The position numbers and the translations under genes were made by a program. Positions 1 through 64,000 of a DNA stretch of 64,000 bases are shown here, one piece after another; the stretch's first letter is position 1; each line of letters starts with the position of its first letter. The stretch comes from Microbacterium sp. KUDC0406. GTDB lineage: Bacteria; Actinomycetota; Actinomycetes; Actinomycetales; Microbacteriaceae. The DNA is taken from assembly GCF_021582875.1 (NCBI RefSeq), contig NZ_CP091138.1:372001-436000 (forward strand). The letters run 5' to 3'. Under the pieces are notes generated by a model that saw only the letters and a program-made list of their open reading frames with translations, ran no database searches and had not been told where the DNA came from.

Positions 1-866
1 GCATGGACGGATCGTGCTGCAGACGGTCGGCGAGGCGGGTGAGGTAGCCGTCGATCGCGATCCGGGCCGGATGCCGGGGATCGGCCTGGACGGCGTGTGC
101 GAACTTCACGGCCTCGCGATAGACCGTCTCGTCCACCATCCGATGCCCGATGGACGGCACCCAGGATGGCAGGCGCCGCGACACCAGACCTCGGAACGCC
201 TGCGCGTTCGCATCGAGCCAGGTCACGATGCTGTCCACAGCGAGATCGACGGCGCCGTGGTGCGCGCCGGAGTCGACGATGCGCTCGAGCCATGCCCCGG
301 CGGGTGGCCCCCATTCCGGATCGACCAGATGCTGGCGCGCGAGGTCGGCGATCACGTCGCGGACGTCGTCGTCGCTCAGCGCGTGCAGCACGGCGGTCGC
401 GACCGTCGCCCCCTCCGGCGGCGACGCGCTCCGCGTGCGTCTGGGTCGCGGAGCCCGTCGAAGGGTCGCTCAGCCATTCGCCGAGACGCCGCGCGACCTC
501 GGTCTGCTCCAGCTTGGTGCGCACGACCTCGCCGGAGAGGAAGTTCGTCTCCACGAACTCGCCCAGGCTGCGTCCGATCTCGTCCTTTCGGTTCGGGATG
601 ATCGCGGTGTGCGGGATCGGCAGGCCGAGCGGATGCCGGAACAGTGCGGTGACTGCGAACCAGTCCGCCAGGGCGCCGACCATGCCGCCCTCGGCCGCGG
701 CCCGCACGTACGCGAGCCACGGCAAGCGCTCCTGGAACGCGAACGCGAAGACGAACGCGACGGCCATGAACAGGAGCGCGCCCAGCGCGACGGCCTTCAT
801 CAGCCGCAGACCGCGCAGCCGCTCCTGATCGGCGGCGGACAGCTCCGCCATCGGGGTACGCGACAT
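1..866 (-). CDS. DUF445 family membrane protein (3' end outside window, frameshifted)
   Basis: The reading frame starts at the ATG at 866. It opens with a short cytoplasmic stretch, a hydrophobic segment near residues 22-40 and the conserved stretch GGMVGALADWFAVTALFRHP typical of DUF445 (YjiN-like) proteins, whose biochemical role is not established. The frame then leaves the conserved path near 415: upstream it reads ...HAERVAA, downstream ...EGATVATAVLHALSDDDV in another frame. One extra G in GCCGCCGGAGG explains it. Just upstream (443-465) sits a copy of the dispersed palindromic repeat, translated as PSTGSAT, which looks like an in-frame insertion. The gene runs off the left edge. I treat the shift as a probable sequence error because both halves stay conserved. 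Confidence 0.8.
   Translation of the reverse strand, partial: MSRTPMAELSAADQERLRGLRLMKAVALGALLFMAVAFVFAFAFQERLPWLAYVRAAAEGGMVGALADWFAVTALFRHPLGLPIPHTAIIPNRKDEIGRSLGEFVETNFLSGEVVRTKLEQTEVARRLGEWLSDPSTGSATQTHAERVAAGGGDGRDRRAARAERRRRPRRDRRPRAPASGRSGMGATRRGMARAHRRLRRAPRRRRSRCGQHRDLARCERAGVPRSGVAAPAILGAVHRASDGGRDGLSRGREVRTRRPGRSPASGPDRDRRLPHPPRRPSAARSVH
443..465. repeat. dispersed short repeat, copy 1, inside the DUF445 gene
   Basis: A variant of the element whose core reads CTTCGACAGGCTCAGGGAC elsewhere in the window. It lies in frame in the DUF445 gene and is translated as PSTGSAT, almost the same peptide as PSTGSGT given by the copies in the helicase gene at 49901 and 50840. Confidence 0.65.
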
Positions 867-904
867 GCCCTCATCCTTTCATGCGCCACAGGCGCGTAGA
901 GTGT

Positions 905-920
905 GTAGTACTATCACTAC
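905..920. promoter_or_regulatory. inverted repeat upstream of the toxin-antitoxin operon
   Basis: GTAGT (905-909) and ACTAC (916-920) form an inverted repeat around a TACTAT sequence that could be a -10 hexamer, 20 bp before the antitoxin start. Phd/YefM antitoxins usually repress their own operon through such palindromes, so this is a candidate autoregulatory operator. The assignment is inference. Confidence 0.45.
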
Positions 921-940
921 TTCTTTCGGGGAGGGGCACG

Positions 941-1231
941 ATGTTCACCATGAGTGCACGGGAGTTCAACCAGTCGGTGGCGAAAGCGCAGCGCGTCGCT
1001 GACGACGAACCGGTGCTGGTCACGCGACACGGTGAACCCGCCTACGTGCTGCTGAGCGTCGCCGAGTACCAGAAACTTCGACCACAAGCGGCTGGAGGTG
1101 GCTCGCTTCTTGAGTTGCTGGCGATGTCGGCTGAGGACCTCGAGCATGATGACGGGGAATTCGATCGCATCATGGCTGAAATCGAGACTGATCGAAAGAC
1201 GGACTTCGGCCGTCCGCCGATCGAGTTCTGA
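941..1231 (+). CDS. Phd/YefM-type antitoxin
   Basis: A 96-residue protein with the Phd/YefM fold signature: an N-terminal MSAREFNQSVAKAQR stretch, the TRHGEPAYVLLS strand pair and a YQKL helix. The C-terminal half is acidic and probably the flexible toxin-binding tail. The ATG at 941 is chosen because GGGAGGGG lies five bases upstream; the in-frame ATG at 950 is possible. The stop is two bases before the start of the PIN-domain gene, the usual antitoxin-toxin order. It should neutralise that toxin and repress the operon through the inverted repeat at 905-920. Confidence 0.88.
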   Translation: MFTMSAREFNQSVAKAQRVADDEPVLVTRHGEPAYVLLSVAEYQKLRPQAAGGGSLLELLAMSAEDLEHDDGEFDRIMAEIETDRKTDFGRPPIEF

Positions 1232-1233
1232 CC

Positions 1234-1647
1234 GTGTACCTGCTCGATACCAACGCGTATTCCGAATCACGTCGCCCCGGCTTGCTCGGTGAGACCATGC
1301 GGACCTGGCTCGCAGACACGCCTCCCGAAGTCACGTTCATGAGTGCGATCACCGACTACGAGCTGGAACGCGGCGTGCTGCATCTGCAACGTCGAGATCC
1401 GCGCCAGGCGACAGCGCTACGTGGTTGGTTGACGACCGTGCGATCGGGTCTGGAAGGTCGCATCCTGTCGGTCACTCCGGAGATCGCGAGGGTCTTCGCA
1501 CGGTTGGACGTACCCGACCGTCGACCATGGGCGGATGCGCTGATCGCCGCCACCGCTCTTCACCACGACCTGACCGTCGTCACTCGGAACGAGAAGGACT
1601 TCGACGTGCCGGGGCTGCGGGTGATCAACCCGTTCTCAGGTGATTGA
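1234..1647 (+). CDS. vapC: VapC/FitB-like PIN-domain toxin
   Basis: A 137-residue PIN-domain ribonuclease, expected to cleave RNA with Mg2+ or Mn2+. The acidic active-site set is visible: D5 in MYLLDTN, E43 in ITDYELERG, D101 in PWADALIAATA, and N119/D122 in TRNEKDFD. It starts with GTG two bases after the antitoxin stop, so the genes are probably translationally coupled. The pairing of a Phd/YefM antitoxin with a PIN toxin is common in Actinobacteria. All catalytic residues are present and the frame is intact, so the toxin looks functional. Confidence 0.9.
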   Translation: MYLLDTNAYSESRRPGLLGETMRTWLADTPPEVTFMSAITDYELERGVLHLQRRDPRQATALRGWLTTVRSGLEGRILSVTPEIARVFARLDVPDRRPWADALIAATALHHDLTVVTRNEKDFDVPGLRVINPFSGD

Positions 1648-1776
1648 TGCCTTCTGGCAGCCTCAGTCAATGTCGTAGACCTTCATGACCTCGTCGCCGT
1701 AGTAGCGCCTTCGACTCATCCTTCTGGCGTCCGAAGGACCGCATCGCCTGACAGCCACGCCGGGTAACCTCGATCT

Positions 1777-2049
1777 GTGATCGAAGACATCAAGAAGCGT
1801 GCTCTGCACCGCACCAGCATCCTCGAGGGGCAGCTGCGCGGCATCGCGCGGATGATCGAGAACGACGAGTACTGCATGGACATCATCACCCAGTCCAGGG
1901 CCGTCCAGCGCTCTCTCGAGTCGCTGAACCGACTGCTTCTCGAGAACCACCTGCGCACCCACGTGACGGACATGTTCGAGGAGGGCGGCGAACAGCGGGA
2001 GCAGGCCGTCGACGAACTGCTGAAGGCGTTCGACTTCCACTCGAAATGA
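1777..2049 (+). CDS. CsoR/RcnR/FrmR-family metal-sensing repressor
   Basis: A 90-residue all-helical DUF156 protein starting with GTG. The family signature is clear: GQLRGIARMI near residue 18, C33 in EYCMDI, and H58 in ENHLRTHV. The third ligand position, Cys in copper-sensing CsoR, is H62 here. C-H-H is the RcnR-like arrangement, so nickel/cobalt or formaldehyde-type sensing is as likely as copper. No metal exporter gene is adjacent: the next genes (kinase and MFS) are convergent. The family normally acts as a tetramer on GC-rich operators. Confidence 0.85.
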   Translation: MIEDIKKRALHRTSILEGQLRGIARMIENDEYCMDIITQSRAVQRSLESLNRLLLENHLRTHVTDMFEEGGEQREQAVDELLKAFDFHSK

Positions 2050-2059
2050 GAGGGCGCGG

Positions 2060-2962
2060 TCAGACGGGAGGCAGGTCCCCCGCGATCCGCAGCACTCGTC
2101 CGGCGGAGGCGTGCCCGCGAGCGAGGCGCTCGGCGAGCGGGAGGTCCTCGAGCGTCGCACCGAGGAACCCTGCGGCGAACGCGTCACCGGCTCCGACCGG
2201 TTCGACGACGTCGACGGACGGTGCCGGCACGAACACGGGGGCCTCTTCCGCGGAGTAGGCGGTCGCGCCGATGTCACCGTCCTTGACGACGAGCAGAGCG
2301 GTGCGGGGCAGGAGAGCGCGGATGTCGTCCGCGGTCGGTGTGCCCCAGACGCGCTCGGCCTCGTCCCGCCCGACGAAGACGATGTCCGCGGCATCCGCGA
2401 ATCGCCGGAGGACGGGCCCCGCCTCTTCGAGCGGCCACAGCGCACGGCGGTCGTTCACGTCGAACGACACGAGCGCGCCGGCCGCGCGGGCGAGGCCGAA
2501 GACCTCATCGACCAGGGCGCGAGCGGATGCGGAGATCGCCAGCGGGATGCCGCTGGTGTGCACGATCCTCGTGCCGATGAAGCGATCCGGCGCGAGGAAT
2601 CCCGGAGCCATGCGCGATGCCGCGGACCCTGCTCGGTAATAGAGCACGTGCGAACCGTCGACGCCGGGGTCCTTGATCATCAGGCCCGTGGGAGCATCCT
2701 CGTCCCAGCCGATCCACGGCTCGACCCCGCGCAGCCGCAGGTCGGCCGCGATGCGCGCGCCGAGCGGGTCGGAGCCCAGCCGGGTGGCGTAGGCGGCACG
2801 ATGGCCGGCGGCCACGAGGCCGGCCGCCACGTTGAATTCCGCCCCGCCGAGACCGATGGTCGCGGTCGGTGAGGTGGCGAGCGGCCCATCCGCCGCGGTG
2901 AACAGAGCCAGGGGCTCGCCGAGGCAGATGACGTCGGGGGCGGTGCCGGTGTGCGGTCTCAT
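2060..2962 (-). CDS. PfkB-family sugar kinase
   Basis: A 300-residue ribokinase-fold kinase. It shows the N-terminal GLGGAEFNVAAGLVAAG glycine motif and, near residue 265, the PfkB signature EPVGAGDAFAAGF with the catalytic Asp. The opening VICLGEPLALF is typical of 2-keto-3-deoxygluconate kinase-like members, but the substrate cannot be fixed from sequence. It starts at the ATG at 2962, overlapping the stop of the upstream MFS gene (ATGA), so the two are co-translated and the transporter may carry the kinase substrate or a related sugar. The raw frame continues into the transporter only because of a shift near 3193. Confidence 0.85.
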   Translation of the reverse strand: MRPHTGTAPDVICLGEPLALFTAADGPLATSPTATIGLGGAEFNVAAGLVAAGHRAAYATRLGSDPLGARIAADLRLRGVEPWIGWDEDAPTGLMIKDPGVDGSHVLYYRAGSAASRMAPGFLAPDRFIGTRIVHTSGIPLAISASARALVDEVFGLARAAGALVSFDVNDRRALWPLEEAGPVLRRFADAADIVFVGRDEAERVWGTPTADDIRALLPRTALLVVKDGDIGATAYSAEEAPVFVPAPSVDVVEPVGAGDAFAAGFLGATLEDLPLAERLARGHASAGRVLRIAGDLPPV

Positions 2963-4168
2963 GATGTCTGGGTGTTCACAGGTTCTGTGTCGGGGTACGG
3001 GCTGGGGTCGCGATGCCGCAGGTCGGGGAACGCCTTGACGAACACCACCGCGACGATGACGCCGGCGATCGCGAACAGGGCCGCCGCGAGGTAGGCGCCC
3101 TGCGGGCCGTCGTGGTCGATGAGGAAGCCGGCGGCGGCGGACCCGGCTGCAGCGCCGATCAGCTGGCCGGTGCCGGCCCAGCCGAACGCCTCCGGCGGTC
3201 TCGGAGAACTTCACGCTCGCGGTCGTGATCGCGAACAGCACTGCGAGCGCCGGTGCGATGCCGATGCCGGCGGCGAACAGCGTGCCGCCGAGCCAGAACA
3301 CGTTCAGTGACACCATGGTCAGCATCAGACCGATCGCGACGATCGTGAGGCGGCGCGCCATCGCCCACGGGCCGATCGGGATGTGACCGAGGCCGAGCCC
3401 GCCGACCAGGCTGCCCGCGGAGAACACCGCGAGCACGAGCCCCGCCTCGAGCCCGCCGTGGCCGAAGGTCGCGACCACGCCCACCTCGACGGCGGAGCAG
3501 GCCCCGATGAGCAGGAAGCCGATCACGGTGGCGAGCATCACCGGCGGCTTGAGCACGACACGGCCGAACGCGCGGCGGCTGCGCGGGATGCGCACCCGTC
3601 CGACCTCGGGGGAGAGGATGAACCACCCGCCGCCGACGACGAGGATGAGGGCCACCAGCAGCAGGCCCTGCACGGTGCCGACGCCGGTGGAGACCAGGGT
3701 GATCACGACCGGCGCGACGATCCAGATGATCTCCTGCAGCGACGCGTCCAGCGAGAACAGCGGCGTCAGCTGCGAGGCGTTCACCAGCTTGGGGTAGATG
3801 GTGCGCACCGCTGACTGCACGGGAGGGGTGGCCAGACCGGCGAGCAGGCCTGCGACCATGTACCCGGGCAGTGAGAGGGGCAGCAGGGCGAGGCCCAGCA
3901 CGGACAGCGTGCACACGACCAGGGTCAGAGAGAGCACGCGGCGCATTCCCCAGGCGCCCATCCACCGGCTCGTCACGGGGCCGGCGACGGCCTGTCCGAC
4001 AGACGTCGCCGCGAGCACGAGCCCGGCCTCGCCGTACGATCCGGACTGCTGCTCGACGTGCATGAGGATCGCCAGGCTCATCATGCCGTTGGGGAACCGC
4101 GCCAGCAGCTGCGCGGCGATCATGCGTCCGACGCCTGGCGTGCGAAGAAGGTCCCGATATCCCGCCAC
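2959..4168 (-). CDS. MFS transporter (frameshifted)
   Basis: About 402 residues with roughly twelve hydrophobic helices and no signal peptide. The start is taken as the GTG at 4168, giving MAGYRDLLRTPGVGR. The frame follows the MFS pattern up to ...VKFSETA and then continues in another frame with EAFGWAGTGQLIGAAAGS to the stop at 2959. One extra G in GCCGGAGG (expected GCCGAGG) near 3193 accounts for this, the same error type as in the DUF445 gene. The product is probably an intact exporter or sugar permease, coupled by ATGA to the PfkB kinase. Confidence 0.8.
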
Positions 4169-4445
4169 CAGGCAACGATATCGGCGGCGAGCGGGGCGGC
4201 GCGAGCGTCGTGGAGGGAGCGGATGCGGCGACACGCCGCGACACGCCGGAGCGACCTCTCCACAGAAAATCGGATGTCGGAGGCCGGGCGTAGCGTGCGG
4301 TCTGTGGATGGATTCCGATCCGGCCTCTGCGGTCCGCAGGATCTCGCGGTTCCCGGGCGCCGGAGGGGGTGTCCGAACTGTGGATGGATGCGTGGAGAAC
4401 CTGTGCTGAAGCGGTGGAGAACGGTGGAAAACTACAGAGATGTAA

Positions 4446-4461
4446 CTACTATCCCTTGTGG
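4446..4461 (+). promoter_or_regulatory. NrdR box 1
   Basis: CTACTATCCCTTGTGG matches the NrdR consensus (ACACWATATATWGTGT) at about 10 of 16 positions, including the CTAT and TTGTG halves. Its start lies exactly 32 bp before that of box 2, the usual three-turn spacing, which supports a genuine pair. Confidence 0.7.
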
Positions 4462-4477
4462 TCGGCCCCGATGTCCG

Positions 4478-4493
4478 TCCCTATATGTAGTAT
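4478..4493 (+). promoter_or_regulatory. NrdR box 2
   Basis: TCCCTATATGTAGTAT is a strong NrdR-box match with the central CTATATGTAG core. It lies about 50 bp upstream of nrdH. NrdR with bound dATP/ATP is expected to repress the operon here. Confidence 0.8.
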
Positions 4494-4544
4494 TGAAGTC
4501 CCGGCGGGGGCCTGCCGGGAAGACAACGATTTTGAGGGGAAGAG

Positions 4545-4778
4545 ATGTCGATCACCGTCTACACCAAGCCTTCGTGCGTGCAGTGCAACGCCACCTACCG
4601 CGCGCTCGATGCCAAGGGCATCGAGTACGAGATCCACGACCTCTCCGAGGACGCCGCCGCGCTCGAGCAGGTCAAGGCGCTGGGCTACCTGCAGGCTCCG
4701 GTCGTCGTCACCGACGAGGACCACTGGTCGGGGTTCCGTCCCGACAAGATCGACGAGCTGGCCTCGCGGCTGGCATAG
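4545..4778 (+). CDS. nrdH: NrdH glutaredoxin-like redox protein
   Basis: A 77-residue thioredoxin-fold protein with the redox motif C11-V-Q-C14 and the C-terminal WSGFRPDKI signature that separates NrdH from ordinary glutaredoxins. NrdH passes electrons from thioredoxin reductase to the class Ib ribonucleotide reductase NrdE. It is the first gene of nrdHIEF, has a good AGGGGAAG ribosome binding site, and is under the NrdR boxes at 4446-4493. A partial copy of the dispersed repeat abuts its stop codon. Confidence 0.96.
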   Translation: MSITVYTKPSCVQCNATYRALDAKGIEYEIHDLSEDAAALEQVKALGYLQAPVVVTDEDHWSGFRPDKIDELASRLA

Positions 4779-4779
4779 G

Positions 4780-4799
4780 TCGACAGGCTCACCAACCCA
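4780..4799. repeat. partial dispersed repeat between nrdH and nrdI
   Basis: TCGACAGGCTCACCAACCCA shares TCGACAGGCTCA with the repeat core and starts one base after the nrdH stop. It is diverged at its 3' half. Confidence 0.5.
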
Positions 4800-4811
4800 A
4801 GGAGGGGATCC

Positions 4812-5227
4812 ATGAGCGCTGTAGCGACAGCCGCGCCGCTCCTGGTCTTCTTCTCGAGCGTCTCGGGGAACACCGCCCGCTTCATCGACAAGCTGGGCCT
4901 CCCCGCACGCCGCATCCCGCTGCACCGGACGGACGAACCGCTCGTCGTCGACGAGCCGTTCGTGCTCGTCACTCCCACCTACGGGGGCGGTCAGGGGCGC
5001 GATGAGGAGAAGGGCGCCGTTCCGAAGCAGGTCATCCGGTTCCTCAACGATGAGCGCAACCGCAGCCTGATCAGGGGAGTGATCTCCGCGGGAAACACGA
5101 ATTTCGGCGAGGCGTTCTGCCTCGCGGGCGAAATCATCAGCCGTAAGTGCCGCGTGCCGCACTTGTACCGGTTCGAACTCTTCGGCACGCAGGACGACGT
5201 CGATCGCGTGAGCGACGGATTGGAACG

Positions 5228-5246
<19 letters not shown>
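4812..5246 (+). CDS. nrdI: NrdI flavodoxin-like protein
   Basis: A 144-residue flavodoxin-fold protein with the FMN phosphate loop FFSSVSGNT (residues 13-21) and the conserved TPTYGGG and [10 protein letters not shown] stretches. NrdI supplies the oxidant needed to assemble the dimanganese-tyrosyl radical cofactor of NrdF. It has an AAGGAGGGG ribosome binding site and overlaps the start of nrdE by 19 bases, indicating tight co-translation. Confidence 0.96.
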
Positions 5247-8411
<3,165 letters not shown>

Positions 8412-8431
8412 CTCAGGACAGGTTCTGACGA

Positions 8432-8463
8432 GGGGCGGATGCTGCGTACGCAGCATCCGCCCC
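8432..8463. terminator. bidirectional palindromic terminator after nrdF
   Basis: A perfect 32-base palindrome (GGGGCGGATGCTGCGT and its complement) lies between nrdF and the convergent hydrolase gene. The stem is GC-rich and the run CCCCCTCC follows. It fits termination from both sides. Confidence 0.85.
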
Positions 8464-8474
8464 CTCCGTCGTCT

Positions 8475-9305
8475 TCAGCGGGACGCGCGGTCGAGCCAGC
8501 TGCCCAGTTCGGTCGCGAGCGCGACGGGCTGGTCGAGCAGGATGAGGTGTCCGGCACCCTCGATCAGCGCGAGTGATGCGTGCGGAATCGCTGATCTCAG
8601 CCGATGCGCCCTGTCGACGGGGATCCAGGTGTCGTCCGTGCCCCAGACGATGTGCACGGGCTCGGTGATCTCGCTGTAGCGCGGCTCGATCTCATCCGTG
8701 AACCGCTCGTCGGCCTGAGCGATCTGCCGGTAGAACGCCGCCTGCCCGGCCGAATCGAGCCACGGACTCACGAGCATGTCGAGGTCGTCGTCGCGCAGCC
8801 CGCGATGACTCGCCCCGCGCACGTACTCCTCCACCGCCGCGCGATGGATGTTCGGCGGGAGCTGAACGAACACCTCGGCGTTCTTCTTCACCAGCGCGAA
8901 GAAGGGCGAACCCCAGGGGGAGAGCGCGACGACGTCGACCAGGCAGAGCGAACGGAACTGCGCCCCGTGCAGCAGCCGCGCCCGCAGCGCGACGGCGCCG
9001 CCGAAGTCATGGGCGATGACGTGCGGGCGCTCGAGACCCCAGCACCGCAGCAGGTGGGCGAAGACATCGGCCTGCACGCCGAGGTCGACGTGATGCTCCG
9101 CAGCCTTGGACGATCGCCCGTACCCCGGCATGTCCCAGAGATACACGGTGAAGTGCGACGCGAGTGCGGCGGCGTACGGGCGCCACAGTGCCGATGACCA
9201 GGGCGTCCCGTGCAGGAGGACGAGCGGCGGGCCCTCGCCCATGCGCTCCCAGAAGACCTCGCGCCCCTGCCACCGGATCACATCGCTCGTATCACCGCTG
9301 CTCAT
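8475..9305 (-). CDS. alpha/beta hydrolase with Asp nucleophile (epoxide hydrolase/dehalogenase-like)
   Basis: A 276-residue alpha/beta-hydrolase. The oxyanion region is LLHGTPWSS, and the nucleophile elbow VIAHDFGGAVALR places an Asp (D100) where lipases have Ser; this points to the epoxide hydrolase or haloalkane/haloacetate dehalogenase branch. A later Asp in GTDDTWIP and His in EGAGHLILLDQP complete the triad. There is no signal peptide, so it is cytosolic. It is monocistronic, convergent with nrdF. The natural substrate cannot be told. Confidence 0.85.
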   Translation of the reverse strand: MSSGDTSDVIRWQGREVFWERMGEGPPLVLLHGTPWSSALWRPYAAALASHFTVYLWDMPGYGRSSKAAEHHVDLGVQADVFAHLLRCWGLERPHVIAHDFGGAVALRARLLHGAQFRSLCLVDVVALSPWGSPFFALVKKNAEVFVQLPPNIHRAAVEEYVRGASHRGLRDDDLDMLVSPWLDSAGQAAFYRQIAQADERFTDEIEPRYSEITEPVHIVWGTDDTWIPVDRAHRLRSAIPHASLALIEGAGHLILLDQPVALATELGSWLDRASR

Positions 9306-9370
9306 CCCGGCATCCTCGCAGGAGGCACGGACACGGCATCAGCGTGTGTCAGGATTCCGGCGCGTCCTTT

Positions 9371-9380
9371 GTTACGTAAC
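9371..9380. promoter_or_regulatory. palindrome upstream of the CMD/ABC operon
   Basis: GTTACGTAAC is a perfect 10-base palindrome, and GTTACG recurs at 9394. It sits in the 167-bp gap between the divergent hydrolase and the CMD operon, about 95 bp before the chosen start. It could be an operator for either side; no regulator gene is adjacent. Confidence 0.35.
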
Positions 9381-9472
9381 GTGATTTCCCGAGGTTACGC
9401 GGCCGCTGGTCGCGAAACACCTGCCCTCATAGCGTGAACGACATCCCCTTCACCGACCCGAGGAGCACGAGC

Positions 9473-10633
9473 GTGACCACCACCGTCGACAGCCTGGCCG
9501 TGCTGCTGGGGCGCGCCGCCGAGTCCGCCGATCTGCCCGTTCGTGAAGAGGTGCTGACGCACACCCGTGAGGCCTACGCAGCGCTCTACGAGTCGCCGCA
9601 GGTACTCCCGACGACGACGCTGCATGCGCTCGCCGCGCTCGTCGCCCGCCATCAGCGCGGCGACGGACTGGCCGCGCACCACGCCGCACTCGCCGACCCG
9701 GCTGTGCTCGAGGACGCCCTTCCCTTCGAACCGAAGCTCCGAGCGATCATCGAGCACGTCGAGCTGGTCACCGTGTCGCCCGGGCTCGTGACCCGCGACG
9801 ACCAGCTCGCGCTGCAGGTCGCCGGCGTCACCGCCGATGAGATCGTGCTGATCAGCCAGGTCGTCGCCTATGAGAGCTATCTGCTCCGGGCGCTGCACGG
9901 CCTCACGGTGCTGGGCGGTGAGCGTCCGGCCCGATACGACGGCGCCGTCCGCGAGACGGTCGCGCACGGCAGGGCGCACACCGCCGAGACGCACACCTAC
10001 CTCGGCAGCGAGATTCCGCAGCACTTCACCCGCGAGGTGCTCGCCTGGGAGCCGTGGGTTCCCGCGATCGAGGTCGACGAGCTGACCGCAGAGCAGGCGG
10101 AGTCCTTCGCAGCGAAGGCCACCACCAACTCCGAGTACTTCCGTCTGCTCGCCCGGGTACCGGCCGTGCTGAAGGCGCGCAGCGCCCTCGACAACGCCGT
10201 GTTCCTCGGTCAGGACGGGCTGCCCCGCGGAGAGCGCGAGCTCGCAGCCGCCGTCACCAGCAAGGTGAACGGCTGCGTGTACTGCGCATCCGTGCACGCG
10301 CGGAAGGCGGAGTTCCAGACACGACGCGCCGACGCCATCGACCGTCTGCTCGCCGTGCAGCTCGAGCGCGACGCCGACGACGTGGCACTCGGAACCGACC
10401 CGCTGGCCGAAGGCCAGGACGAGCGCTGGACCGCCGTCATCCGCTTCGCCGCACGGCTCTCCGAGCTCACGCCCACGGCGACGCCGGACGACATCGTCGC
10501 GCTGCGCGCGGTCGGGCTGGAGTCCGACGAGATCTCGGATGTCGTGTTCTCGACGGCCTTCTTCGCGTGGGCGAACCGGTTGATGCTCAGCCTCGGCGAG
10601 CCCGCCGTTCCCGGCAGCCGCGTCGAGGCCTGA
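9473..10633 (+). CDS. two-domain CMD/AhpD-like protein
   Basis: A 386-residue protein with two alpha-helical CMD (carboxymuconolactone decarboxylase/AhpD-like) modules. The C-terminal one carries the redox motif C-V-Y-C-A-S-V-H near residue 275; the N-terminal one lacks the cysteines. This resembles the paired families known as CMD Avi_7170 and alkylhydroperoxidase-domain Avi_7169, here fused. I start at the GTG at 9473 because GAGGAG lies eight bases upstream; an earlier in-frame GTG at 9434 has no such site. It heads an operon with a siderophore-type importer and a flavoprotein, suggesting a peroxidatic or thiol redox role on an imported compound. Confidence 0.75.
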   Translation: MTTTVDSLAVLLGRAAESADLPVREEVLTHTREAYAALYESPQVLPTTTLHALAALVARHQRGDGLAAHHAALADPAVLEDALPFEPKLRAIIEHVELVTVSPGLVTRDDQLALQVAGVTADEIVLISQVVAYESYLLRALHGLTVLGGERPARYDGAVRETVAHGRAHTAETHTYLGSEIPQHFTREVLAWEPWVPAIEVDELTAEQAESFAAKATTNSEYFRLLARVPAVLKARSALDNAVFLGQDGLPRGERELAAAVTSKVNGCVYCASVHARKAEFQTRRADAIDRLLAVQLERDADDVALGTDPLAEGQDERWTAVIRFAARLSELTPTATPDDIVALRAVGLESDEISDVVFSTAFFAWANRLMLSLGEPAVPGSRVEA

Positions 10634-10674
10634 CCCCGCATCCCGCTCTTCCGCCCCACCCCGAAGGAAACCCG

Positions 10675-11765
10675 ATGTCGAACGTACTCACCTCCCGTCC
10701 CGCGCGGACGATCCAGCTCAGCCTGCTCGCCGGCGCCGCCGCCGTGCTTCTCGCCGGATGCGGCACGATCACCCCGAGGCTCCGGCCGCCGCCGACCAGG
10801 ACACCGCGATCACCGTGACCGACGACCAGAATCGCGAGGTCACCCTGGACGGTCCCGCGAAGAAGGCGGTCGTGCTGAACAGCTACGGCAACGAGTTCGT
10901 GCGCGCGATCGGCGCCGGCGACACCGTCGTCGGCGTGGACAGCGTCTCGCTCGAGCGGCTGCCCTTCCTGCCGATCGACAAGTCGGACGTGATCGCGCAG
11001 GGTCTCAACGAGCTCAACTACGAGGCGATCGCCGACCTCGATCCCGACGTCGTGATCCTGCCCCGCAACGCCCCGTGGGAAGAGGCGGCGACGCAGCTGA
11101 AGGCGTTCGACATCCCCGTCGTGGTCGCGACGGCGTGGGACTACGAGGTCTTCGACGACACGATCGACCTGCTCGGCGAGATCTTCGGCAAGGAGAAGGG
11201 CGCCGACAAGGTGAAGGCCTTCCACGACGAGATCACCGGCGTGCTCGACGAGCACCTCAGCGGCGTCGAGACGAAGCCGGTGTATCTCGAGACCGTCGAT
11301 CCGTACCTCACCGTGCTGCCCGGCTCCGGCTTCCACGCCCTCATCGAGGCGGCCAAGGGCGAGAACATCTTCTCGGACGCCGCCGGCGGCGATGCCCAGG
11401 AGGAGCTGACGGTCGAACCCGCCGAAGTCGTGGTGCGCAACCCCTCGCTGATCTTCCACGAGTACGAGCCCGCGGCGACTCCGGTCGCCCAGGCGCGTTT
11501 CGCCGCGACCCGCGACGAGATCTCCGCACGACCGGGCTGGGGCCGCATCGACGCCGTCGCCGATGAGCAGGTCTACGTCGCCAGCGGCTATGCGACCAGC
11601 GCGCTCGCAAAGTCGATCGGAGCGCTCTATCTCGCGACCTGGCTGCACCCTGATGCATTCGAGGGTGTGAACCCCGACGACTACCTCGAGCGCTGGGTCA
11701 CCGAGTTCCAGGACACCGACTTCGCCGGTGCCGACGCCTACATCAGCACTCCCGCGGGATCCTGA
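10675..11765 (+). CDS. siderophore-type ABC substrate-binding lipoprotein (frameshifted)
   Basis: About 363 residues of the FecB/FhuD binding-protein fold. The N-terminus has a lipoprotein signal with the lipobox LLAGC near residue 27, so the mature protein is tethered outside the membrane. The signal peptide and the mature domain are in different frames: after the lipobox the reading moves to DHPEAPAAADQDTAITV. A missing C near 10765 (CACGAT for CACCGAT) explains this. The mature part has the usual VVLNSYGNEFVRAIGAG...DLDPDVVILP pattern. GAAGGAAA is the ribosome binding site. It should hand an iron chelate or related ligand to the permease encoded next. Confidence 0.82.
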
Positions 11766-11767
11766 GC

Positions 11768-12955
11768 ATGACGCAGTCGACACTGCCGACGGACGCTCCG
11801 GCGCGGGGAACCGCGCCGGAGCCGGCGTCGTCCGGCGCCGAGCGCGTCTCTCCCGTGCTCGCTCCCGAAGAGGGCGACACGGATGCCGGCACGCGCGACG
11901 GCCACCGGCACCGCACTCTCGCCGACCGTCTGTCCCGTGCCAGGGCGGCCGCTCTGATCGTTGCGGTGCTGCTCACCGTGCTGGCCGTCGGCGTCTCGAT
12001 CGTCATCGGAACGGCGGGCATCACGCTCGCCGACGTGTGGAAGTCTGTGCAGCTGTCGGTCTTCGGCGGCACACTCGAGACCGAATTCGCCCGCACGTTC
12101 TCGATCATCACCGAGCTGCGATTCCCTCGCGCACTGCTCGCCTTCATCGCCGGCGCGGGGCTCTCACTGGCCGGAGCGCTCATGCAGGGGCTGTTGCGCA
12201 ACCCGCTGGTGAGCCCGTTCACCCTTGGCGTCTCGCCCGCGGCGGCGTTCGGCGCCGCACTCGCCATCACGATCTCAGGCGCCACGACGCTGCCCGCCTG
12301 GGTCATCATCCTCAGCGCCCTCGGCGTCTCGCTCGCGGTCTCCGCGGTCGTGCTCGGACTGGCATCCGTGAAGCGCATGGCCGTCGCCACGCTGCTTCTG
12401 CTCGGCATCGCGATCACCCAGCTCTTCGAGGCGCTCACCGCCGGCCTGCAGTTCGTGGCCAGCGAGAACACGCTGCAGGCGATCGTGCGCTGGACGTTCG
12501 GCTCGGTGAACGACGCCACCTGGAACGACGTGCAGATCGTCGGCGCCGTCGTGCTGGTCGCGCTGCCGGTGGCACTGTGGTTCGCGAAGGATCTCAACGC
12601 GGTCGCCTTCGCCGGGGATGACGCGGCCAAGAGCCTCGGAGTGAACGTGACAGCCCTGCGGGTCGGGCTCATCGGCGTCTCGGTGCTGCTCGCCGCCGTG
12701 GTGGTCAGCTTCTGCGGCGTGATCGGCTTCGTGGGACTCGTCGGCCCGCACATCGCGCGCCTGATCATCGGATCGGACCACCGCTACCTGCTGCCCTTCT
12801 CGGTGCTCACCGGCGGCCTGCTGCTGCTGGTCGCCGACACCGTCGGCCGCACCATCCTCGCTCCCGCGGTCATCCCCGTCGGCATCGTGGTCGCCTTCAT
12901 CGGCGCACCGATCTTCATCAACCTCATCCTCACGCGCAGGAGCAGTCTCCGATGA
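11768..12955 (+). CDS. FecCD-type ABC permease
   Basis: A 395-residue inner-membrane permease of the siderophore/cobalamin (BtuC/FecCD) family with about ten hydrophobic segments. The FecCD hallmarks are present: ELRFPRALLAFIAGAGLSLAG near residue 120 and CGVIGFVGLVGPHIARLI near 320. An unusual 55-residue Ala/Pro/Asp-rich cytoplasmic extension precedes the first helix. It begins two bases after the binding-protein stop, and its stop overlaps the ATPase start by four bases. A single gene suggests a homodimeric permease. Confidence 0.92.
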   Translation: MTQSTLPTDAPARGTAPEPASSGAERVSPVLAPEEGDTDAGTRDGHRHRTLADRLSRARAAALIVAVLLTVLAVGVSIVIGTAGITLADVWKSVQLSVFGGTLETEFARTFSIITELRFPRALLAFIAGAGLSLAGALMQGLLRNPLVSPFTLGVSPAAAFGAALAITISGATTLPAWVIILSALGVSLAVSAVVLGLASVKRMAVATLLLLGIAITQLFEALTAGLQFVASENTLQAIVRWTFGSVNDATWNDVQIVGAVVLVALPVALWFAKDLNAVAFAGDDAAKSLGVNVTALRVGLIGVSVLLAAVVVSFCGVIGFVGLVGPHIARLIIGSDHRYLLPFSVLTGGLLLLVADTVGRTILAPAVIPVGIVVAFIGAPIFINLILTRRSSLR

Positions 12956-13734
12956 GCCTCGATATCACCGGCATCGAATTCTCCTACCCGGGTCACAAGG
13001 TGCTGCGAGGCGTCTCGCTCGAGGTGCAGGAGGGCAGCTTCTGCGCGCTCCTCGGCCCGAACGGCTCCGGCAAGTCGACGCTCACCAAGATCCTCGCAGG
13101 CGTGAACAGGCCCAGCGCCGGCCGAGTGAGGTTTCACGGAGTGGACCTGCTCGGTCTGCGCAGGCGCGAGCACGCTCGCACGGTCGGCTACGTGCCGCAG
13201 TCGGCGGAGGCGCCGTTCGATCTCACGGTGCGCGAGGCCGTCCTGCTCGGACGCACGCCCCACTACGGTCTGCGCCCCGGGCGCAGGGACTGGCAGAAGG
13301 TCGACGACGCGATCGAGCTGCTGGGACTCGCCGAACTCGAACACCGTCGTCTGTCCGAGCTGTCCGGTGGTCAGGCGCAGCGGGCGATCGTCGCCAGGGC
13401 GATCGCGCAGGACACGAGGCTGCTGCTGCTCGACGAGCCCACCAGCGCCCTCGACCTGCGCTATCAGGTGGAGACGCTGCAGCTCGTGCGATGGATCACG
13501 CGGCAGCGCGGCATCACCGCGCTCATCGCGATCCACGACCTGAACCACGCCGGCCGCTTCTGCGATCAGACCGTGCTGCTCAACGGCGGCCGGATCGTCG
13601 CATCCGGCTCGCCGCTCGAGGCGTTCGAGGCCGAGCTGCTGCGCGAGGTGTACGGGCTCGACGTCACCGTCGAGGAGCGCGACGGCTACGCCGAGGTGCG
13701 TCCTGTCGTGCACGAGCTGGAGTACCAGATCTAG
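12952..13734 (+). CDS. siderophore-type ABC ATPase
   Basis: A 260-residue FecE-like ATPase with Walker A GPNGSGKST near residue 38, signature ELSGGQAQR near 139, and Walker B LLLLDEP near 159. It powers the importer encoded by the two preceding genes, with which it overlaps (ATGA). Its stop codon shares one base with the GTG of the next gene. The apparent longer downstream fusion frame is only a shared open frame. Confidence 0.93.
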   Translation: MSLDITGIEFSYPGHKVLRGVSLEVQEGSFCALLGPNGSGKSTLTKILAGVNRPSAGRVRFHGVDLLGLRRREHARTVGYVPQSAEAPFDLTVREAVLLGRTPHYGLRPGRRDWQKVDDAIELLGLAELEHRRLSELSGGQAQRAIVARAIAQDTRLLLLDEPTSALDLRYQVETLQLVRWITRQRGITALIAIHDLNHAGRFCDQTVLLNGGRIVASGSPLEAFEAELLREVYGLDVTVEERDGYAEVRPVVHELEYQI

Positions 13735-15725
13735 TGGCCCCGGACGGGAGCATCGAGATCGTCGACGTCGTCATCGTCGGCGGAGGTCCCCGCGCCGTGG
13801 CGACGGTCGAGCGGCTCGACGCCCGCGCGCGGGCGGCAGGCGTCGCACCGGTCTCGGTCGTCGTCATCGATGCCGTCGAAGTCGGCGCCGGGGCCACCTG
13901 GCGCACGGACCAGACCGCGCAGTTCCTCAACAACACCACTTCGGACGCGACGACGATCTACCCGGACGCGTCGACGCCGATGGACGGGCCTCTCGGTGAC
14001 GGCCCGACCTTCGTGGAATGGGTCGAACAGGTGAGCGCTCGTGGCGCTCACGAGGTCTCCTGGGCGGTTGAGGAGGCGCGCGGCATCACGCCGGGTGCCT
14101 TTCCGACGCGCCGGCTGCAGGGCGTCTACTACAACGATCAGCTCGCCCGGGTGGCGGGACGCGGCGGAACCCGCGTGACGCCGGTGCTCGGCTCCGTCAT
14201 CGAACTCGAGCGCGACGACGACCTGCGCATCGTCGTCCTCGCCGACGGACGGAGGTTCCGCGCCCGCACCGTCGTGCTCGCGCAGGGCATGGTTCAGGCC
14301 CTCGCTCCGGCATCGGTGCGGATGTTCTCCGCGGCCGCCGAGGACCACGGGCTGCTGTACATCGAACCGGGGATGCCGGCGGAGAAGCCCTGGCATCTCG
14401 TCCCCGCCGGCGAGCCGGTCATCGCGCAGGGACTCGGCGCGAACTTCTTCGACGTGGTCGCCGAACTGACCGCAGGGCGCGGTGGGCACTTCGAACCCGT
14501 CGCGGATGATCCGCAGGGCCGGCTGCGCTACGTGCCGAGCGGTGCGGAGCCGATCGTGCATGCCGCATCACGTCGCGGCGTCCCGTACCGCTCGAAGGGC
14601 GACCTCGGCGACGGATCGGCAGTCGGATACACGCCGTCGATCGCGACCCCGGAATGGTTCGACGAGGTGCAGTCGGCGGCGTCGCACTCGGTGGATTTCG
14701 CGGACGAGATCTGGCCGACGATCGCCGCGGAGCTCGGCTTCGCCTGGCTGCAGGCCATCGAGGCACGTCACCCGGGAGCGGTGCGAGGCGGGCTGGACAG
14801 TGCGCGCGAGGCGCTCGCCCGGGCTGCCGCCGATGACGCGGCATCCGCCGGCGACCGCACCTGGGCCGGTGCCGTGCCCCGCACGGACGCGGCGCTCGCC
14901 GCACTCGTCGCCGACCCGGGTCTCCGTTTCCGCATCGAGGAACTGCGTCGCCCGACGCTGGGCCGCGCGGTGGCATCCGGCGCGTGGGATGCGCTCGTGT
15001 CGAAGCTCGTCGACGACGAACTCGATTCGCTGTCGGATCCCGCCGGAAGCCCGCGTCAGGCGGTGAATCGTGCCATGGGAACCCTCGGCGGCCGGGCGTC
15101 GCGTCTCGCCGCGCAGGGAGTGCTCACCGCCGAGTCGCAGGTGCGCGACGTACAGGGATGGTTCAACGCCGACGGCCTGTTCCTCGCGAGCGGACCGCCC
15201 GCGTCGAGGGTGCGCGAGGTGCTCGCGCTCATCGAGGCGGGTGTCGTGCGGCTGATCGGACCGGACACGTGGATCACGGTCGATGAACTGACCGGTGCGT
15301 TCCGGGCGCGCTCCACGATCACCGGCAGGGATGTCTCGGCGCGCGCCCTCATCGAGACGCGCATGTCCAAGGGCAAGGTGCCGAACACGAGCGACCCACT
15401 CCTGCGGGCGCTCATCGATCGCGGAGATGCTCGCATCCACACACTGCAGGACGCGTCCGGAACGTTCGAGACGGAGAGCGTCGAGGCGGTCCCGCGTCAG
15501 GATGCGGAGCATCCGCTGTCTCTCGTCGACGCCGTGGGGCGGCCGGATCCGCGCGTGCTGGTGCTCGGCATTCCTGCCAGCAGCACTCAGCCCGGCAGCG
15601 CCATCGGCGCGGCGCCCGGCGTGCCCTCGCCCTTGCTGGCCGGCGCGGATCGCGCCGCCGCGGTGATCCTCGGCAGGCGTGCCGAGGATCATGCCGGGCG
15701 GGTGCTCGCGGAATTCGCGCGGTGA
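13734..15725 (+). CDS. FAD/NAD(P)-binding protein of the NAD_binding_9 type
   Basis: A 663-residue flavoprotein-like protein starting at the GTG that overlaps the ATPase stop. The Rossmann motif DVVIVGGGPRAVATVERLDA (about residues 11-30) is followed by a long domain with ATWRTDQTAQFLNNTTSD, a pattern I associate with NAD_binding_9 (HI0933/lysine N-oxygenase-like) proteins. No transmembrane segment is seen. As last gene of the CMD-importer operon it probably modifies or reduces the imported compound together with the CMD protein, possibly iron release from a chelate. The specific reaction is unknown. Confidence 0.75.
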   Translation: MAPDGSIEIVDVVIVGGGPRAVATVERLDARARAAGVAPVSVVVIDAVEVGAGATWRTDQTAQFLNNTTSDATTIYPDASTPMDGPLGDGPTFVEWVEQVSARGAHEVSWAVEEARGITPGAFPTRRLQGVYYNDQLARVAGRGGTRVTPVLGSVIELERDDDLRIVVLADGRRFRARTVVLAQGMVQALAPASVRMFSAAAEDHGLLYIEPGMPAEKPWHLVPAGEPVIAQGLGANFFDVVAELTAGRGGHFEPVADDPQGRLRYVPSGAEPIVHAASRRGVPYRSKGDLGDGSAVGYTPSIATPEWFDEVQSAASHSVDFADEIWPTIAAELGFAWLQAIEARHPGAVRGGLDSAREALARAAADDAASAGDRTWAGAVPRTDAALAALVADPGLRFRIEELRRPTLGRAVASGAWDALVSKLVDDELDSLSDPAGSPRQAVNRAMGTLGGRASRLAAQGVLTAESQVRDVQGWFNADGLFLASGPPASRVREVLALIEAGVVRLIGPDTWITVDELTGAFRARSTITGRDVSARALIETRMSKGKVPNTSDPLLRALIDRGDARIHTLQDASGTFETESVEAVPRQDAEHPLSLVDAVGRPDPRVLVLGIPASSTQPGSAIGAAPGVPSPLLAGADRAAAVILGRRAEDHAGRVLAEFAR

Positions 15726-15743
15726 CCCCGGACCGGTCCTCGA

Positions 15744-16352
15744 TCAGGCCGAGTACGGCTGCAGCTTGAGGGTCCGTGCGAGGTGGGCCGCATTCGCCGC
15801 GGCGGTCTTCGTGGACTGCGCGACCTTCTCCGGAACGGACGGCAGATCCTTGTAGTCGGTCTTCTGCATCGCCTCCCCGTTCCAGTACACGGAGCCCTGC
15901 GCGGGCACGGTGAAGCCGACATCGTCGAGGGCCTGGAACAGGATGGCGGCGATGTGGTGCGCGCCGTCCTCATTGCCGACGACGGCGGCGATGGCGACCT
16001 TGTCGAACAGGATCGGCCGGCCCTGGTCATCGGTCTCGCTCAGCTCGGCGTCGAGCCGCTCGAGCACGCGCTGCGCGATGCTGGAGTGCTGGCCGAGCCA
16101 GGTCGGCGTCGCGAACACGAGGATGTCGGCCGCGAGTACGCGCTCGCGCAACTCCGGCCATTCGTCTCCCTCGCCCATGTCGGTCATCACTCCGGGCAGG
16201 ATGCGATGGTCGGCCGCACGGATGAGGTCGCCGGTGACACCGTGCTCGGCGAGCTCGGCGAGGATCTGCTCACCGAGGACATGGGTGCTCGACTCCGCCG
16301 GGGACGGCTTGAGCGTGCAGTTGATCATGAGCGCTGTCAGTTGTGGGTCCAT
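15744..16352 (-). CDS. flavodoxin-fold NADPH-dependent FMN reductase family protein
   Basis: A 202-residue protein with an NADPH-dependent FMN reductase fold: INCTLKPSPAESST phosphate loop near residue 10 and FATPTWLGQHSSIAQRVLER near residue 80, which contacts the isoalloxazine ring. It is expected to be a soluble quinone, azo-compound or flavin reductase. It converges with the flavoprotein gene (18-bp gap) and appears monocistronic. Confidence 0.85.
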   Translation of the reverse strand: MDPQLTALMINCTLKPSPAESSTHVLGEQILAELAEHGVTGDLIRAADHRILPGVMTDMGEGDEWPELRERVLAADILVFATPTWLGQHSSIAQRVLERLDAELSETDDQGRPILFDKVAIAAVVGNEDGAHHIAAILFQALDDVGFTVPAQGSVYWNGEAMQKTDYKDLPSVPEKVAQSTKTAAANAAHLARTLKLQPYSA

Positions 16353-16565
16353 GCCCGCACGTTAGGCAGGCGGGCCTCGCTCCGCACAGGGGGTTCCACG
16401 ATCGGTACCAGTGCGCTAGAGCCCGGCGTACTGTCACTCGGCCAGGGTGTTCCGTGGCCGCGTCAGCGCAGGTGCGCGTCGGTGTCAAGCCCCTTCTCGG
16501 CGGACCCTCCGGCACGGGAGCCTGACGGGACGCGGCACCCGATCGCGGAATCGGAGGACACCACC

Positions 16566-16826
16566 ATGAGCATCGGAACCGGAATCGTGCTGTTCGTCAT
16601 CGGCGCGATCCTCGTCTACGCCCTGAACGTGCAGGTCTCCTGGATCGATCTCGACCTCGTCGGCTACATCCTGATGGGCGCCGGAGTGCTCGTCTTCATC
16701 ATCGGGATCGTGATGCTGATGCGCAGGCGGCGCACAGACACGATCACGCGCACGGGTGTCGATCCCGACACCGGCCAGCCGGTCACACAGCGATCCACGC
16801 GTGCCAGCGGCGACGAGCTGCCGTGA
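16566..16826 (+). CDS. small two-helix membrane protein (DUF6458-like)
   Basis: An 86-residue protein with two hydrophobic helices (about residues 4-22 and 32-52) separated by VQVSWIDLDLVG, then a basic MRRRR stretch and a polar Thr-rich tail with GVDPDTGQP. This layout matches small actinobacterial proteins annotated as DUF6458, of unknown function. The 213-bp gap upstream holds no gene. Confidence 0.75.
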   Translation: MSIGTGIVLFVIGAILVYALNVQVSWIDLDLVGYILMGAGVLVFIIGIVMLMRRRRTDTITRTGVDPDTGQPVTQRSTRASGDELP

Positions 16827-16884
16827 TACGACGAGCGTGACCAGGCGAGGAGGTGCGGATGCCGGCGGCATCCGCACCTCCTCG

Positions 16885-17265
16885 TCACTGCTGGGCGCTG
16901 TAGTCCGGGAGCTCCTGCAGGGTCCACGTGTTGCCGTCCGGATCATCGAACGTCACGAACCGGCCCCAGGCCTGCTCATCGACGCCGTCGGCTGCGACGC
17001 CGAGGCCTCGCAGGTGGGCCAGCGCCTCGTCGGCGTCGGGGACCACGACCTGGATGGTGTTCTGCCGCCCGGGTTCGAGGTCGACGCCGAGCCCGGTGCC
17101 GAATGCTATCGAGCATGCCGAACCGGGCGGAGTCATCTGCACGAAGCGCAGTTCGTCGGTCACCTGCTGGTCGTGATCCGGGTTGAACCCGATCTTCACG
17201 TAGAAGTCCTTCGCCCGGTCCACATCGGTGACCGGGACGAAGATGAGCTCGATCTTCCAGTCCAT
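16885..17265 (-). CDS. VOC/glyoxalase-family protein
   Basis: A 126-residue vicinal-oxygen-chelate protein with the paired beta-alpha-beta-beta-beta units: IELIFVPVTDVDRAKDFYV at the N-terminus and RFVTFDDPDGNTWTLQE at the C-terminus. Such proteins are metal-dependent lyases, dioxygenases or antibiotic-binding proteins; the substrate is unknown here. It is monocistronic and its start faces the GNAT gene. Confidence 0.85.
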   Translation of the reverse strand: MDWKIELIFVPVTDVDRAKDFYVKIGFNPDHDQQVTDELRFVQMTPPGSACSIAFGTGLGVDLEPGRQNTIQVVVPDADEALAHLRGLGVAADGVDEQAWGRFVTFDDPDGNTWTLQELPDYSAQQ

Positions 17266-17365
17266 CTCGAACGCTCCTTCGCGGCGGCAGTCCGTCTGCC
17301 GCCGAGAACCACACTAGGGAGAGGCACCGACATCGCCCGGCATGTCGGAGGCCGGGAGGATGCTG

Positions 17366-17887
17366 ATGGGCATGGACCCACTACGACTCCGGCCCTGGTC
17401 CGCCGATGACATCGGCCTCCTGCAGGCGGCGAACACCCCGGCGATGACGACGCACCTGAACGGTCCCGAGAGCGATCAGGAGGTGATCGACCGCCACGCG
17501 AAATATCGGCGTCTGTGGCGGGAGGGCACAGCGCGGACCTTCGTCATCGTCGACGATCAGGGACGGGCGCTCGGCTCGATCGCGCACTGGGGCGCGGAGT
17601 GGCGCGAGCAGCCGGTCCGCGAGGCCGGCTGGTTCGTGCTGCCCGAGGCGCAGGGACGCGGTGTGTCGTCCCGCGCGATCGAGCTGCTGATCGAGGACGT
17701 GCGCGAGCATCGCGGCGACGCGCGATACCTGACCGCTTATCCCTCGGTCGACAACGCCGCGTCGAACGGGGTCTGCCGGCACGGCGGCTTCGAGCTGATG
17801 GGCACGAAGACCGACGGGTTCCGCGGCGCCGATCTGACCTTCAACGAGTGGGTGCTCGACCTGGAGAGCCTGCCTCAGAGCCCCTGA
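17366..17887 (+). CDS. GNAT-family N-acetyltransferase
   Basis: About 173 residues with the RimJ/RimL-like GNAT layout: MDPLRLRPWSADDIGLLQ start, the acetyl-CoA loop in LPEAQGRGVSSRAIELLI, and a C-terminal AYPSVDNAASNGVCRHGGFE motif. I choose the ATG at 17366, six bases after GGGAGG; starts at 17342, 17360 and 17372 are also in frame. The acceptor is unknown. Its 3' end overlaps the convergent small gene by 13 bases. Confidence 0.85.
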   Translation: MGMDPLRLRPWSADDIGLLQAANTPAMTTHLNGPESDQEVIDRHAKYRRLWREGTARTFVIVDDQGRALGSIAHWGAEWREQPVREAGWFVLPEAQGRGVSSRAIELLIEDVREHRGDARYLTAYPSVDNAASNGVCRHGGFELMGTKTDGFRGADLTFNEWVLDLESLPQSP

Positions 17888-18159
17888 TGCGCAGCCCAGC
17901 GCGCGCCGGCCGCAGTCGCCGCACCGGTGATGAGCGCGTCGATCTCGGGGGAGTGCCGCACGGCGAACGACACGTACGCACCACGACCGCCGGCGGCCGG
18001 TCGTCCGTACGCCTTCGCCGCGAGTGTTCCGTCCGGCAGCAGTCGCACGGTGATCGACCGCAGTTCGAAGCGCTCGCCGCGGCGCTCGTCCTCCCAGCGC
18101 AGCCCTTGCGGGATGCTGACGTTCAGCGCGAGGGCGCCGATCTCGATCGCGTCGTCCAT
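17875..18159 (-). CDS. conserved hypothetical protein, 94 aa
   Basis: A 94-residue soluble protein, MDDAIEIGALALNVSIPQGL at the N-terminus, with alternating beta-strand-like segments and no recognisable catalytic motif. Codon use fits the host, and GCA-TCC is not needed to support it. It overlaps the GNAT gene tail-to-tail by 13 bases and lies 56 bp downstream of pgi on the same strand, so it may be co-transcribed with pgi. Function unknown. Confidence 0.65.
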   Translation of the reverse strand: MDDAIEIGALALNVSIPQGLRWEDERRGERFELRSITVRLLPDGTLAAKAYGRPAAGGRGAYVSFAVRHSPEIDALITGAATAAGARWAAHQGL

Positions 18160-18215
18160 GGGTCGAGGGTACCCGTACCGCCGAAGCGGTGCGATCGGGT
18201 TCTGCGGAGTGAGTC

Positions 18216-19894
18216 TCAGACCCGGTGCGCGCGGTAGTAGTCCAGGAGCGCTCGGGTGGAGGCATCCTGCGCCGCCACGGCGTCGCTGTCCCCCTCGATC
18301 GCCGGGGCGATCTGCAGCGCGAGCTGCTTGCCGAGCTCGACGCCCCACTGGTCGAAAGAGTTGATGCCCCAGATCGTGCCCTGCGTGAACGTGATGTGCT
18401 CGTAGAGCGCGATCAGTTGTCCGAGCACGGCCGGGGTCAGCGCGGGCGCGAAGATCGACGTCGTCGGCCGGTTGCCGCTGAACGTGCGCGCGGCGACGAG
18501 CGCCCCGGTGGTGCCCTCGGCCTCGACCTCCGCCGCGGTCTTGCCGAACGCGAGCGCCTTGGTCTGCGCGAGGAAGTTCGCCAGGAACAGCCCGTGCACA
18601 TCGCGGCCGTCGTCTTGCAGCGGATAGGCGGGGTTGACGAACGCGATGAAGTCGGCGGGGATGAGCCGGGTGCCCTGGTGGATGAGCTGGTAGAACGCGT
18701 GCTGGCCGTTCGTGCCCGGCTCGCCCCAGAAAACCTCCCCGGTGTCGGTGGTGACGGGCGAGCCGTCCCAGCGCACCGACTTGCCGTTGGATTCCATCGT
18801 GAGCTGCTGCAGGTACGCCGGGAACCGGCTCAGCTGCTGCGCATACGGCAGCACCGCGTGCGACTGGGCGCCGAGGAAGTTCACGTACCAGACATTGAGC
18901 AGCCCCATCAGCACGGGCACGTTGCGCTCGAGAGGTGTGGTCCTGACGTGCTCGTCGACGGCGTGGAATCCCGCCAGCAGGTCGCGGAACGCGGCGGGAC
19001 CGAACACGATCGCCAGAGACAGACCGATCGCGGAGTCGACCGAGTAGCGTCCGCCGACCCAGTCCCAGAAGCCGAACGCGTTGGCGGGGTCGATGCCGAA
19101 GGCGGACACCTTGTCGAGGGCGGTGGAGACGGCGACGAAGTGGTGCGCGACGGCATCCTGCCGGCTCGCATCGTCGTCGGAGACCGCGCCGGATGCCGAC
19201 AGACCGGCCCACAGCCAGTCCCGCGCGAGGCGTGCGTTGGTGAGCGTCTCGAGTGTGGTGAACGTCTTCGAGGCGACGATGAACAGGGTCGTCTCGGGAT
19301 CGAGGTCGGCGGTCTTCTGCGCGAGGTCGGTGGGGTCGATGTTCGACACGAACCGGGCCTGTATCCCGGCATCCGCGTAGGGCCTGAGCGCCTCGTAGAC
19401 CATCACCGGGCCGAGGTCTGAGCCGCCGATGCCGATGTTCACGACGTGCGTGACCCTCTTGCCGGTGACTCCGAGCCAGTCGCCGGAGCGCACCCGGTCG
19501 GCGAACGCGTAGAGGTCCTCCAGAACGTGGTGCACGTCGGCGTCGACGTCCTGGCCGTCCACGACCAGAGCCGGTGAGGCACCGGCCGGACGGCGCAGCG
19601 CCGTGTGCAGCACCGCGCGGTCCTCTGTGGTGTTGATGTGCGCACCCGCGAGCATCTTCGCGTAGCGCCCGGCGACTCCGGTCTCCTCGGCGAGGCGTAC
19701 CAGCGCGTCCCGGATCTCATCTGTCACCAGGTTCTTGGACAGGTCGACGTGCAGATCGGCCAGGTCGAACGTGAGGCCCTCGACGCGGCGCGCGTCGGCG
19801 TCGAACCAGCCGCGCAGATCGGGGAGAAGGACTCCTGCAGCGAGGTGAGGTCCGCCCAGGCGGAGGTGCGCGTCGGGTCGATCGGAGCGTTCAT
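18216..19894 (-). CDS. pgi: glucose-6-phosphate isomerase (frameshifted near N-terminus)
   Basis: Interconverts glucose 6-phosphate and fructose 6-phosphate. The protein is about 559 residues and carries the PGI signatures [18 protein letters not shown] and [17 protein letters not shown]. The natural start is the ATG at 19894 ([17 protein letters not shown]). After ...LQESFSP the frame is lost and resumes as [15 protein letters not shown]; one missing C in the run at 19821-19824 explains it. From 19727 to the stop the frame is intact with the catalytic regions present, so I treat the gene as functional. Confidence 0.9.
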
Positions 19895-19957
19895 GCCCTT
19901 CACGCTAGCGCTGCCGCGGCGTCCGCGTCACGATCGTTGCGGAGTAGCGTTGCAGTC

Positions 19958-20887
19958 ATGAAGACAGTGCCGTTCGGATCCGAGACCGCCCCCGCAGTCA
20001 TCGCCGGGATGATGCGCATCCCCGACAAGACGGATGCCGAGGTCCGCGACCTCTACGACACCGCACGCGGGGCGGGCATCGACTTCTTCGACCACGCCGA
20101 CATCTACGGCGGCGCGATGCACGTCTGCGAGGACCGCTTCGCCTCCGCACTGAACCTCAGCGACGCCGAGCGCAGCGAGATCGTCATCCAGACCAAGGCC
20201 GGCATCGTGCCCGCCGACCAGATGTTCGACTTCTCGTACGACCACCTCATCACCCAGGTGGAGGGCTCGCTGAAGGCACTGCGCACCGACTACATCGATG
20301 TGCTGCTGCTGCACCGTCCCGACGCCCTCGTCGAGCCCGAGGAGGTCGCCCGTGCGTTCGACGAGCTCAGCGCCTCGGGCAAGGTGCGCGCGTTCGGCGT
20401 CTCGAACCACACGCCGCGGCAGATCGACCTGCTGCGCACGGCGGTCACCCAGCCGCTGATCGCCAACCAGCTGCAGCTGTCGATCACGCACTCGCCGATC
20501 ATCGCACAGGGCCTGTCCGCGAACATGCACGGCGCCGACCAGAGCGTCGTGCTCGACGGCGGCGGCATCGTGGAGTACTGCCGCGCAGGCGGAATCACGA
20601 TCCAGGCATGGTCGCCGTTCCAGGCCGGATTCTTCAACGGCGTCTTCCTGGACAACCCGGACTACCCCGAGCTGAACGCCGTACTCGAGCGGCTGGCCGC
20701 GAAGTACGGCGTCACCCCGCTCGGCATCGCCACGGCCTGGATCACCCGGCATCCGGCGAAGATGCAGGTCGTGCTCGGCACGACCACCCCGCAGCGCGTC
20801 GCGGACGCCGCGGCCGGAGCCGACATCGAGCTGACCCGGCCGGAGTGGTACGAGCTGTTCCGCACGGCAGGGCACATCGTCCCTTAG
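19958..20887 (+). CDS. aldo/keto reductase
   Basis: A 309-residue (beta/alpha)8 NADPH-dependent oxidoreductase. The catalytic tetrad is visible as D and Y in FFDHADIYGG, K in VIQTKAGI and H in LLLHRPDAL, and the C-terminal half has the cofactor-binding TTTPQRVADAA stretch. The pattern resembles the YdhF/YcsN branch. I start at the ATG at 19958. It is divergent from pgi and 41 bp upstream of the sulfurtransferase gene. Substrate unknown. Confidence 0.88.
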   Translation: MKTVPFGSETAPAVIAGMMRIPDKTDAEVRDLYDTARGAGIDFFDHADIYGGAMHVCEDRFASALNLSDAERSEIVIQTKAGIVPADQMFDFSYDHLITQVEGSLKALRTDYIDVLLLHRPDALVEPEEVARAFDELSASGKVRAFGVSNHTPRQIDLLRTAVTQPLIANQLQLSITHSPIIAQGLSANMHGADQSVVLDGGGIVEYCRAGGITIQAWSPFQAGFFNGVFLDNPDYPELNAVLERLAAKYGVTPLGIATAWITRHPAKMQVVLGTTTPQRVADAAAGADIELTRPEWYELFRTAGHIVP

Positions 20888-20928
20888 CTCCGCGCGGGCG
20901 CACGGATCCCACGAGAGAAGAGAACCGG

Positions 20929-21781
20929 ATGGGTACAGTCATCGGCGCCGAAGAGCTGCGCGCGCTTCTCGATTCGGGAGCGGAGGCGCGCGTCCTCGAT
21001 GCGCGCTGGAAGCTCGGGCGCGACGACGGGCGTGAGCAGTACCTCGCGGGCCACATCCCCGGCGCGGTGTACGTCGACGTCGAGGGCGAGCTGTCCCGCC
21101 ATGGGGATCCGCGCGACGGGCGGCATCCGCTTCCCTCCGATGAGGCGTTCGCCGAGGCCGTGCGTCGGTGGGGAGTGCGAGCGGGCGTGCCAGTGGTCGT
21201 CTACGACGACGCGGGGATGCTGGCATCGTCCCGCCTCTGGTGGGCGCTGCGGCGCACCGGCTTCGCCGACGTCCGCGTGCTGGACGGCGGATGGGGCGCC
21301 TGGCTGGCCGCCGGCGGCGGGGTGCAGACCGAGGAGGAGCCGGTCGAGGCGAGTGACATCCGGGTGGATGCCGCCGGAGCAGCGGGCTCCATCGACACCG
21401 ACAGCGCCGCTACCTGGCCCCGCGGCGGCGTGCTCGTCGATGTGCGCGCGGCCGAGCGGTACCGACGGTGAGACCGAGCCTCTCGATCCTGTCGCAGGCC
21501 ACGTGCCCGGCGCGGTGAACCTGCCCATCGTGCAGCTGCTCACCGATGACGGCCGATTCCGCTCCGCCGCCGACATCGCCGAGACGTTCGACCGGGTCGG
21601 TGCGACCGCCGATGTTCCGATCGCCGCATACTGCGGATCGGGTATCACCGCAGCGCAGTTCGCCCTCGCCGGTGCGCTGATCGGGCGTGAGGTGACGGTG
21701 TACCCGGGCTCGTGGAGCGCCTGGTCGAATCGGCCGGAGCTCCGGGTCGCGACCGGTCCGCAGCCTGACGGCGCGGCCTAG
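20929..21781 (+). CDS. thiosulfate/3-mercaptopyruvate sulfurtransferase, two rhodanese domains (frameshifted)
   Basis: About 283 residues with an inactive N-terminal rhodanese domain and a C-terminal domain carrying the active-site loop CGSGITA, the usual SseA-type motif. It transfers sulfur from thiosulfate or mercaptopyruvate to acceptors such as cyanide or thioredoxin. The frame breaks between ...DVRAAERYR and GETEPLDPVAGHVPGAVN; an extra A at about 21465, CCGACGG for CCGCGG, explains it. The identical change occurs in the DUF1343 gene near 36821. Confidence 0.85.
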
Positions 21782-21790
21782 ACTGAGGGC

Positions 21791-22186
21791 ATGCCGCTGC
21801 TCTCGCTTCTCATCGTCGCACTGACGGTCGTGGCGCTGATCGACATCATCACCCGCGACGACTCGCAGGTGAAGCACATGCCCAAGTTCGTGTGGGTGCT
21901 GCTGGTGGTGTTCCTGCCCCTGATCGGAGGCATCCTGTGGTTCGCGATCGGCCGGGAGTATCCCGACGGCGGCATCCGGCTCGGACGCGAGCGGCCGGCG
22001 CGCCCCGCGCGGCGCGAACCGTCGGCGCCCGCTGCGCCGATGCCTCCCGTGGACACCCGCAGCACCGAGCAGCAGATCGCCGACCTCGATCGCGAGATCG
22101 AGGAGTGGCGGCTGCGCGAGGAGATCGCCAAGCGCAAGAAGGACGGCCCTGCGGCAGGCTCGGGAACCGGCGCGAGCGAGGTCTGA
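21791..22186 (+). CDS. small membrane protein with PLDc_N-type domain
   Basis: A 131-residue protein with two N-terminal helices (MPLLSLLIVALTVVALIDII and FVWVLLVVFLPLIGGILWF) separated by a short basic loop, matching the phospholipase D-nuclease N-terminal (PLDc_N) module without the nuclease domain. The C-terminal half is a Pro/Arg-rich linker followed by a charged coiled-coil-like helix (about residues 95-118). Function unknown; 9 bp after the sulfurtransferase. Confidence 0.8.
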   Translation: MPLLSLLIVALTVVALIDIITRDDSQVKHMPKFVWVLLVVFLPLIGGILWFAIGREYPDGGIRLGRERPARPARREPSAPAAPMPPVDTRSTEQQIADLDREIEEWRLREEIAKRKKDGPAAGSGTGASEV

Positions 22187-22192
22187 GCCCCG

Positions 22193-23167
22193 TCAGCCGG
22201 CCACGACGGCCTCGCGATCGAAGGATTCCCGCAGCGCCGCCTCGAGCGTCGGATAGCGGAACGCGTATCCGGCCTCGGCGAGCCTGCCCGGCAGTACCCA
22301 GCGGCTCTTGAGGATGAGCTCGGTCTCGGTGCGGATGCCGATCGCTCCGAGCTCCAGCATCCATCTCGGCAGTGGCGGACCGAGCCGCGCGCCCAGCACC
22401 CGACGAACCGTCGCCATGAACGTCGCGTTGTCGACCGGCTCGGGCGATGCCGCGTTGACCGGCCCCTCGAGCTCTGGGTGCTGCTCGAGGAAGTCGATGA
22501 TGCCGACCACATCGTCGACGTGCGCCCAGCTGAATCGCTGCTGCCCCGCCCGTGCGCCCGGGAAGTGGGCCGTGCCGGCGACGCGGCGGGAACGGCTCAC
22601 CGGCCATCGACCGTCGTGCTGTGCACCGCCGAGGCCGACTGCGGCGAGCCTGCGCAGCGGTGCGAGTACGCCGCCGTGTCCCAGCACGATCGCGCTGCGC
22701 AGCGCGACGCGACGGGTCGCGGGCAGCGGGTCGGCGAAGAGTGCGCGCTCCCAGGCCTTCGCCACCTGTACGGAGAACCCGGTGCCGAGTTCGCCGGTCG
22801 CCTCGGTCATCGCTCTGTCCTCTGCGTGCCGGTAGATCGTCGCCGTGGAGGAGTTCACCCACAGGGCAGGTGGGGCGGCGGCGCGGACGATCGCGCCGCT
22901 GAGCGCGGCGGTCGTGTCGAGGCGGGAGGAGAGGATCTCGGCCCGGTTCGCAGCGGTGTAGCGGCAGTTCACGCTCCTGCCCGCGAGGCCGATCACCAGC
23001 GCGGCGCCGTCGACCGCTGTGTCAATGCCCGACTGATCGGCCCAGCCGAGGTCGGCGCCGGAGCGGGAGACGGTGACGACCTCGCGCCCCTCCGCGCGAA
23101 AGTGCGCCACGAGGCGGCGCCCCATGAACCCCGAGGAACCGCCGATCACGACTCTGCCACCGGTCAT
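22193..23167 (-). CDS. TIGR01777/DUF1731-type NAD-dependent epimerase-like protein
   Basis: A 324-residue short-chain Rossmann protein. The cofactor loop is VVIGGSSGFMGRRL at the N-terminus, RFSWAHVDDVVGIIDFLE lies mid-protein, and the C-terminus has the DUF1731 pattern P-R-W-M-L-E-L-G followed by PGRLAEAGYAFRYPTLEAAL. Members are known as sugar-nucleotide epimerase-like or YfcH proteins of uncertain substrate. A perfect palindrome at 23203-23216 sits 36 bp upstream and is probably its operator. Confidence 0.85.
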   Translation of the reverse strand: MTGGRVVIGGSSGFMGRRLVAHFRAEGREVVTVSRSGADLGWADQSGIDTAVDGAALVIGLAGRSVNCRYTAANRAEILSSRLDTTAALSGAIVRAAAPPALWVNSSTATIYRHAEDRAMTEATGELGTGFSVQVAKAWERALFADPLPATRRVALRSAIVLGHGGVLAPLRRLAAVGLGGAQHDGRWPVSRSRRVAGTAHFPGARAGQQRFSWAHVDDVVGIIDFLEQHPELEGPVNAASPEPVDNATFMATVRRVLGARLGPPLPRWMLELGAIGIRTETELILKSRWVLPGRLAEAGYAFRYPTLEAALRESFDREAVVAG

Positions 23168-23202
23168 CCTGTGTCCTCCTCGATGCCAGGCTAGCGCCTT
23201 AT

Positions 23203-23216
23203 TTGAACATGTTCAA
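23203..23216. promoter_or_regulatory. perfect palindrome upstream of the epimerase gene
   Basis: TTGAACATGTTCAA is a 14-base perfect palindrome in an AT-rich island, 36 bp before the epimerase start and behind the end of the ROK gene. Its size and symmetry fit a dimeric repressor of the TetR or MarR type. No such regulator is adjacent. Confidence 0.55.
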
Positions 23217-23270
23217 GAATCGTCAGCGGCCGCGGGCGGGTGAGCGACGATCTGGTGCGACGTTCGCCGG

Positions 23271-24464
23271 TCAGCGCTCGATCGCGACGTAGGCGTCGAC
23301 GTTCGAGGGGGACAGCACGTGTCGCGCGACCATGATCGCCGCGCCGAGTACGGCTGCCCTGTCGCCCGCCTGCGTCTGCACGATCGCGAGATGCTGCGTC
23401 GCCAGCGGGATGGACCGGCGGTAGACGACCTCGCGCACCCCGGCGAGGAGGTGCTCTCCAGCCCGCCCGACGCTGCCGCCGAGCACGATGACGGAGGGGT
23501 TCAGGAGATTCACGACCGTGGCGAGGACCTCGCCGACGTCTCTTCCCGCCTGCCTGGTCGCCTCGATGGCGGCGATGTTCCCCACCCGGACGAGATCCAC
23601 GACGTCGGAGCTGCTCTCCGCTGCGACTCCCTGCGTGCGCAGCGTGGCGGCGATCGCCGTTCCGCTCGCGACATCCTCGAGATCGAGCCCCCCGTCCGAG
23701 GTGCGAACGCTTCCCGGCGAGTGCGGCACGCGCACGTGCCCCATGTCGCCCGCGGAGCCCTGGGCGCCGCGCTGCAGTGTGCCGCCGGTGATGATCCCCG
23801 CGCCGATACCGGTGGCGACCTTGACGAAGACGAGATCGGTGGCATCCGGAAAGCTGGTGGCCTGCTCGCCGAGGGCGAGGATGTTCACATCGTTGTCCAC
23901 GAGCACGGGGACGTCGAAGGTGCGCTGTACATACCCGGGGACGTCGAACCGGTCCCATCCGGGCATGATCGGGGGGTTGTACGGTCGGCCGGTCGAGTGC
24001 TCCACGGGGCCGGGGACGCCGATCCCGATCCCGATGAGGGGTATCTGTGGCATCCGGGAACCGGCGAGGAGCTCGCCGCCCTGGCCGACCACGTGGTCGA
24101 GCACGGCTTCCGGGCCGGCACTGATGTCCATCGGCCGCGTCGTCGAGTCGAGGATGCGTCCGGCGAGGTCGGAGACGGCGACCGTCGCGTGCGAGGCGCC
24201 GAGATCCGCCGCGAGGACGAGTCCCGCCCGGGCGTTGAAGGCCACGCGGGCCGGTGGGCGGCCGCCCGTGGACGCAGCCTCGCCGGCGGGCACGATGAGG
24301 CCGGACGCCAGCAGGGCGTCGACCCTGCTGGAGACTGTCGACCTCGCCAGGCCCGTGAGGTGGACCAGGTCCGCCTTGGTGCGGGCGTGGCCGTCGAGCA
24401 GCAGCTGGAAGATGTCGCCGGCCCCCGGTGCGGCGCCGTTCCCATACCGTTCGCCGTCGCTCAT
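23271..24464 (-). CDS. ROK-family transcriptional regulator
   Basis: About 397 residues: an N-terminal winged helix (residues ~10-75, ARTKADLVHLTGLARSTVSS) and a C-terminal ROK sugar-kinase-like domain with GIGIGVPGPVEH and LVDNDVNILALGE. The zinc-binding CxCGxxGC motif of NagC/Mlc and ROK kinases is replaced (MGHVRVPHSPG), so it is probably a non-kinase sensor. The ATG at 24464 is chosen; an in-frame ATG at 24497 is possible. It is divergent from the dehydrogenase/ABC operon with an inverted repeat between, and probably represses that operon until its sugar inducer binds. Confidence 0.88.
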   Translation of the reverse strand: MSDGERYGNGAAPGAGDIFQLLLDGHARTKADLVHLTGLARSTVSSRVDALLASGLIVPAGEAASTGGRPPARVAFNARAGLVLAADLGASHATVAVSDLAGRILDSTTRPMDISAGPEAVLDHVVGQGGELLAGSRMPQIPLIGIGIGVPGPVEHSTGRPYNPPIMPGWDRFDVPGYVQRTFDVPVLVDNDVNILALGEQATSFPDATDLVFVKVATGIGAGIITGGTLQRGAQGSAGDMGHVRVPHSPGSVRTSDGGLDLEDVASGTAIAATLRTQGVAAESSSDVVDLVRVGNIAAIEATRQAGRDVGEVLATVVNLLNPSVIVLGGSVGRAGEHLLAGVREVVYRRSIPLATQHLAIVQTQAGDRAAVLGAAIMVARHVLSPSNVDAYVAIER

Positions 24465-24514
24465 ACGGTCAGTAAACCACAGCGAGTTCTTCGACATCTG
24501 ACGCTCGACAAAAA

Positions 24515-24540
24515 ACTTTTGATGAAGAACTAGCAAAAGT
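24515..24540. promoter_or_regulatory. candidate ROK operator
   Basis: ACTTTTG (24515-24521) and CAAAAGT (24534-24540) form a 7-bp inverted repeat with a 12-bp spacer in the AT-rich gap between the ROK gene and the catabolic operon, 28 bp before the operon's first start codon. A repressor here would cover the promoter. Confidence 0.6.
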
Positions 24541-24567
24541 AGGCATGCTTGTGTCAGAATCCTCGAC

Positions 24568-25677
24568 ATGACAACGGACGTCACAGACACCGGCGTCGGA
24601 ACGATCCGATCCGGCTTCCTCGGCGGGGGCTTCATGGCCCAGGCCCACACACGAGCCGCGCGAGCAGCCGGCGCTGAGCTCTTCGCTCTGGCGAGCTCAA
24701 GCCTGCAGCGTGCAGAGGGTTCTGCAGCCGAACTGGGGGTGGAGCGCGCGACCACGCTCGACGGCCTGCTCGCCGGTGACAGCGATGTGGTGCACATCTG
24801 CACACCGAACGCGACGCATGCCCCGTTCACTCTCGCCGTCCTCGACGCGGGCAAGCACGTCATCTGCGAGAAGCCGCTGGCCACGACGCTCGTGGACGCC
24901 GAGGAGCTGGCGGCTGCGGCATCCGAGTGCGGTGTGGTCGCCGCCGTGCCCTTCGTGTACCGCTATCACCCGATGGTGCGCGAGGCGAGGGCGCGGATCC
25001 AGGCCGGCGAGCTGGGCGCTCTGCTCACGGTCGACTGCGGATACCTGCAGGACTGGATGCTGCTGCCCGAGGACGACGACTGGCGGGCGACCTCCGCCGA
25101 AGGCGGGCCATCGCGCGCCTTCGCCGACATCGGCTCGCACGTCTGCGATCTGCTCGAGTTCGTGGCGGGCGAGCGCATCGTCCGTCTCACTGCGCGCACC
25201 CGCATGGTGTACTCCGAGCGCGGCGGCCACAAGGTCAGCAACGAGGACGCCGTCAGTCTGCTCGTTGAGCTCGAGTCCGGCGCGATCGGCACGGTGCTCA
25301 TCTCGCAGATGGCAGCGGGACGCAAGAACGCACTGACGCTCGAGCTGCACGGTGCGCTCTCCAGCATGCGCTTCGACCAGCAGCGGCCGGAGGAGCTCTG
25401 GATCGGACGGCGCGGAGAGAGCTCGCACCTGTTCCGCGATCCGGACAACGCCCATCCGGGGGTGTCCCGGTTCTCACGGCTGCCCGTCGGTCACGCTCAG
25501 GGGTATCAGGATGCTTTCAACAGCTTCGTGGCCGACGCGTACGCGGCCATCCGCGGTGAGGATCCGGACGGGCTGCCCACCTTCGACGACGGCCTCCGTG
25601 CCGCCAGGCTCACCGACGCCGTGCTCCGCGCCGCCCGTGACGAGCGCTGGATCGACGTCCGCGAACTCCAGAACTGA
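24568..25677 (+). CDS. Gfo/Idh/MocA-family sugar dehydrogenase
   Basis: A 369-residue NAD(P)-dependent oxidoreductase. The N-terminal Rossmann motif is GFLGGGFMAQAHTRAARAAG (about residues 13-32), and HVICEKPLA near residue 96 provides the conserved Lys. The C-terminal alpha/beta domain begins with the VPFVYRYHPM stretch. Members act on inositols, glycosides and keto-sugars. It is the first gene of the operon under the ROK regulator and just precedes the GMC flavoenzyme. It is a good candidate for oxidising a glycoside or for reducing the released keto-sugar. Confidence 0.88.
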   Translation: MTTDVTDTGVGTIRSGFLGGGFMAQAHTRAARAAGAELFALASSSLQRAEGSAAELGVERATTLDGLLAGDSDVVHICTPNATHAPFTLAVLDAGKHVICEKPLATTLVDAEELAAAASECGVVAAVPFVYRYHPMVREARARIQAGELGALLTVDCGYLQDWMLLPEDDDWRATSAEGGPSRAFADIGSHVCDLLEFVAGERIVRLTARTRMVYSERGGHKVSNEDAVSLLVELESGAIGTVLISQMAAGRKNALTLELHGALSSMRFDQQRPEELWIGRRGESSHLFRDPDNAHPGVSRFSRLPVGHAQGYQDAFNSFVADAYAAIRGEDPDGLPTFDDGLRAARLTDAVLRAARDERWIDVRELQN

Positions 25678-25700
25678 CCACCCGGAAGGAACACCGAGAA

Positions 25701-27184
25701 ATGGCTGAGCAGTACGACCTCGTGATCGTCGGATCGGGACCGAACGGCGCGATCATCGCCGAGCAGGTCCACGCGCAGGTGCCCGAGGCGACCATCCTGG
25801 TCGTCGATGCCGGACGCGAGATCACGGGCGTCCCCGGAGAGCATCTCGTCGAGGTCGACGAGAACGCGATGAACGCCTCCTATGAGGATCTCATGCGGCG
25901 CGCCAGGCAGATCGAGTACGTCATCGGCGCGGCATCCATGAACGAGATCGAGGGCGACGCCTGGACGCCGGACTCGTCCGGGATCTTCCCTGCGGCATTC
26001 TTCGGGCACAACTTCGCGGCGTTCCCCGGCGCATCCATGGCCTGGAACATCGGCGGCATGGGCGTGCACTGGACCGCTGCCACGCCCTGGCCCTACGCCG
26101 AAGAGGTTCCCGCCTTCCTTCCGCACGGGGAGTGGGAGGCCGATCTCGAGACCGCCCGCAAGCTGCTGCGCACCTATGTCGGACCGCTCGTGGACAATCC
26201 CTTCACCGAGCCGATCTTCGCGGCGCTGCGCGAGGCGGTGCCCAGTCACGATCCCGCACGGCAGTTCGGCTACATGCCGATGGGCGGTGCTCCCCACAAG
26301 GACAGGCCGTTCGCCCGCACGGGTCCCCGCGACATCGCACCGTTCCTGTTCGACGGCACGGAGCCGAACGTCACGCTGCGCACCGGCGTCCTCGTCACCC
26401 GCCTCGAGAACGATGGGACCAGGATCACCGGAATCGCCGGCAGGGATGTGGCCACGGGGAGGAGGTCGCCGTCGACGGACGGATCGTGCTGATCGCCGGT
26501 GACGCACTGCGCACGCCCCAGTTGCTCTGGGCATCCGGCATCCGCCCTGCGGCACTGGGCGTGCGGCTCAACGAGCACGCGTCGATCGACGGCGACGTCG
26601 AGATCGACGCAGCGCGGCTCGGCCTGACCGACGCCGACATCCCCACTCCGCCAGCCGGCGAGCCGTTCATCGGCTCGTACTGGAGTCCCTCCATCGGCGC
26701 GGCGCGCCCGGCCCACGGACAGCTGATGGAGCGGGAGTTCGACGGCAAGCACGTGCTCGGCGTCGGATGGTACTGCGCGACCGAGATCCGGCCGGAGAAC
26801 CGCATCGAGTTCTCCGACGAACGCACCGATGCCGTGGGCATGCCGCACATGACCGTGCACTTCTCGTACTCCGATCCGGACCTCGCCGAGATCCGGCGCA
26901 CGATGGACGTTCAGCGCGCGGCGGCGAACGCCATCGGTGCGTTCCCGGACGGCGATTCGGAGCTGCTTCCGCCGGGGGCGTCGCTGCACTACACCGGCAC
27001 CGTCCGGATGGGACCGGAAGACGACGGGACCACCGTCGTCGACACCGACGGACGCGTCTGGGGATTCGAGAATCTCTTTCTCGCCGGCAACGGTGTCATC
27101 CCCACCGCCCTCACCTGCAACTCGACTCTGACCGGCGCCACTCTCTCCGTGCGCATCGCCCGCGCGGTGTCCGCGGCGCTCTGA
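25701..27184 (+). CDS. GMC oxidoreductase, pyranose-oxidase-like (frameshifted)
   Basis: About 495 residues. The FAD motif DLVIVGSGPNGAIIAEQV begins at residue 6. Near residue 115 NIGGMGVHWTAATPWP closely resembles the pyranose 2-oxidase segment whose Thr/His region binds FAD. The C-terminal GMC domain has SLHYTGTVRMG and a FLAGNGVIPTALTCNSTLT stretch, with His and Asn in the usual catalytic places. After ...RDVATG the frame resumes as EEVAVDGRIVLIAGDALRTP; one missing G in GGGG at 26457-26460 explains it. Related flavoenzymes oxidise sugar or glycoside C2/C3 hydroxyls; CarA of Microbacterium acts so on C-glycosides. The ABC and TIM-barrel neighbours support a glycoside substrate. Confidence 0.82.
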
Positions 27185-27225
27185 CCACCCGTACCACCCA
27201 CCCACACCACTAGGAGATGATCGCG

Positions 27226-28539
27226 ATGCACCTCTACCCTTCTTCGCGACGCCGGGCGACGATGCTCGGACTGGCTCTCGTGACGGCCGGGGCCCTCGCC
27301 CTGACCGGATGCGGACGCAGCGACGACACCGGAACCGGCGGTGACGGCGCCGGCACGACGATCGACGACAAGCCGGCCAAGGGAACAGTCGAAGTCTGGA
27401 CGCAGGGCGCCGACGGCGCCAAGCTCCCCGAGATGTTCGAGAAGTTCAAGAAAGACAATCCGGACGTCACCATCAAGATGACGCAGGTGCCCGACACCGA
27501 GTTCATCTCGAAGATGACTGCGGCGATCACAGCGGGAACCGTCCCCGACCTGATCTACGCGTTCACCGAGTCGCAGTCGGCTCTGCTGGCGACCGACGGC
27601 TTCGACCCGGTGCCGGACGGGCTGGTGAAGGCCGACGACTTCTTCCCGGCGATCTGGGACAACTCGGTGATCGACGACATCGCCTACGGCGTGCCCTGGT
27701 ACGCCTACGCCGACATGACGATCTACCGCAAGGACCTCGCCAAGAAGGCGGGCGTCGAGGCGCCGACCGACTGGGACAGCCTGCGCACCTTCGGCGAGAA
27801 GCTGAAGGCATCCGGCGTCGAATACCCGCTCGCACTGTACGTGAACTACGACTCGTACACGGCGCGCCAGCTGCTCACCTTCGCGAAGCAGAACGACGGC
27901 GGATTCATCTCAGATGATCAGAAGACCTGGACGATCAACTCCCCGGAGAACGTCGAGGCGCTGGAGTACTGGTCCGGGCTGATCAAGGACGGCCTCGCAT
28001 CGCCGGATGGTCCCGCGTTCCTGGACACGGTGTCGTGGTCGACGACGGGCAAGAACGCCGCGATCATCGACGGCGGCCCCTGGTTCATCGGCTGGTTCGA
28101 TGACGCCAACGGAAAGGGCTGGGCGGACGAGAACCTGGACCTCGCGGTGGCTCCGGTCGGCCCTGACGGCGACGAGGCGACGACGGTCGGCGGTGGCAGC
28201 TGGTTCGTGCCCCAGGACTCGGAGAACAAGGACGCGGCATGGAAGTTCGCGCGCTTCATGTCCCAGCCCGAGAACCAGGTGCAGTGGTACCAGATCTTCC
28301 ACAACATGCCGGCGCTCAAGGCCGCCTGGGATGATCCGGCCATGCAGGGCGATCGCGTCCTCGACACCGTCAAGGCGGGTCTCGAGACAGGCGTGAACCT
28401 GCCGAAGGTGTCCACCTGGACCCAGGTCGGCGATGTCATCGGCCAGCAGATCGAGAAGGTCGTCCGCGGCGGGATCTCCGCGAAGGATGCTCTCGACGAG
28501 GCGCAGAAGCAGGCTGAGTCCATCGGGACAGGTCAGTAG
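27226..28539 (+). CDS. CUT1-family sugar ABC substrate-binding lipoprotein
   Basis: About 437 residues. The start is the ATG at 27226, nine bases after AGGAG; the ATG at 27217 touches that site and is unlikely. A lipoprotein signal ends at the lipobox LALTGC (Cys about residue 28), followed by a Gly/Asp-rich linker. The mature part shows the type 1 extracellular solute-binding pattern KGTVEVWTQGADGAKLPEMF and VDIAYGVPWY-like segments. It binds a mono- or oligosaccharide, or a glycoside, for the two permeases encoded next. No matching ATPase is present; CUT1 systems in Actinobacteria often share an MsiK-type ATPase. Confidence 0.92.
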   Translation: MHLYPSSRRRATMLGLALVTAGALALTGCGRSDDTGTGGDGAGTTIDDKPAKGTVEVWTQGADGAKLPEMFEKFKKDNPDVTIKMTQVPDTEFISKMTAAITAGTVPDLIYAFTESQSALLATDGFDPVPDGLVKADDFFPAIWDNSVIDDIAYGVPWYAYADMTIYRKDLAKKAGVEAPTDWDSLRTFGEKLKASGVEYPLALYVNYDSYTARQLLTFAKQNDGGFISDDQKTWTINSPENVEALEYWSGLIKDGLASPDGPAFLDTVSWSTTGKNAAIIDGGPWFIGWFDDANGKGWADENLDLAVAPVGPDGDEATTVGGGSWFVPQDSENKDAAWKFARFMSQPENQVQWYQIFHNMPALKAAWDDPAMQGDRVLDTVKAGLETGVNLPKVSTWTQVGDVIGQQIEKVVRGGISAKDALDEAQKQAESIGTGQ

Positions 28540-28546
28540 GAGCATC

Positions 28547-29499
28547 ATGACGACCACGGCCACTCGGGCCCTCGTCACCCCGGAGGCGCCCGCGCGGCGC
28601 CCCGGGGCATCCGGAGGGCGCATGAGGGCACGAGGGCCGAAGCAGTAGCGGCCTGGCTGTTCCTGACACCGTTCCTCGCATTGTTCGCCCTGTTCACCGC
28701 GGTCCCGGCCGTCCTGGCGATCGGGGCCAGCATGACCGACATGACCGCTCGCGACATCCGCGATCCGCTGGGGGTCAACTTCACCGGGTTCGAGGCGTTC
28801 GCGAAGATCATCGGGAACCCGGGGTTCCAGAGCGCCTTCCTGAACACCGTCATGTTCGTCGTGCTCTGCGTGCCGCTGAGCATGGGGATCGGCTTCATGC
28901 TCGCCCTGATGCTGAACAACGGGATCCGCCGTCTGCGCACCTTCTTCCGTGCCGCCGCTTACGTGCCGGTGATCACGAACATCGTCGCCGCGGCGGTCAT
29001 CTGGCAGTACGCATTCTCGATCTCCGGTCCGGTGAACACCGCGTTCGCGGGGTTCGGCCTTCCGCAGCCGAACTGGCTGGGCGAGCCGGGCTGGGCCATC
29101 ACCACCGTCGTGATGATGGGCGTATGGCGCACCGCCGGAACCTGCATGATCCTCTTCCTCGCCGGCCTTCAGGCCGTGCCCGAGGAGATCTACGAGGCTG
29201 CATCCACCGACGGCGCCGGACGCTGGCGGACCCTGTGGTCGATCACCCTTCCGCTGCTGCGTCCGACCACGCTGCTGGTCACGGTGCTGCAGACCGTGTC
29301 ATTCCTGAACATCTTCGAGGAGCCCTACCTGCTGACCAAGGGCGGGCCGCTCGGCTCGACCAAGTCGATCGCGGTGTGGGTGTACGAGCAGTTCGGCTTC
29401 GGGAACATCTCCGCATCGATGGCGGGTTCCGTGCTCCTGCTGGTGCTCGTCGGCATCGTCGCCATCGTCCAGTTCAGATTGCTGAGGCCGAAACATTGA
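28547..29499 (+). CDS. sugar ABC permease, MalF/UgpA-like (frameshifted at N-terminus)
   Basis: About 317 residues, six predicted helices. The permease EAA loop is EIYEAASTDGAGRWRTLWSI near residue 215. From the ATG at 28547 (AGGAG eight bases upstream) the frame gives MTTTATRALVTPEAPARRPG and then stops, while the conserved part EAVAAWLFLTPFLALFALFT is in another frame. A single missing base between about 28590 and 28621 joins them. The stop overlaps the TTG start of the second permease. Confidence 0.83.
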
Positions 29500-30323
29500 A
29501 AACTCTGTCTCCGACGCGCCAGGCGCTCACTTACACCGCGCTGGTCGTCATCACGATCTTCATGCTCCTGCCGTTCGTGTGGGTGCTCTTCGGCTCGTTC
29601 AAGACGCAGTCCGAGTTCCTGCACAGCCCTGGGGCGTGGTTGCCCGATTCGTTCCAGATCCAGAACTACGTGCAGCTGTTCGCCGAGCGGGGCTTCGGCA
29701 ACTACATGGTCAACAGCGTCATCGTCTCGGGCGTCGCCGTCGTCGGCAACGTCGTGTTCAGCGCGATGGCCGGTTACGCCCTCGCGAAGCTGCGGTTCCG
29801 ACGGAGGGCATTGGTCTTCCCGCTCGTGATCGCCGCCATGATCGTGCCCTATGTCGCGCTCTTCGTGCCGCAGTTCATGGTGGTCGTGCAGATGGGGCTG
29901 GTGAACACACTCACCGCGATCATCCTGCCGGTGCTGGTGCTGCCGCTGAGCGTGTTCATCATGCGCCAGTTCGCCCACTCCGTTCCGTTCGAGCTCATGG
30001 AGGCGGCGAGACTCGACGGCGCGGGGGAGGCGCGGCTGTTCTTCCGCATCTTCCTGCCGCTGACCGGACCGGGGCTCGCGACCGTCGCGATCCTCTCGTT
30101 CCTGACCTCGTGGAACAACTTCCTCTGGCCGCTGGTGGTCGCGCAGTCCCAGGACACCTACACGGCGCCTGTCGGACTGTCTGTGGCATCGCAGGCGTCG
30201 AACACGATCTCGTTCGGCCTGCTGCTGGCCGGCGCGATGGTCGTGCTGCTGCCCATCCTCATCCTGTTCCTGTTCCTGCAGAAGTACTTCATCCAGGGCG
30301 TCGCGACCGCCGGCTTGAAGTGA
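29496..30323 (+). CDS. sugar ABC permease, MalG/UgpE-like
   Basis: A 275-residue six-helix permease. It starts with TTG at 29496 overlapping the stop of the first permease. The EAA loop is ELMEAARLDGAGEARLFFRI. The final part LFLFLQKYFIQGVATAGLK is the signature end of MalG-type subunits. Together with the binding protein and the preceding permease it forms a CUT1 importer; the ATPase must come from elsewhere. Confidence 0.92.
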   Translation: MKTLSPTRQALTYTALVVITIFMLLPFVWVLFGSFKTQSEFLHSPGAWLPDSFQIQNYVQLFAERGFGNYMVNSVIVSGVAVVGNVVFSAMAGYALAKLRFRRRALVFPLVIAAMIVPYVALFVPQFMVVVQMGLVNTLTAIILPVLVLPLSVFIMRQFAHSVPFELMEAARLDGAGEARLFFRIFLPLTGPGLATVAILSFLTSWNNFLWPLVVAQSQDTYTAPVGLSVASQASNTISFGLLLAGAMVVLLPILILFLFLQKYFIQGVATAGLK

Positions 30324-30351
30324 CGAAAACCCGACCCCGAAAGGTGACGAC

Positions 30352-31302
30352 GTGAAACACATCGCAGACCTCAAGTTCGCCCTCAACGCGATCCAGTGGA
30401 TCAACGTGAAGGCCGACCCTGCCGACTTCGACAGCGAGAGCCTCTGGCGCTTCGCGGACCCCGCATTCGTGGCCGAGTACCCCGGAGTGCTCGCCGCGAT
30501 CCGGGACGCCGGGTTCGACGCCACCATGCTGGAGGTGCTCGACACCCAGACGCTGCAGAACTATGCGGCGATGATCGCCGATTCCGGTCTTGCCGTCGCG
30601 CCGGGCTACGTGCAGGTGCCCCTCGCCTCCGATCACGGCGGACGGCTCGAGCGGGGGACCTTCGAGCGCATCCACTGGTTCGATGCCGTGCGACGCAAGG
30701 CGGAGGAGTCCAACTACATGGGGCTGTCCCGGATTTTCCTCGCCGCCGAGGTGGATCAGCAGGGCTCCCGTTGGCACCGCCCCGCCGTCGGCCACGACTT
30801 CTCGCAGGACCGTCTCGACGAGCTGACGGACCTCATCGACGAGGCCGTCGACGTGCTGAACGCCGAGGGCGTGCGTCCGGGGCTGCACAATCACGTCGGG
30901 ACCTGGATCGAGACCGCACAGGAGTACGAGCACGTGCTGAACAGCATCGACGTGTCCCGGCTCGGCGCGGCCTTCGACATCGGCCATCTGGAATGGGCGG
31001 GGATCGACTCCAAGGAGGCGCTCGCGACCTGGGGCGACCGGGTGCAGGATCTGCACCTCAAGGATCTCGACCTGCAGATCGCTCGTCGCACCAGGGAGGA
31101 GGGGCTCGGGTACGAGTACTCCACCGACCTCGGCCTCTATCGGGAGCCGGGACTCGGCGACCTCGATCTGCCGGGCATCCTCTCGACGCTGCACGACGAC
31201 TTCGACGGCTGGATCATCATCGAGGTGGACCGGGCGAGCATGGATCCTGCGGACAGCGCGCACCACACGGCCCGCTGGGTGGCCGAGGCGACGAAGGCCT
31301 GA
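30352..31302 (+). CDS. IolE-like TIM-barrel isomerase/dehydratase, paralogue A
   Basis: A 316-residue xylose-isomerase-like (beta/alpha)8 protein starting with GTG (AAAGG upstream). Metal-site motifs are MLEVLDTQTL near residue 60, [11 protein letters not shown] near 180, AAFDIGHLEW near 205, LHLKDLD near 232 and IIIEVDRASM near 285. The EPGLGDLDLPG stretch resembles inosose dehydratase IolE. It is about 40-45 percent identical by eye to the next gene product, so the two arose by tandem duplication. In this operon it may epimerise, isomerise or beta-eliminate a keto-sugar made by the GMC or Gfo/Idh/MocA enzyme. Confidence 0.85.
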   Translation: MKHIADLKFALNAIQWINVKADPADFDSESLWRFADPAFVAEYPGVLAAIRDAGFDATMLEVLDTQTLQNYAAMIADSGLAVAPGYVQVPLASDHGGRLERGTFERIHWFDAVRRKAEESNYMGLSRIFLAAEVDQQGSRWHRPAVGHDFSQDRLDELTDLIDEAVDVLNAEGVRPGLHNHVGTWIETAQEYEHVLNSIDVSRLGAAFDIGHLEWAGIDSKEALATWGDRVQDLHLKDLDLQIARRTREEGLGYEYSTDLGLYREPGLGDLDLPGILSTLHDDFDGWIIIEVDRASMDPADSAHHTARWVAEATKA

Positions 31303-31311
31303 GGACGCATC

Positions 31312-32271
31312 GTGCTGAGGAGGGACCAGTTCTCGCTGAACACGCTGCAGTGGATCACCGTGGGGCTCGGCGACTCGTCGGGCGAGCCCGGAGACGTCGG
31401 CTGGGAGTACGACCGCCCGAGCTTCCTCGCGAAGCAGCCCGGGGTGCTCGGCCAGGTGCGCGATGCCGGATTCCCCGGCGTCATGCTCGAGGTGCTGCCG
31501 ACGCAGACCCTGCAGACCTATGCCAGGGTGGTCGCCGACTCCGGTCTGCGACTGTCGCCCGGCTACGTGCACATCGGGCTGCCCGAGGAGTTCGGCCGGG
31601 ATCACAGGGGTGATCCCGGCGCGCACTTCCGCTGGTTCGACGGCATCCGCCGTCGTGCGGAGGAGACGCTCTACATGGGACTGGACCGTGTCTTCCTCGC
31701 GCCGGACATGGCCCCCGGCAGACCGCGCATCGACGTGTCGGCCGCTGCGGGTCACGCCTATGACCGGGCGCGCCTCGACCGGGTGGCCAACATCATCGGC
31801 GAGGCCGCGGAGGTGCTGGCCGCCGAAGGCGTCATGCCCGCGCTGCACAATCATGTCGGGACCTGGGTCGAGACCGAGGAGGAATACGAGCACGTCCTGG
31901 ATGCGGTGCCCTCGAGCATCCTCGCCGCGGGCCCCGACATCGGCCACCTCGCCTGGACGGGTGCCGACGTGGTCGCCTGGATGGCGGCGCACGCCGACCG
32001 TGTCTCCGACGTGCACGTGAAGGACATGGACCTGGCGATCGCCGCGCGGTCGCGCGCGACACCCACACCGTACTTCGACGTGATGGCGGAGAGGTTCTTC
32101 ATGGAACCCGGACTCGGCGACATCCCGATCGCTGAGAGCCTCGCCGGATTGCCGGACGGGTTCGCAGGAGACATCATCGTGGAGGTCGACAAGCCCAGCA
32201 TGGAGCCGTTCGAGAGTGCGAAGACGAGCTGGGCCTGGATCGAACGGAACTACCCGAAGGGGAACGCATGA
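31312..32271 (+). CDS. IolE-like TIM-barrel isomerase/dehydratase, paralogue B
   Basis: A 319-residue paralogue of the preceding protein, starting with GTG 9 bp after its stop. The same metal-site motifs occur: [44 protein letters not shown] and [10 protein letters not shown]. The N-terminal barrel strand opens [11 protein letters not shown], the counterpart of FALNAIQWINV in paralogue A. It overlaps the next gene by four bases (ATGA). Paralogues may form a heteromer or act on successive intermediates. Confidence 0.85.
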
Positions 32272-33275
32272 GCACGCACCCGGTCACCCTGTTCACCGGC
32301 CAGTGGGCCGACCTGCCATTCGAGGAGGTCGCCCGGCTTGCAGCATCCTGGGGCTACGACGGCCTGGAGATCGCGGCGTCCGGCGACCACCTCGACCTGA
32401 AGCGCGCCGACGAGGACGACGCCTACCTCGCGTCGCGGCTGGAGGTCCTGGACCGACACGGGCTGCGGGTGTTCGCCATCTCGAACCACCTGGCCGGCCA
32501 GGCCGTCTGCGATGCGCCGATCGACTTCCGGCATCAGGCGATCCTGCGCGATTACGTGTGGGGCGACGGCGAGGCCGAAGGCGTGCGGCAGCGCGCCGCG
32601 GAGGACATGCAGCGCGCCGCACGGGTGGCCCGCAAACTCGGAGTGGACACCGTCGTAGGCTTCACCGGATCCTCGATCTGGCCCTACGTCGCGATGTTCC
32701 CGCCGGTACCGGCCGCGGTGATCGAGGCCGGCTTCGAGGACTTCGCCGCGCGCTGGCATCCGATCCTCGACGTCTTCGACGGCGAGGGCGTGCGCTTCGC
32801 GTATGAGGTGCATCCCTCTGAGATCGCCTATGACTACTGGAGCTCCGTGCGCGCCCTGGAAGCGATCGACCACCGGAGGGCGTTCGGTTTCAACTGGGAC
32901 CCCTCGCACATGATGTGGCAGAACGTCGACCCGGTCGGGTTCATCTGGGACTTCCAGGACCGCATCTACCACGTGGACTGCAAGGACACCCGGATGCGGC
33001 CGCGGAACGGCCGCGCCGGCGTGCTCGGCTCGCATCTGCCCTGGGGCGACCCGCGGCGGGGCTGGGACTTCGTGTCCACCGGCCACGGCGACGTGCCATG
33101 GGAGGACTCGTTCCGCGCCCTGGACGCGATCGGCTACACCGGCCCGATCTCGATCGAGTGGGAGGATGCCGGCATGGACCGGCTGCACGGCGCCGCGCAG
33201 GCTGTCGAGTACGTCCGTTCGCTGCTCTGGCCTCCGCCCGCCGCGTCGTTCGACGCGGCCTTCAGCAACCAGTGA
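32268..33275 (+). CDS. TIM-barrel sugar isomerase/epimerase of a second type
   Basis: A 335-residue xylose-isomerase-like protein distinct from the two preceding paralogues. It opens [20 protein letters not shown]; the metal ligands are suggested by FAYEVHPSE near residue 182, FNWDPSHM near 210, YHVDCKD near 240 and [10 protein letters not shown] near 290. This form resembles epimerase-like proteins found with 3-keto-glycoside systems (YcjR, LgdB, CarB types); the match is from memory. Translationally coupled to paralogue B. Confidence 0.82.
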
Positions 33276-33276
33276 C

Positions 33277-34539
33277 GTGTTCGGAGACGCGCTGCGGGCG
33301 CGCTTCTCAGCCGCCGCTCTGACGAGGTCGTTCAGCTCGCTGCGTGTTCAGGCGTACCGGCGCTGGAGTCTGGCGCAGTTCCTCTCGGGATCAGGCGGGG
33401 CGGCTGCGCTGGTCGCCGTCGCCTGGCTGGTCGTCGAACTCGGCGGCGACGGCCTCGCGCTCGGGATCGTCACCGCCTCGATGATGCTTCCCACCCTGGT
33501 CCTCGGTCCGTTCGCCGGAGCGCTCGTCGATCGCTTCCCCCGCAGGTCCGTGCTGATCCTCACCGCGGCGGCGCAGCTGGCCGTGGCCGCGGCGCTGGCC
33601 GTGCTCACCCTCGGTGGCTGGGTACAACTGTGGTCGCTGTTCGCGCTCTCCCTCGCCCAGGGGCTCGCGTTCGCCATAGACAACCCCGCCAGGCAGCTGC
33701 TGGTCATGGACGTCGTCGGCAGGGAACGGATGACCAGCGCGGTGAGCATGAACGAAGTGGTCATCAACGGCTCCCGCGTGTTCGGACCCGCCGTGGCCGG
33801 ATCGCTGCTGGTGTTCGCCGATCCCGGCTGGTGCTTCGTGTTCAATGCCCTCGTGTTCGTGCCGTCGATACTCGTGCTGCGGTCGTTGCGGGTCGGCCCG
33901 ATGTCGAATGCCGCCGCCACGGGCGCGCGCCCGCAGGTCGAGGCATCCGCCGTTCAGACGACCGAGCGCGCACCGGCGCCGTGGCGCTTCGCGGCGGGCA
34001 CGGCGCCGATCCGCTCGACGCTGCTGCTCGCCGTGTGCGCGGCCGCGGCCTTCAACATCCCCGTGGTGATGCCCCTGATGGTCTCCGACGTCTTCGGCGC
34101 CGGCGGGGGGACGTACGGCGCGCTCGCGGTCGCCTTCGGACTCGGGGCGCTTCCGGGAGCGGTGTTCTCGGCGACGGGCCCCGTGATGCCTCGTAGCGAG
34201 GAGGTGCGCGCGCTCGCCGTGGCGCTGGCGCTCGCGGTCGTCCTCTCGGCGGCGGCGCCCACGATCGCCGTACTGTTCGTCGGCACGGCGATCGTGGGGG
34301 CGATGTCGATGTGGTTCATCGCACGGGCGAACGCTTTCGTCATGCTCACCGCGCCCGTCGCGATCCGCGGACGGGTGATGGGCATCTGGGCGATGGCGTT
34401 GCCCGGTTCGACGGTCGTGACCGGACTCGCCGTGGGGGCGCTGACGGATTTCGCGGGTCCGCGTGCGGCCTATGCAGCGATCGGCGTGCTGACCGCCGTG
34501 GTGGCGCTGACGTCGTGGCGGGCGCTGCGCTCCACCTGA
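33277..34539 (+). CDS. MFS transporter (EntS-like)
   Basis: A 420-residue polytopic protein with about twelve helices. The GTG at 33277, two bases after the preceding stop, gives MFGDALRARFSAAALTRSF. The MFS loop motif is GPFAGALVDRFPRRSVL near residue 75, and SLAQGLAFAIDNPARQLLVM follows, which is typical of EntS-type MFS_3 exporters. As last gene of the catabolic operon it may export an aglycone or by-product. A short inverted repeat follows at 34577. Confidence 0.85.
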   Translation: MFGDALRARFSAAALTRSFSSLRVQAYRRWSLAQFLSGSGGAAALVAVAWLVVELGGDGLALGIVTASMMLPTLVLGPFAGALVDRFPRRSVLILTAAAQLAVAAALAVLTLGGWVQLWSLFALSLAQGLAFAIDNPARQLLVMDVVGRERMTSAVSMNEVVINGSRVFGPAVAGSLLVFADPGWCFVFNALVFVPSILVLRSLRVGPMSNAAATGARPQVEASAVQTTERAPAPWRFAAGTAPIRSTLLLAVCAAAAFNIPVVMPLMVSDVFGAGGGTYGALAVAFGLGALPGAVFSATGPVMPRSEEVRALAVALALAVVLSAAAPTIAVLFVGTAIVGAMSMWFIARANAFVMLTAPVAIRGRVMGIWAMALPGSTVVTGLAVGALTDFAGPRAAYAAIGVLTAVVALTSWRALRST

Positions 34540-34576
34540 TCGCGCGGCGGTGAGTGCCTGGGCGACCCCGCGCGAT

Positions 34577-34615
34577 CCGCGTCCCACGGCATCAGGAGGA
34601 CGCCGCGGGACGCGG
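34577..34615. terminator. inverted repeat between convergent genes
   Basis: CCGCGTCCC (34577-34585) and GGGACGCGG (34607-34615) form a 9-bp GC-rich stem with a 21-base loop between the MFS gene and the convergent serine hydrolase gene. No U-tract follows. It is a possible bidirectional terminator. Confidence 0.4.
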
Positions 34616-34624
34616 ACGCACGGC

Positions 34625-36403
34625 TCAGCGACGGACTTCCGTGAACCCGTCCGCGGTGAACGCGCCGCGATCCGCTTCGCCGTTCAGGACCACGCGCCGA
34701 CCGTCGCGCAGCATCACGCCGTCGACGAAGGCGCCACGGCCCTGCGTGTTGGCATCGGTCGTGTACCGCCAGCGCAGCGCGTCGGCGCCATCCGGCAGAC
34801 GCGCCTCTGCCTGACCCCAGTCGCGGTTGCCCTGGTTGTCGAAGGTGCCGTCGGTCTCGACGACCCGTCCGTGACCGCCGTGACCGAACCGCACCGTGTA
34901 CGGCACGAGCGACCAGGTCTCACCGCCGTCCGATGACGCCTCGAGCGCGAAGACGTCCGTCGGCTCCAGATCGGCGAACACGTCGAACGACAGCGACAGG
35001 GCGTGGCGGCTCGAGGGCACCGCCACCGAGAGCGTGTGCTCCGCGGCGTCCTGCGTTCCGCCGAACCACTCCGTCCTGCCCTTCTGCGGCGAGACGGACA
35101 TCGCCTCGGCAAGGCCCTGCGCGATCGCCCTGCGCGACGGGTTGTTCGAGCCCCAGTCACGGCTCGGGTGCACCCGGTTGGTCAGCAGCACAGCGAAGGA
35201 GCGCGAGGCGAAGTCGATCACGAGTGAGGTGCCGGTGTAACCGGTGTGCCCCGCCGTCGAACCCGCCGCGAGCCCTCCCATGTACCAGAGCTGGTTCAGC
35301 TCGAAGCCCAGGCCGTGCGAGTCGCCGGGGAACTCGGTGTTCTCATCGGTGATCATCGCCCTGACGGACCTCTCGGACAGGATCCGCTTGCCACCGTACG
35401 CTCCGCCGTTCAGCATCGTCTGCGCGAGGATCGCCATGTCGCGGGCGGTGGAGAACACACCGGCGTGACCGGCCACCCCGCCCAGGCTCCAGGCGTTCTC
35501 GTCGTGCACCGAGCCCCAGACCATCCCGCGAGCGGGGGAGACCTGGTACTCGGTGGCGGCGATGCGCGGCTTCTTGCTCGCATCAGGGTTGTAACCGGTG
35601 TCGACCATCTTCAGCGGACCGGTGATGCCCTTCGCGACCAGCACGTCGAGCGACTTCCCGGTGAGCCTCTCCGCCAGCACACCCAGTGAGATCAGGTTCA
35701 GATCGGAGTACTCGTACACCGTTCCCGGCGGATTCTTCACCGGGACGTCCATCACCGCCTTGATGCGCGACGCCTTGTCGGGGTAGTCGCTCCACAGCGG
35801 CAGCCACGACACCAGACCCGAGGTGTGCGTGAGCATCTGCCTGATCGTGATGGTCTCCTTGCCACCGTTCGCGAACTCCGGAAGATAGCTGCCGTAGGTC
35901 GCGTCGAGGTCGACGAGGCCCTTCTCGACCAGCTGCATGATCACGATCGACGTGAACAGCTTGCTCACCGACGCCATGTCGTAGATGGTGTCCTGCTTCG
36001 CAGCGATGCGCTGGCTTTCGGGCAGCTTGGTCGTGGCATCCGCATAGAGCAGCGCGTAGCCGGTGGCGTGCTCGCTGACGACGCGCCCCTGATGGCCCAT
36101 CACGCCGACGGCCGAGGCGTACATCGGCTTGACCGCGGGATCAGCGGGCGCGGCGAAGCCGTCGATCGCCCGCCACGCCGCGTCGATCGGCGCCGGGTCG
36201 AGACCCAGGGCCTTCGGCGTGCTGTTCCGCAGAGTCGTGCTGCTCTTCATGAATCCCTCGTACGGCGCATCGAACTGCCCGGTGCGCCCGTGGTCGTCGT
36301 GACCGCCGTGTGCATAGGCGGGAGTCAGTGCTCCGGCTGCGAGCAGTCCGGCGGTCACGAGACCGGCGAGCGCGATCCCGAGCCTCCTCGTTCGGCGCAT
36401 CAT
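34625..36403 (-). CDS. secreted beta-lactamase-fold serine hydrolase (YbbE-like)
   Basis: A 592-residue exported protein. The signal peptide ends near residue 31 (LTPAYA), and the mature start is His-rich (HGGHDDHG). The serine beta-lactamase/DD-peptidase domain has S145-V-S-K148 as SxxK and GHTGYTG near residue 390 for the third box. The last ~150 residues form a beta-rich accessory domain. The gene overlaps the DUF1343 gene (ATGA) and follows a NagZ gene; the order nagZ-namZ-ybbE is known in Bacillus, where the three act on muropeptide recycling. Here it may trim peptides from the wall sugar. Confidence 0.82.
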   Translation of the reverse strand: MMRRTRRLGIALAGLVTAGLLAAGALTPAYAHGGHDDHGRTGQFDAPYEGFMKSSTTLRNSTPKALGLDPAPIDAAWRAIDGFAAPADPAVKPMYASAVGVMGHQGRVVSEHATGYALLYADATTKLPESQRIAAKQDTIYDMASVSKLFTSIVIMQLVEKGLVDLDATYGSYLPEFANGGKETITIRQMLTHTSGLVSWLPLWSDYPDKASRIKAVMDVPVKNPPGTVYEYSDLNLISLGVLAERLTGKSLDVLVAKGITGPLKMVDTGYNPDASKKPRIAATEYQVSPARGMVWGSVHDENAWSLGGVAGHAGVFSTARDMAILAQTMLNGGAYGGKRILSERSVRAMITDENTEFPGDSHGLGFELNQLWYMGGLAAGSTAGHTGYTGTSLVIDFASRSFAVLLTNRVHPSRDWGSNNPSRRAIAQGLAEAMSVSPQKGRTEWFGGTQDAAEHTLSVAVPSSRHALSLSFDVFADLEPTDVFALEASSDGGETWSLVPYTVRFGHGGHGRVVETDGTFDNQGNRDWGQAEARLPDGADALRWRYTTDANTQGRGAFVDGVMLRDGRRVVLNGEADRGAFTADGFTEVRR

Positions 36404-37693
36404 CGCGGACCCCCGTACAGCAGGAAGCGGCGCGTGTCGTTGCGGAACTTCCGCAGCTCCGGCTGCCAGGCCGCGACGATCTTCTCGGCGGATGCGCCGG
36501 CCTCGAGCTGCTCCTGGAACCGGCCCGAGCCGGTGAGCAGACCGATCCAGCGGCCGCCGTCACCGCGCCAGTCGAACTCGGGGTAGAGCCGGCGCGCCTC
36601 GACGAGCATGTGCGTCGCGACGGTGATCGCATCGACCTTCTCGGCATCCAGGATGTGCACCTGCACCCCGCCGCACACCTCATTCGCGTTCTTCGAGAAC
36701 GTCGGCACGAAGTACGCCTCGCGGAACTCCACTCCGGCGAGCTTCCTCGCGTTCAGCGCCTCCGCCCAGCGGTGGTCGATGTACGGCGCGCCGATCAGCT
36801 CGAAGGGGCGGGTGGTGCCGTCGGCCCTCCGACCAGTTCGTCGCCTCGACCATTCCGGTCCCCGGGTACAGCGTCGCCGTCTGCGGGGTGGGCATGTTCG
36901 GCGACGGCGGGATCCAGCGGTCGGCCTGATCGGGGCCGACCATCTCGCGCCGCCAGCCGCTGGCCTTCACCACCTGCAGATCCTTCAGCTTCTGCACGCC
37001 GGCCCGCTCCATGAACGTGGCATTGAAGTACTGCGCGAGCTCGCCGACCGTCATGCCGTGCTGCTGAGCGATCTCCAGCAGTCCGACTCCCGAGGTGTAC
37101 CCCTGCTGCAGCACCGGCCCTCGGGCGCGCCCGCCGAGAGGATTGGGCCGGTCCAGGACGACGAAGCGCACTCCGCCCACCTGGGATGCGGCCTGCATCG
37201 CCGTCCACATCGTCCAGATGTAGGTGTAGAAGCGCGCGCCCACATCCCGGATGTCGAAGACGACGGTGTCGATGCCGGCGGTGGTGAAGAACCCCGCCAG
37301 CTTCGCGGCCGTCGCACCGTACGCGTCGTACACGGTGACGCCGGTGCGCGGATCGACCGAGGTCTCCTCGGCCTCACCGGCCTGTGCGGTGCCGCGGAAC
37401 CCGTGCTCGGGGCCGAACACGGCCTTCAGGTCCACGTCGTGGGCGACCATGTCGTCGACGATGCTGGTGAAATCCTCCAGTACTCCGGTGGGGTTGGTGA
37501 TCACACCGACCTTGCGGCCGGAGAAGATGCGCCACCGGTCGGCCGCCGCGATGTCGGCGCCGGTGCGCAGCCGGCTCCCGCCCCTGTGGGTCACTGCGGT
37601 GCTGCCCGCTGCGGATCCGGCGGCCGCGACGCCCGCCGCGGTCGCCGCGGCCACGCCGGCGGCGCCGAACAGTCCTCGCCTGCTGATGTTCAT
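36400..37693 (-). CDS. namZ: NamZ-like exo-beta-N-acetylmuramidase, DUF1343 (frameshifted)
   Basis: About 431 residues. A twin-arginine type signal (SRRGLFGAAGVAAATAAGV) marks export. The DUF1343 pattern is clear: VFGPEHGFRGTAQAGE, VVFDIRDVGARFYTYIWTM and LDRPNPLGG. After ...ATNWSEGR the frame resumes as GTTRPFELIGAPYIDHRWA; an extra base at about 36821 (CCGACGG for CCGCGG) explains it. NamZ removes terminal N-acetylmuramic acid from peptidoglycan fragments in concert with NagZ. The stop overlaps the YbbE-like start. Confidence 0.87.
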
Positions 37694-37718
37694 GTCTGTT
37701 CTCCTCATCGTTCCGTGG

Positions 37719-39584
37719 TCACCGGGACAGTCCGTGGCCGAACGGGTACAGCACCTGCGTCGGGTCGTCGGCGGAGTAGATGTCGACCGGCAGTTTGCCG
37801 GTCGGGCGGATCTCACCGGTGATGACCTTCGCCAGCGACACCAGCGCGGGCGTGGCGTACGAGTAGGTGGCGATGTAGTCGTCCACGTCGCCGAGCTGGT
37901 TGATGTCGTACGGGTTGCGCACGCCGACGACGACCAGGTGGGTGTCGGTGGCATCCAGTGCGGCGACCAGCGCCTTCTGACTGCTCGTGGCGGTCACACC
38001 GTTGGTGAGGACGACTGTGACGTCGCTGTCCTCGGCCGCGGCGACGGCGTTCGTGATCTCGGCCTGCGTGGGAGCCGTGCCGGTCGACAGCGCAGTCGCC
38101 TGCGCGCCGCGGGAGGCGAGCTGGTCGGCCAGTGTCTGTCCGGTCACGACGCCATAGCCGGTGACGAGCACCTTCTTGCCGCGCACGGAGACCGGGAGGG
38201 CCTTGTTCTCGTTGCGCACCAGCGTGGTGGTGCGGTCGGTGATCTTCTCGGCGGCGCGCAGATTCGAGCGCGTCCCGATCTTCTTCAGCACCTTGCGCAC
38301 GTCGACCTGCGGATGCGTGGTCACCCCCTGGTCGTACTTCATGACCAGGATGCGCTGCACGGATGCGTCGATGCGCTTCTCGGTGAGACGGCCGGATGCC
38401 ACGGCGTCCTCGACCGCCTGGTAGGCCTCCTGCGGCGCCGCGGGCAGCAGCAGCTGGTCGACGCCGGCCTCGAGCGCGCGGACGGCGACCTCGCCGTCGC
38501 CGTACTTCTGCCGCACCGCTGCCATCTCCAGGCCGTCCGTGACGATGACGCCGTCGAAGCCGAGCGCGTCGCGCAGCTGTCCGGTGACGATCTTCTTCGA
38601 CAGGGTGGCGGGGTCGCCGCTGTCGTCGAGCGCAGGAACGACGATGTGCGCGGTCATGATCGAGTCGACGCCGGCGGCGATCGCCGCCTTGAACGGCGGC
38701 GCATCGATCTGCTGCCACTCCTTCAGAGTGTGCGTGATCACGGGAAGACCGGTGTGCGAGTCGGTGGCGGTGTCGCCGTGACCGGGGAAGTGCTTGGCCG
38801 TCGCGACGATGCCGGCGTCGTCCTGGTAGCCCTGCACAGCGGCCGCGGTGAGCTTCGAGACCAGCGCGGGATCGGACGAGAAGCTCCGAACGCCGATCAC
38901 CGGGTTGTCCGGGTTGACGTTCACGTCGGCGTCGGGCGCGTTGTTCTGCTGGATGCCCATCGCCAACAGTTCCTCGCCGGTGATGGCCGCCGCCTTGCGG
39001 GTGTCCTTCGCGCTGCCGCCGGCGCCGAGCGCCATGTTCCCGGGGAGCAGTGTGGCGGGGGAATTGATCCGGTTCACCAGGCCCTGCTCCTGGTCGGTGC
39101 TGACCAGCAGCGGGATGCCGGCTCCGGCGTCGTCCGCGGCGTCCTGCAGCCCGTTCGCGAGCGTGGCGACCTGCACCGGATCGGTGACGTTGTCACGCGC
39201 GGAGAACAGGATGAAGCCGCCCGGTTCGTATTCGGAGATGATCTCCGCCGCGTTCGACTCGCCGTACAGCGCGGTGTTGCGCGGATCGTCCGTGGTGGCG
39301 GTCGGCCCGTAGGCGAAGAGGATGAACAGCTGCCCGATCTTCTCCTCGAGCGTCATGGAACGGAGCGTCTTGCGCGCGTACTCGGCGGCACGATCCTTGC
39401 CGTGATGACCGTGGTCCCCGTCGTGGTGACCGTGGTTCCCGTCCCCGTGACCGCCGTGGTGCCCGCTGGAGCCGCTGCTCGGCCGTGGACTCTCCGCGGC
39501 TGAAGCAGCGACGGGGCCGAGCCCGACCGCAAGCGCGAGCGCCGCGGCGGTTGCCACCGATCGGCGGAAGGATATGTTTCGCAT
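37719..39584 (-). CDS. nagZ: secreted NagZ-like beta-N-acetylglucosaminidase, GH3
   Basis: A 621-residue exported glycosidase. The signal peptide is residues 1-30 (ending VAASAA). A His-rich stretch (residues 42-61, nine His) precedes the GH3 domain. NagZ hallmarks are STDQEQGLVNRI near residue 150 and KHFPGHGDTATDSHTG near 250, whose Asp-His dyad acts as acid/base. VIVTDGLEMAAV carries the nucleophile Asp. A C-terminal GH3_C domain is present. I start at the ATG at 39584, since GAGGAG precedes it. Probably releases GlcNAc before NamZ acts. Confidence 0.92.
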   Translation of the reverse strand: MRNISFRRSVATAAALALAVGLGPVAASAAESPRPSSGSSGHHGGHGDGNHGHHDGDHGHHGKDRAAEYARKTLRSMTLEEKIGQLFILFAYGPTATTDDPRNTALYGESNAAEIISEYEPGGFILFSARDNVTDPVQVATLANGLQDAADDAGAGIPLLVSTDQEQGLVNRINSPATLLPGNMALGAGGSAKDTRKAAAITGEELLAMGIQQNNAPDADVNVNPDNPVIGVRSFSSDPALVSKLTAAAVQGYQDDAGIVATAKHFPGHGDTATDSHTGLPVITHTLKEWQQIDAPPFKAAIAAGVDSIMTAHIVVPALDDSGDPATLSKKIVTGQLRDALGFDGVIVTDGLEMAAVRQKYGDGEVAVRALEAGVDQLLLPAAPQEAYQAVEDAVASGRLTEKRIDASVQRILVMKYDQGVTTHPQVDVRKVLKKIGTRSNLRAAEKITDRTTTLVRNENKALPVSVRGKKVLVTGYGVVTGQTLADQLASRGAQATALSTGTAPTQAEITNAVAAAEDSDVTVVLTNGVTATSSQKALVAALDATDTHLVVVGVRNPYDINQLGDVDDYIATYSYATPALVSLAKVITGEIRPTGKLPVDIYSADDPTQVLYPFGHGLSR

Positions 39585-39692
39585 GACGTCACTCCTCATC
39601 GAGTTTCGTCCCCAGCTCCGCCCACCCCAGGGCGTCGCCAGCCTAGCCCCCTCCGACCGATTCTGAACAGGGGGATCACAAAATACGGGTGA

Positions 39693-40691
39693 TCAATCGC
39701 CCTTCAGACGCACCAGGCGCTCGTGTCCGGTCTCGGACAGCTCGGCGATGTCGTCGCGAGATTTCAGGAAGTCCGAGAACGACCGGTATCCGAGCGCCTT
39801 TTCGCTAAATGACGGGTCCATACGGCGCATCTGGGTCTTCACCGCCGAGCCGTGCAGCCACTCGTCGGCGTCGGACTTGTCGTGTCCGAGACGCAGTGCG
39901 CGGATGAGCAGGGCGGATGCCTCGATCTGCTCCTCCGAGGTGAGGTCATTGTCGTTCTCGGCCGGAGCGGTCGGCGTCTTCTTGCTGCTCCTGCGCTTCG
40001 GAGCGGGCTTCTGCACGGGTTCCGGCTCGGCATCTTTCGTATCGGATATTTCGGGCGCGGCGGCCTGCGCAGCATCAGCCTTCGCCGTGCTGCGCGGTTT
40101 CGCAGCGCGCTTGTCGACGACAAGCCGGTCGACGCCGGGCAGCGAGTCGTACGACTCGAACTGGTCGCAGGCGGCGGCGAGCGACTTGGCCGTGGAACCG
40201 GCCACCCCGACGCCGATCACGTACCGACCCAGGCGCTTGCAGCGCTGCGCGAGCGGGACGTAGTCGCTGTCGCCCGCGACGATCACCACATGGGTGAGGT
40301 CCGGCAGCCGGAACATGTCCTCGACGGCGTCGACGGCGAGGCGGATGTCGGCGCCGTTCTTCGCGTACGCGGCGGCGGGGAAGAGCTGCACGAGATCGAC
40401 CGCTCGGGCGACCAGCTGACTGCGGTAGTCGGCGTTCACCGGCGACGACCAGTCGGCGTACGCGCGGGTGAGCACCAGCGTGCCGAACGACGACGCGTAG
40501 TCGATGATCGCACCGACGTCGATGACCGCGCGACTCAGTCGCTCGGCGACCTCGGCGTCGTGCGGGTCGTCGGCGATGCGCTGCCGGTCCTTCGAGTAGG
40601 CGTTGCGGCCGTGCACCCGGTCGTACCAGGAGATGACGATGTTGTCGAAGTCCAGGTAGACCGCGACGCGGGCATCCGTCTCGTCAGCCAT
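39693..40691 (-). CDS. NYN/LabA-like ribonuclease with C-terminal OST-HTH-like domain
   Basis: A 332-residue protein, start ATG at 40691. The NYN (PIN-like) domain is residues ~8-180: VAVYLDFDNIVISWYDRV and VIVAGDSDYVPLAQRCK carry the acidic metal-binding residues. An acidic/Lys-rich linker (~200-265) separates a C-terminal OST-HTH/LOTUS-like region (LLIRALRLGHDKSDADEW onwards). Such proteins are RNA-binding ribonucleases. Its start overlaps the stop of the upstream dehydrogenase gene by eight bases. Confidence 0.83.
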   Translation of the reverse strand: MADETDARVAVYLDFDNIVISWYDRVHGRNAYSKDRQRIADDPHDAEVAERLSRAVIDVGAIIDYASSFGTLVLTRAYADWSSPVNADYRSQLVARAVDLVQLFPAAAYAKNGADIRLAVDAVEDMFRLPDLTHVVIVAGDSDYVPLAQRCKRLGRYVIGVGVAGSTAKSLAAACDQFESYDSLPGVDRLVVDKRAAKPRSTAKADAAQAAAPEISDTKDAEPEPVQKPAPKRRSSKKTPTAPAENDNDLTSEEQIEASALLIRALRLGHDKSDADEWLHGSAVKTQMRRMDPSFSEKALGYRSFSDFLKSRDDIAELSETGHERLVRLKGD

Positions 40692-41688
40692 CGGTCCGCT
40701 CCTCTCCGGGGTACCGGACCCCGATCTGGCGGCGGATCTCGTCGAGCGCCCCCATGATCTCCACGGTCTCGGCGATCGGCAGGATGTCGCCGGCGATGTT
40801 GCCCTCCGCGACCAGCCGCTCTGCGGCGAGAGCTTCGAACTGCATGCCGCGGCCGGTGTCAGGCGCGGGACGCCCGTCGAACTCCTCCAGGACGACACCG
40901 TCCGGACCGATGACCCGGAGCACGCTGGGGGCGAGGAAGAACGGTCCGATCTCGGCCCTCGCCTCGGTGCCCATCACGATCGCCGCCGTCGGCCCCGCCG
41001 TGCGCGACGAGGCCAGGCTGGTGGACACCGCGCCACCCACGTGGGTCATGACCGTGGCCACCTCGGCATCCGCGCCGGTCTCGAGAAGCCGGCCCGTGGC
41101 CTGGATGCCGGTGGGCGCGCCGAGCACGTCCCAGATGAACGAGATCGGGTAGATGCCCAGGTCGAGCAGGGCGCCGCCGCCGAGTTCGAGCGCGTTGATG
41201 CGGTGCGCGGGATCGGTGGGCAGGCTCTGGGTGTGATCGGCCATCACCGCGCGGATCTCGCCGAGCGTGCCGGCGGCGATGATCTCGCGGATGCGCACCA
41301 TGTGCGGCAGATAGCGGGTCCACATCGCCTCCATGGCGAGCAGCCCCTTCTCGGCGGCGAGGGCCTGTAGGTCCTCCGCCTCGGCCCGATTCACGGTGAA
41401 GGCCTTCTCGACCAGCACGTGCTTGCCGTGATCGAGGGCCAGGCGCGCGTTCGCATGGTGCATGGGATGCGGTGTGGAGACGTAGACGATGTCGACATCG
41501 GGATCCGCCACGAGCGCCTTGTACGAGGCGTGTGCATGGGGGATGCCGAAGGTCGCGGCGAAGGCGTCGGCGGACTCCTGTGAGCGTGATCCCACCGCCC
41601 TGACGTCGAGTCCCGCGGTGCGGAGGTCGGAGGTGAAGGCGGTCGCGATGCCGCCGGTGGCGAGGATTCCCCAGCGCAGTCCTGTCAT
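40684..41688 (-). CDS. Gfo/Idh/MocA-family oxidoreductase
   Basis: A 334-residue NAD(P)-dependent oxidoreductase with the Rossmann loop WGILATGGIATAFTSDLR near the N-terminus and VLVEKAFTVN near residue 92. The C-terminal half has MEAMWTRYLPHMVRIREII and GALLDLGIYPISF, resembling trans-dihydrodiol dehydrogenase-like members. It is overlapped by the NYN gene, which appears to be an accidental neighbour. Substrate unknown. Confidence 0.85.
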   Translation of the reverse strand: MTGLRWGILATGGIATAFTSDLRTAGLDVRAVGSRSQESADAFAATFGIPHAHASYKALVADPDVDIVYVSTPHPMHHANARLALDHGKHVLVEKAFTVNRAEAEDLQALAAEKGLLAMEAMWTRYLPHMVRIREIIAAGTLGEIRAVMADHTQSLPTDPAHRINALELGGGALLDLGIYPISFIWDVLGAPTGIQATGRLLETGADAEVATVMTHVGGAVSTSLASSRTAGPTAAIVMGTEARAEIGPFFLAPSVLRVIGPDGVVLEEFDGRPAPDTGRGMQFEALAAERLVAEGNIAGDILPIAETVEIMGALDEIRRQIGVRYPGEERTDG

Positions 41689-41761
41689 GACTTCAGCGTA
41701 CCGGGCGGGTTATGCCCGAGAGGTGTCGGAGTCCGGGAGCCCGACACCCCCGGACTCCGAG

Positions 41762-43079
41762 TCAGAGAAGCGCGAGCGCGCGCTCGAGGTCCGCGATGAG
41801 GTCGGCGGGATCCTCCAGGCCGACCGAGACGCGGATGGTGCCCAGCGAGATGCCGGCGGCGTCGCGCTGCTCGGCGTTCAGGTGCGAGTGGGTCATCGAT
41901 GCCGGGTGCGCGACGATGCTGCGCGCGTCGCCGATGTTCGCGACCAGGCGGAAGGTCTCGAGGCCGTCGATGAGGCGCGAGACCCGCTCGACCTCGTCCT
42001 CGCCGGCGCCGGGCGCGACGTCGAAGGAGAACACCGAGGGCACGCCGCGGGGCAGGTAGCGCTCCGCCAGCTCGCCCCACGGGTTGCCGGCGAGACCGGG
42101 GTGATGCACGGCCGCGACCTTGGGATGGCCGGCCAGGTGCTCGGCGATCCGCAGCGCCGAGGCGCTCTGCCGCGACACGCGCAGGTCGAGGGTCTCGATG
42201 CCCTGCAGGATCTGCCAGGCGTTGAAGGGCGACAGCGAGGGTCCGAGATCGTGCACGTACTTCGACTTCACCAGCACGGCGAACGCCTGGCCGGGGCCGA
42301 AGCGCTCCCAGAGCACGAGGTCGCCGAACCGGGTGAACGGCGTGGTGAACTGCGGCCAGCGCTCCGGCTCCGCGCCGAAGTCGAAGGTGCCCTGGTCGAC
42401 GACCACACCGCCGAGCGAGGTGCCGTGGCCGGCGAGGAACTTCGTCGCCGAGTGCACCGTGAAGTCGGCGCCGTGCTCGCCGGGGCGGATCAGGTACGGC
42501 GTGCCGACGGTGTTGTCGATCACGAGCGGCACACCTGCCTCGTGAGCGATGTCGGCGACCAGGCGGATGTCCAGGACCTGCGCGATCGGGTTGGCGACCG
42601 ACTCGGCGAAGAACACCCTGGTCTGCGGGGTGATCGCCGAGCGCCAGGCATCCGCGTCGTCCTGGTCGACGAACGTCACCGGGATGCCGAAGTCGTCGAG
42701 CGTGTCCTGCAGCAGGTCGACCGAGCCGCCGTAGAGCTGGTTGGCGGCGACGATGTGCCCGCCGCGGCCGGCGAGCGCCAGCAGGGTGACCGCCACGGCC
42801 GCCTGACCGGATGCCACGGCGACAGCGCTTGTGCCCCCTCGAGCGCGGCGACGCGCTCCTCGAGGATGAGCTGGGTGGGGCTGGCGTTGCGGCTGTAGAT
42901 GATGCCGGACTTGCGCAGCGCGAACAGGTCGGCGGCCTCCTGCAGATTCGCGAACTCGTATGCCGCGGTCTGGTGGATCGGCGGCACCGCCGACCGGTTC
43001 AGCGCCCCGGTGGCGAACCCGTGCTGCACCTGTGCCGTCGCGAAGGCGGGGGAGAGCTCGGTGCCGGGGAGTTCGTCAT
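41762..43079 (-). CDS. O-acetylhomoserine sulfhydrylase / cystathionine gamma-lyase family PLP enzyme (frameshifted)
   Basis: About 438 residues of the Cys/Met-metabolism PLP family. Motifs: IYSRNASPTQ near the N-terminus, DFTVHSATKFLAGHGTSLGG with the PLP lysine, and SVGLEDPADLIADLERAL at the end. The pattern fits O-acetylhomoserine sulfhydrylase (MetY) best. The frame is lost between ...ERVAALEG and GTSAVAVASGQAAVAVT; one missing G in the run at 42834-42838 explains it. The start is uncertain: the GTG at 43029 lacks a ribosome binding site, and the ATG at 43079 would need another one-base deletion. I favour 43079. Confidence 0.8.
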
Positions 43080-43154
43080 CCCCCTATCCTCTTGCGCGCG
43101 CTTCTCCGGCGTCGGTCATGTGTCGAACTGTTGCAGCCCGGGAATGCCCACGGG

Positions 43155-44099
43155 TCAGGGGATCAGGACCACCTTGCCCTGCACGGAGTGCGACTCGACG
43201 AGTTCGTGGGCACGGGCCGCATCGGCGAGCGGCAGCTCGCGGCCGAGCTCGACCGAGAAGTCACCGGCGACGAGGAGGTTGATCGTCAGGGCAAGAGCCT
43301 CGGCGCGCCAGGCGAGCTGCTCCTCGGTCAGGGGCTCGGGGCTGCCGCCCGAGTACGCCTGGATGCCGAACGACGCGGCGTCCGGCCCGCGCACGATCGT
43401 CGCGATGCGGTCGTGGTCCGCGACGAGAGCGAGGGACGTCTGGATGGCCTCGTCCGTGCCGGCGCAGTCCAGCGCGACGTCGACGCCCTTCGGCGCTGCC
43501 TCGCGCACTCTGTCCTCGAGCCCGTCTTCGTACGCGACGGGGACCGCGCCGAGCTCGCGCAGCCGGTCGTGCCTCTCGGGGCTCGCCGTGGCGATCACGG
43601 TTGCACCCCACAGCACGGCGTACTGGATGGCGGCCTGTCCGACCGCGCCGGATCCGGCGTGCACCAGCAGCGTCTCGTCCTTCGCGACGCGCAGCGAACG
43701 CAGCGCCTGATACGCGGTGCCGACCGGGGTCGCGAGGGCGGCGCCCTCGGCGGCGGTCACACCGTCGAGCAGGTGGGCGAGATGCGCAACGGGAACGGTC
43801 AGCAGGCCGGCGTACGTGCCGAGGGTGTCGCGGATCGCCACCCGGTCTCCCACGGCGAAGCCGCTGACGCCGGGACCGACCTGGGCGATCGTGCCCGCAC
43901 CGTCGAAGCCGACGCGTCGCGGTTCGGTCAGCGGCGGCAGCGGCCGGACACCGCCGCGCTGCTTGGCGTCGATCGGATTCACGCCGGCCGCCTCGATGCG
44001 GACCACGACCTCGCCTTGGCCCGGAACGGGATCCGGCACCTCCACCAGGCGGAGGACGTCGGGGGAGCCGATTTCAGAGAAGACGATCGCACGAGCCAT
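43155..44099 (-). CDS. NADP-dependent zinc-independent alcohol dehydrogenase/quinone oxidoreductase
   Basis: A 314-residue medium-chain dehydrogenase. GroES-like N-terminal domain (VVVRIEAAGVNPIDAKQRG) and Rossmann domain with LLVHAGSGAVGQAAIQYA near residue 148. No structural or catalytic zinc Cys cluster is seen, so it belongs to the quinone-reductase branch. It is divergent from the 1004-residue gene, 54 bp apart. Substrate unknown. Confidence 0.88.
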   Translation of the reverse strand: MARAIVFSEIGSPDVLRLVEVPDPVPGQGEVVVRIEAAGVNPIDAKQRGGVRPLPPLTEPRRVGFDGAGTIAQVGPGVSGFAVGDRVAIRDTLGTYAGLLTVPVAHLAHLLDGVTAAEGAALATPVGTAYQALRSLRVAKDETLLVHAGSGAVGQAAIQYAVLWGATVIATASPERHDRLRELGAVPVAYEDGLEDRVREAAPKGVDVALDCAGTDEAIQTSLALVADHDRIATIVRGPDAASFGIQAYSGGSPEPLTEEQLAWRAEALALTINLLVAGDFSVELGRELPLADAARAHELVESHSVQGKVVLIP

Positions 44100-44153
44100 G
44101 CGTTCAGGCTAACGCCCGGTGATCGGAGTCCGGGCCGCGCCTATCATCAGAGC

Positions 44154-47100
44154 ATGACGACGGCGCGACGACGAGGCATCCTCGCCGCCGTCACCGCGAT
44201 CGTGCTCGTCGCGCTCGGTGCAGGCGCCGCACTCGTGGTCGGCGATGCTCTCGGCATCCGCGTCGAGTCGTCCTCGCCGATGCTGCCCGCGGCCGCCGCA
44301 GCCGTCACCGCCGGCGAACCGGTCGCCCCGCCCGAGCTCGGCATGATCGACGTCCCCGGCGGCGAGCGCGTCAACGTCGCGATGGATGAACTGCGGGACG
44401 CGATCGCCGACGCGGCCACGACGGACGGCGAGGCGTCTCTGTCCGCCGACGCCACCGGTGGCGGCACGGATGACGTGTACGTCCTGGAAGGGGACTCCTC
44501 GGCGCTGCGGATCCATGCCGTGACCGAAGCGGGAACCGTCCGGGCGATCTACGACATCGCCGCTCAGGTGCGGGCCTCGAAGCCGCTGACCGATCTGATC
44601 GGCGCGCACCAGGCGTCCCGGCTGACCCTGCGCATGACCGACCTCGGAGCCGTGGGAGTGGCACCGGACCCGGCTGCATGGGAGTCCGGCACCGACTACT
44701 CCCACGCATCCCGGGCGTTCGCCGACGTGCTCCAGCCGGATGCCCCGTACATCGATCGGGCCGCGCTGGCGGAGGCCTACGACGATTTCGACGTGTTCCT
44801 GCGTCACTCACTCGCGAACGGATTCAACGCGATCGCGTTCCCCGGCTTCGTCGAGTTCGTCACCTTCGATGGCGCACCGGACGGCCCCGTGTACGCGGAG
44901 GACGACGAGCACCGGGCGAAGGCGCTCGCCATGAGGGAGGCGTTCGCGCCGTTCTGGGAACGCGCGGACGAGCTCGGAGTACAGGTGTTCCTGCGCACGG
45001 ACATGCTCGCGCTCACCGACCCGCTCGAGCAGTACCTCCGAGAGCGCTTCGGCGCCCTCGACACCGAGAACCCCGAGCTGTGGGACGTCTACACCGCCGG
45101 TCTCGACGAGCTGTACGACGCCGTGCCCGCACTGGACGGTGTGCTGATCCGCATCGGCGAGGCGGGAACCGTGTACGACGTGGAGGGATGGGACTACTAC
45201 TCCGCACTCAGCGTGACCACCGTCGACGCCGTGCGGACGATGCTCGAGGCGTTCACCGCGCAGGCGGAGGCCTCGGATCGGGAAGTCGTCTTCCGCACCT
45301 GGTCGGTGGGGATCGGGGCGGTGGGCGACATGCACACGAACGCGGCCTCGTACGAGGCTGTGCTCGGGGGCATCGACTCGCCGGCACTGATCGTGTCGAC
45401 CAAGTACACCCTGGGGGACTTCTACACCTGGCTGCCGGTGAACGACACGCTCGAACAGGGCGCCCAGCGCCGCATCATCGAGTTGCAGAGCAGACGCGAG
45501 TTCGAGAACTTCGGCGCCTTCGCCAACGATCTGGGGGCCGAGTACCAGCGGGCCCTGCAGCAGCTGCTCGCTGCGAACGACCGGATCGAGGGCGTGTGGG
45601 TGTGGACCCAGGACGGCGGACCATGGCGCGCCGGGCCCATGACGCTCTACCTCAAGGCCGGGTTCTGGCAGCTGTACGAGCTGAACACGCAGATCGCGGC
45701 ATCCCTCGCCCGGGAACCGTCAGCCGATGTCGCGGCGGTCACGGCCGACTGGGCCCGCGAGTGGTTCTCCACCGACCCCGAGACGGTGCAGGCGATCACC
45801 ACGGCGATGGCGAGCTCGCGCGACGCCATCGCGCACGGACTGTACATCGCGCAGTTCGCGCAGCAGCGGGTGTTCGCGATCGGGCTGGAGCCTCCGCCGA
45901 TGATGTGGATCTTCGAGTGGGACATCCTCACCGGCGACTCCGCGGTCCTCGACGTCATGTACTCCATCGTGCGCGACGCCGACGGCGGCATCGACGCGGC
46001 GATCGCCGACGGCGAGCGTGCCGTGGCGGTCGCCGAGCACATGCTCGGCACGGTCTCGGCGACGGATGCCGGCACCTGGCGCTCGCCGCAGATCCGCGAC
46101 GCGTTCGTGGGGACTCTCGAATACGAGGTCGACACGCTCCGGATGCTCGCCGCGTATCGCTCGCTCATGCTGCACCAGGGGCAGTGGCACGACACCCGTT
46201 CGCCCGCCGCGCGGGCGGCGTGGGATGCGGACCGTGCGAGGTTCGAGAAGCTCGCGGCCGCGCACCTGAAGGCCTACGACGGCGACCTGGCGCACCCCGC
46301 ACTCAACCTGACAGCGGCGCGGCTGGGCATCGAACGGACCGCACGGGACGACCTGATGGCCTGGCTCGCGCGCGGGCTGCTCGCGCTCTCGGTCGCCTGG
46401 GTCGTCATCGGGATGCTCGCGGCGCGCACCCGGCTGGTGCGGCGCCCCGGCGCCGCCGCCGCACGTGCCACCTGGGTCTCGTCGACCCGGCCGTGGCGCG
46501 CTCGGGAGTCGGCACTCGGCCTGCTCGACACTGACCGCTGGCTGCTGCTCGTCGTCCCGGCGGCGCTGCTGGTGGCCACACGAGCCGTGCAGACCTCGTT
46601 TCAGTCCTGGACGCACCTGGCGCTGGTCCTCGGAGCGTGGGTGCTGTTCGCGCTCGTGATCCGTCTCTTCGTATGGCGGCATTCTCCGTGGCCGGTCATC
46701 GTGGCGGTCGGCGGCGTCGTCGTGCTGCGCTGCATGCTCGCGCTGTTCGCGCTGTCGTTCACCGGCCCCGGCGGCTACTGGTACGCGTTCTGGACCGAGC
46801 CGGCACCGCGCACCGCGTACATCGCGGTCGCGTTCGCGCTCTTCGTCTGGGTGTTCGTCGCCGCCGGATGGGCGCTCTCGACCCGGATCGGCGCGCGGCG
46901 GGCCACGGGGGCCGTGCTCGCCTCAGCCGGCGCGGGACTGCTGGTTCCGTCGGTCGTCGTCGGGCTCATCGGACTGGAGACCGCCCTCACCGTCTGGAAC
47001 GACGAGATGGGCCTGCTGCCCTGGGGGCTCGCCCGCATCCTCGGCATCACCGCCTACCTGGACATCCCGGCTGACACGCCATGGATCGCCGCAGCGTTCG

Positions 47101-47168
47101 CGGCCGTGCTGCTGGTGGCGGGTGCTCTGCTCGCGCTGCCCGGCAGGCGACGCGCCGAAGCCGGCTGA
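44154..47168 (+). CDS. membrane protein joining an exported glycosidase-like domain to a 7-helix domain
   Basis: A 1004-residue protein with an intact frame. An N-terminal helix (residues ~7-27) would anchor it; residues ~40-160 look like the N-terminal beta domain of GH20/GH67-type enzymes (ALRIHAVTEAGTVRAIYDIA); residues ~165-560 look like a TIM barrel (FLRHSLANGFNAIAFPGF, QVFLRTDML, VLIRIGEAG, GVWVWTQDGGPW). After a helical region to ~740 come about seven transmembrane helices to the C-terminus. The barrel assignment is by pattern and uncertain; no catalytic pair is proven. It is monocistronic. Function unknown. Confidence 0.65.
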   Translation: MTTARRRGILAAVTAIVLVALGAGAALVVGDALGIRVESSSPMLPAAAAAVTAGEPVAPPELGMIDVPGGERVNVAMDELRDAIADAATTDGEASLSADATGGGTDDVYVLEGDSSALRIHAVTEAGTVRAIYDIAAQVRASKPLTDLIGAHQASRLTLRMTDLGAVGVAPDPAAWESGTDYSHASRAFADVLQPDAPYIDRAALAEAYDDFDVFLRHSLANGFNAIAFPGFVEFVTFDGAPDGPVYAEDDEHRAKALAMREAFAPFWERADELGVQVFLRTDMLALTDPLEQYLRERFGALDTENPELWDVYTAGLDELYDAVPALDGVLIRIGEAGTVYDVEGWDYYSALSVTTVDAVRTMLEAFTAQAEASDREVVFRTWSVGIGAVGDMHTNAASYEAVLGGIDSPALIVSTKYTLGDFYTWLPVNDTLEQGAQRRIIELQSRREFENFGAFANDLGAEYQRALQQLLAANDRIEGVWVWTQDGGPWRAGPMTLYLKAGFWQLYELNTQIAASLAREPSADVAAVTADWAREWFSTDPETVQAITTAMASSRDAIAHGLYIAQFAQQRVFAIGLEPPPMMWIFEWDILTGDSAVLDVMYSIVRDADGGIDAAIADGERAVAVAEHMLGTVSATDAGTWRSPQIRDAFVGTLEYEVDTLRMLAAYRSLMLHQGQWHDTRSPAARAAWDADRARFEKLAAAHLKAYDGDLAHPALNLTAARLGIERTARDDLMAWLARGLLALSVAWVVIGMLAARTRLVRRPGAAAARATWVSSTRPWRARESALGLLDTDRWLLLVVPAALLVATRAVQTSFQSWTHLALVLGAWVLFALVIRLFVWRHSPWPVIVAVGGVVVLRCMLALFALSFTGPGGYWYAFWTEPAPRTAYIAVAFALFVWVFVAAGWALSTRIGARRATGAVLASAGAGLLVPSVVVGLIGLETALTVWNDEMGLLPWGLARILGITAYLDIPADTPWIAAAFAAVLLVAGALLALPGRRRAEAG

Positions 47169-47190
47169 GCCAGGCGGATGCGCGCTGCGA

Positions 47191-50100
47191 TCAGCGCGCG
47201 GCGATCGCCTTCGTGATGCGCTGGGGCGAGACCGGCTGGGCGGTGCCGAGACGCTGCGCGAACAGGCTGACCCGGTACTCCTCGAGCAGCCAGCGAACCT
47301 CGACGAGCTGCGCGGGGGCATCGGCAGGCAGCGGCACCGCGCCGCCGGCATCCGCGAACAGAGACGCCATGCGCTCGTACTCGGTCATGCGGGTGCGATC
47401 CTTGCCGGGGGCGTCCGCCAGGGTCTTCAGCCGCTCGAGCATGCCGTCGAGATACCGCGGCAGGTGCGCGAGCTGCGTCAGTCCGGTCTCCGTCACGAAG
47501 CCCGGATGCACCAGCCCGTTCAGCTGGGACCGGATGTCGTTCAGAGGCGCGAGCAGCGCGAGCGAATTCTGCTTCTTGATGCCCCGCTCCACGTCTCGCG
47601 TCCTTGTCAGGACGCGGGCCACGAGAGACACACAGGCGAACAGTTCGTCGACCAGGGCCGCGTTCACGGCATCCCGCACTCGGGTGAACTCGGCCTCGGA
47701 GCGGACGATGCCTCCCGGAGCGGCCCGCTCGATCAGCGCGCGGGCGACGGCGGCACGGCAGTCCTCGATCAGCGCCTGCACGTTCTGATAGGGCGAGGCC
47801 GCGAGCGCGAGCTTCTCCGGCGCGGTCAGGTGCTCCTGCACGTACGACGACGGCGAGGGAACGTTCAGCAGCACCAGCCGCAGCACACCGTCACGGGTCG
47901 CCGCGGCCGCGGCATCCGCCGTCGCCTCCACGCGCAGCGAGACGGCCTTGCCGGTGTCGACCAGTGCGGGATAGCCGCGCACGATGCCGCCGGCGACCTT
48001 CGTGTCGAGCACCTCGGGCAGGTCGCCGAAGTCCCACGACGTGATGCCGTCGCGCTCGATCGGGCCGCGAGCGGATGCTGCGGCGACGGATGCCGCGGAG
48101 GTGGCGGGCTTCGCGCTCCGCCGCCCCGCGGCTCATCGCCGCGCGAGATCTGCCGCGCGACGCTCTGCCGCGAGCGGCCGGCCAGCTGGTCCTGCAGCTC
48201 GCCCAGGTCACGGCTGGAACCGACCACGCGCCCTCGCTCATCGACCGCGCGGAAGTTCATCCGCAGGTGCGACGGCACGCGTTCCATCTCGAAGTCGGTT
48301 GCCGAGACGGGCTGATTGGCCAGCGGCAGGATGCGCTTGGCGAGCGCTTCGACGAGCGACAGGGGAGGCAGTCCGGTGTGCTTCTCGGGTCCGGCATCCG
48401 CCAGCTCGGCGCCGAAGCGCTCGGCCCAGTCCGCCGCAGGCACGACGTGACGGCGGATCGCCTTCGGCAGCGCGCGCAGCAGCGCGGTGATCAGCTCGGC
48501 GCGCAGCCCGGGCACCTGCCAGTCGAAACCCGTGTCCTGCACCTGCTGCAGCAGCGCGAGCGGGATCACCACGCTCACGCCGTCGTCGGGGGCTCCTGGC
48601 TCGAAGCGGTAAGCGAGGCCGAGCACCTGATCGCCCTGCGGCCACCGGGTCGGGAACTCGCTCTGCTCGGCGCGCTCGCCGTCGTCGATCAGATCGCTCT
48701 CACGCATGACCAGCAGCTTCGGGGTCTGCGCCAGCGCGTCGCGCCACCACTTCTCGAAGGAGCGCACGTCGTATACGTCAGGCGGAATACGTTCGTCGTA
48801 GAAGCGGAACACCGCTTCGTCGCCGGCAAGGATGTCGCGGCGCCGTTCGCGCTCCTCGAGCTTCTCCAGACGGCGCCGCAGCTCCGCGTTGGCGCGCCAG
48901 AACGCGGTCACGCGCTTGTCGATTCTGGACGGATCCCACTCGCCCTCGACCAGCGCGTGCCGCACGAACAGCTCACGCGCGCCCGGCCGGTCGATACGGG
49001 CGAACTGCACGCGACGCCGGGGAATGATCTCGACCCCGAACAGCGTCACCTTCTCGGAGGCGACGGCGGCGCCGGCATCCTTCGACCAGTGCGGCTCCGA
49101 GATCTGCCGCTTCGCGAGATCGCCGGCGAGCGACTCCGCCCACGCCGGATCGATCTGCGCGACGGTGCGTGCGAAGGTGCGCGAGGTCTCCACGATCTCG
49201 GCGGCCATCACGGCGGGCGGCGACTTCTTGCGCAGCGCCGATCCCGGGAAGATCGAGAACCGGATGCCGCGCGCGCCGCGATACTCGGCGATGCGGCGCT
49301 TCTCGCCCTTGGTCTTGTTCTTGCCCTTCGACGGGCTCAGGGAGCCATTCGCCGTGGAACGCTCGTCGAGGATGCCGATCTGCGAGAGCAGCCCCGCGAG
49401 GATCGCGCGGTGGACGGCGTCGCCGTTCTCTGCACCGGTCGTCTCCGCCCCGGTCGCCCCGCGAGCGACGGGGGTGTTCGTTGAGCGAGCCGCCGGCGAG
49501 TCGAAACGCAGAGACGAAACGCTCCCAGCTCCCTGAGGCACGTCACCGCGTTTCGTCTCGCTGCGCTCGCTCAACGACCCGGGAGCGGTGCGGTCGCTCA
49601 ACGACCGGGTCAGCGTCTTCAGCTGCCGGTGCACGTCGAACCACTCCCGTACGCGCACGTAGTTGAGGTGCTCGCTGCGGCACATGCGCCGGAACGCGCT
49701 CGATCCGAGCTCCTTCTGCTGCTCGCGCAGGTGGTTCCAGAGGTTCAGCAGGGTGAGGAAGTCGCTGGTCGGATCCGCGAAGCGGGCGTGCATCCGGTCG
49801 GCCTCATCGCGGATGCCCTGCGGAGCCTCCGCCGAGGGCCGCTCGCGCACGTCCTGGATCGAGAGACCGGCGACGATCGGCAGCACCTCTTCCAGAACGT
49901 GGGTCCCTGAGCCCGTCGATGGGCGGCCGGCCTCGACGAGCATCCGTGCGAATCGCGGGTCCATCGGCATCCGGGCGATGTCGCGGCCGATGCGGGTGAG
50001 CCTTGGTGCGCCGTCTCGTGACAGCGCGACCGCGCCGAGCTCGCCGAGCAGGTCGAGCGCGGCCTTCACGCCACGGGAGTCCGGGGGAGTGAGGAACGGG

Positions 50101-51395
50101 AACTCGGTGATGTCGCCGAAGCCGAGCGACAGCATCTGCAGCACGACCGACGCGAGCGAGGTGCGCAGGATCTCCGGCTCGGTGAACTCGGGGCGCTTCT
50201 CGAAGTCGTCCTCGCCGTACAGGCGGATCGCGATTCCGTCGCTGGTACGGCCGGCGCGCCCCGACCGCTGGTTCGCGGATGCCTGTGACACGGCCTCGAT
50301 CGGCAGCCGCTGCACCTTCGAGCGGTTGCTGTACCGCGAGATGCGGGCCGTGCCGGTGTCGACGACGTACTTGATGCCGGGCACGGTGAGACTGGTCTCG
50401 GCGACGTTCGTGGCGAGGATGACGCGGCGGCGCACGCCGGCCACCTTCGAGGGCTCGAAGACCCGGTGCTGCTCGGCGGCGGAGAGGCGGCCGTACAGCG
50501 GCAGCACCTCCACCGGCGCGGTCTGCGAGCGATAGGCGGCGCGCACGGCCTCGGCCGCATCGCGGATCTCGGCCTCGCCCGGCAGGAACACGAGCACGTC
50601 GCCGGCGGGTTCGCGGTCGAGCTCGCGCAGCGCGCCGACGATCGCGGTGACCTCGTCCTCCGGCTCCGGGGTGGCGCCAGAACTCCGGAGATCTCTTGCG
50701 GCGGCGCCGCCTGCGGGGCGGTTCATCGGCCTCCGCGCAGGCTGCTCCGGAGTTGTGTCCCCGTCGACCAGCGGCCGGTACCTGATCTCCACCGGGTACG
50801 TCCGGCCGGAGACTTCGATGATCGGGGCGGGGGCCGGTTGGGTCCCTGAGCCTGTCGAAGGGGCCGAGAAGTGCGCTGCGAAGCTCTGCGGGTCGATCGT
50901 CGCCGAGGTGATAATCACCTTCAGGTCGGGTCGCTCGGGCAGGATGCGGTGCAGGTAGCCGAGTAGGAAGTCGACGTTCAGCGACCGCTCGTGCGCCTCG
51001 TCGATGATGATCGTGTCGTAGCGGCGCAGCAGCCGGTCGCGGTGGATCTCGTTGAGCAGGATGCCGTCGGTCATCAGCGCGATTCGCGTGGCATCCGAGA
51101 TCTGATCGGTGAAGCGCACCTTGTAGCCGACCAGGTCGCCGAGCTCGACGTGCAGCTCCTCGGCGACGCGCTCAGCGATCGTGCGTGCCGCGAGACGTCT
51201 GGGCTGGGTGTGCGCGATGCGCTCGCGGCCCAGCTCGAGGCAGATCTTCGGCAGCTGGGTGGTCTTGCCCGAGCCGGTGGCGCCGGCGACGATCACGACC
51301 TGGTGGTCGCGGATGGCATCGGCGATCTCGCCGCGCGCGGCCGAGACCGGCAGCTCCGGGGATAGACGATCACGGGCGAAGACATAGCCCTCCAT
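47191..51395 (-). CDS. hrpA: HrpA-type DEAH-box ATP-dependent RNA helicase (frameshifted, with in-frame repeat insertions)
   Basis: About 1400 residues, close to HrpA size. Helicase motifs in order from the ATG at 51395: GATGSGKTTQ (Walker A), IIIDEAHERS (DEAH), ITSATID, NVAETSLTVPG and ANQRSGRAGR. HrpA unwinds RNA and rescues stalled ribosomes. The last ~300 residues are in another frame; one missing base in the C-run at 48121-48127 explains this. The coding sequence carries four to five dispersed repeats in frame (PSTGSGT, NGSLSPSKG, and an inverted pair near 49479-49579), all in loop-like, lineage-variable stretches. Confidence 0.88.
49324..49346. repeat. dispersed short repeat inside hrpA
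   Basis: Core CTTCGACGGGCTCAGGGAG. Read on the minus strand it gives GSLSPSKG within the helicase. Confidence 0.7.
49479..49579. repeat. inverted pair of a second dispersed repeat inside hrpA
   Basis: The arm at 49479-49509 (CGTTGAGCGAGC...TCGAAACG) and the arm at 49549-49576 (CGTTTCGTCTCGCTGCGCTC...) share reversed sequence around the core GTTGAGCGAG / CTCGCTCAAC. A third partial copy (CGGTCGCTCAACGACC) follows at 49591. They translate in frame as SERSETKRGD and RFDSPAARS. I associate this element with Microbacteriaceae genomes from memory. Confidence 0.6.
49901..49923. repeat. dispersed short repeat inside hrpA
   Basis: GGGTCCCTGAGCCCGTCGAT is the reverse-complement orientation of the repeat; the minus-strand reading gives RPSTGSGTHVLEE within the helicase. 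Confidence 0.7.
50840..50862. repeat. dispersed short repeat inside hrpA
   Basis: Full match in reverse orientation to the copy at 7388-7411 (core GTCCCTGAGCCTGTCGAAG). It is translated as [12 protein letters not shown] on the minus strand between the SAT motif and the RecA-like domain 2. Confidence 0.8.
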
Positions 51396-51431
51396 CTTAT
51401 GAGGTCGAGCAGCGCCGATCATCGCGACCCA

Positions 51432-51460
51432 TTGACATGCAAATAAGTTTGCAGTACAAA
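51432..51460 (+). promoter_or_regulatory. strong promoter with palindrome in the spacer
   Basis: TTGACA (51432-51437), a 17-bp spacer and TACAAA (51455-51460) form a near-consensus sigma-70 type promoter. The spacer contains the palindrome TGCAAATAAGTTTGCA (51438-51453). The start codon follows only seven bases after the -10, with no ribosome binding site, so the transcript is probably leaderless. The palindrome is a likely operator for the winged-helix protein encoded in the same operon. Confidence 0.8.
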
Positions 51461-51467
51461 GTGGTTT

Positions 51468-52138
51468 ATGAACGAAGACGAAGATGTGCCGCTGTCGCCG
51501 GAGCAGATGCTGTCGCTGGTGCAGGACCAGCAGCGCACGGTGACCGGACGGATGGCCGGCTTCGTGCCGTGGATCCTGGTCGCCTGGGGCATCGCCTGGC
51601 TCGTGGGCTTCCTGATCCTGTGGTGGGACGCCGGGCAGCATCCGCAGAACACAGCGCCGACGCTCGCGGCCGGACTCACGTTCGCCGGGCTGATCTTCGC
51701 CGCAGGCCTGGTGTCGATGGTGCTCGGCATCCGCTCCGGGCGCGGCCTGCGCGGCACGCAGGACAGCGCGATCCTCGGCATCGTCTACGGCAACACCTGG
51801 TGGGTGGGCAGCATCGCCGTGGTGGTGATCGGGCAGGCGCTGGTGCAGGCGGGTATGGACACCGACCTGCTCGGGGTGTTCTACCCGAGCGCGTTCATCT
51901 TCTTCGCCGGCGTGATGTACATCATGTCCGGACTGATCTGGCGGGCGTACCCGATGGTGGTGCTCGGCCTCTGGTCTGTGGCGATGGCGGCGATCGGATC
52001 GCTGCTGCCGCCGCCGGTGAACTACCTGGTCTACGCGCTCGCCGGGGAGGGGCGTTCCTGCTCGTCGCGGCCTGGACCGCCTGGTGGGTGTACCTCGCGC
52101 GTCGTCGCGTCGCCACTGCGGAGGTCGGCCGTGCCTGA
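51468..52138 (+). CDS. multi-pass membrane protein (frameshifted near C-terminus)
   Basis: About 223 residues with six hydrophobic segments. The N-terminus is acidic (MNEDEDVPLSPEQMLSLV). The helices start at about residue 34 (FVPWILVAWGIAWLVGFLIL). The last one, GAFLLVAAWTAWWVYLARRR, is in a different frame from the rest; a missing G in GGGGAGGGG at 52043-52046 explains it. Without this correction the gene would appear fused to the following regulator. No family is recognised. It leads an operon of regulator, ABC ATPase and permease. Confidence 0.78.
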
Positions 52139-52427
52139 CCTCGACCCCGTCATCCACGCCCAGGCGCGGCTGCGCATCGTCGCCGCGCTCGCCACGCTCG
52201 ACGCGAAGGACCAGATCACCTTCCCTCGGCTGCAGGAGGTGCTCGACATGACCGCCGGCAACCTCTCCACGCATCTGCGCAAGCTCGAGGACGCGGACTA
52301 CGTCATCGTCGAGAAGACCCACAGGGGACGCACGCCCGTCACCTACATCGCGCTCACCACGAAGGGCCGCCGGGCCTTCGAGGACTACACCGCGCAGCTG
52401 CGCGGCCTGCTGGGAGGAACGACATGA
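52131..52427 (+). CDS. winged-helix transcriptional regulator (HTH_34/MarR-like)
   Basis: A 98-residue DNA-binding protein starting with GTG (GGAGGT upstream), overlapping the membrane protein's stop. The winged helix spans residues ~10-80: RLRIVAALATLDAKDQITFP, MTAGNLSTHLRKLEDADYV (recognition helix) and a wing GRTPVTYIALTTKGRRAF. It probably represses its own operon through the palindrome at 51438-51453. Its stop overlaps the ABC ATPase start by four bases. Confidence 0.88.
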   Translation: MPDLDPVIHAQARLRIVAALATLDAKDQITFPRLQEVLDMTAGNLSTHLRKLEDADYVIVEKTHRGRTPVTYIALTTKGRRAFEDYTAQLRGLLGGTT

Positions 52428-53329
52428 CACTGGCATCCTTCGACCACGTCACCCGGCGTTTCGGCGACCTCGTCGCCGTGGACGACGTCACGCTCGACAT
52501 CCCCGAGGGGCAGATCCTCGGGCTGCTCGGCCCGAACGGCGCGGGCAAGTCCACACTGCTGTCGCTGCTGCAGGGTCTGCGCCGGCCGACATCCGGCACG
52601 GTGCGCCTGCTCGGCGGCGACCCGCGCGATCCCTCGTCGCGGATCCGGCTGGGCAGCACGCCGCAGGAGACCGCGCTGCCCGAGACGCTGCGGGTCGGCG
52701 AGGTGCTGGACTTCGTCGGCAGCCATTTTCCGGAGCGGGTGGATGCCGGTGAGCTGGCCGAGCAGTTCGGCTTCGCCGACCTGCTGAGACGGCAGACCGG
52801 CGGGCTCTCCGGGGGTCAGCGGCGGCGCATCTCGGTGGCGCTCGCGTTCGTCGGTGCCCCGCGGCTCGTGCTGCTGGATGAACCGTCCACCGGGCTCGAC
52901 GTCGATGCCCGGCGGGTGCTCTGGAGCGCGATCCGCGATCGGCATGCGCAGGGGGCGACGATCGTCGTGACCAGCCACTACCTGGAGGAGATCGAGGCGC
53001 TCGCCGAGCGCGTGGTCGTCGTCGACCGCGGGCGGATCGTCGCAGACGACGCGCTGCGAGGAGTGCTCGGCCGGGTCGCCCGGTCACGTGTCACGCTGCG
53101 CACCGCGGATGCCGGCGAGGTGATCGCTCTCGCCGACGATGCCCCCGCCGTGACGGAGGACGGCGAACTGACCCTGATGGTGGGCGACTCCGACGACTTC
53201 GTGCGCCGGCTCGTGGGCAGCGGCCTCGACTTCTCGGAGCTCAGCGTGCGCGGCGCCACGCTCGAAGAGGCGTTCCTGGCGCTGACAGGTGAGGATCCGG
53301 AGCCCGCAGCGGAAGGAGGCATCCGATGA
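52424..53329 (+). CDS. ABC exporter ATPase
   Basis: A 301-residue ATPase of the ABC-2 exporter type. Walker A is GPNGAGKSTL near residue 40, signature GLSGGQRRRI near 133, Walker B LVLLDEPSTGLD near 150; the C-terminal ~80 residues are the DUF4162-like regulatory region. It works with the permease encoded next (overlap of four bases). The cargo is unknown; regulator and membrane-protein neighbours suggest stress or antibiotic-related export. Confidence 0.92.
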   Translation: MTLASFDHVTRRFGDLVAVDDVTLDIPEGQILGLLGPNGAGKSTLLSLLQGLRRPTSGTVRLLGGDPRDPSSRIRLGSTPQETALPETLRVGEVLDFVGSHFPERVDAGELAEQFGFADLLRRQTGGLSGGQRRRISVALAFVGAPRLVLLDEPSTGLDVDARRVLWSAIRDRHAQGATIVVTSHYLEEIEALAERVVVVDRGRIVADDALRGVLGRVARSRVTLRTADAGEVIALADDAPAVTEDGELTLMVGDSDDFVRRLVGSGLDFSELSVRGATLEEAFLALTGEDPEPAAEGGIR

Positions 53330-54078
53330 GCGTCATCTCCCTGACCGCGGTGCACGCGAAATACAGTCTGCTGGAGACCCTGCGGGTTCCGATCGCCGTG
53401 ATCGGATCGATCGCGTTCCCTTCGCTGGCTCTGCTGTTCTTCGTCGTGCCGAATCGCACCGTCGCCGACAATCCCGAGTTCGCCACCCAGGCGATCATCG
53501 CGATGGGCGTGTTCGCGGTGATGGCGAACGGGCTGTTCTCGTTCGGGCTGACCATCGCCGAGAACAGGTCGAAGCCGTGGGATCCGTACCTGCGCACCCT
53601 GCCCGCGCCGGGGATCGTACGGGTGCTCGCCCAGATCTTCTCCACCGGCGCGCTCGGCTTCCTGGCGCTGCTCCCGATCGTCGTGATCGGGGGTCTGCTC
53701 ACCAGCGCCGAGGCGTCGCCGTGGCGAGTGATCGCAGGGCTGGTCGCGATCGCCGTCTCCGCGCTGCCCTTCATGCTGATCGGAACCTGCATCGGCTATT
53801 CGATGCCGGAGAAGGCGGCGATCGCCGTCGTGCAGGTCGTCATGTTCGGCCTGGCGTTCGCCGGCGGGCTGTTCCTGCCGCCGATCATGTTCGCCGACTG
53901 GCTCGACACCCTGTCGAAGTTCTTCCCTTCGCGGCAGGCGCGCGAGTTCGTGATCTGGGCCGTGCAGGGCGGTGACCTGCCGTGGTGGTCCTGGACGGGC
54001 ATCTTGTTCTGGACCGCGGTGTTCCTCGCCCTCGCGCTGTGGCTGTTCCGCCGGGATGAGGGGAAGCGGTTCCGCTGA
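53326..54078 (+). CDS. ABC-2 type permease
   Basis: A 250-residue membrane protein with six helices and the ABC-2 pattern (AVHAKYSLLETLRVPIAVIG at the start, a large central region with ALGFLALLPIVVIGGLL). It is the membrane partner of the preceding ATPase, translationally coupled to it. Last gene of the operon starting at 51468. Confidence 0.9.
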   Translation: MSVISLTAVHAKYSLLETLRVPIAVIGSIAFPSLALLFFVVPNRTVADNPEFATQAIIAMGVFAVMANGLFSFGLTIAENRSKPWDPYLRTLPAPGIVRVLAQIFSTGALGFLALLPIVVIGGLLTSAEASPWRVIAGLVAIAVSALPFMLIGTCIGYSMPEKAAIAVVQVVMFGLAFAGGLFLPPIMFADWLDTLSKFFPSRQAREFVIWAVQGGDLPWWSWTGILFWTAVFLALALWLFRRDEGKRFR

Positions 54079-54117
54079 GTGCCACCGCGCCCGTCACCTG
54101 TCATCACAAGCCTCTAG

Positions 54118-54961
<844 letters not shown>

Positions 54962-54964
54962 TCA

Positions 54965-55030
54965 CGGTTCCGGTCTCACTCGCTGCGGGTCTGCGGGCAT
55001 CCGCACCCGCAACGAGTGCGACCGGAACCG
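54965..55030. terminator. long hairpin terminator
   Basis: Two 26-base arms (54965-54990 and 55005-55030) are complementary with only two mismatches, and the 14-base loop has an inner GCGG/CCGC stem. It lies between the aldo/keto reductase and the DUF255 gene, both on the plus strand. Confidence 0.8.
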
Positions 55031-55059
55031 GGAGAGCGCGGCCGGCGTAGCGTGGAGCC

Positions 55060-56821
55060 ATGAGCAACCGCCTGGCAGGCACCCTCAGCCCGTATCTGCG
55101 CGCGCACGCCGACAACCCCGTGGACTGGCATCCGTGGGGGCAGGAGGCGTTCGACGAGGCCCAGCGCCGCGACGTGCCGGTGCTGATCTCGATCGGCTAC
55201 TCCACCTGCCACTGGTGCCACGTGATGGCGCGGGAGTCCTTCTCCGACGCTGCGACCGCCGAAGACCTGAACGCCGGCTTCGTGGCGATCAAGGTCGACC
55301 GCGAGGAGCATCCCGAGGTCGACGCGGCCTACATGGCGGCGGCATCCGCCTTCACGCAGAGTCTGGGCTGGCCGCTCACCGTGTTCACGACGCCCTCCGG
55401 GCGCGCGTTCCATGCCGGCACCTACTTCCCGCCGGTCGCCCGCGGCGGGATGCCATCGTTCCGCGACGTGCTCGCCGCCGTACGCGAAGCCTGGGCGGAT
55501 CGGCGCGAGGTCGTCGTGGAGCAGGCGGATACCGTGGCATCCGCGCTCTCGCAGATCGTGACCGAGCCGTCCCCGCTGCCGTCGCCTTCGCAGTTGTCGG
55601 ATGCCGCAGCACAGGTGGCGAGTCGCGAGGACCGCGTCTACGGCGGATTCGGCGGAGCACCGAAGTTCCCCGTCGCGACGACGCTGCGGTTCCTGCAGAC
55701 CGTCGGGCCGAGCGAGGTCGCCGACCGCGCGCTGACAGCGATGGCCGGCTCCGAACTGCGGGACGAGGACGGCGGGTTCTTCCGCTACGCGACGCAGCGC
55801 GACTGGACCGTGCCGCACTACGAGCGGATGCTGATCGACAACGCGCAGCTTCTTGATGTGGCCCTCGCTGCGGGGCGGATCGATGTCGTGCGCGGCGTCG
55901 CGGACTTCCTGCTCGGCGTGCTGCGGCGCGAGGGCGGCGGCTTCGGAGCAGCACAGGACTCGGAGTCGTGGATCGACGGGCAGCGCGACGAGGGCGGGTA
56001 CTATCGGCGGCCGGTCGCCGAGCGGAGCGGGCTGGAGCCCCCGGCCGTCGACGGCAAGGTGCTCACGGGGTGGAACGGGCTCGCGATCGGCGCGCTGGCC
56101 CGTGCCGGTGCGGCACTGGCTGAGCCGTCCTGGATCGACGCGGCGGCGGGTGCGGCCCGCTTCGTGCTGGCGACGAACCGCTCCCCTGAAGGTGCACTGG
56201 TGCGGTCCTCGCTCGACGGCGTCGCGTCGGCCGCGGTCGCGACGACGGCGGATTCCGGGCTGCTGGCCGACGGGCTGTTCGCGCTCGCGCTCGCGACGGG
56301 GGAGGCGTCCTGGGCGACCGCGGCGCTGGATGTGCTGAACGCGCCCGTCACGGGCGACCCTGTGCTCGTCGCTCAGGACATCCCGGTCGCGGGTGACGAC
56401 AGCGACGGTGACCTTCCTTCCGGCACGGCGGCGCTCGCCGCCGGCATCCCTCACGGCCTGGCGTCTGGGCGCAGGGGCCTCCTATCTGGAGCGGGCGACG
56501 GACCTGGTCGCGGGACTCGCCGGGCGGGCCGTCGAGCATCCGTTCGGGTACTGCGCGCTGCTGCGGGTGGCCGCGGGGCTGGCGTCGTCGCCGCGGCAGA
56601 TCGTGATCGTCGGCGGTGCGGGCGAGCTCGCCGAGGCGGCGCATCGGACCGATGCCGACATCGTCGCGGTGGTGACGCCTGAGCAGGCCCGCGCCTTCGC
56701 GGATGCCGGGTTCGAGCTGTTTCTGGAGAAGGACGCAGTGGAGGGCGTGGCGTACGACTGCCGCGACTTCGTGTGCCGGCTGCCGACGAGCGATCCGGAG
56801 CAGCTGTCTCCCGCCCGCTGA
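55060..56821 (+). CDS. thioredoxin-fold DUF255 protein (YyaL/SPATA20-like), frameshifted
   Basis: About 587 residues. The N-terminal thioredoxin-like domain has [18 protein letters not shown] with the C-H-W-C motif near residue 50. The rest is an (alpha/alpha) barrel-like region as in AGE-type proteins. After ...SGTAALAA the frame resumes as [20 protein letters not shown]; one extra G near 56443 (GCCGGCATCC for GCCGCATCC) accounts for it. The family's role is unclear. The protein is soluble. A strong hairpin lies just upstream. Confidence 0.83.
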
Positions 56822-56852
56822 ACCGGGGCCACCGTTCGCCGAGGACAGCAGA

Positions 56853-57167
56853 ATGGGCGAGAACAGCGCGCATACGCTTCTGCTCCTCTCGCTCGATGGC
56901 ATCGCCTGGACGGCCGGAGCGCTGATGAGTGTCACGGCTTCGAGCAGCGCGTGCGAGCAGATCCGCCTGCCGACCTTCGTTGCGGCATCCGCCGGACTCA
57001 CACGGGAACAGGCGCTGGGCGCTGCGCGCACAGCGGGGAGAGACGAAGGACGGGCGCTCATGCCACCGCTGGGTTCATCTTCGGCGAGTCGAGGCGGCGA
57101 TCCGTTCTCTGTCGACATCGCGCCGCGCCGTCAGGAGAGCGACGTGCAGTCTTGTGAGCGGGAGTAG
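56853..57167 (+). CDS. possible small ORF, 104 aa, doubtful
   Basis: An open frame from an ATG at 56853 with host-like codon use at its start, including the Ala-Ser pair GCA-TCC in frame (FVAASAGLTREQALGAARTAG). The second half looks random and its last ~90 bases overlap the convergent orphan gene, so at least one of the two is misassigned or it is a gene remnant. No family recognised. Confidence 0.25.
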   Translation: MGENSAHTLLLLSLDGIAWTAGALMSVTASSSACEQIRLPTFVAASAGLTREQALGAARTAGRDEGRALMPPLGSSSASRGGDPFSVDIAPRRQESDVQSCERE

Positions 57168-57539
57168 GAACTCCCTGCCGTTGACGAGGCGGCACCGCGT
57201 GATGAGGTCTGAGAGTGCGGAGGCGTATCGGACCTGAGCCGCGCGGTCGATGCGGTCGGGCAGCAGCCAGGGGTCGCAAAGGAAATCGGGCAGCGCGAGG
57301 ACGAGCGGGTCGGCGTTCATCGTGTGCAGGAATGCGCGATCTGAGTCGAACTGTCGCTCCATCTCGAGCACGGTTCGATCGTGGTCCGTCAGTTGCGCTG
57401 GGCCTTCGGTCTCAAGGTAGCGCTCCAGGTGCGCGGCCGCGGTCTCGACCCGTCGTCGGCGCAGGCCACTCTTGCCTTCCAGCTGCTGGGCCAGGTGAGT
57501 ATGCAGAATCTCAGTGATCGGCGGTCGTCTGCGGTCCAT
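57075..57539 (-). CDS. orphan hypothetical protein, 154 aa
   Basis: Start at the ATG at 57539. The protein looks real: mostly helical, charged, without membrane segments, with stretches such as TEILHTHLAQQLEGKSGLRR and ALPDFLCDPWLLPDRIDRA. It resembles no family I know. Base composition is less GC-biased than in its neighbours, and it lies in an accessory patch with the truncated DUF222 gene, so it may have been acquired. The remaining ~240 bp upstream to the DUF222 gene is AT-richer and holds no gene. Confidence 0.5.
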   Translation of the reverse strand: MDRRRPPITEILHTHLAQQLEGKSGLRRRRVETAAAHLERYLETEGPAQLTDHDRTVLEMERQFDSDRAFLHTMNADPLVLALPDFLCDPWLLPDRIDRAAQVRYASALSDLITRCRLVNGREFLLPLTRLHVALLTARRDVDRERIAASTRRR

Positions 57540-57736
57540 GTACTGATATTGCGCCGAGGCTCCGACATTGCAGGTGCGGTTTCTGGGTGCTGTGCCGCGA
57601 TGCCTGTGACTGAGCCGGCAGACATTCGACGAGGGCAGGACGGATGCTGCGGAACCATCGCTGTTTCGGGGTGTTCTCCTGTATCCGGCGACTCGAGTGG
57701 AAAAGATTGGTTCAATCTGGGGTTTAAGGTTTGGGG

Positions 57737-57750
57737 CGAAACTGTGTTCG
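57737..57750. promoter_or_regulatory. LexA/SOS-box-like sequence upstream of the DUF222 remnant
   Basis: CGAAACTGTGTTCG matches the actinobacterial SOS box (CGAACATATGTTCG) at 11 of 14 positions, with both GAA and TTCG arms. It is 33 bp before the start. Some 13E12/DUF222 genes of mycobacteria are LexA-regulated. Confidence 0.45.
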
Positions 57751-57782
57751 AATGTCGGTGGTGGTCGGTTGAATGGGGGGAT

Positions 57783-58049
57783 ATGAACGGCGACGTGGTG
57801 GACCGGGTGGAGGCTCTGGAGGCAGAGCTTTCCGGGGTGCTCGCCGACGCGTTCGAAGGAGAGGTTCTTCCGGATCTGCCCGATGCTGACCTGATGCGGC
57901 TGTTGGATGTCGCCGGGCGGATCCAGCGGCGTGTGGACGGTGTGCTGGTAGAAGCCGCGGTGCAGGTGCGGGACAGGTCGGAGGGGCTGCGGGATGAGCG
58001 GCTCACGACCCGGCATCGTCTGAGACCCGCGGCGTCTCGCGGGTCGTGA
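57783..58049 (+). pseudogene. truncated DUF222 (13E12/HNH endonuclease family) gene
   Basis: An 88-residue fragment, MNGDVVDRVEALEAELSGVL at the start, with LDVAGRIQRRVDGVLVEAA and LTTRHR typical of the DUF222 N-terminus. Full members have several hundred residues and a C-terminal HNH nuclease; here the frame passes into the direct repeat at 58018 and stops. The central DUF222 part and the HNH domain are missing. It is a remnant, broken at the repeat. Confidence 0.75.
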
Positions 58050-58115
58050 GCGTTCCTGACCCGCGTCACTCCGCTCCGTTCGACGGTGCTTCCACCGACT
58101 GCGCTCTCGCCCGCC
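58018..58115. repeat. 98-bp direct repeat, copy 1
   Basis: Starts GTCTGAGACCCGCGGCG and contains GACGGTGCTTCCAC; about 80 percent identical to copy 2. It truncates the DUF222 gene. Confidence 0.65.
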
Positions 58116-58448
58116 GTGTCCTCGTCTGCGCTCTCGCGGGCCGTGTCCTCGACCACCGCGACTGGCACCCCACCAGCAAGACCCGACTCCGCACCGTCGC
58201 TGGACGCGACAGCCCCTGAGGTGCGCCCGGTCTCGCGCGGGGCCGACGAGCCGCGCGACCGGTGCCTCCCGATGATCGGTGTCGTCTCAGACCTGCGGTG
58301 TCTCGCGGGCTGTGAAGCGTTCCTGACCGCTCCGCGAAGCTCCTCTCGACGGTGCTTCCACAGCCCGCGCTCTCCCCGGCCGAGCCAGTTCCGCACCAGA
58401 TAGTGTTCTCCCGGGCCGACACGGCCCCCGAGTTCAGAGGGAGAACCC
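58116..58448. other. gene-free stretch between the DUF222 remnant and the DUF808 gene
   Basis: Apart from direct-repeat copy 2 I see no gene. The long minus-strand frame across it has a low-complexity Arg/Ser-rich translation and is not credible. The DUF808 ribosome binding site is the GGGAGAA before 58449. Confidence 0.6.
58284..58381. repeat. 98-bp direct repeat, copy 2
   Basis: Starts GTCTCAGACCTGCGGTG and contains GACGGTGCTTCCAC, in the same orientation as copy 1, 168 bp further on. The flanks differ, so the unit itself seems to be the repeated element. Confidence 0.65.
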
Positions 58449-59375
58449 ATGTCGGTCGGTCTGCTGGCGGTCGTCGACGACATCCTGAGCGCCGCGATGA
58501 AGGCATCCGCCAAGGCGGCGGGCGTCGTGATCGACGACGCCGCCGTCACTCCGCAGTATGTGCAGGGGCTGACGCCGGCACGCGAGCTGCCGGTGGTCGG
58601 CCGCATCGCGCTGGGGTCGCTCGGAAACAAGTTCCTCATCATCATCCCCGTCGCGCTGATGCTCACGGCGTTCGCACCAGCGGTGCTGCCGTACCTGCTG
58701 ATCGTCGGAGGCGTGTATCTGTGTTTCGAGGGCGCCGAGAAAGTGCTCGAATGGTTCGGCTTCGGCCACGGCCATGAGGAGGAGGGAGCTCGCGACGAGA
58801 AGCGTCTCGTCTGGGGCGCCATCCGCACCGACCTCATCCTGTCGACCGAGATCATGCTCATCTCGCTGGCGAGCCTCGACAAGGGCCTCGGCTTCTGGCA
58901 GACCCTGATGATCCTTGCCGTGATCGCCGCGATCATGACGGGCGTCGTCTACGGCGCCGTCGCCCTGCTGGTGAAGATCGACGACATCGGACTGAAGATG
59001 GCCAAGAGCCCTGTGCGCCGTGTGCGGCATACCGGCACCCGCATCGTGCTCTCGATGCCGGCTGTGTTCCGCGTGATCAGTGTGGTCGGCACTATCGCCA
59101 TGCTCTGGGTCGGCGGACATCTGGTGCTCGCGAACCTCGGCGAGGTGGGGTTCCACCCGCCTGCCGACCTGCTGCACGGCGTCGAGGAACTGCTCGCCCC
59201 GCTCGGCGGATTCGTCGTCTGGCTCGGCGACACCGCGATCTCCGCCGTCGCCGGAGTTCTGGTCGGCCTGATCGTCGTCGGGGTCCTGCTCGGCGTCGGC
59301 CGCCTCTTCGGCCGCCGCCCGCAGTTCGACGAAGGGCACCACAGGCCCGTCGCGGAGGAGACCGCTCAGCGCTGA
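58449..59375 (+). CDS. DUF808 family membrane protein (YedI-like)
   Basis: A 308-residue inner-membrane protein with about six helices. The DUF808 pattern is clear: GLLAVVDDILSAAMKASAKA, PVVGRIALGSLGNKFLII and GAIRTDLILSTEIMLISL. Function unknown. It converges with the small 72-residue gene, with a 10-base overlap. Confidence 0.9.
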   Translation: MSVGLLAVVDDILSAAMKASAKAAGVVIDDAAVTPQYVQGLTPARELPVVGRIALGSLGNKFLIIIPVALMLTAFAPAVLPYLLIVGGVYLCFEGAEKVLEWFGFGHGHEEEGARDEKRLVWGAIRTDLILSTEIMLISLASLDKGLGFWQTLMILAVIAAIMTGVVYGAVALLVKIDDIGLKMAKSPVRRVRHTGTRIVLSMPAVFRVISVVGTIAMLWVGGHLVLANLGEVGFHPPADLLHGVEELLAPLGGFVVWLGDTAISAVAGVLVGLIVVGVLLGVGRLFGRRPQFDEGHHRPVAEETAQR

Positions 59376-59584
59376 TTGCGCGGATGCTGGCGCGCGGTGC
59401 GCTCGTTGCCGCGCCGGTAGTTCCCGGTGGCCCTCGCCATCAGCAGCTGCGCGTCCCCGCGCTCGACCTCGTCGAGGAACTCGGCGGCGCGTGCACCGCG
59501 CAGCACCGTCGCCGTTCGTCCGTGGTGCGTGATCACCACGTCCGCGCCGCGAACGCTGAACGCGAATCCGTTCGGGGCGGGCAT
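59366..59584 (-). CDS. small hypothetical protein, 72 aa, coupled to the mannosyltransferase gene
   Basis: The ATG at 59584 overlaps the mannosyltransferase stop (TGATG), so translation is probably coupled. The protein has an N-terminal beta-rich part (FAFSVRGADVVITHHGRTA) and a charged Arg-rich tail; no membrane segment. No family recognised. The host-like codon use and the tight coupling are the evidence for it. Confidence 0.6.
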   Translation of the reverse strand: MPAPNGFAFSVRGADVVITHHGRTATVLRGARAAEFLDEVERGDAQLLMARATGNYRRGNERTARQHPRNQR

Positions 59585-61136
59585 CAGATCCAGCCCGGCA
59601 TCCAGTTGTGCACGAGCCAGAAGTCGTAGGGCACGCTCATGCCGGTCCACACCGGATAGAAGAACGCCGACAGCAGGGTCGCGACGAGCAGGAACACGAA
59701 GACAGTACGCTGCCCGGCCAGGCGCCTGTGCAGCGGAGCATTCGATTCTCCGGCGAGCGATCTCAGCGCGACGGCCAGCGCGATCACGACGAACGGCACC
59801 ATCACCACCGTGTAGAACTGGAAGATCGTGCGCTCGGGGTACAGCAGCCACGGCACATAGGTGACGGCGATCCCCACCAGAGGCGCCGTGAAAGCCGGAC
59901 CGACCGGCTGCCGGAGAAGAAGCCCGCGCACGAACCGGTACAGCAGGTAGAGCACCGCTGCCATGCCGGCGAACCAGATCAGAGGGTTGGGCACGGAGGA
60001 GATCACCGAGATGCAGTGATGCGTGCCGCATTCGCCCTGCTCGTTGCCGACCCAGATCGCAGTCGGTCGCAGCAGCAGCGGCCACTGCCAGGCCGGACTC
60101 GCGTACGGATGCGAGGCGTGCAGGTTCACGTGGAACCCGTAGATCGCCTCGTGGTACTTCCACAGCTCGATCAGGGGATTGCCGCCCGCCGAACGTCCGT
60201 ACCCACCCGAGGTCACCATCCATCCGGTCCACGAGGTCAGGTACGTCAGCAGCGCCGGCGGCACGAGCAGCAGGAACGAAACAGGGCCCTGGCGGAAGGC
60301 GGCATCCGTCGGCCACAACGTGACACCGGCGCGTCGCCGTGCGAGCGCGTCGGTGACCACGACGTAGATTCCCAGGCCGGCGAGCACGTACAGCCCCGAC
60401 CACTTCACGGCGGATGCCGCGCCCAGCGCGACGCCCGCCGCGATCAGCCACGGACGGCGCCACAGGATCCGGCCGAGCATCGGCTCGTCGACGTCGGGAT
60501 CCCGTCTCTCGATGAACGGGATCGCATGCCGGCGATCGTAGAGCACGAACAGGAAGCCGAGCAGCACGAAGAAGGTGAGGATGCCGTCCAGCAGGGCGAT
60601 CCGGCTCAGCACGATGCTGAGTCCGTCGATCGCCAGCAGATACGCCGCGATCGTCGCGACCACGCGCGAGCGCGTCAGCTCGCGCGTGATCAGGTAGACG
60701 ACCAGCACGGACAGGGTTCCGATGATGGCCGTGGAGATGCGCCAGCCCACGCTCGACCCAGGGCCGAAGGCGGCCATCCCGAGTGCGATGAGCCATTTGC
60801 CCAGCGGCGGATGCACCACGAAGCTGCCCTCGGTGCCGAGGGCTCCGGTGTCGCCGTTCAGCAGCGCCTCGTTCGCGCCGTCGCCCCAGGTAGCCTCGTA
60901 GCCGTTGATCCACAGCGACCAGGCATCCTTGACGTAGTACGTCTCGTCGAACATGATCGCGTGCGGATGCCCGAGGTTCGTCAGCCGCAGCACGGCCGCG
61001 AGCAGCGTGACCAGCAGCGGCGGAAGCCATCGCATGATCCGGTCCAGCCGGGGGCAGCGACGATCCGATCGCGCAGGGTCTCGAGACGGGTCGCTCGCCG
61101 CTCGACGGGCGGCAGCAGCGGGGCGGTCTCGGTCAC
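59584..61136 (-). CDS. pmt: protein O-mannosyltransferase, GT39 (frameshifted at N-terminus)
   Basis: About 518 residues of polytopic membrane protein (about ten helices). It transfers mannose from polyprenyl-phosphate-mannose to Ser/Thr of secreted proteins (Rv1002c-like). The GT-C signature DETYYVKDAWSLW with the catalytic Asp/Glu is near residue 57, and GSFVVHPPLGKWLIALG follows. From the GTG at 61136 the frame reads MTETAPLLPPVERRATRLET and then is lost before LDRIMRWLPPLLVTLLA; one missing C in the run at 61050-61054 explains it. A start at the ATG at 61035 would avoid the shift but lose the normal N-terminus. Divergent from rsmI. Confidence 0.87.
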
Positions 61137-61320
61137 CCTGACAGCCTACGGTGAGCGTGCTCGCGCGGACCGCGGCGGCTGACTGAGACGCGGTGTCGCC
61201 GTGCCGTTCGCGCGGAAGTGTGCGCTTCGCGCGGAAGCACGAGCAGATGTCGCCCGCGTGAGCCGCACATTTCCGCGCCGGGCGCTCGTGCGGGACCCCG
61301 CGATCTCTAAGCTGAGTCGC
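61137..61320. other. divergent intergenic region, pmt/rsmI
   Basis: No gene. Two direct copies of TTCGCGCGGAAG (about 61208 and 61226) and the related TTTCCGCGC (about 61270, opposite orientation) may be operator elements. No clear promoter hexamers seen. Confidence 0.35.
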
Positions 61321-62142
61321 ATGATCATCCTCGCGGCGACCCCGATCGGCAATCTCGGAGACGCGTCGCGGCGGCTCATCGAGGTGCTCGAGAACGCCGA
61401 GGTCGTCGCCGCCGAGGACACCCGCACCACGCAGCGGCTGCTGCAGGCGCTGCAGATCGCCAACCGGCCGCGGCTGATCGCGCTGCACGACCACAACGAG
61501 AAGCAGAAGGCGGCCGATCTCGTCGCCCTCGCCGCCGAGCAGGACATCGTCGTCGTCAGCGACGCGGGCATGCCGGCCGTGAGCGACCCGGGCTACGGGC
61601 TGGTCGCCGCCGCCGTCGACGCGGGCGTCACGGTCACCGCGATCCCCGGTCCGAGCGCGGTGCTCATGGCACTCGCCATCTCTGGTCTGCCGACCGACCG
61701 GTTCACGTTCGAGGGCTTCCTGCCGCGGAAGCCGGGGGAGCGGCGCTCCGCTCTCACCGCCCTGGCATCCGAGTCCCGCACGATGCTGTTCTTCGAGTCC
61801 CCGTCCCGTATCGCGGCCTCCCTCGCCGACATGGGGGCGGCCTTCGGCGACGACCGCCGCATCGCCGTGTGCCGTGAGCTCACGAAGCTCTACGAGGAGG
61901 TGCGCCGCGGCACCGCCGTCGATCTCTCCGCCTGGGCCGCACAGGGCGTGAAGGGCGAGATCGTCGTGGTCGTCGAGGGGGCGGCGCCGGTCGAGGTCTC
62001 CGCCGAGGATGCCGCGGCACAGGTGCAGACACTCGTAGCGTCGGGGATGCGACTGAAGGACGCCTGTGCCGAGGTCGCCGCCGCGACCGGACTCGGCTCG
62101 CGCGACCTGTACCAGCAGGCGCTCGCCGCGAGGAAGGCGTGA
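61321..62142 (+). CDS. rsmI: 16S rRNA (cytidine1402-2'-O)-methyltransferase
   Basis: A 273-residue tetrapyrrole-methylase-fold enzyme. Hallmarks: ATPIGNLGDASRR at residue 6, VSDAGMPAVSDPGY near 77, AIPGPSAVLMAL near 107 and FFESPSRIAASL near 160. RsmI 2'-O-methylates C1402 in the ribosomal P site. I start at the ATG at 61321. It overlaps the next gene (GTGA). Confidence 0.95.
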   Translation: MIILAATPIGNLGDASRRLIEVLENAEVVAAEDTRTTQRLLQALQIANRPRLIALHDHNEKQKAADLVALAAEQDIVVVSDAGMPAVSDPGYGLVAAAVDAGVTVTAIPGPSAVLMALAISGLPTDRFTFEGFLPRKPGERRSALTALASESRTMLFFESPSRIAASLADMGAAFGDDRRIAVCRELTKLYEEVRRGTAVDLSAWAAQGVKGEIVVVVEGAAPVEVSAEDAAAQVQTLVASGMRLKDACAEVAAATGLGSRDLYQQALAARKA

Positions 62143-62702
62143 CCTTCTGGCCGGACTTCGCGAACGCCGTCCTCGCTGCCGTCGGCACGGGACGGCTGGT
62201 CGCGATCGACGGCGTCGACGGGAGCGGGAAGACGCACTTCGCTGCGAACCTCGCCGCGCACGTCACGGGCCGGCCGGTGGCCGTCGTTCACGTGGACGAC
62301 TTCCTCAACCCGCCCCGCATCCGCCATGCGAAGGGGCGGCACTCGCCGTTCGGGTTCTGGGAGGACACTTACGACTACCGCGCACTCGAAAGCGGCGTGC
62401 AGAACCGGCTGGAGGAGGATCCTGCAGTCCTCGTACTCGTGGAGGGCATGTTCCTTCTGCGCGATGACCTCGCATCCCGCTGGGACGCCTCGATCCATCT
62501 GGCTGTCCCGTTCACGGTGACCGCCGCGCGCATGGCCGTTCGCGACGGCAGCCACCCCGACCCGGAGCATCCGTCGATGCGGCGGTACGTCGGCGGGCAG
62601 CGCCTGTACTTCGAGGCGGCGCGCCCGTGGGAACGGGCGGACTTCGTCATCGACAACAGTGACTACGCGCATCCGCGGGTGGTTCCCGCGCCGGGTCGTT
62701 GA
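62139..62702 (+). CDS. P-loop kinase, uridine-kinase-like
   Basis: A 187-residue NTPase starting at the GTG overlapping the rsmI stop. Walker A is AIDGVDGSGKTHFA at about residue 22, HVDDFLNPPRI near 52 is the uridine-kinase-like substrate region and LVLVEGMFLL near 98 is Walker B-like. Probably phosphorylates a nucleoside or small metabolite. The link to rsmI is translational only. Confidence 0.83.
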   Translation: MTFWPDFANAVLAAVGTGRLVAIDGVDGSGKTHFAANLAAHVTGRPVAVVHVDDFLNPPRIRHAKGRHSPFGFWEDTYDYRALESGVQNRLEEDPAVLVLVEGMFLLRDDLASRWDASIHLAVPFTVTAARMAVRDGSHPDPEHPSMRRYVGGQRLYFEAARPWERADFVIDNSDYAHPRVVPAPGR

Positions 62703-62712
62703 CCTGCGAGGG

Positions 62713-62964
62713 TCAGGTCGGGCGCCTGCGGAGGGTGCGGATCAACCGGTATGCGGCGTATGCCGCGACCGCGGCGCAGATGACGGCGATCGTCCAGGAG
62801 ACCGGCCAGCCCAGCGCCGGTCCTGAGGTGCAGTGGCTCGCATCCGGGTTGCCCTCGCCGGCATCGAGGCACATACCAGTCGATCCGGTGAACGGAGCGA
62901 TCGCGACGATCCCTGCCGCGACGATCACGGCGATCCAGATCCACGCCCGTTCTGCCCGGCTCAT
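62713..62964 (-). CDS. small two-helix membrane protein, 83 aa
   Basis: Start ATG at 62964. Two helices (WIWIAVIVAAGIVAIAPF and SWTIAVICAAVAAYAAYRLI) flank an extracytoplasmic loop with two cysteines (MCLDAGEGNPDASHCTSG), likely disulfide-bonded. A basic RTLRRRPT tail is cytoplasmic. No family name is certain. Divergent from the methyltransferase gene. Confidence 0.65.
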   Translation of the reverse strand: MSRAERAWIWIAVIVAAGIVAIAPFTGSTGMCLDAGEGNPDASHCTSGPALGWPVSWTIAVICAAVAAYAAYRLIRTLRRRPT

Positions 62965-63072
62965 GTCCCGACCGTACCCGTCCCGCTCGACGATCGCACC
63001 ACGTCGCGACGACTGCACCACGTGTCGCCGTCGGCAGGTGGTGGTGTCGCCGGCGACCGGTACAGTCGCCGC

Positions 63073-63684
63073 GTGACCGACTCGCGGATCGCCGCCGCCT
63101 ACGACTCCCGCGCCGCGGAGTACACCGCGCTCATCGGCAACCTCGACCAGATGGAGGCGCCCGACATCGAGCTGATCGGATGCTGGCGCGACGCGACGAC
63201 GGGGCCGCTCCTGGATGCCGGTTGCGGGCCGGGCCTGTGGACCGCGTTCCTGCATGACGACGGGCACGACGCGCAGGGGATCGACCTCTCCGCAGAGTTC
63301 ATCGAGGCAGCACGAGCGCGCCATCCCGGTCGCGAGTTCACGGTCGGATCGTTCCGGAGGCTGCCGTTCCCGGATGCCTCGTTCGGCGGCATCCTCGCCT
63401 GGTACTCGCTCATCCACACCCCGCCCGAGGACCTGCCCGCGATCCTCGTCGAGTTCGCCCGCGTGCTCGCGCCCGGCGGCAGCATCCTGATCGGCTTCTT
63501 CGACGGCACCCCGCGCGAGCCCTTCGCCCACGTCGTCGCCCCCGCGTACTTCTGGTCAGCCGAGGCACTCGCCGTTCTGCTCGACGCCGCAGGCCTTACC
63601 GTCACGCACACCGAGCGCCGCGACCGCCGACCGGGGGCCGCGAGTGTCCGCCCGCACGGTGCTCTCGCGGCGAGGCGTCGCTGA
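63073..63684 (+). CDS. class I SAM-dependent methyltransferase
   Basis: A 203-residue protein starting with GTG. SAM motif I is LLDAGCGPGLWTAFL at about residue 49, followed by GIDLSAEFI, RRLPFPDASFGGILAWYSLI and LAPGGSILIGFF, all in the usual order. Substrate unknown. Its 3' flank borders the IS30-type element. Confidence 0.88.
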   Translation: MTDSRIAAAYDSRAAEYTALIGNLDQMEAPDIELIGCWRDATTGPLLDAGCGPGLWTAFLHDDGHDAQGIDLSAEFIEAARARHPGREFTVGSFRRLPFPDASFGGILAWYSLIHTPPEDLPAILVEFARVLAPGGSILIGFFDGTPREPFAHVVAPAYFWSAEALAVLLDAAGLTVTHTERRDRRPGAASVRPHGALAARRR

Positions 63685-63785
63685 CCGCTGCGCATCATCT
63701 CGGATTCCTGCACGATCGCGGAGCGCTCGCCCCGGAAGCATCGTGGATTCATACGGTCGATGCATCGGTTGGTGTGGAGGTCGTT

Positions 63786-64000
63786 ATGGCGTATTCGGTG
63801 GCGGTTCGGGATGCGGCTCTGCTGGCGGTGTGTCGGGGTCTCTCGTTCGGGGGCGCGGCACGGGTCACGGGCGTGTCCGACAACACGATCGGTGTGTGGT
63901 GGCGGGACAGTGTCGGCATGCCTGTGTATCGCCGCCAGAAGCCTGTGCCTGATCCGCTGCGCCCTGACTCTGTCCCAGGGCGCGGGTTGACCCTCGAGGA
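63786..64000 (+). mobile_element. 5' part of an IS30-family transposase gene (cut by window end)
   Basis: ATG at 63786; the frame stays open to the window edge (about 71 residues). An N-terminal helix-turn-helix (SFGGAARVTGVSDNTIGVWW) is followed by RGLTLEE, the start of the IS30-type regulatory region. Codon use (many GGT, GTG, TCT) differs from the host genes. The left inverted repeat would lie in 63685-63785 but cannot be confirmed without the right end. Confidence 0.65.

What the first reader, a model, noticed from the sequence alone, without database searches (positions are those of the whole stretch)
23271..34539. ROK-controlled operon with GMC flavoenzyme, Gfo/Idh/MocA dehydrogenase, three TIM-barrel isomerases and a sugar importer: candidate oxidative glycoside catabolic system
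The gene set suggests import of a glycoside or rare sugar, oxidation at C2 or C3 by the pyranose-oxidase-like GMC enzyme or the dehydrogenase, cleavage or rearrangement by the IolE/YcjR-like barrels, and export of an aglycone. Related components are known separately: CarA-type flavoenzymes acting on C-glycosides in Microbacterium, Lgd proteins for levoglucosan, Dgp proteins for C-glycosides. I see no DUF6379 or DUF1080 partner, so the cleavage step may be new. Family assignments follow from the sequence; pathway order and substrate are inference.
Basis: partly seen in the sequence, partly recalled or inferred. Interest (0 to 1): 0.75.

Follow-up and report, generated by a model that had tools for sequence, protein, structure and literature searches.

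The report
Oxidase-lyase operon cleaving sugar glycosides
A Microbacterium operon most likely imports a plant-type glycoside and removes its sugar by oxidation and elimination instead of hydrolysis, using an unstudied IolE-like barrel where known relatives use a two-subunit lyase; the steps are inferred from genes, not shown by experiment.

Summary
The gene set is real: ROK repressor, Gfo/Idh/MocA oxidoreductase, GMC flavoenzyme, importer without its own ATPase gene, three PF01261 barrels (B1-B3) and an MFS protein. Two genes, the GMC enzyme and permease 1, are frame-broken in this sequence; a rhodanese and NamZ nearby look broken too, so assembly error is likelier than decay. The GMC frame is open in 17 of 18 relatives that share the operon. 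The GMC lies in the pyranose/glycoside-3-oxidase space, nearer Streptomyces canus oxidases than CarA-type ones. B3 resembles AtHYD (2-hydroxy-3-keto-glucal hydratase) almost end to end. B1/B2 are IolE-like with an H-x-H, D, H, E site like that reported for the eliminase AtOGE. The genome has no CarC/DgpB-type subunit. Of 295 Microbacterium genomes, all 30 with this GMC also have a B1-type barrel; of 80 named loci, 77 pair the GMC with B1 or a second IolE-like barrel, never both. Best reading: import, C3 oxidation (GMC), beta-elimination (B1/B2), hydration (B3), reduction to glucose (Gfo). A palindrome kept before the operon in relatives is the likely ROK operator. A new variant of known non-hydrolytic deglycosylation; substrate and B1 activity are untested.

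The parts
23271..24464 (-). ROK-family transcriptional regulator, divergent from the operon
   Evidence: PF00480 E 2.8e-48; orthologs 60-81% identical in the same place in relatives
24516..24539 (.). likely ROK operator, perfect palindrome CTTTTG-N12-CAAAAG
   Evidence: only site in the 3.6-Mb genome, but the backwards control pattern also has one site, so one site is what chance gives genome-wide; no match in 100 shuffles of the window; right half kept in 18 of 18 aligned loci (window included), left half exact in 13 of 18
24568..25677 (+). Gfo/Idh/MocA oxidoreductase; proposed 3-keto-glucose reductase
   Evidence: PF01408 and PF22725; below LevoglcsnDh and IolG cut-offs
25701..27184 (+). GMC flavoenzyme of the pyranose-oxidase/C-glycoside-oxidase space, frame-broken near 26.46 kb; proposed glycoside 3-oxidase
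   Evidence: two pieces cover profile 4-502 of 505; C piece 196 bits to pyranose oxidase 8qve, 174.5 to 7dve, 162.1 to 7qf8; open in 17 of 18 other window-type loci
27217..28539 (+). sugar-binding lipoprotein of an ABC importer (CUT1 type)
   Evidence: PF01547 E 7.7e-37
28548..29499 (+). ABC permease 1; N-terminal part in another frame (break near 28.6 kb)
   Evidence: PF00528; N-termini of nine relatives compared
29502..30323 (+). ABC permease 2 (exact start uncertain)
   Evidence: 80-88% identical in place in window-type relatives (pieces of 82 and 92% in L139)
30352..31302 (+). B1, IolE-like barrel; proposed 3-keto-glycoside beta-eliminase
31312..32271 (+). B2, paralogue of B1 (45% identical), optional in relatives; second eliminase or partner
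   Evidence: same site residues in 8 of 8 B2 rows; present in 11 of 19 window-type genomes
32268..33275 (+). B3, proposed 2-hydroxy-3-keto-glucal hydratase
   Evidence: profile 588 bits to 2zds (SCO6571) and 154 bits over positions 10-329 to AtHYD 8ro4; ExH, D, H, E in 16 of 16
33250..34539 (+). MFS transporter (start uncertain), optional in relatives; possible exporter of aglycone
   Evidence: PF05977/PF07690; a like gene in 12 of 19 window-type genomes

Best explanation
The operon encodes non-hydrolytic deglycosylation. A ROK repressor on a palindromic site holds the operon off until its sugar ligand appears. An ABC importer (ATPase encoded elsewhere) brings in an intact glycoside. The cytosolic GMC flavoenzyme oxidises the sugar at C3 with O2. 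B1, with or without its paralogue B2, is a metal-dependent IolE-type lyase that removes the aglycone by beta-elimination, leaving 2-hydroxy-3-keto-glucal. B3 adds water to give 3-keto-glucose. The Gfo/Idh/MocA enzyme reduces this with NAD(P)H to glucose. The MFS protein may export the aglycone. Shown here: gene content, order, co-occurrence, homology and site residues. Inferred: every reaction, the sugar and the aglycone. In this genome sequence the oxidase and one permease are frame-broken, most likely by assembly error.
For: (1) GMC lies in the POx/CGOx space, whose studied monomeric members prefer glycosides; PMC10807413 (abstract and passages), PMC11673046 (passages), which also names 7DVE as MtCarA and 7QF8 as PsG3Ox. 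(2) All 30 of 295 Microbacterium genomes with the GMC (E<=1e-60) have a B1-type match (E<=1e-30; 33 genomes); in G440 that match is B2 (overlap P about 5e-38). (3) In 80 named GMC loci, 28 carry B1 and 49 a second IolE-like barrel, none both; 77 carry one. (4) B1/B2 keep H-x-H, D, H, E, as reported for AtOGE (His132/His134, Asp163, His189, Glu233; PMC10628242). (5) B3 matches AtHYD almost end to end; CarA-type clusters (four loci) carry a B3 66-67% identical plus a Gfo, and CGDB subunits in L064, L065 and L066, so B3 and Gfo fit steps after cleavage. (6) No CGDB in the own genome nor in any of 18 window-type Microbacterium genomes. (7) Operator kept in 18 aligned loci.
Against: No reaction is shown. 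The nearest relative of B1 in sequence and fold is IolE, an inosose dehydratase; AtOGE was not recognised among the hits. The second barrel has H-T-E where B1 has H-N-H, and its model is only about 1 Z unit nearer to IolE than to other barrels, so equal function is not certain. Type-2 operons (for example L071-L077) show no Gfo or B3 near the oxidase at the cut-offs used. B1 and CGDB are not significantly exclusive across the genus (odds ratio 0.56, p 0.38; 5 genomes have both). Some 3-keto O-glycosides lose the aglycone spontaneously (PMC12724307). The oxidase frame is broken here. The operator pattern is no rarer in the genome than its backwards control (one site each).
Confidence: 0.55

Rival explanations
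1. Oxidase-started cyclitol catabolism: the GMC enzyme oxidises an inositol-like cyclitol or a derivative of it, and B1/B2 dehydrate the resulting inosose as IolE does.
Against: B1, B2, B3 and Gfo fall far below the IolE and IolG cut-offs; no other iol-type gene was recognised in the operon; studied POx/CGOx enzymes act on sugars and pyranosides; B3 matches a keto-glucal hydratase.
Confidence: 0.15
2. The Gfo/Idh/MocA enzyme starts the pathway as a 3-dehydrogenase, as LgdA or DgpA does, and the GMC enzyme is accessory or acts on a side product.
For: Gfo has 162-171 bits to the levoglucosan dehydrogenase family and 141 bits to 6a3f, which I recall as a levoglucosan dehydrogenase (the best hit there, 4h3v, is unnamed).
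Against: The oxidase-barrel pair occurs without a nearby Gfo in type-2 loci, whereas all 30 GMC genomes keep a B1-type barrel.
Confidence: 0.12
3. The locus is decaying in this strain: the oxidase and permease breaks are real, so the pathway is dead here.
For: Two of the operon genes are frame-broken.
Against: Rhodanese and NamZ domains nearby also lie in two frames each (not compared with relatives); genome completeness is 96.12% although it is one contig, while all 13 other one-contig genomes listed have 99-100%; the C piece is still 90% identical to a relative.
Confidence: 0.2
4. B1 is an epimerase or isomerase acting after cleavage (YcjR-like) and the aglycone leaves spontaneously from the 3-keto O-glycoside.
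Against: Only weak sequence similarity to YcjR (E 0.038); B1 tracks the oxidase, not Gfo or B3.
Confidence: 0.12

Closest known systems
Agrobacterium tumefaciens GlycDH / AtOGE / AtHYD / Gfo operon (PMC10628242)
   Same: Oxidation, elimination, hydration, reduction; B3 is an almost end-to-end relative of AtHYD; B1 shares the H-x-H, D, H, E site pattern reported for AtOGE.
   Different: Oxygen-dependent GMC oxidase instead of GlycDH; the eliminase candidate is IolE-like (316 aa); ROK control and an ABC importer.
CarA-CarBC, PurA-PurBC and PsG3Ox C-glycoside clusters of soil actinobacteria
   Same: Related GMC glycoside oxidase; in four Microbacterium CarA-type loci a B3 66-67% identical and a Gfo sit alongside.
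   Different: L064 carries CarB-like barrels and CGDB beta subunits; the window genome has no CGDB, and B1 shows no profile similarity to the CarB-like barrels (probability 0.3%; only 2 rows on the CarB side).
Levoglucosan LgdA-LgdB1-LgdB2-LgdC pathway (PMC7676230)
   Same: Four-step logic with two barrels and two oxidoreductases.
   Different: Gfo is below the LgdA cut-off (171 of 650 bits); the window has a GMC oxidase.
IolE inosose dehydratase
   Same: Fold and metal-site pattern of B1.
   Different: B1 scores 95.9 bits against a cut-off of 290; partner genes differ.
Streptomyces canus oxidase loci (L185, L187, L203)
   Same: ROK, importer, GMC and an IolE-like barrel.
   Different: A different barrel (H-T-E) and a guanine-deaminase-like gene; no Gfo or B3 nearby in 46 of the 49 ScBar loci that also have deaminase, binding protein and ROK genes.

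Membership tests
Pyranose oxidase / C-glycoside 3-oxidase (GMC, POx/CGOx) | sequence placement with POx/CGOx | tested here: met
   8qve 196 bits, 7dve 174.5, 7qf8 162.1; tree
Pyranose oxidase / C-glycoside 3-oxidase (GMC, POx/CGOx) | catalytic His/Asn pair and clade motif by the flavin | tested here: met
   SLHYTGT and TCNST in the C piece, GVHWT in the N piece; H and N invariant in alignment A4; GVHW is the clade III motif in PMC10807413
Pyranose oxidase / C-glycoside 3-oxidase (GMC, POx/CGOx) | one open reading frame | tested here: not met
   two frames in this sequence; open in 17 of 18 other window-type loci
Pyranose oxidase / C-glycoside 3-oxidase (GMC, POx/CGOx) | oxidation of sugars or glycosides at C2 or C3 | not testable with these tools
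   needs enzyme assay
C-glycoside deglycosidase (CarBC/DgpBC) | beta subunit PF19906 | tested here: not met
   0 matches in the own genome; 68 of 295 genus genomes have it
C-glycoside deglycosidase (CarBC/DgpBC) | alpha subunit related to CarB | tested here: inconclusive
   B1/B2 profile against two CarB-like barrels: probability 0.3%; only two rows on one side, so a shallow test
IolE / IolG inositol catabolism | score over the NCBIfam cut-off | tested here: not met
   95.9, 72.6, 36.4 against 290; 103.5 against 355
Levoglucosan dehydrogenase LgdA | score over the NCBIfam cut-off | tested here: not met
   171.2 against 650
2-hydroxy-3-keto-glucal hydratase (AtHYD-like), B3 | end-to-end homology and site residues | tested here: met
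   154 bits, positions 10-329 of 334; ExH, D, H, E in 16 of 16
2-hydroxy-3-keto-glucal hydratase (AtHYD-like), B3 | hydratase activity | not testable with these tools
   needs enzyme assay
O-glycoside eliminase AtOGE, B1 | sequence homology to AtOGE | tested here: inconclusive
   AtOGE was not recognised among PDB hits; no AtOGE sequence was at hand for a direct comparison
O-glycoside eliminase AtOGE, B1 | H-x-H, D, H, E metal and acid/base residues | tested here: met
   35 of 35 B1 and 8 of 8 B2 rows, compared with residues named in PMC10628242

The most novel reading that the evidence does not exclude
B1/B2 found a new family of 3-keto-glycoside eliminases built on the IolE scaffold, and an IolE-like barrel, not CarBC, is the standard partner of the S. 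canus-side half of the glycoside-oxidase tree. In the Streptomyces and Rathayibacter/Agreia branch the added guanine-deaminase-like gene would process a nitrogen-base aglycone, so the natural substrates there would be glycosides of amino-pyrimidines or purines and not the flavone C-glycosides tested so far.
Probability: 0.25. Interest if true: 0.75.

Novelty: new variant of a known kind. Interest (0 to 1): 0.55.

Why it matters
The side of the actinobacterial glycoside-oxidase tree that holds S. canus has no recognised cleavage partner in the texts I saw, and the three S. canus genomes checked here hold no CGDB subunit. The IolE-like barrel near the oxidase in 77 of 80 named loci is a concrete, expressible candidate. 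If it is the eliminase, it supplies the missing step, a non-hydrolytic way to remove sugars, and a route to find natural substrates by testing oxidase and barrel together.
Full report
OBSERVATION. The window lies at C1:372001-436000 of a one-contig 3.6-Mb genome. Most named relatives sharing the operon are Microbacterium; I call the own genus Microbacterium on that ground. The gene order is ROK(-), Gfo, GMC, binding protein, two permeases, B1, B2, B3, MFS. No ATPase gene was recognised in the operon, as is usual for CUT1 importers that share one (recalled).

BROKEN FRAMES. The GMC gene is covered by two frames: 25704-26468 matches profile 4-257 and 26447-27181 matches profile 251-502 of 505. 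Permease 1 changes frame near 28.6 kb; nine relatives were compared. In the same region two rhodanese domains (in 20608-21468 and 20999-21778) and the N and C domains of NamZ (in 36683-37954 and 36403-36966) lie in two frames each; these two were not compared with relatives. Of 18 other window-type loci, 17 have an open GMC frame of 492-500 aa; L139 (G566, 76% complete), where most operon genes are split, has it in two frames. Own completeness is 96.12% in one contig; all 13 other one-contig genomes listed have 99-100%. Probably four breaks in about 17 kb point to assembly error more than to decay, but resequencing is needed.

WHO HAS THE OPERON. Of 295 Microbacterium genomes, 18 have the window-type operon with B1 or B2, GMC, Gfo and B3, and G120 from another genus has it too. 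In the 18 other genomes B3 is 88-93% identical (in L139 in pieces of 92 and 76%); B2 is present in 11 of all 19 and an MFS gene like the window's in 12 of 19; G440 has B2 but no close B1. The GMC (E<=1e-60) is in 30 of 295 genomes and a B1-type match (E<=1e-30) in 33; all 30 GMC genomes have one (overlap P about 5e-38). The three others are G555 (an oxidase 44% identical lies within 6 kb of B1 in L154, not on the 1e-60 list) and G508 and G580 (35-36% matches, probably other barrels).

THE OXIDASE. The C piece matches pyranose oxidase 8qve (196 bits), 7dve (174.5) and 7qf8 (162.1); PMC11673046 names 7DVE as MtCarA and 7QF8 as PsG3Ox. A tree of 58 proteins puts the window type with Leifsonia in one group (15 rows, 100/99), beside a larger group (36 rows, 97/77) with S. 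canus and other actinobacteria; four Microbacterium CarA-type oxidases and three others (L067-L069) fall outside both (100/100). The tool warns of long branches, so deeper order is unsure. The GVHW motif is the one PMC10807413 gives for clade III. Whether an S. canus locus here is the studied ScPOx protein itself was not checked.

NOT CarBC, NOT IolE, NOT Lgd. PF19906 has no match in the own genome, 0 of 18 in window-type genomes, and 68 of 295 in the genus. IolE, IolG and LgdA cut-offs are not reached. Against a simple replacement story: across the genus B1 and CGDB are not significantly exclusive (5 genomes have both; odds ratio 0.56, p 0.38).

CarA-TYPE CLUSTERS SHARE THE LATER STEPS. Locus L064 has, in order, importer genes, GMC, CGDB, two CarB-like barrels, a SnoaL-like gene, a second CGDB, a Gfo and a B3 66% identical to the window's. 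L065, L066 and L079 show the same GMC, Gfo and B3 spacing, and CGDB lies in L065 and L066 as well. B3 and Gfo therefore travel with two different cleavage modules, as expected of enzymes that process the released sugar; the Gfo proteins there are only 33-34% identical to the window's.

WIDER SURVEY. A scan of named genomes gave 435 relatives of the GMC, of which the best 80 were kept. Of these 80, 28 have B1 or B2 (profile score 150 or more), 49 a second barrel here called ScBar, 0 both, 3 neither (one of the three is a contig of 4.4 kb); 53 have a deaminase gene; 0 have CarB/CarC-like genes by home-made profiles. PF19906 was searched in 46 of these 80 genomes: 3 matches, none in the three S. 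canus genomes. ScBar is related to B1 (hhalign 96.4%) and matches IolE best by sequence, but has H-T-E in place of H-N-H, and its model is only about 1 Z unit nearer IolE (25.4) than other barrels (24.1). The deaminase resembles 2g84 (137 bits) and guanine deaminases (36 bits); that 2g84 is the guanine/ammeline deaminase NE0047 is recalled.

REGULATION. A perfect palindrome CTTTTG-N12-CAAAAG at 24516-24539 is the only one in the genome; the backwards control pattern also has one site, so its mere presence is not remarkable. Its place and conservation are: it was in none of 100 shuffles of the window and is kept between ROK and Gfo in the 18 aligned loci, window included (right half 18 of 18, left half 13 of 18 exact). 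That ROK binds it is inferred.

MECHANISM. Import, C3 oxidation, elimination, hydration, reduction, as proposed for A. tumefaciens and worked out for levoglucosan in Bacillus smithii (PMC7676230, passages). Homology and linkage support the assignment; no reaction, sugar or aglycone is shown.

LITERATURE. Nothing I saw in the searches describes the oxidase/IolE-like barrel pair. PMC9659204, on the S. canus enzyme, was only searched for six terms and holds none of operon, gene cluster, neighborhood, isomerase, deaminase or physiological role. PMC12724307 was read in parts 1-4 of 5. PMC8563793, PMC10646112 and PMC12062775 were seen as passages.

VERDICT. A real, conserved operon; a new variant of a known kind of pathway, with an untested but specific candidate for the cleavage step.

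Noticed in passing
L187 8992-12098; L203 8992-12073 (Streptomyces canus): S. canus-type oxidase operons carry a guanine-deaminase-like gene (PF00383) between oxidase and barrel (deaminase in 53 of 80 named loci), hinting at a nitrogen-base aglycone; vicine-like glucosides come to mind (recalled, untested).
   Followed up: partly
window 34625-39599: A serine-hydrolase-like gene, a frame-split NamZ and a gene that looks like GH3 NagZ: probably a peptidoglycan-recycling cluster next to the operon; only NamZ was checked by profile.
   Followed up: partly
window 20608-21778: Two rhodanese domains lying in two overlapping frames, probably one broken sulfurtransferase.
   Followed up: partly
L139 (G566): Most operon genes are split into overlapping frames (ROK, Gfo, GMC, permease 2, B2, B3, MFS), another error-rich assembly.
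   Followed up: partly
L136 3871-5651: One relative (G440) lacks a close B1 but has B2 plus two other PF01261 barrels downstream of B3.
   Followed up: partly
L128 6181-7428: One relative (G386) has a different MFS transporter between B1 and B3, where others have B2.
   Followed up: no
L146-L148: A third operon type: oxidase divergent from importer-B1-Gfo, in three Microbacterium genomes.
   Followed up: partly
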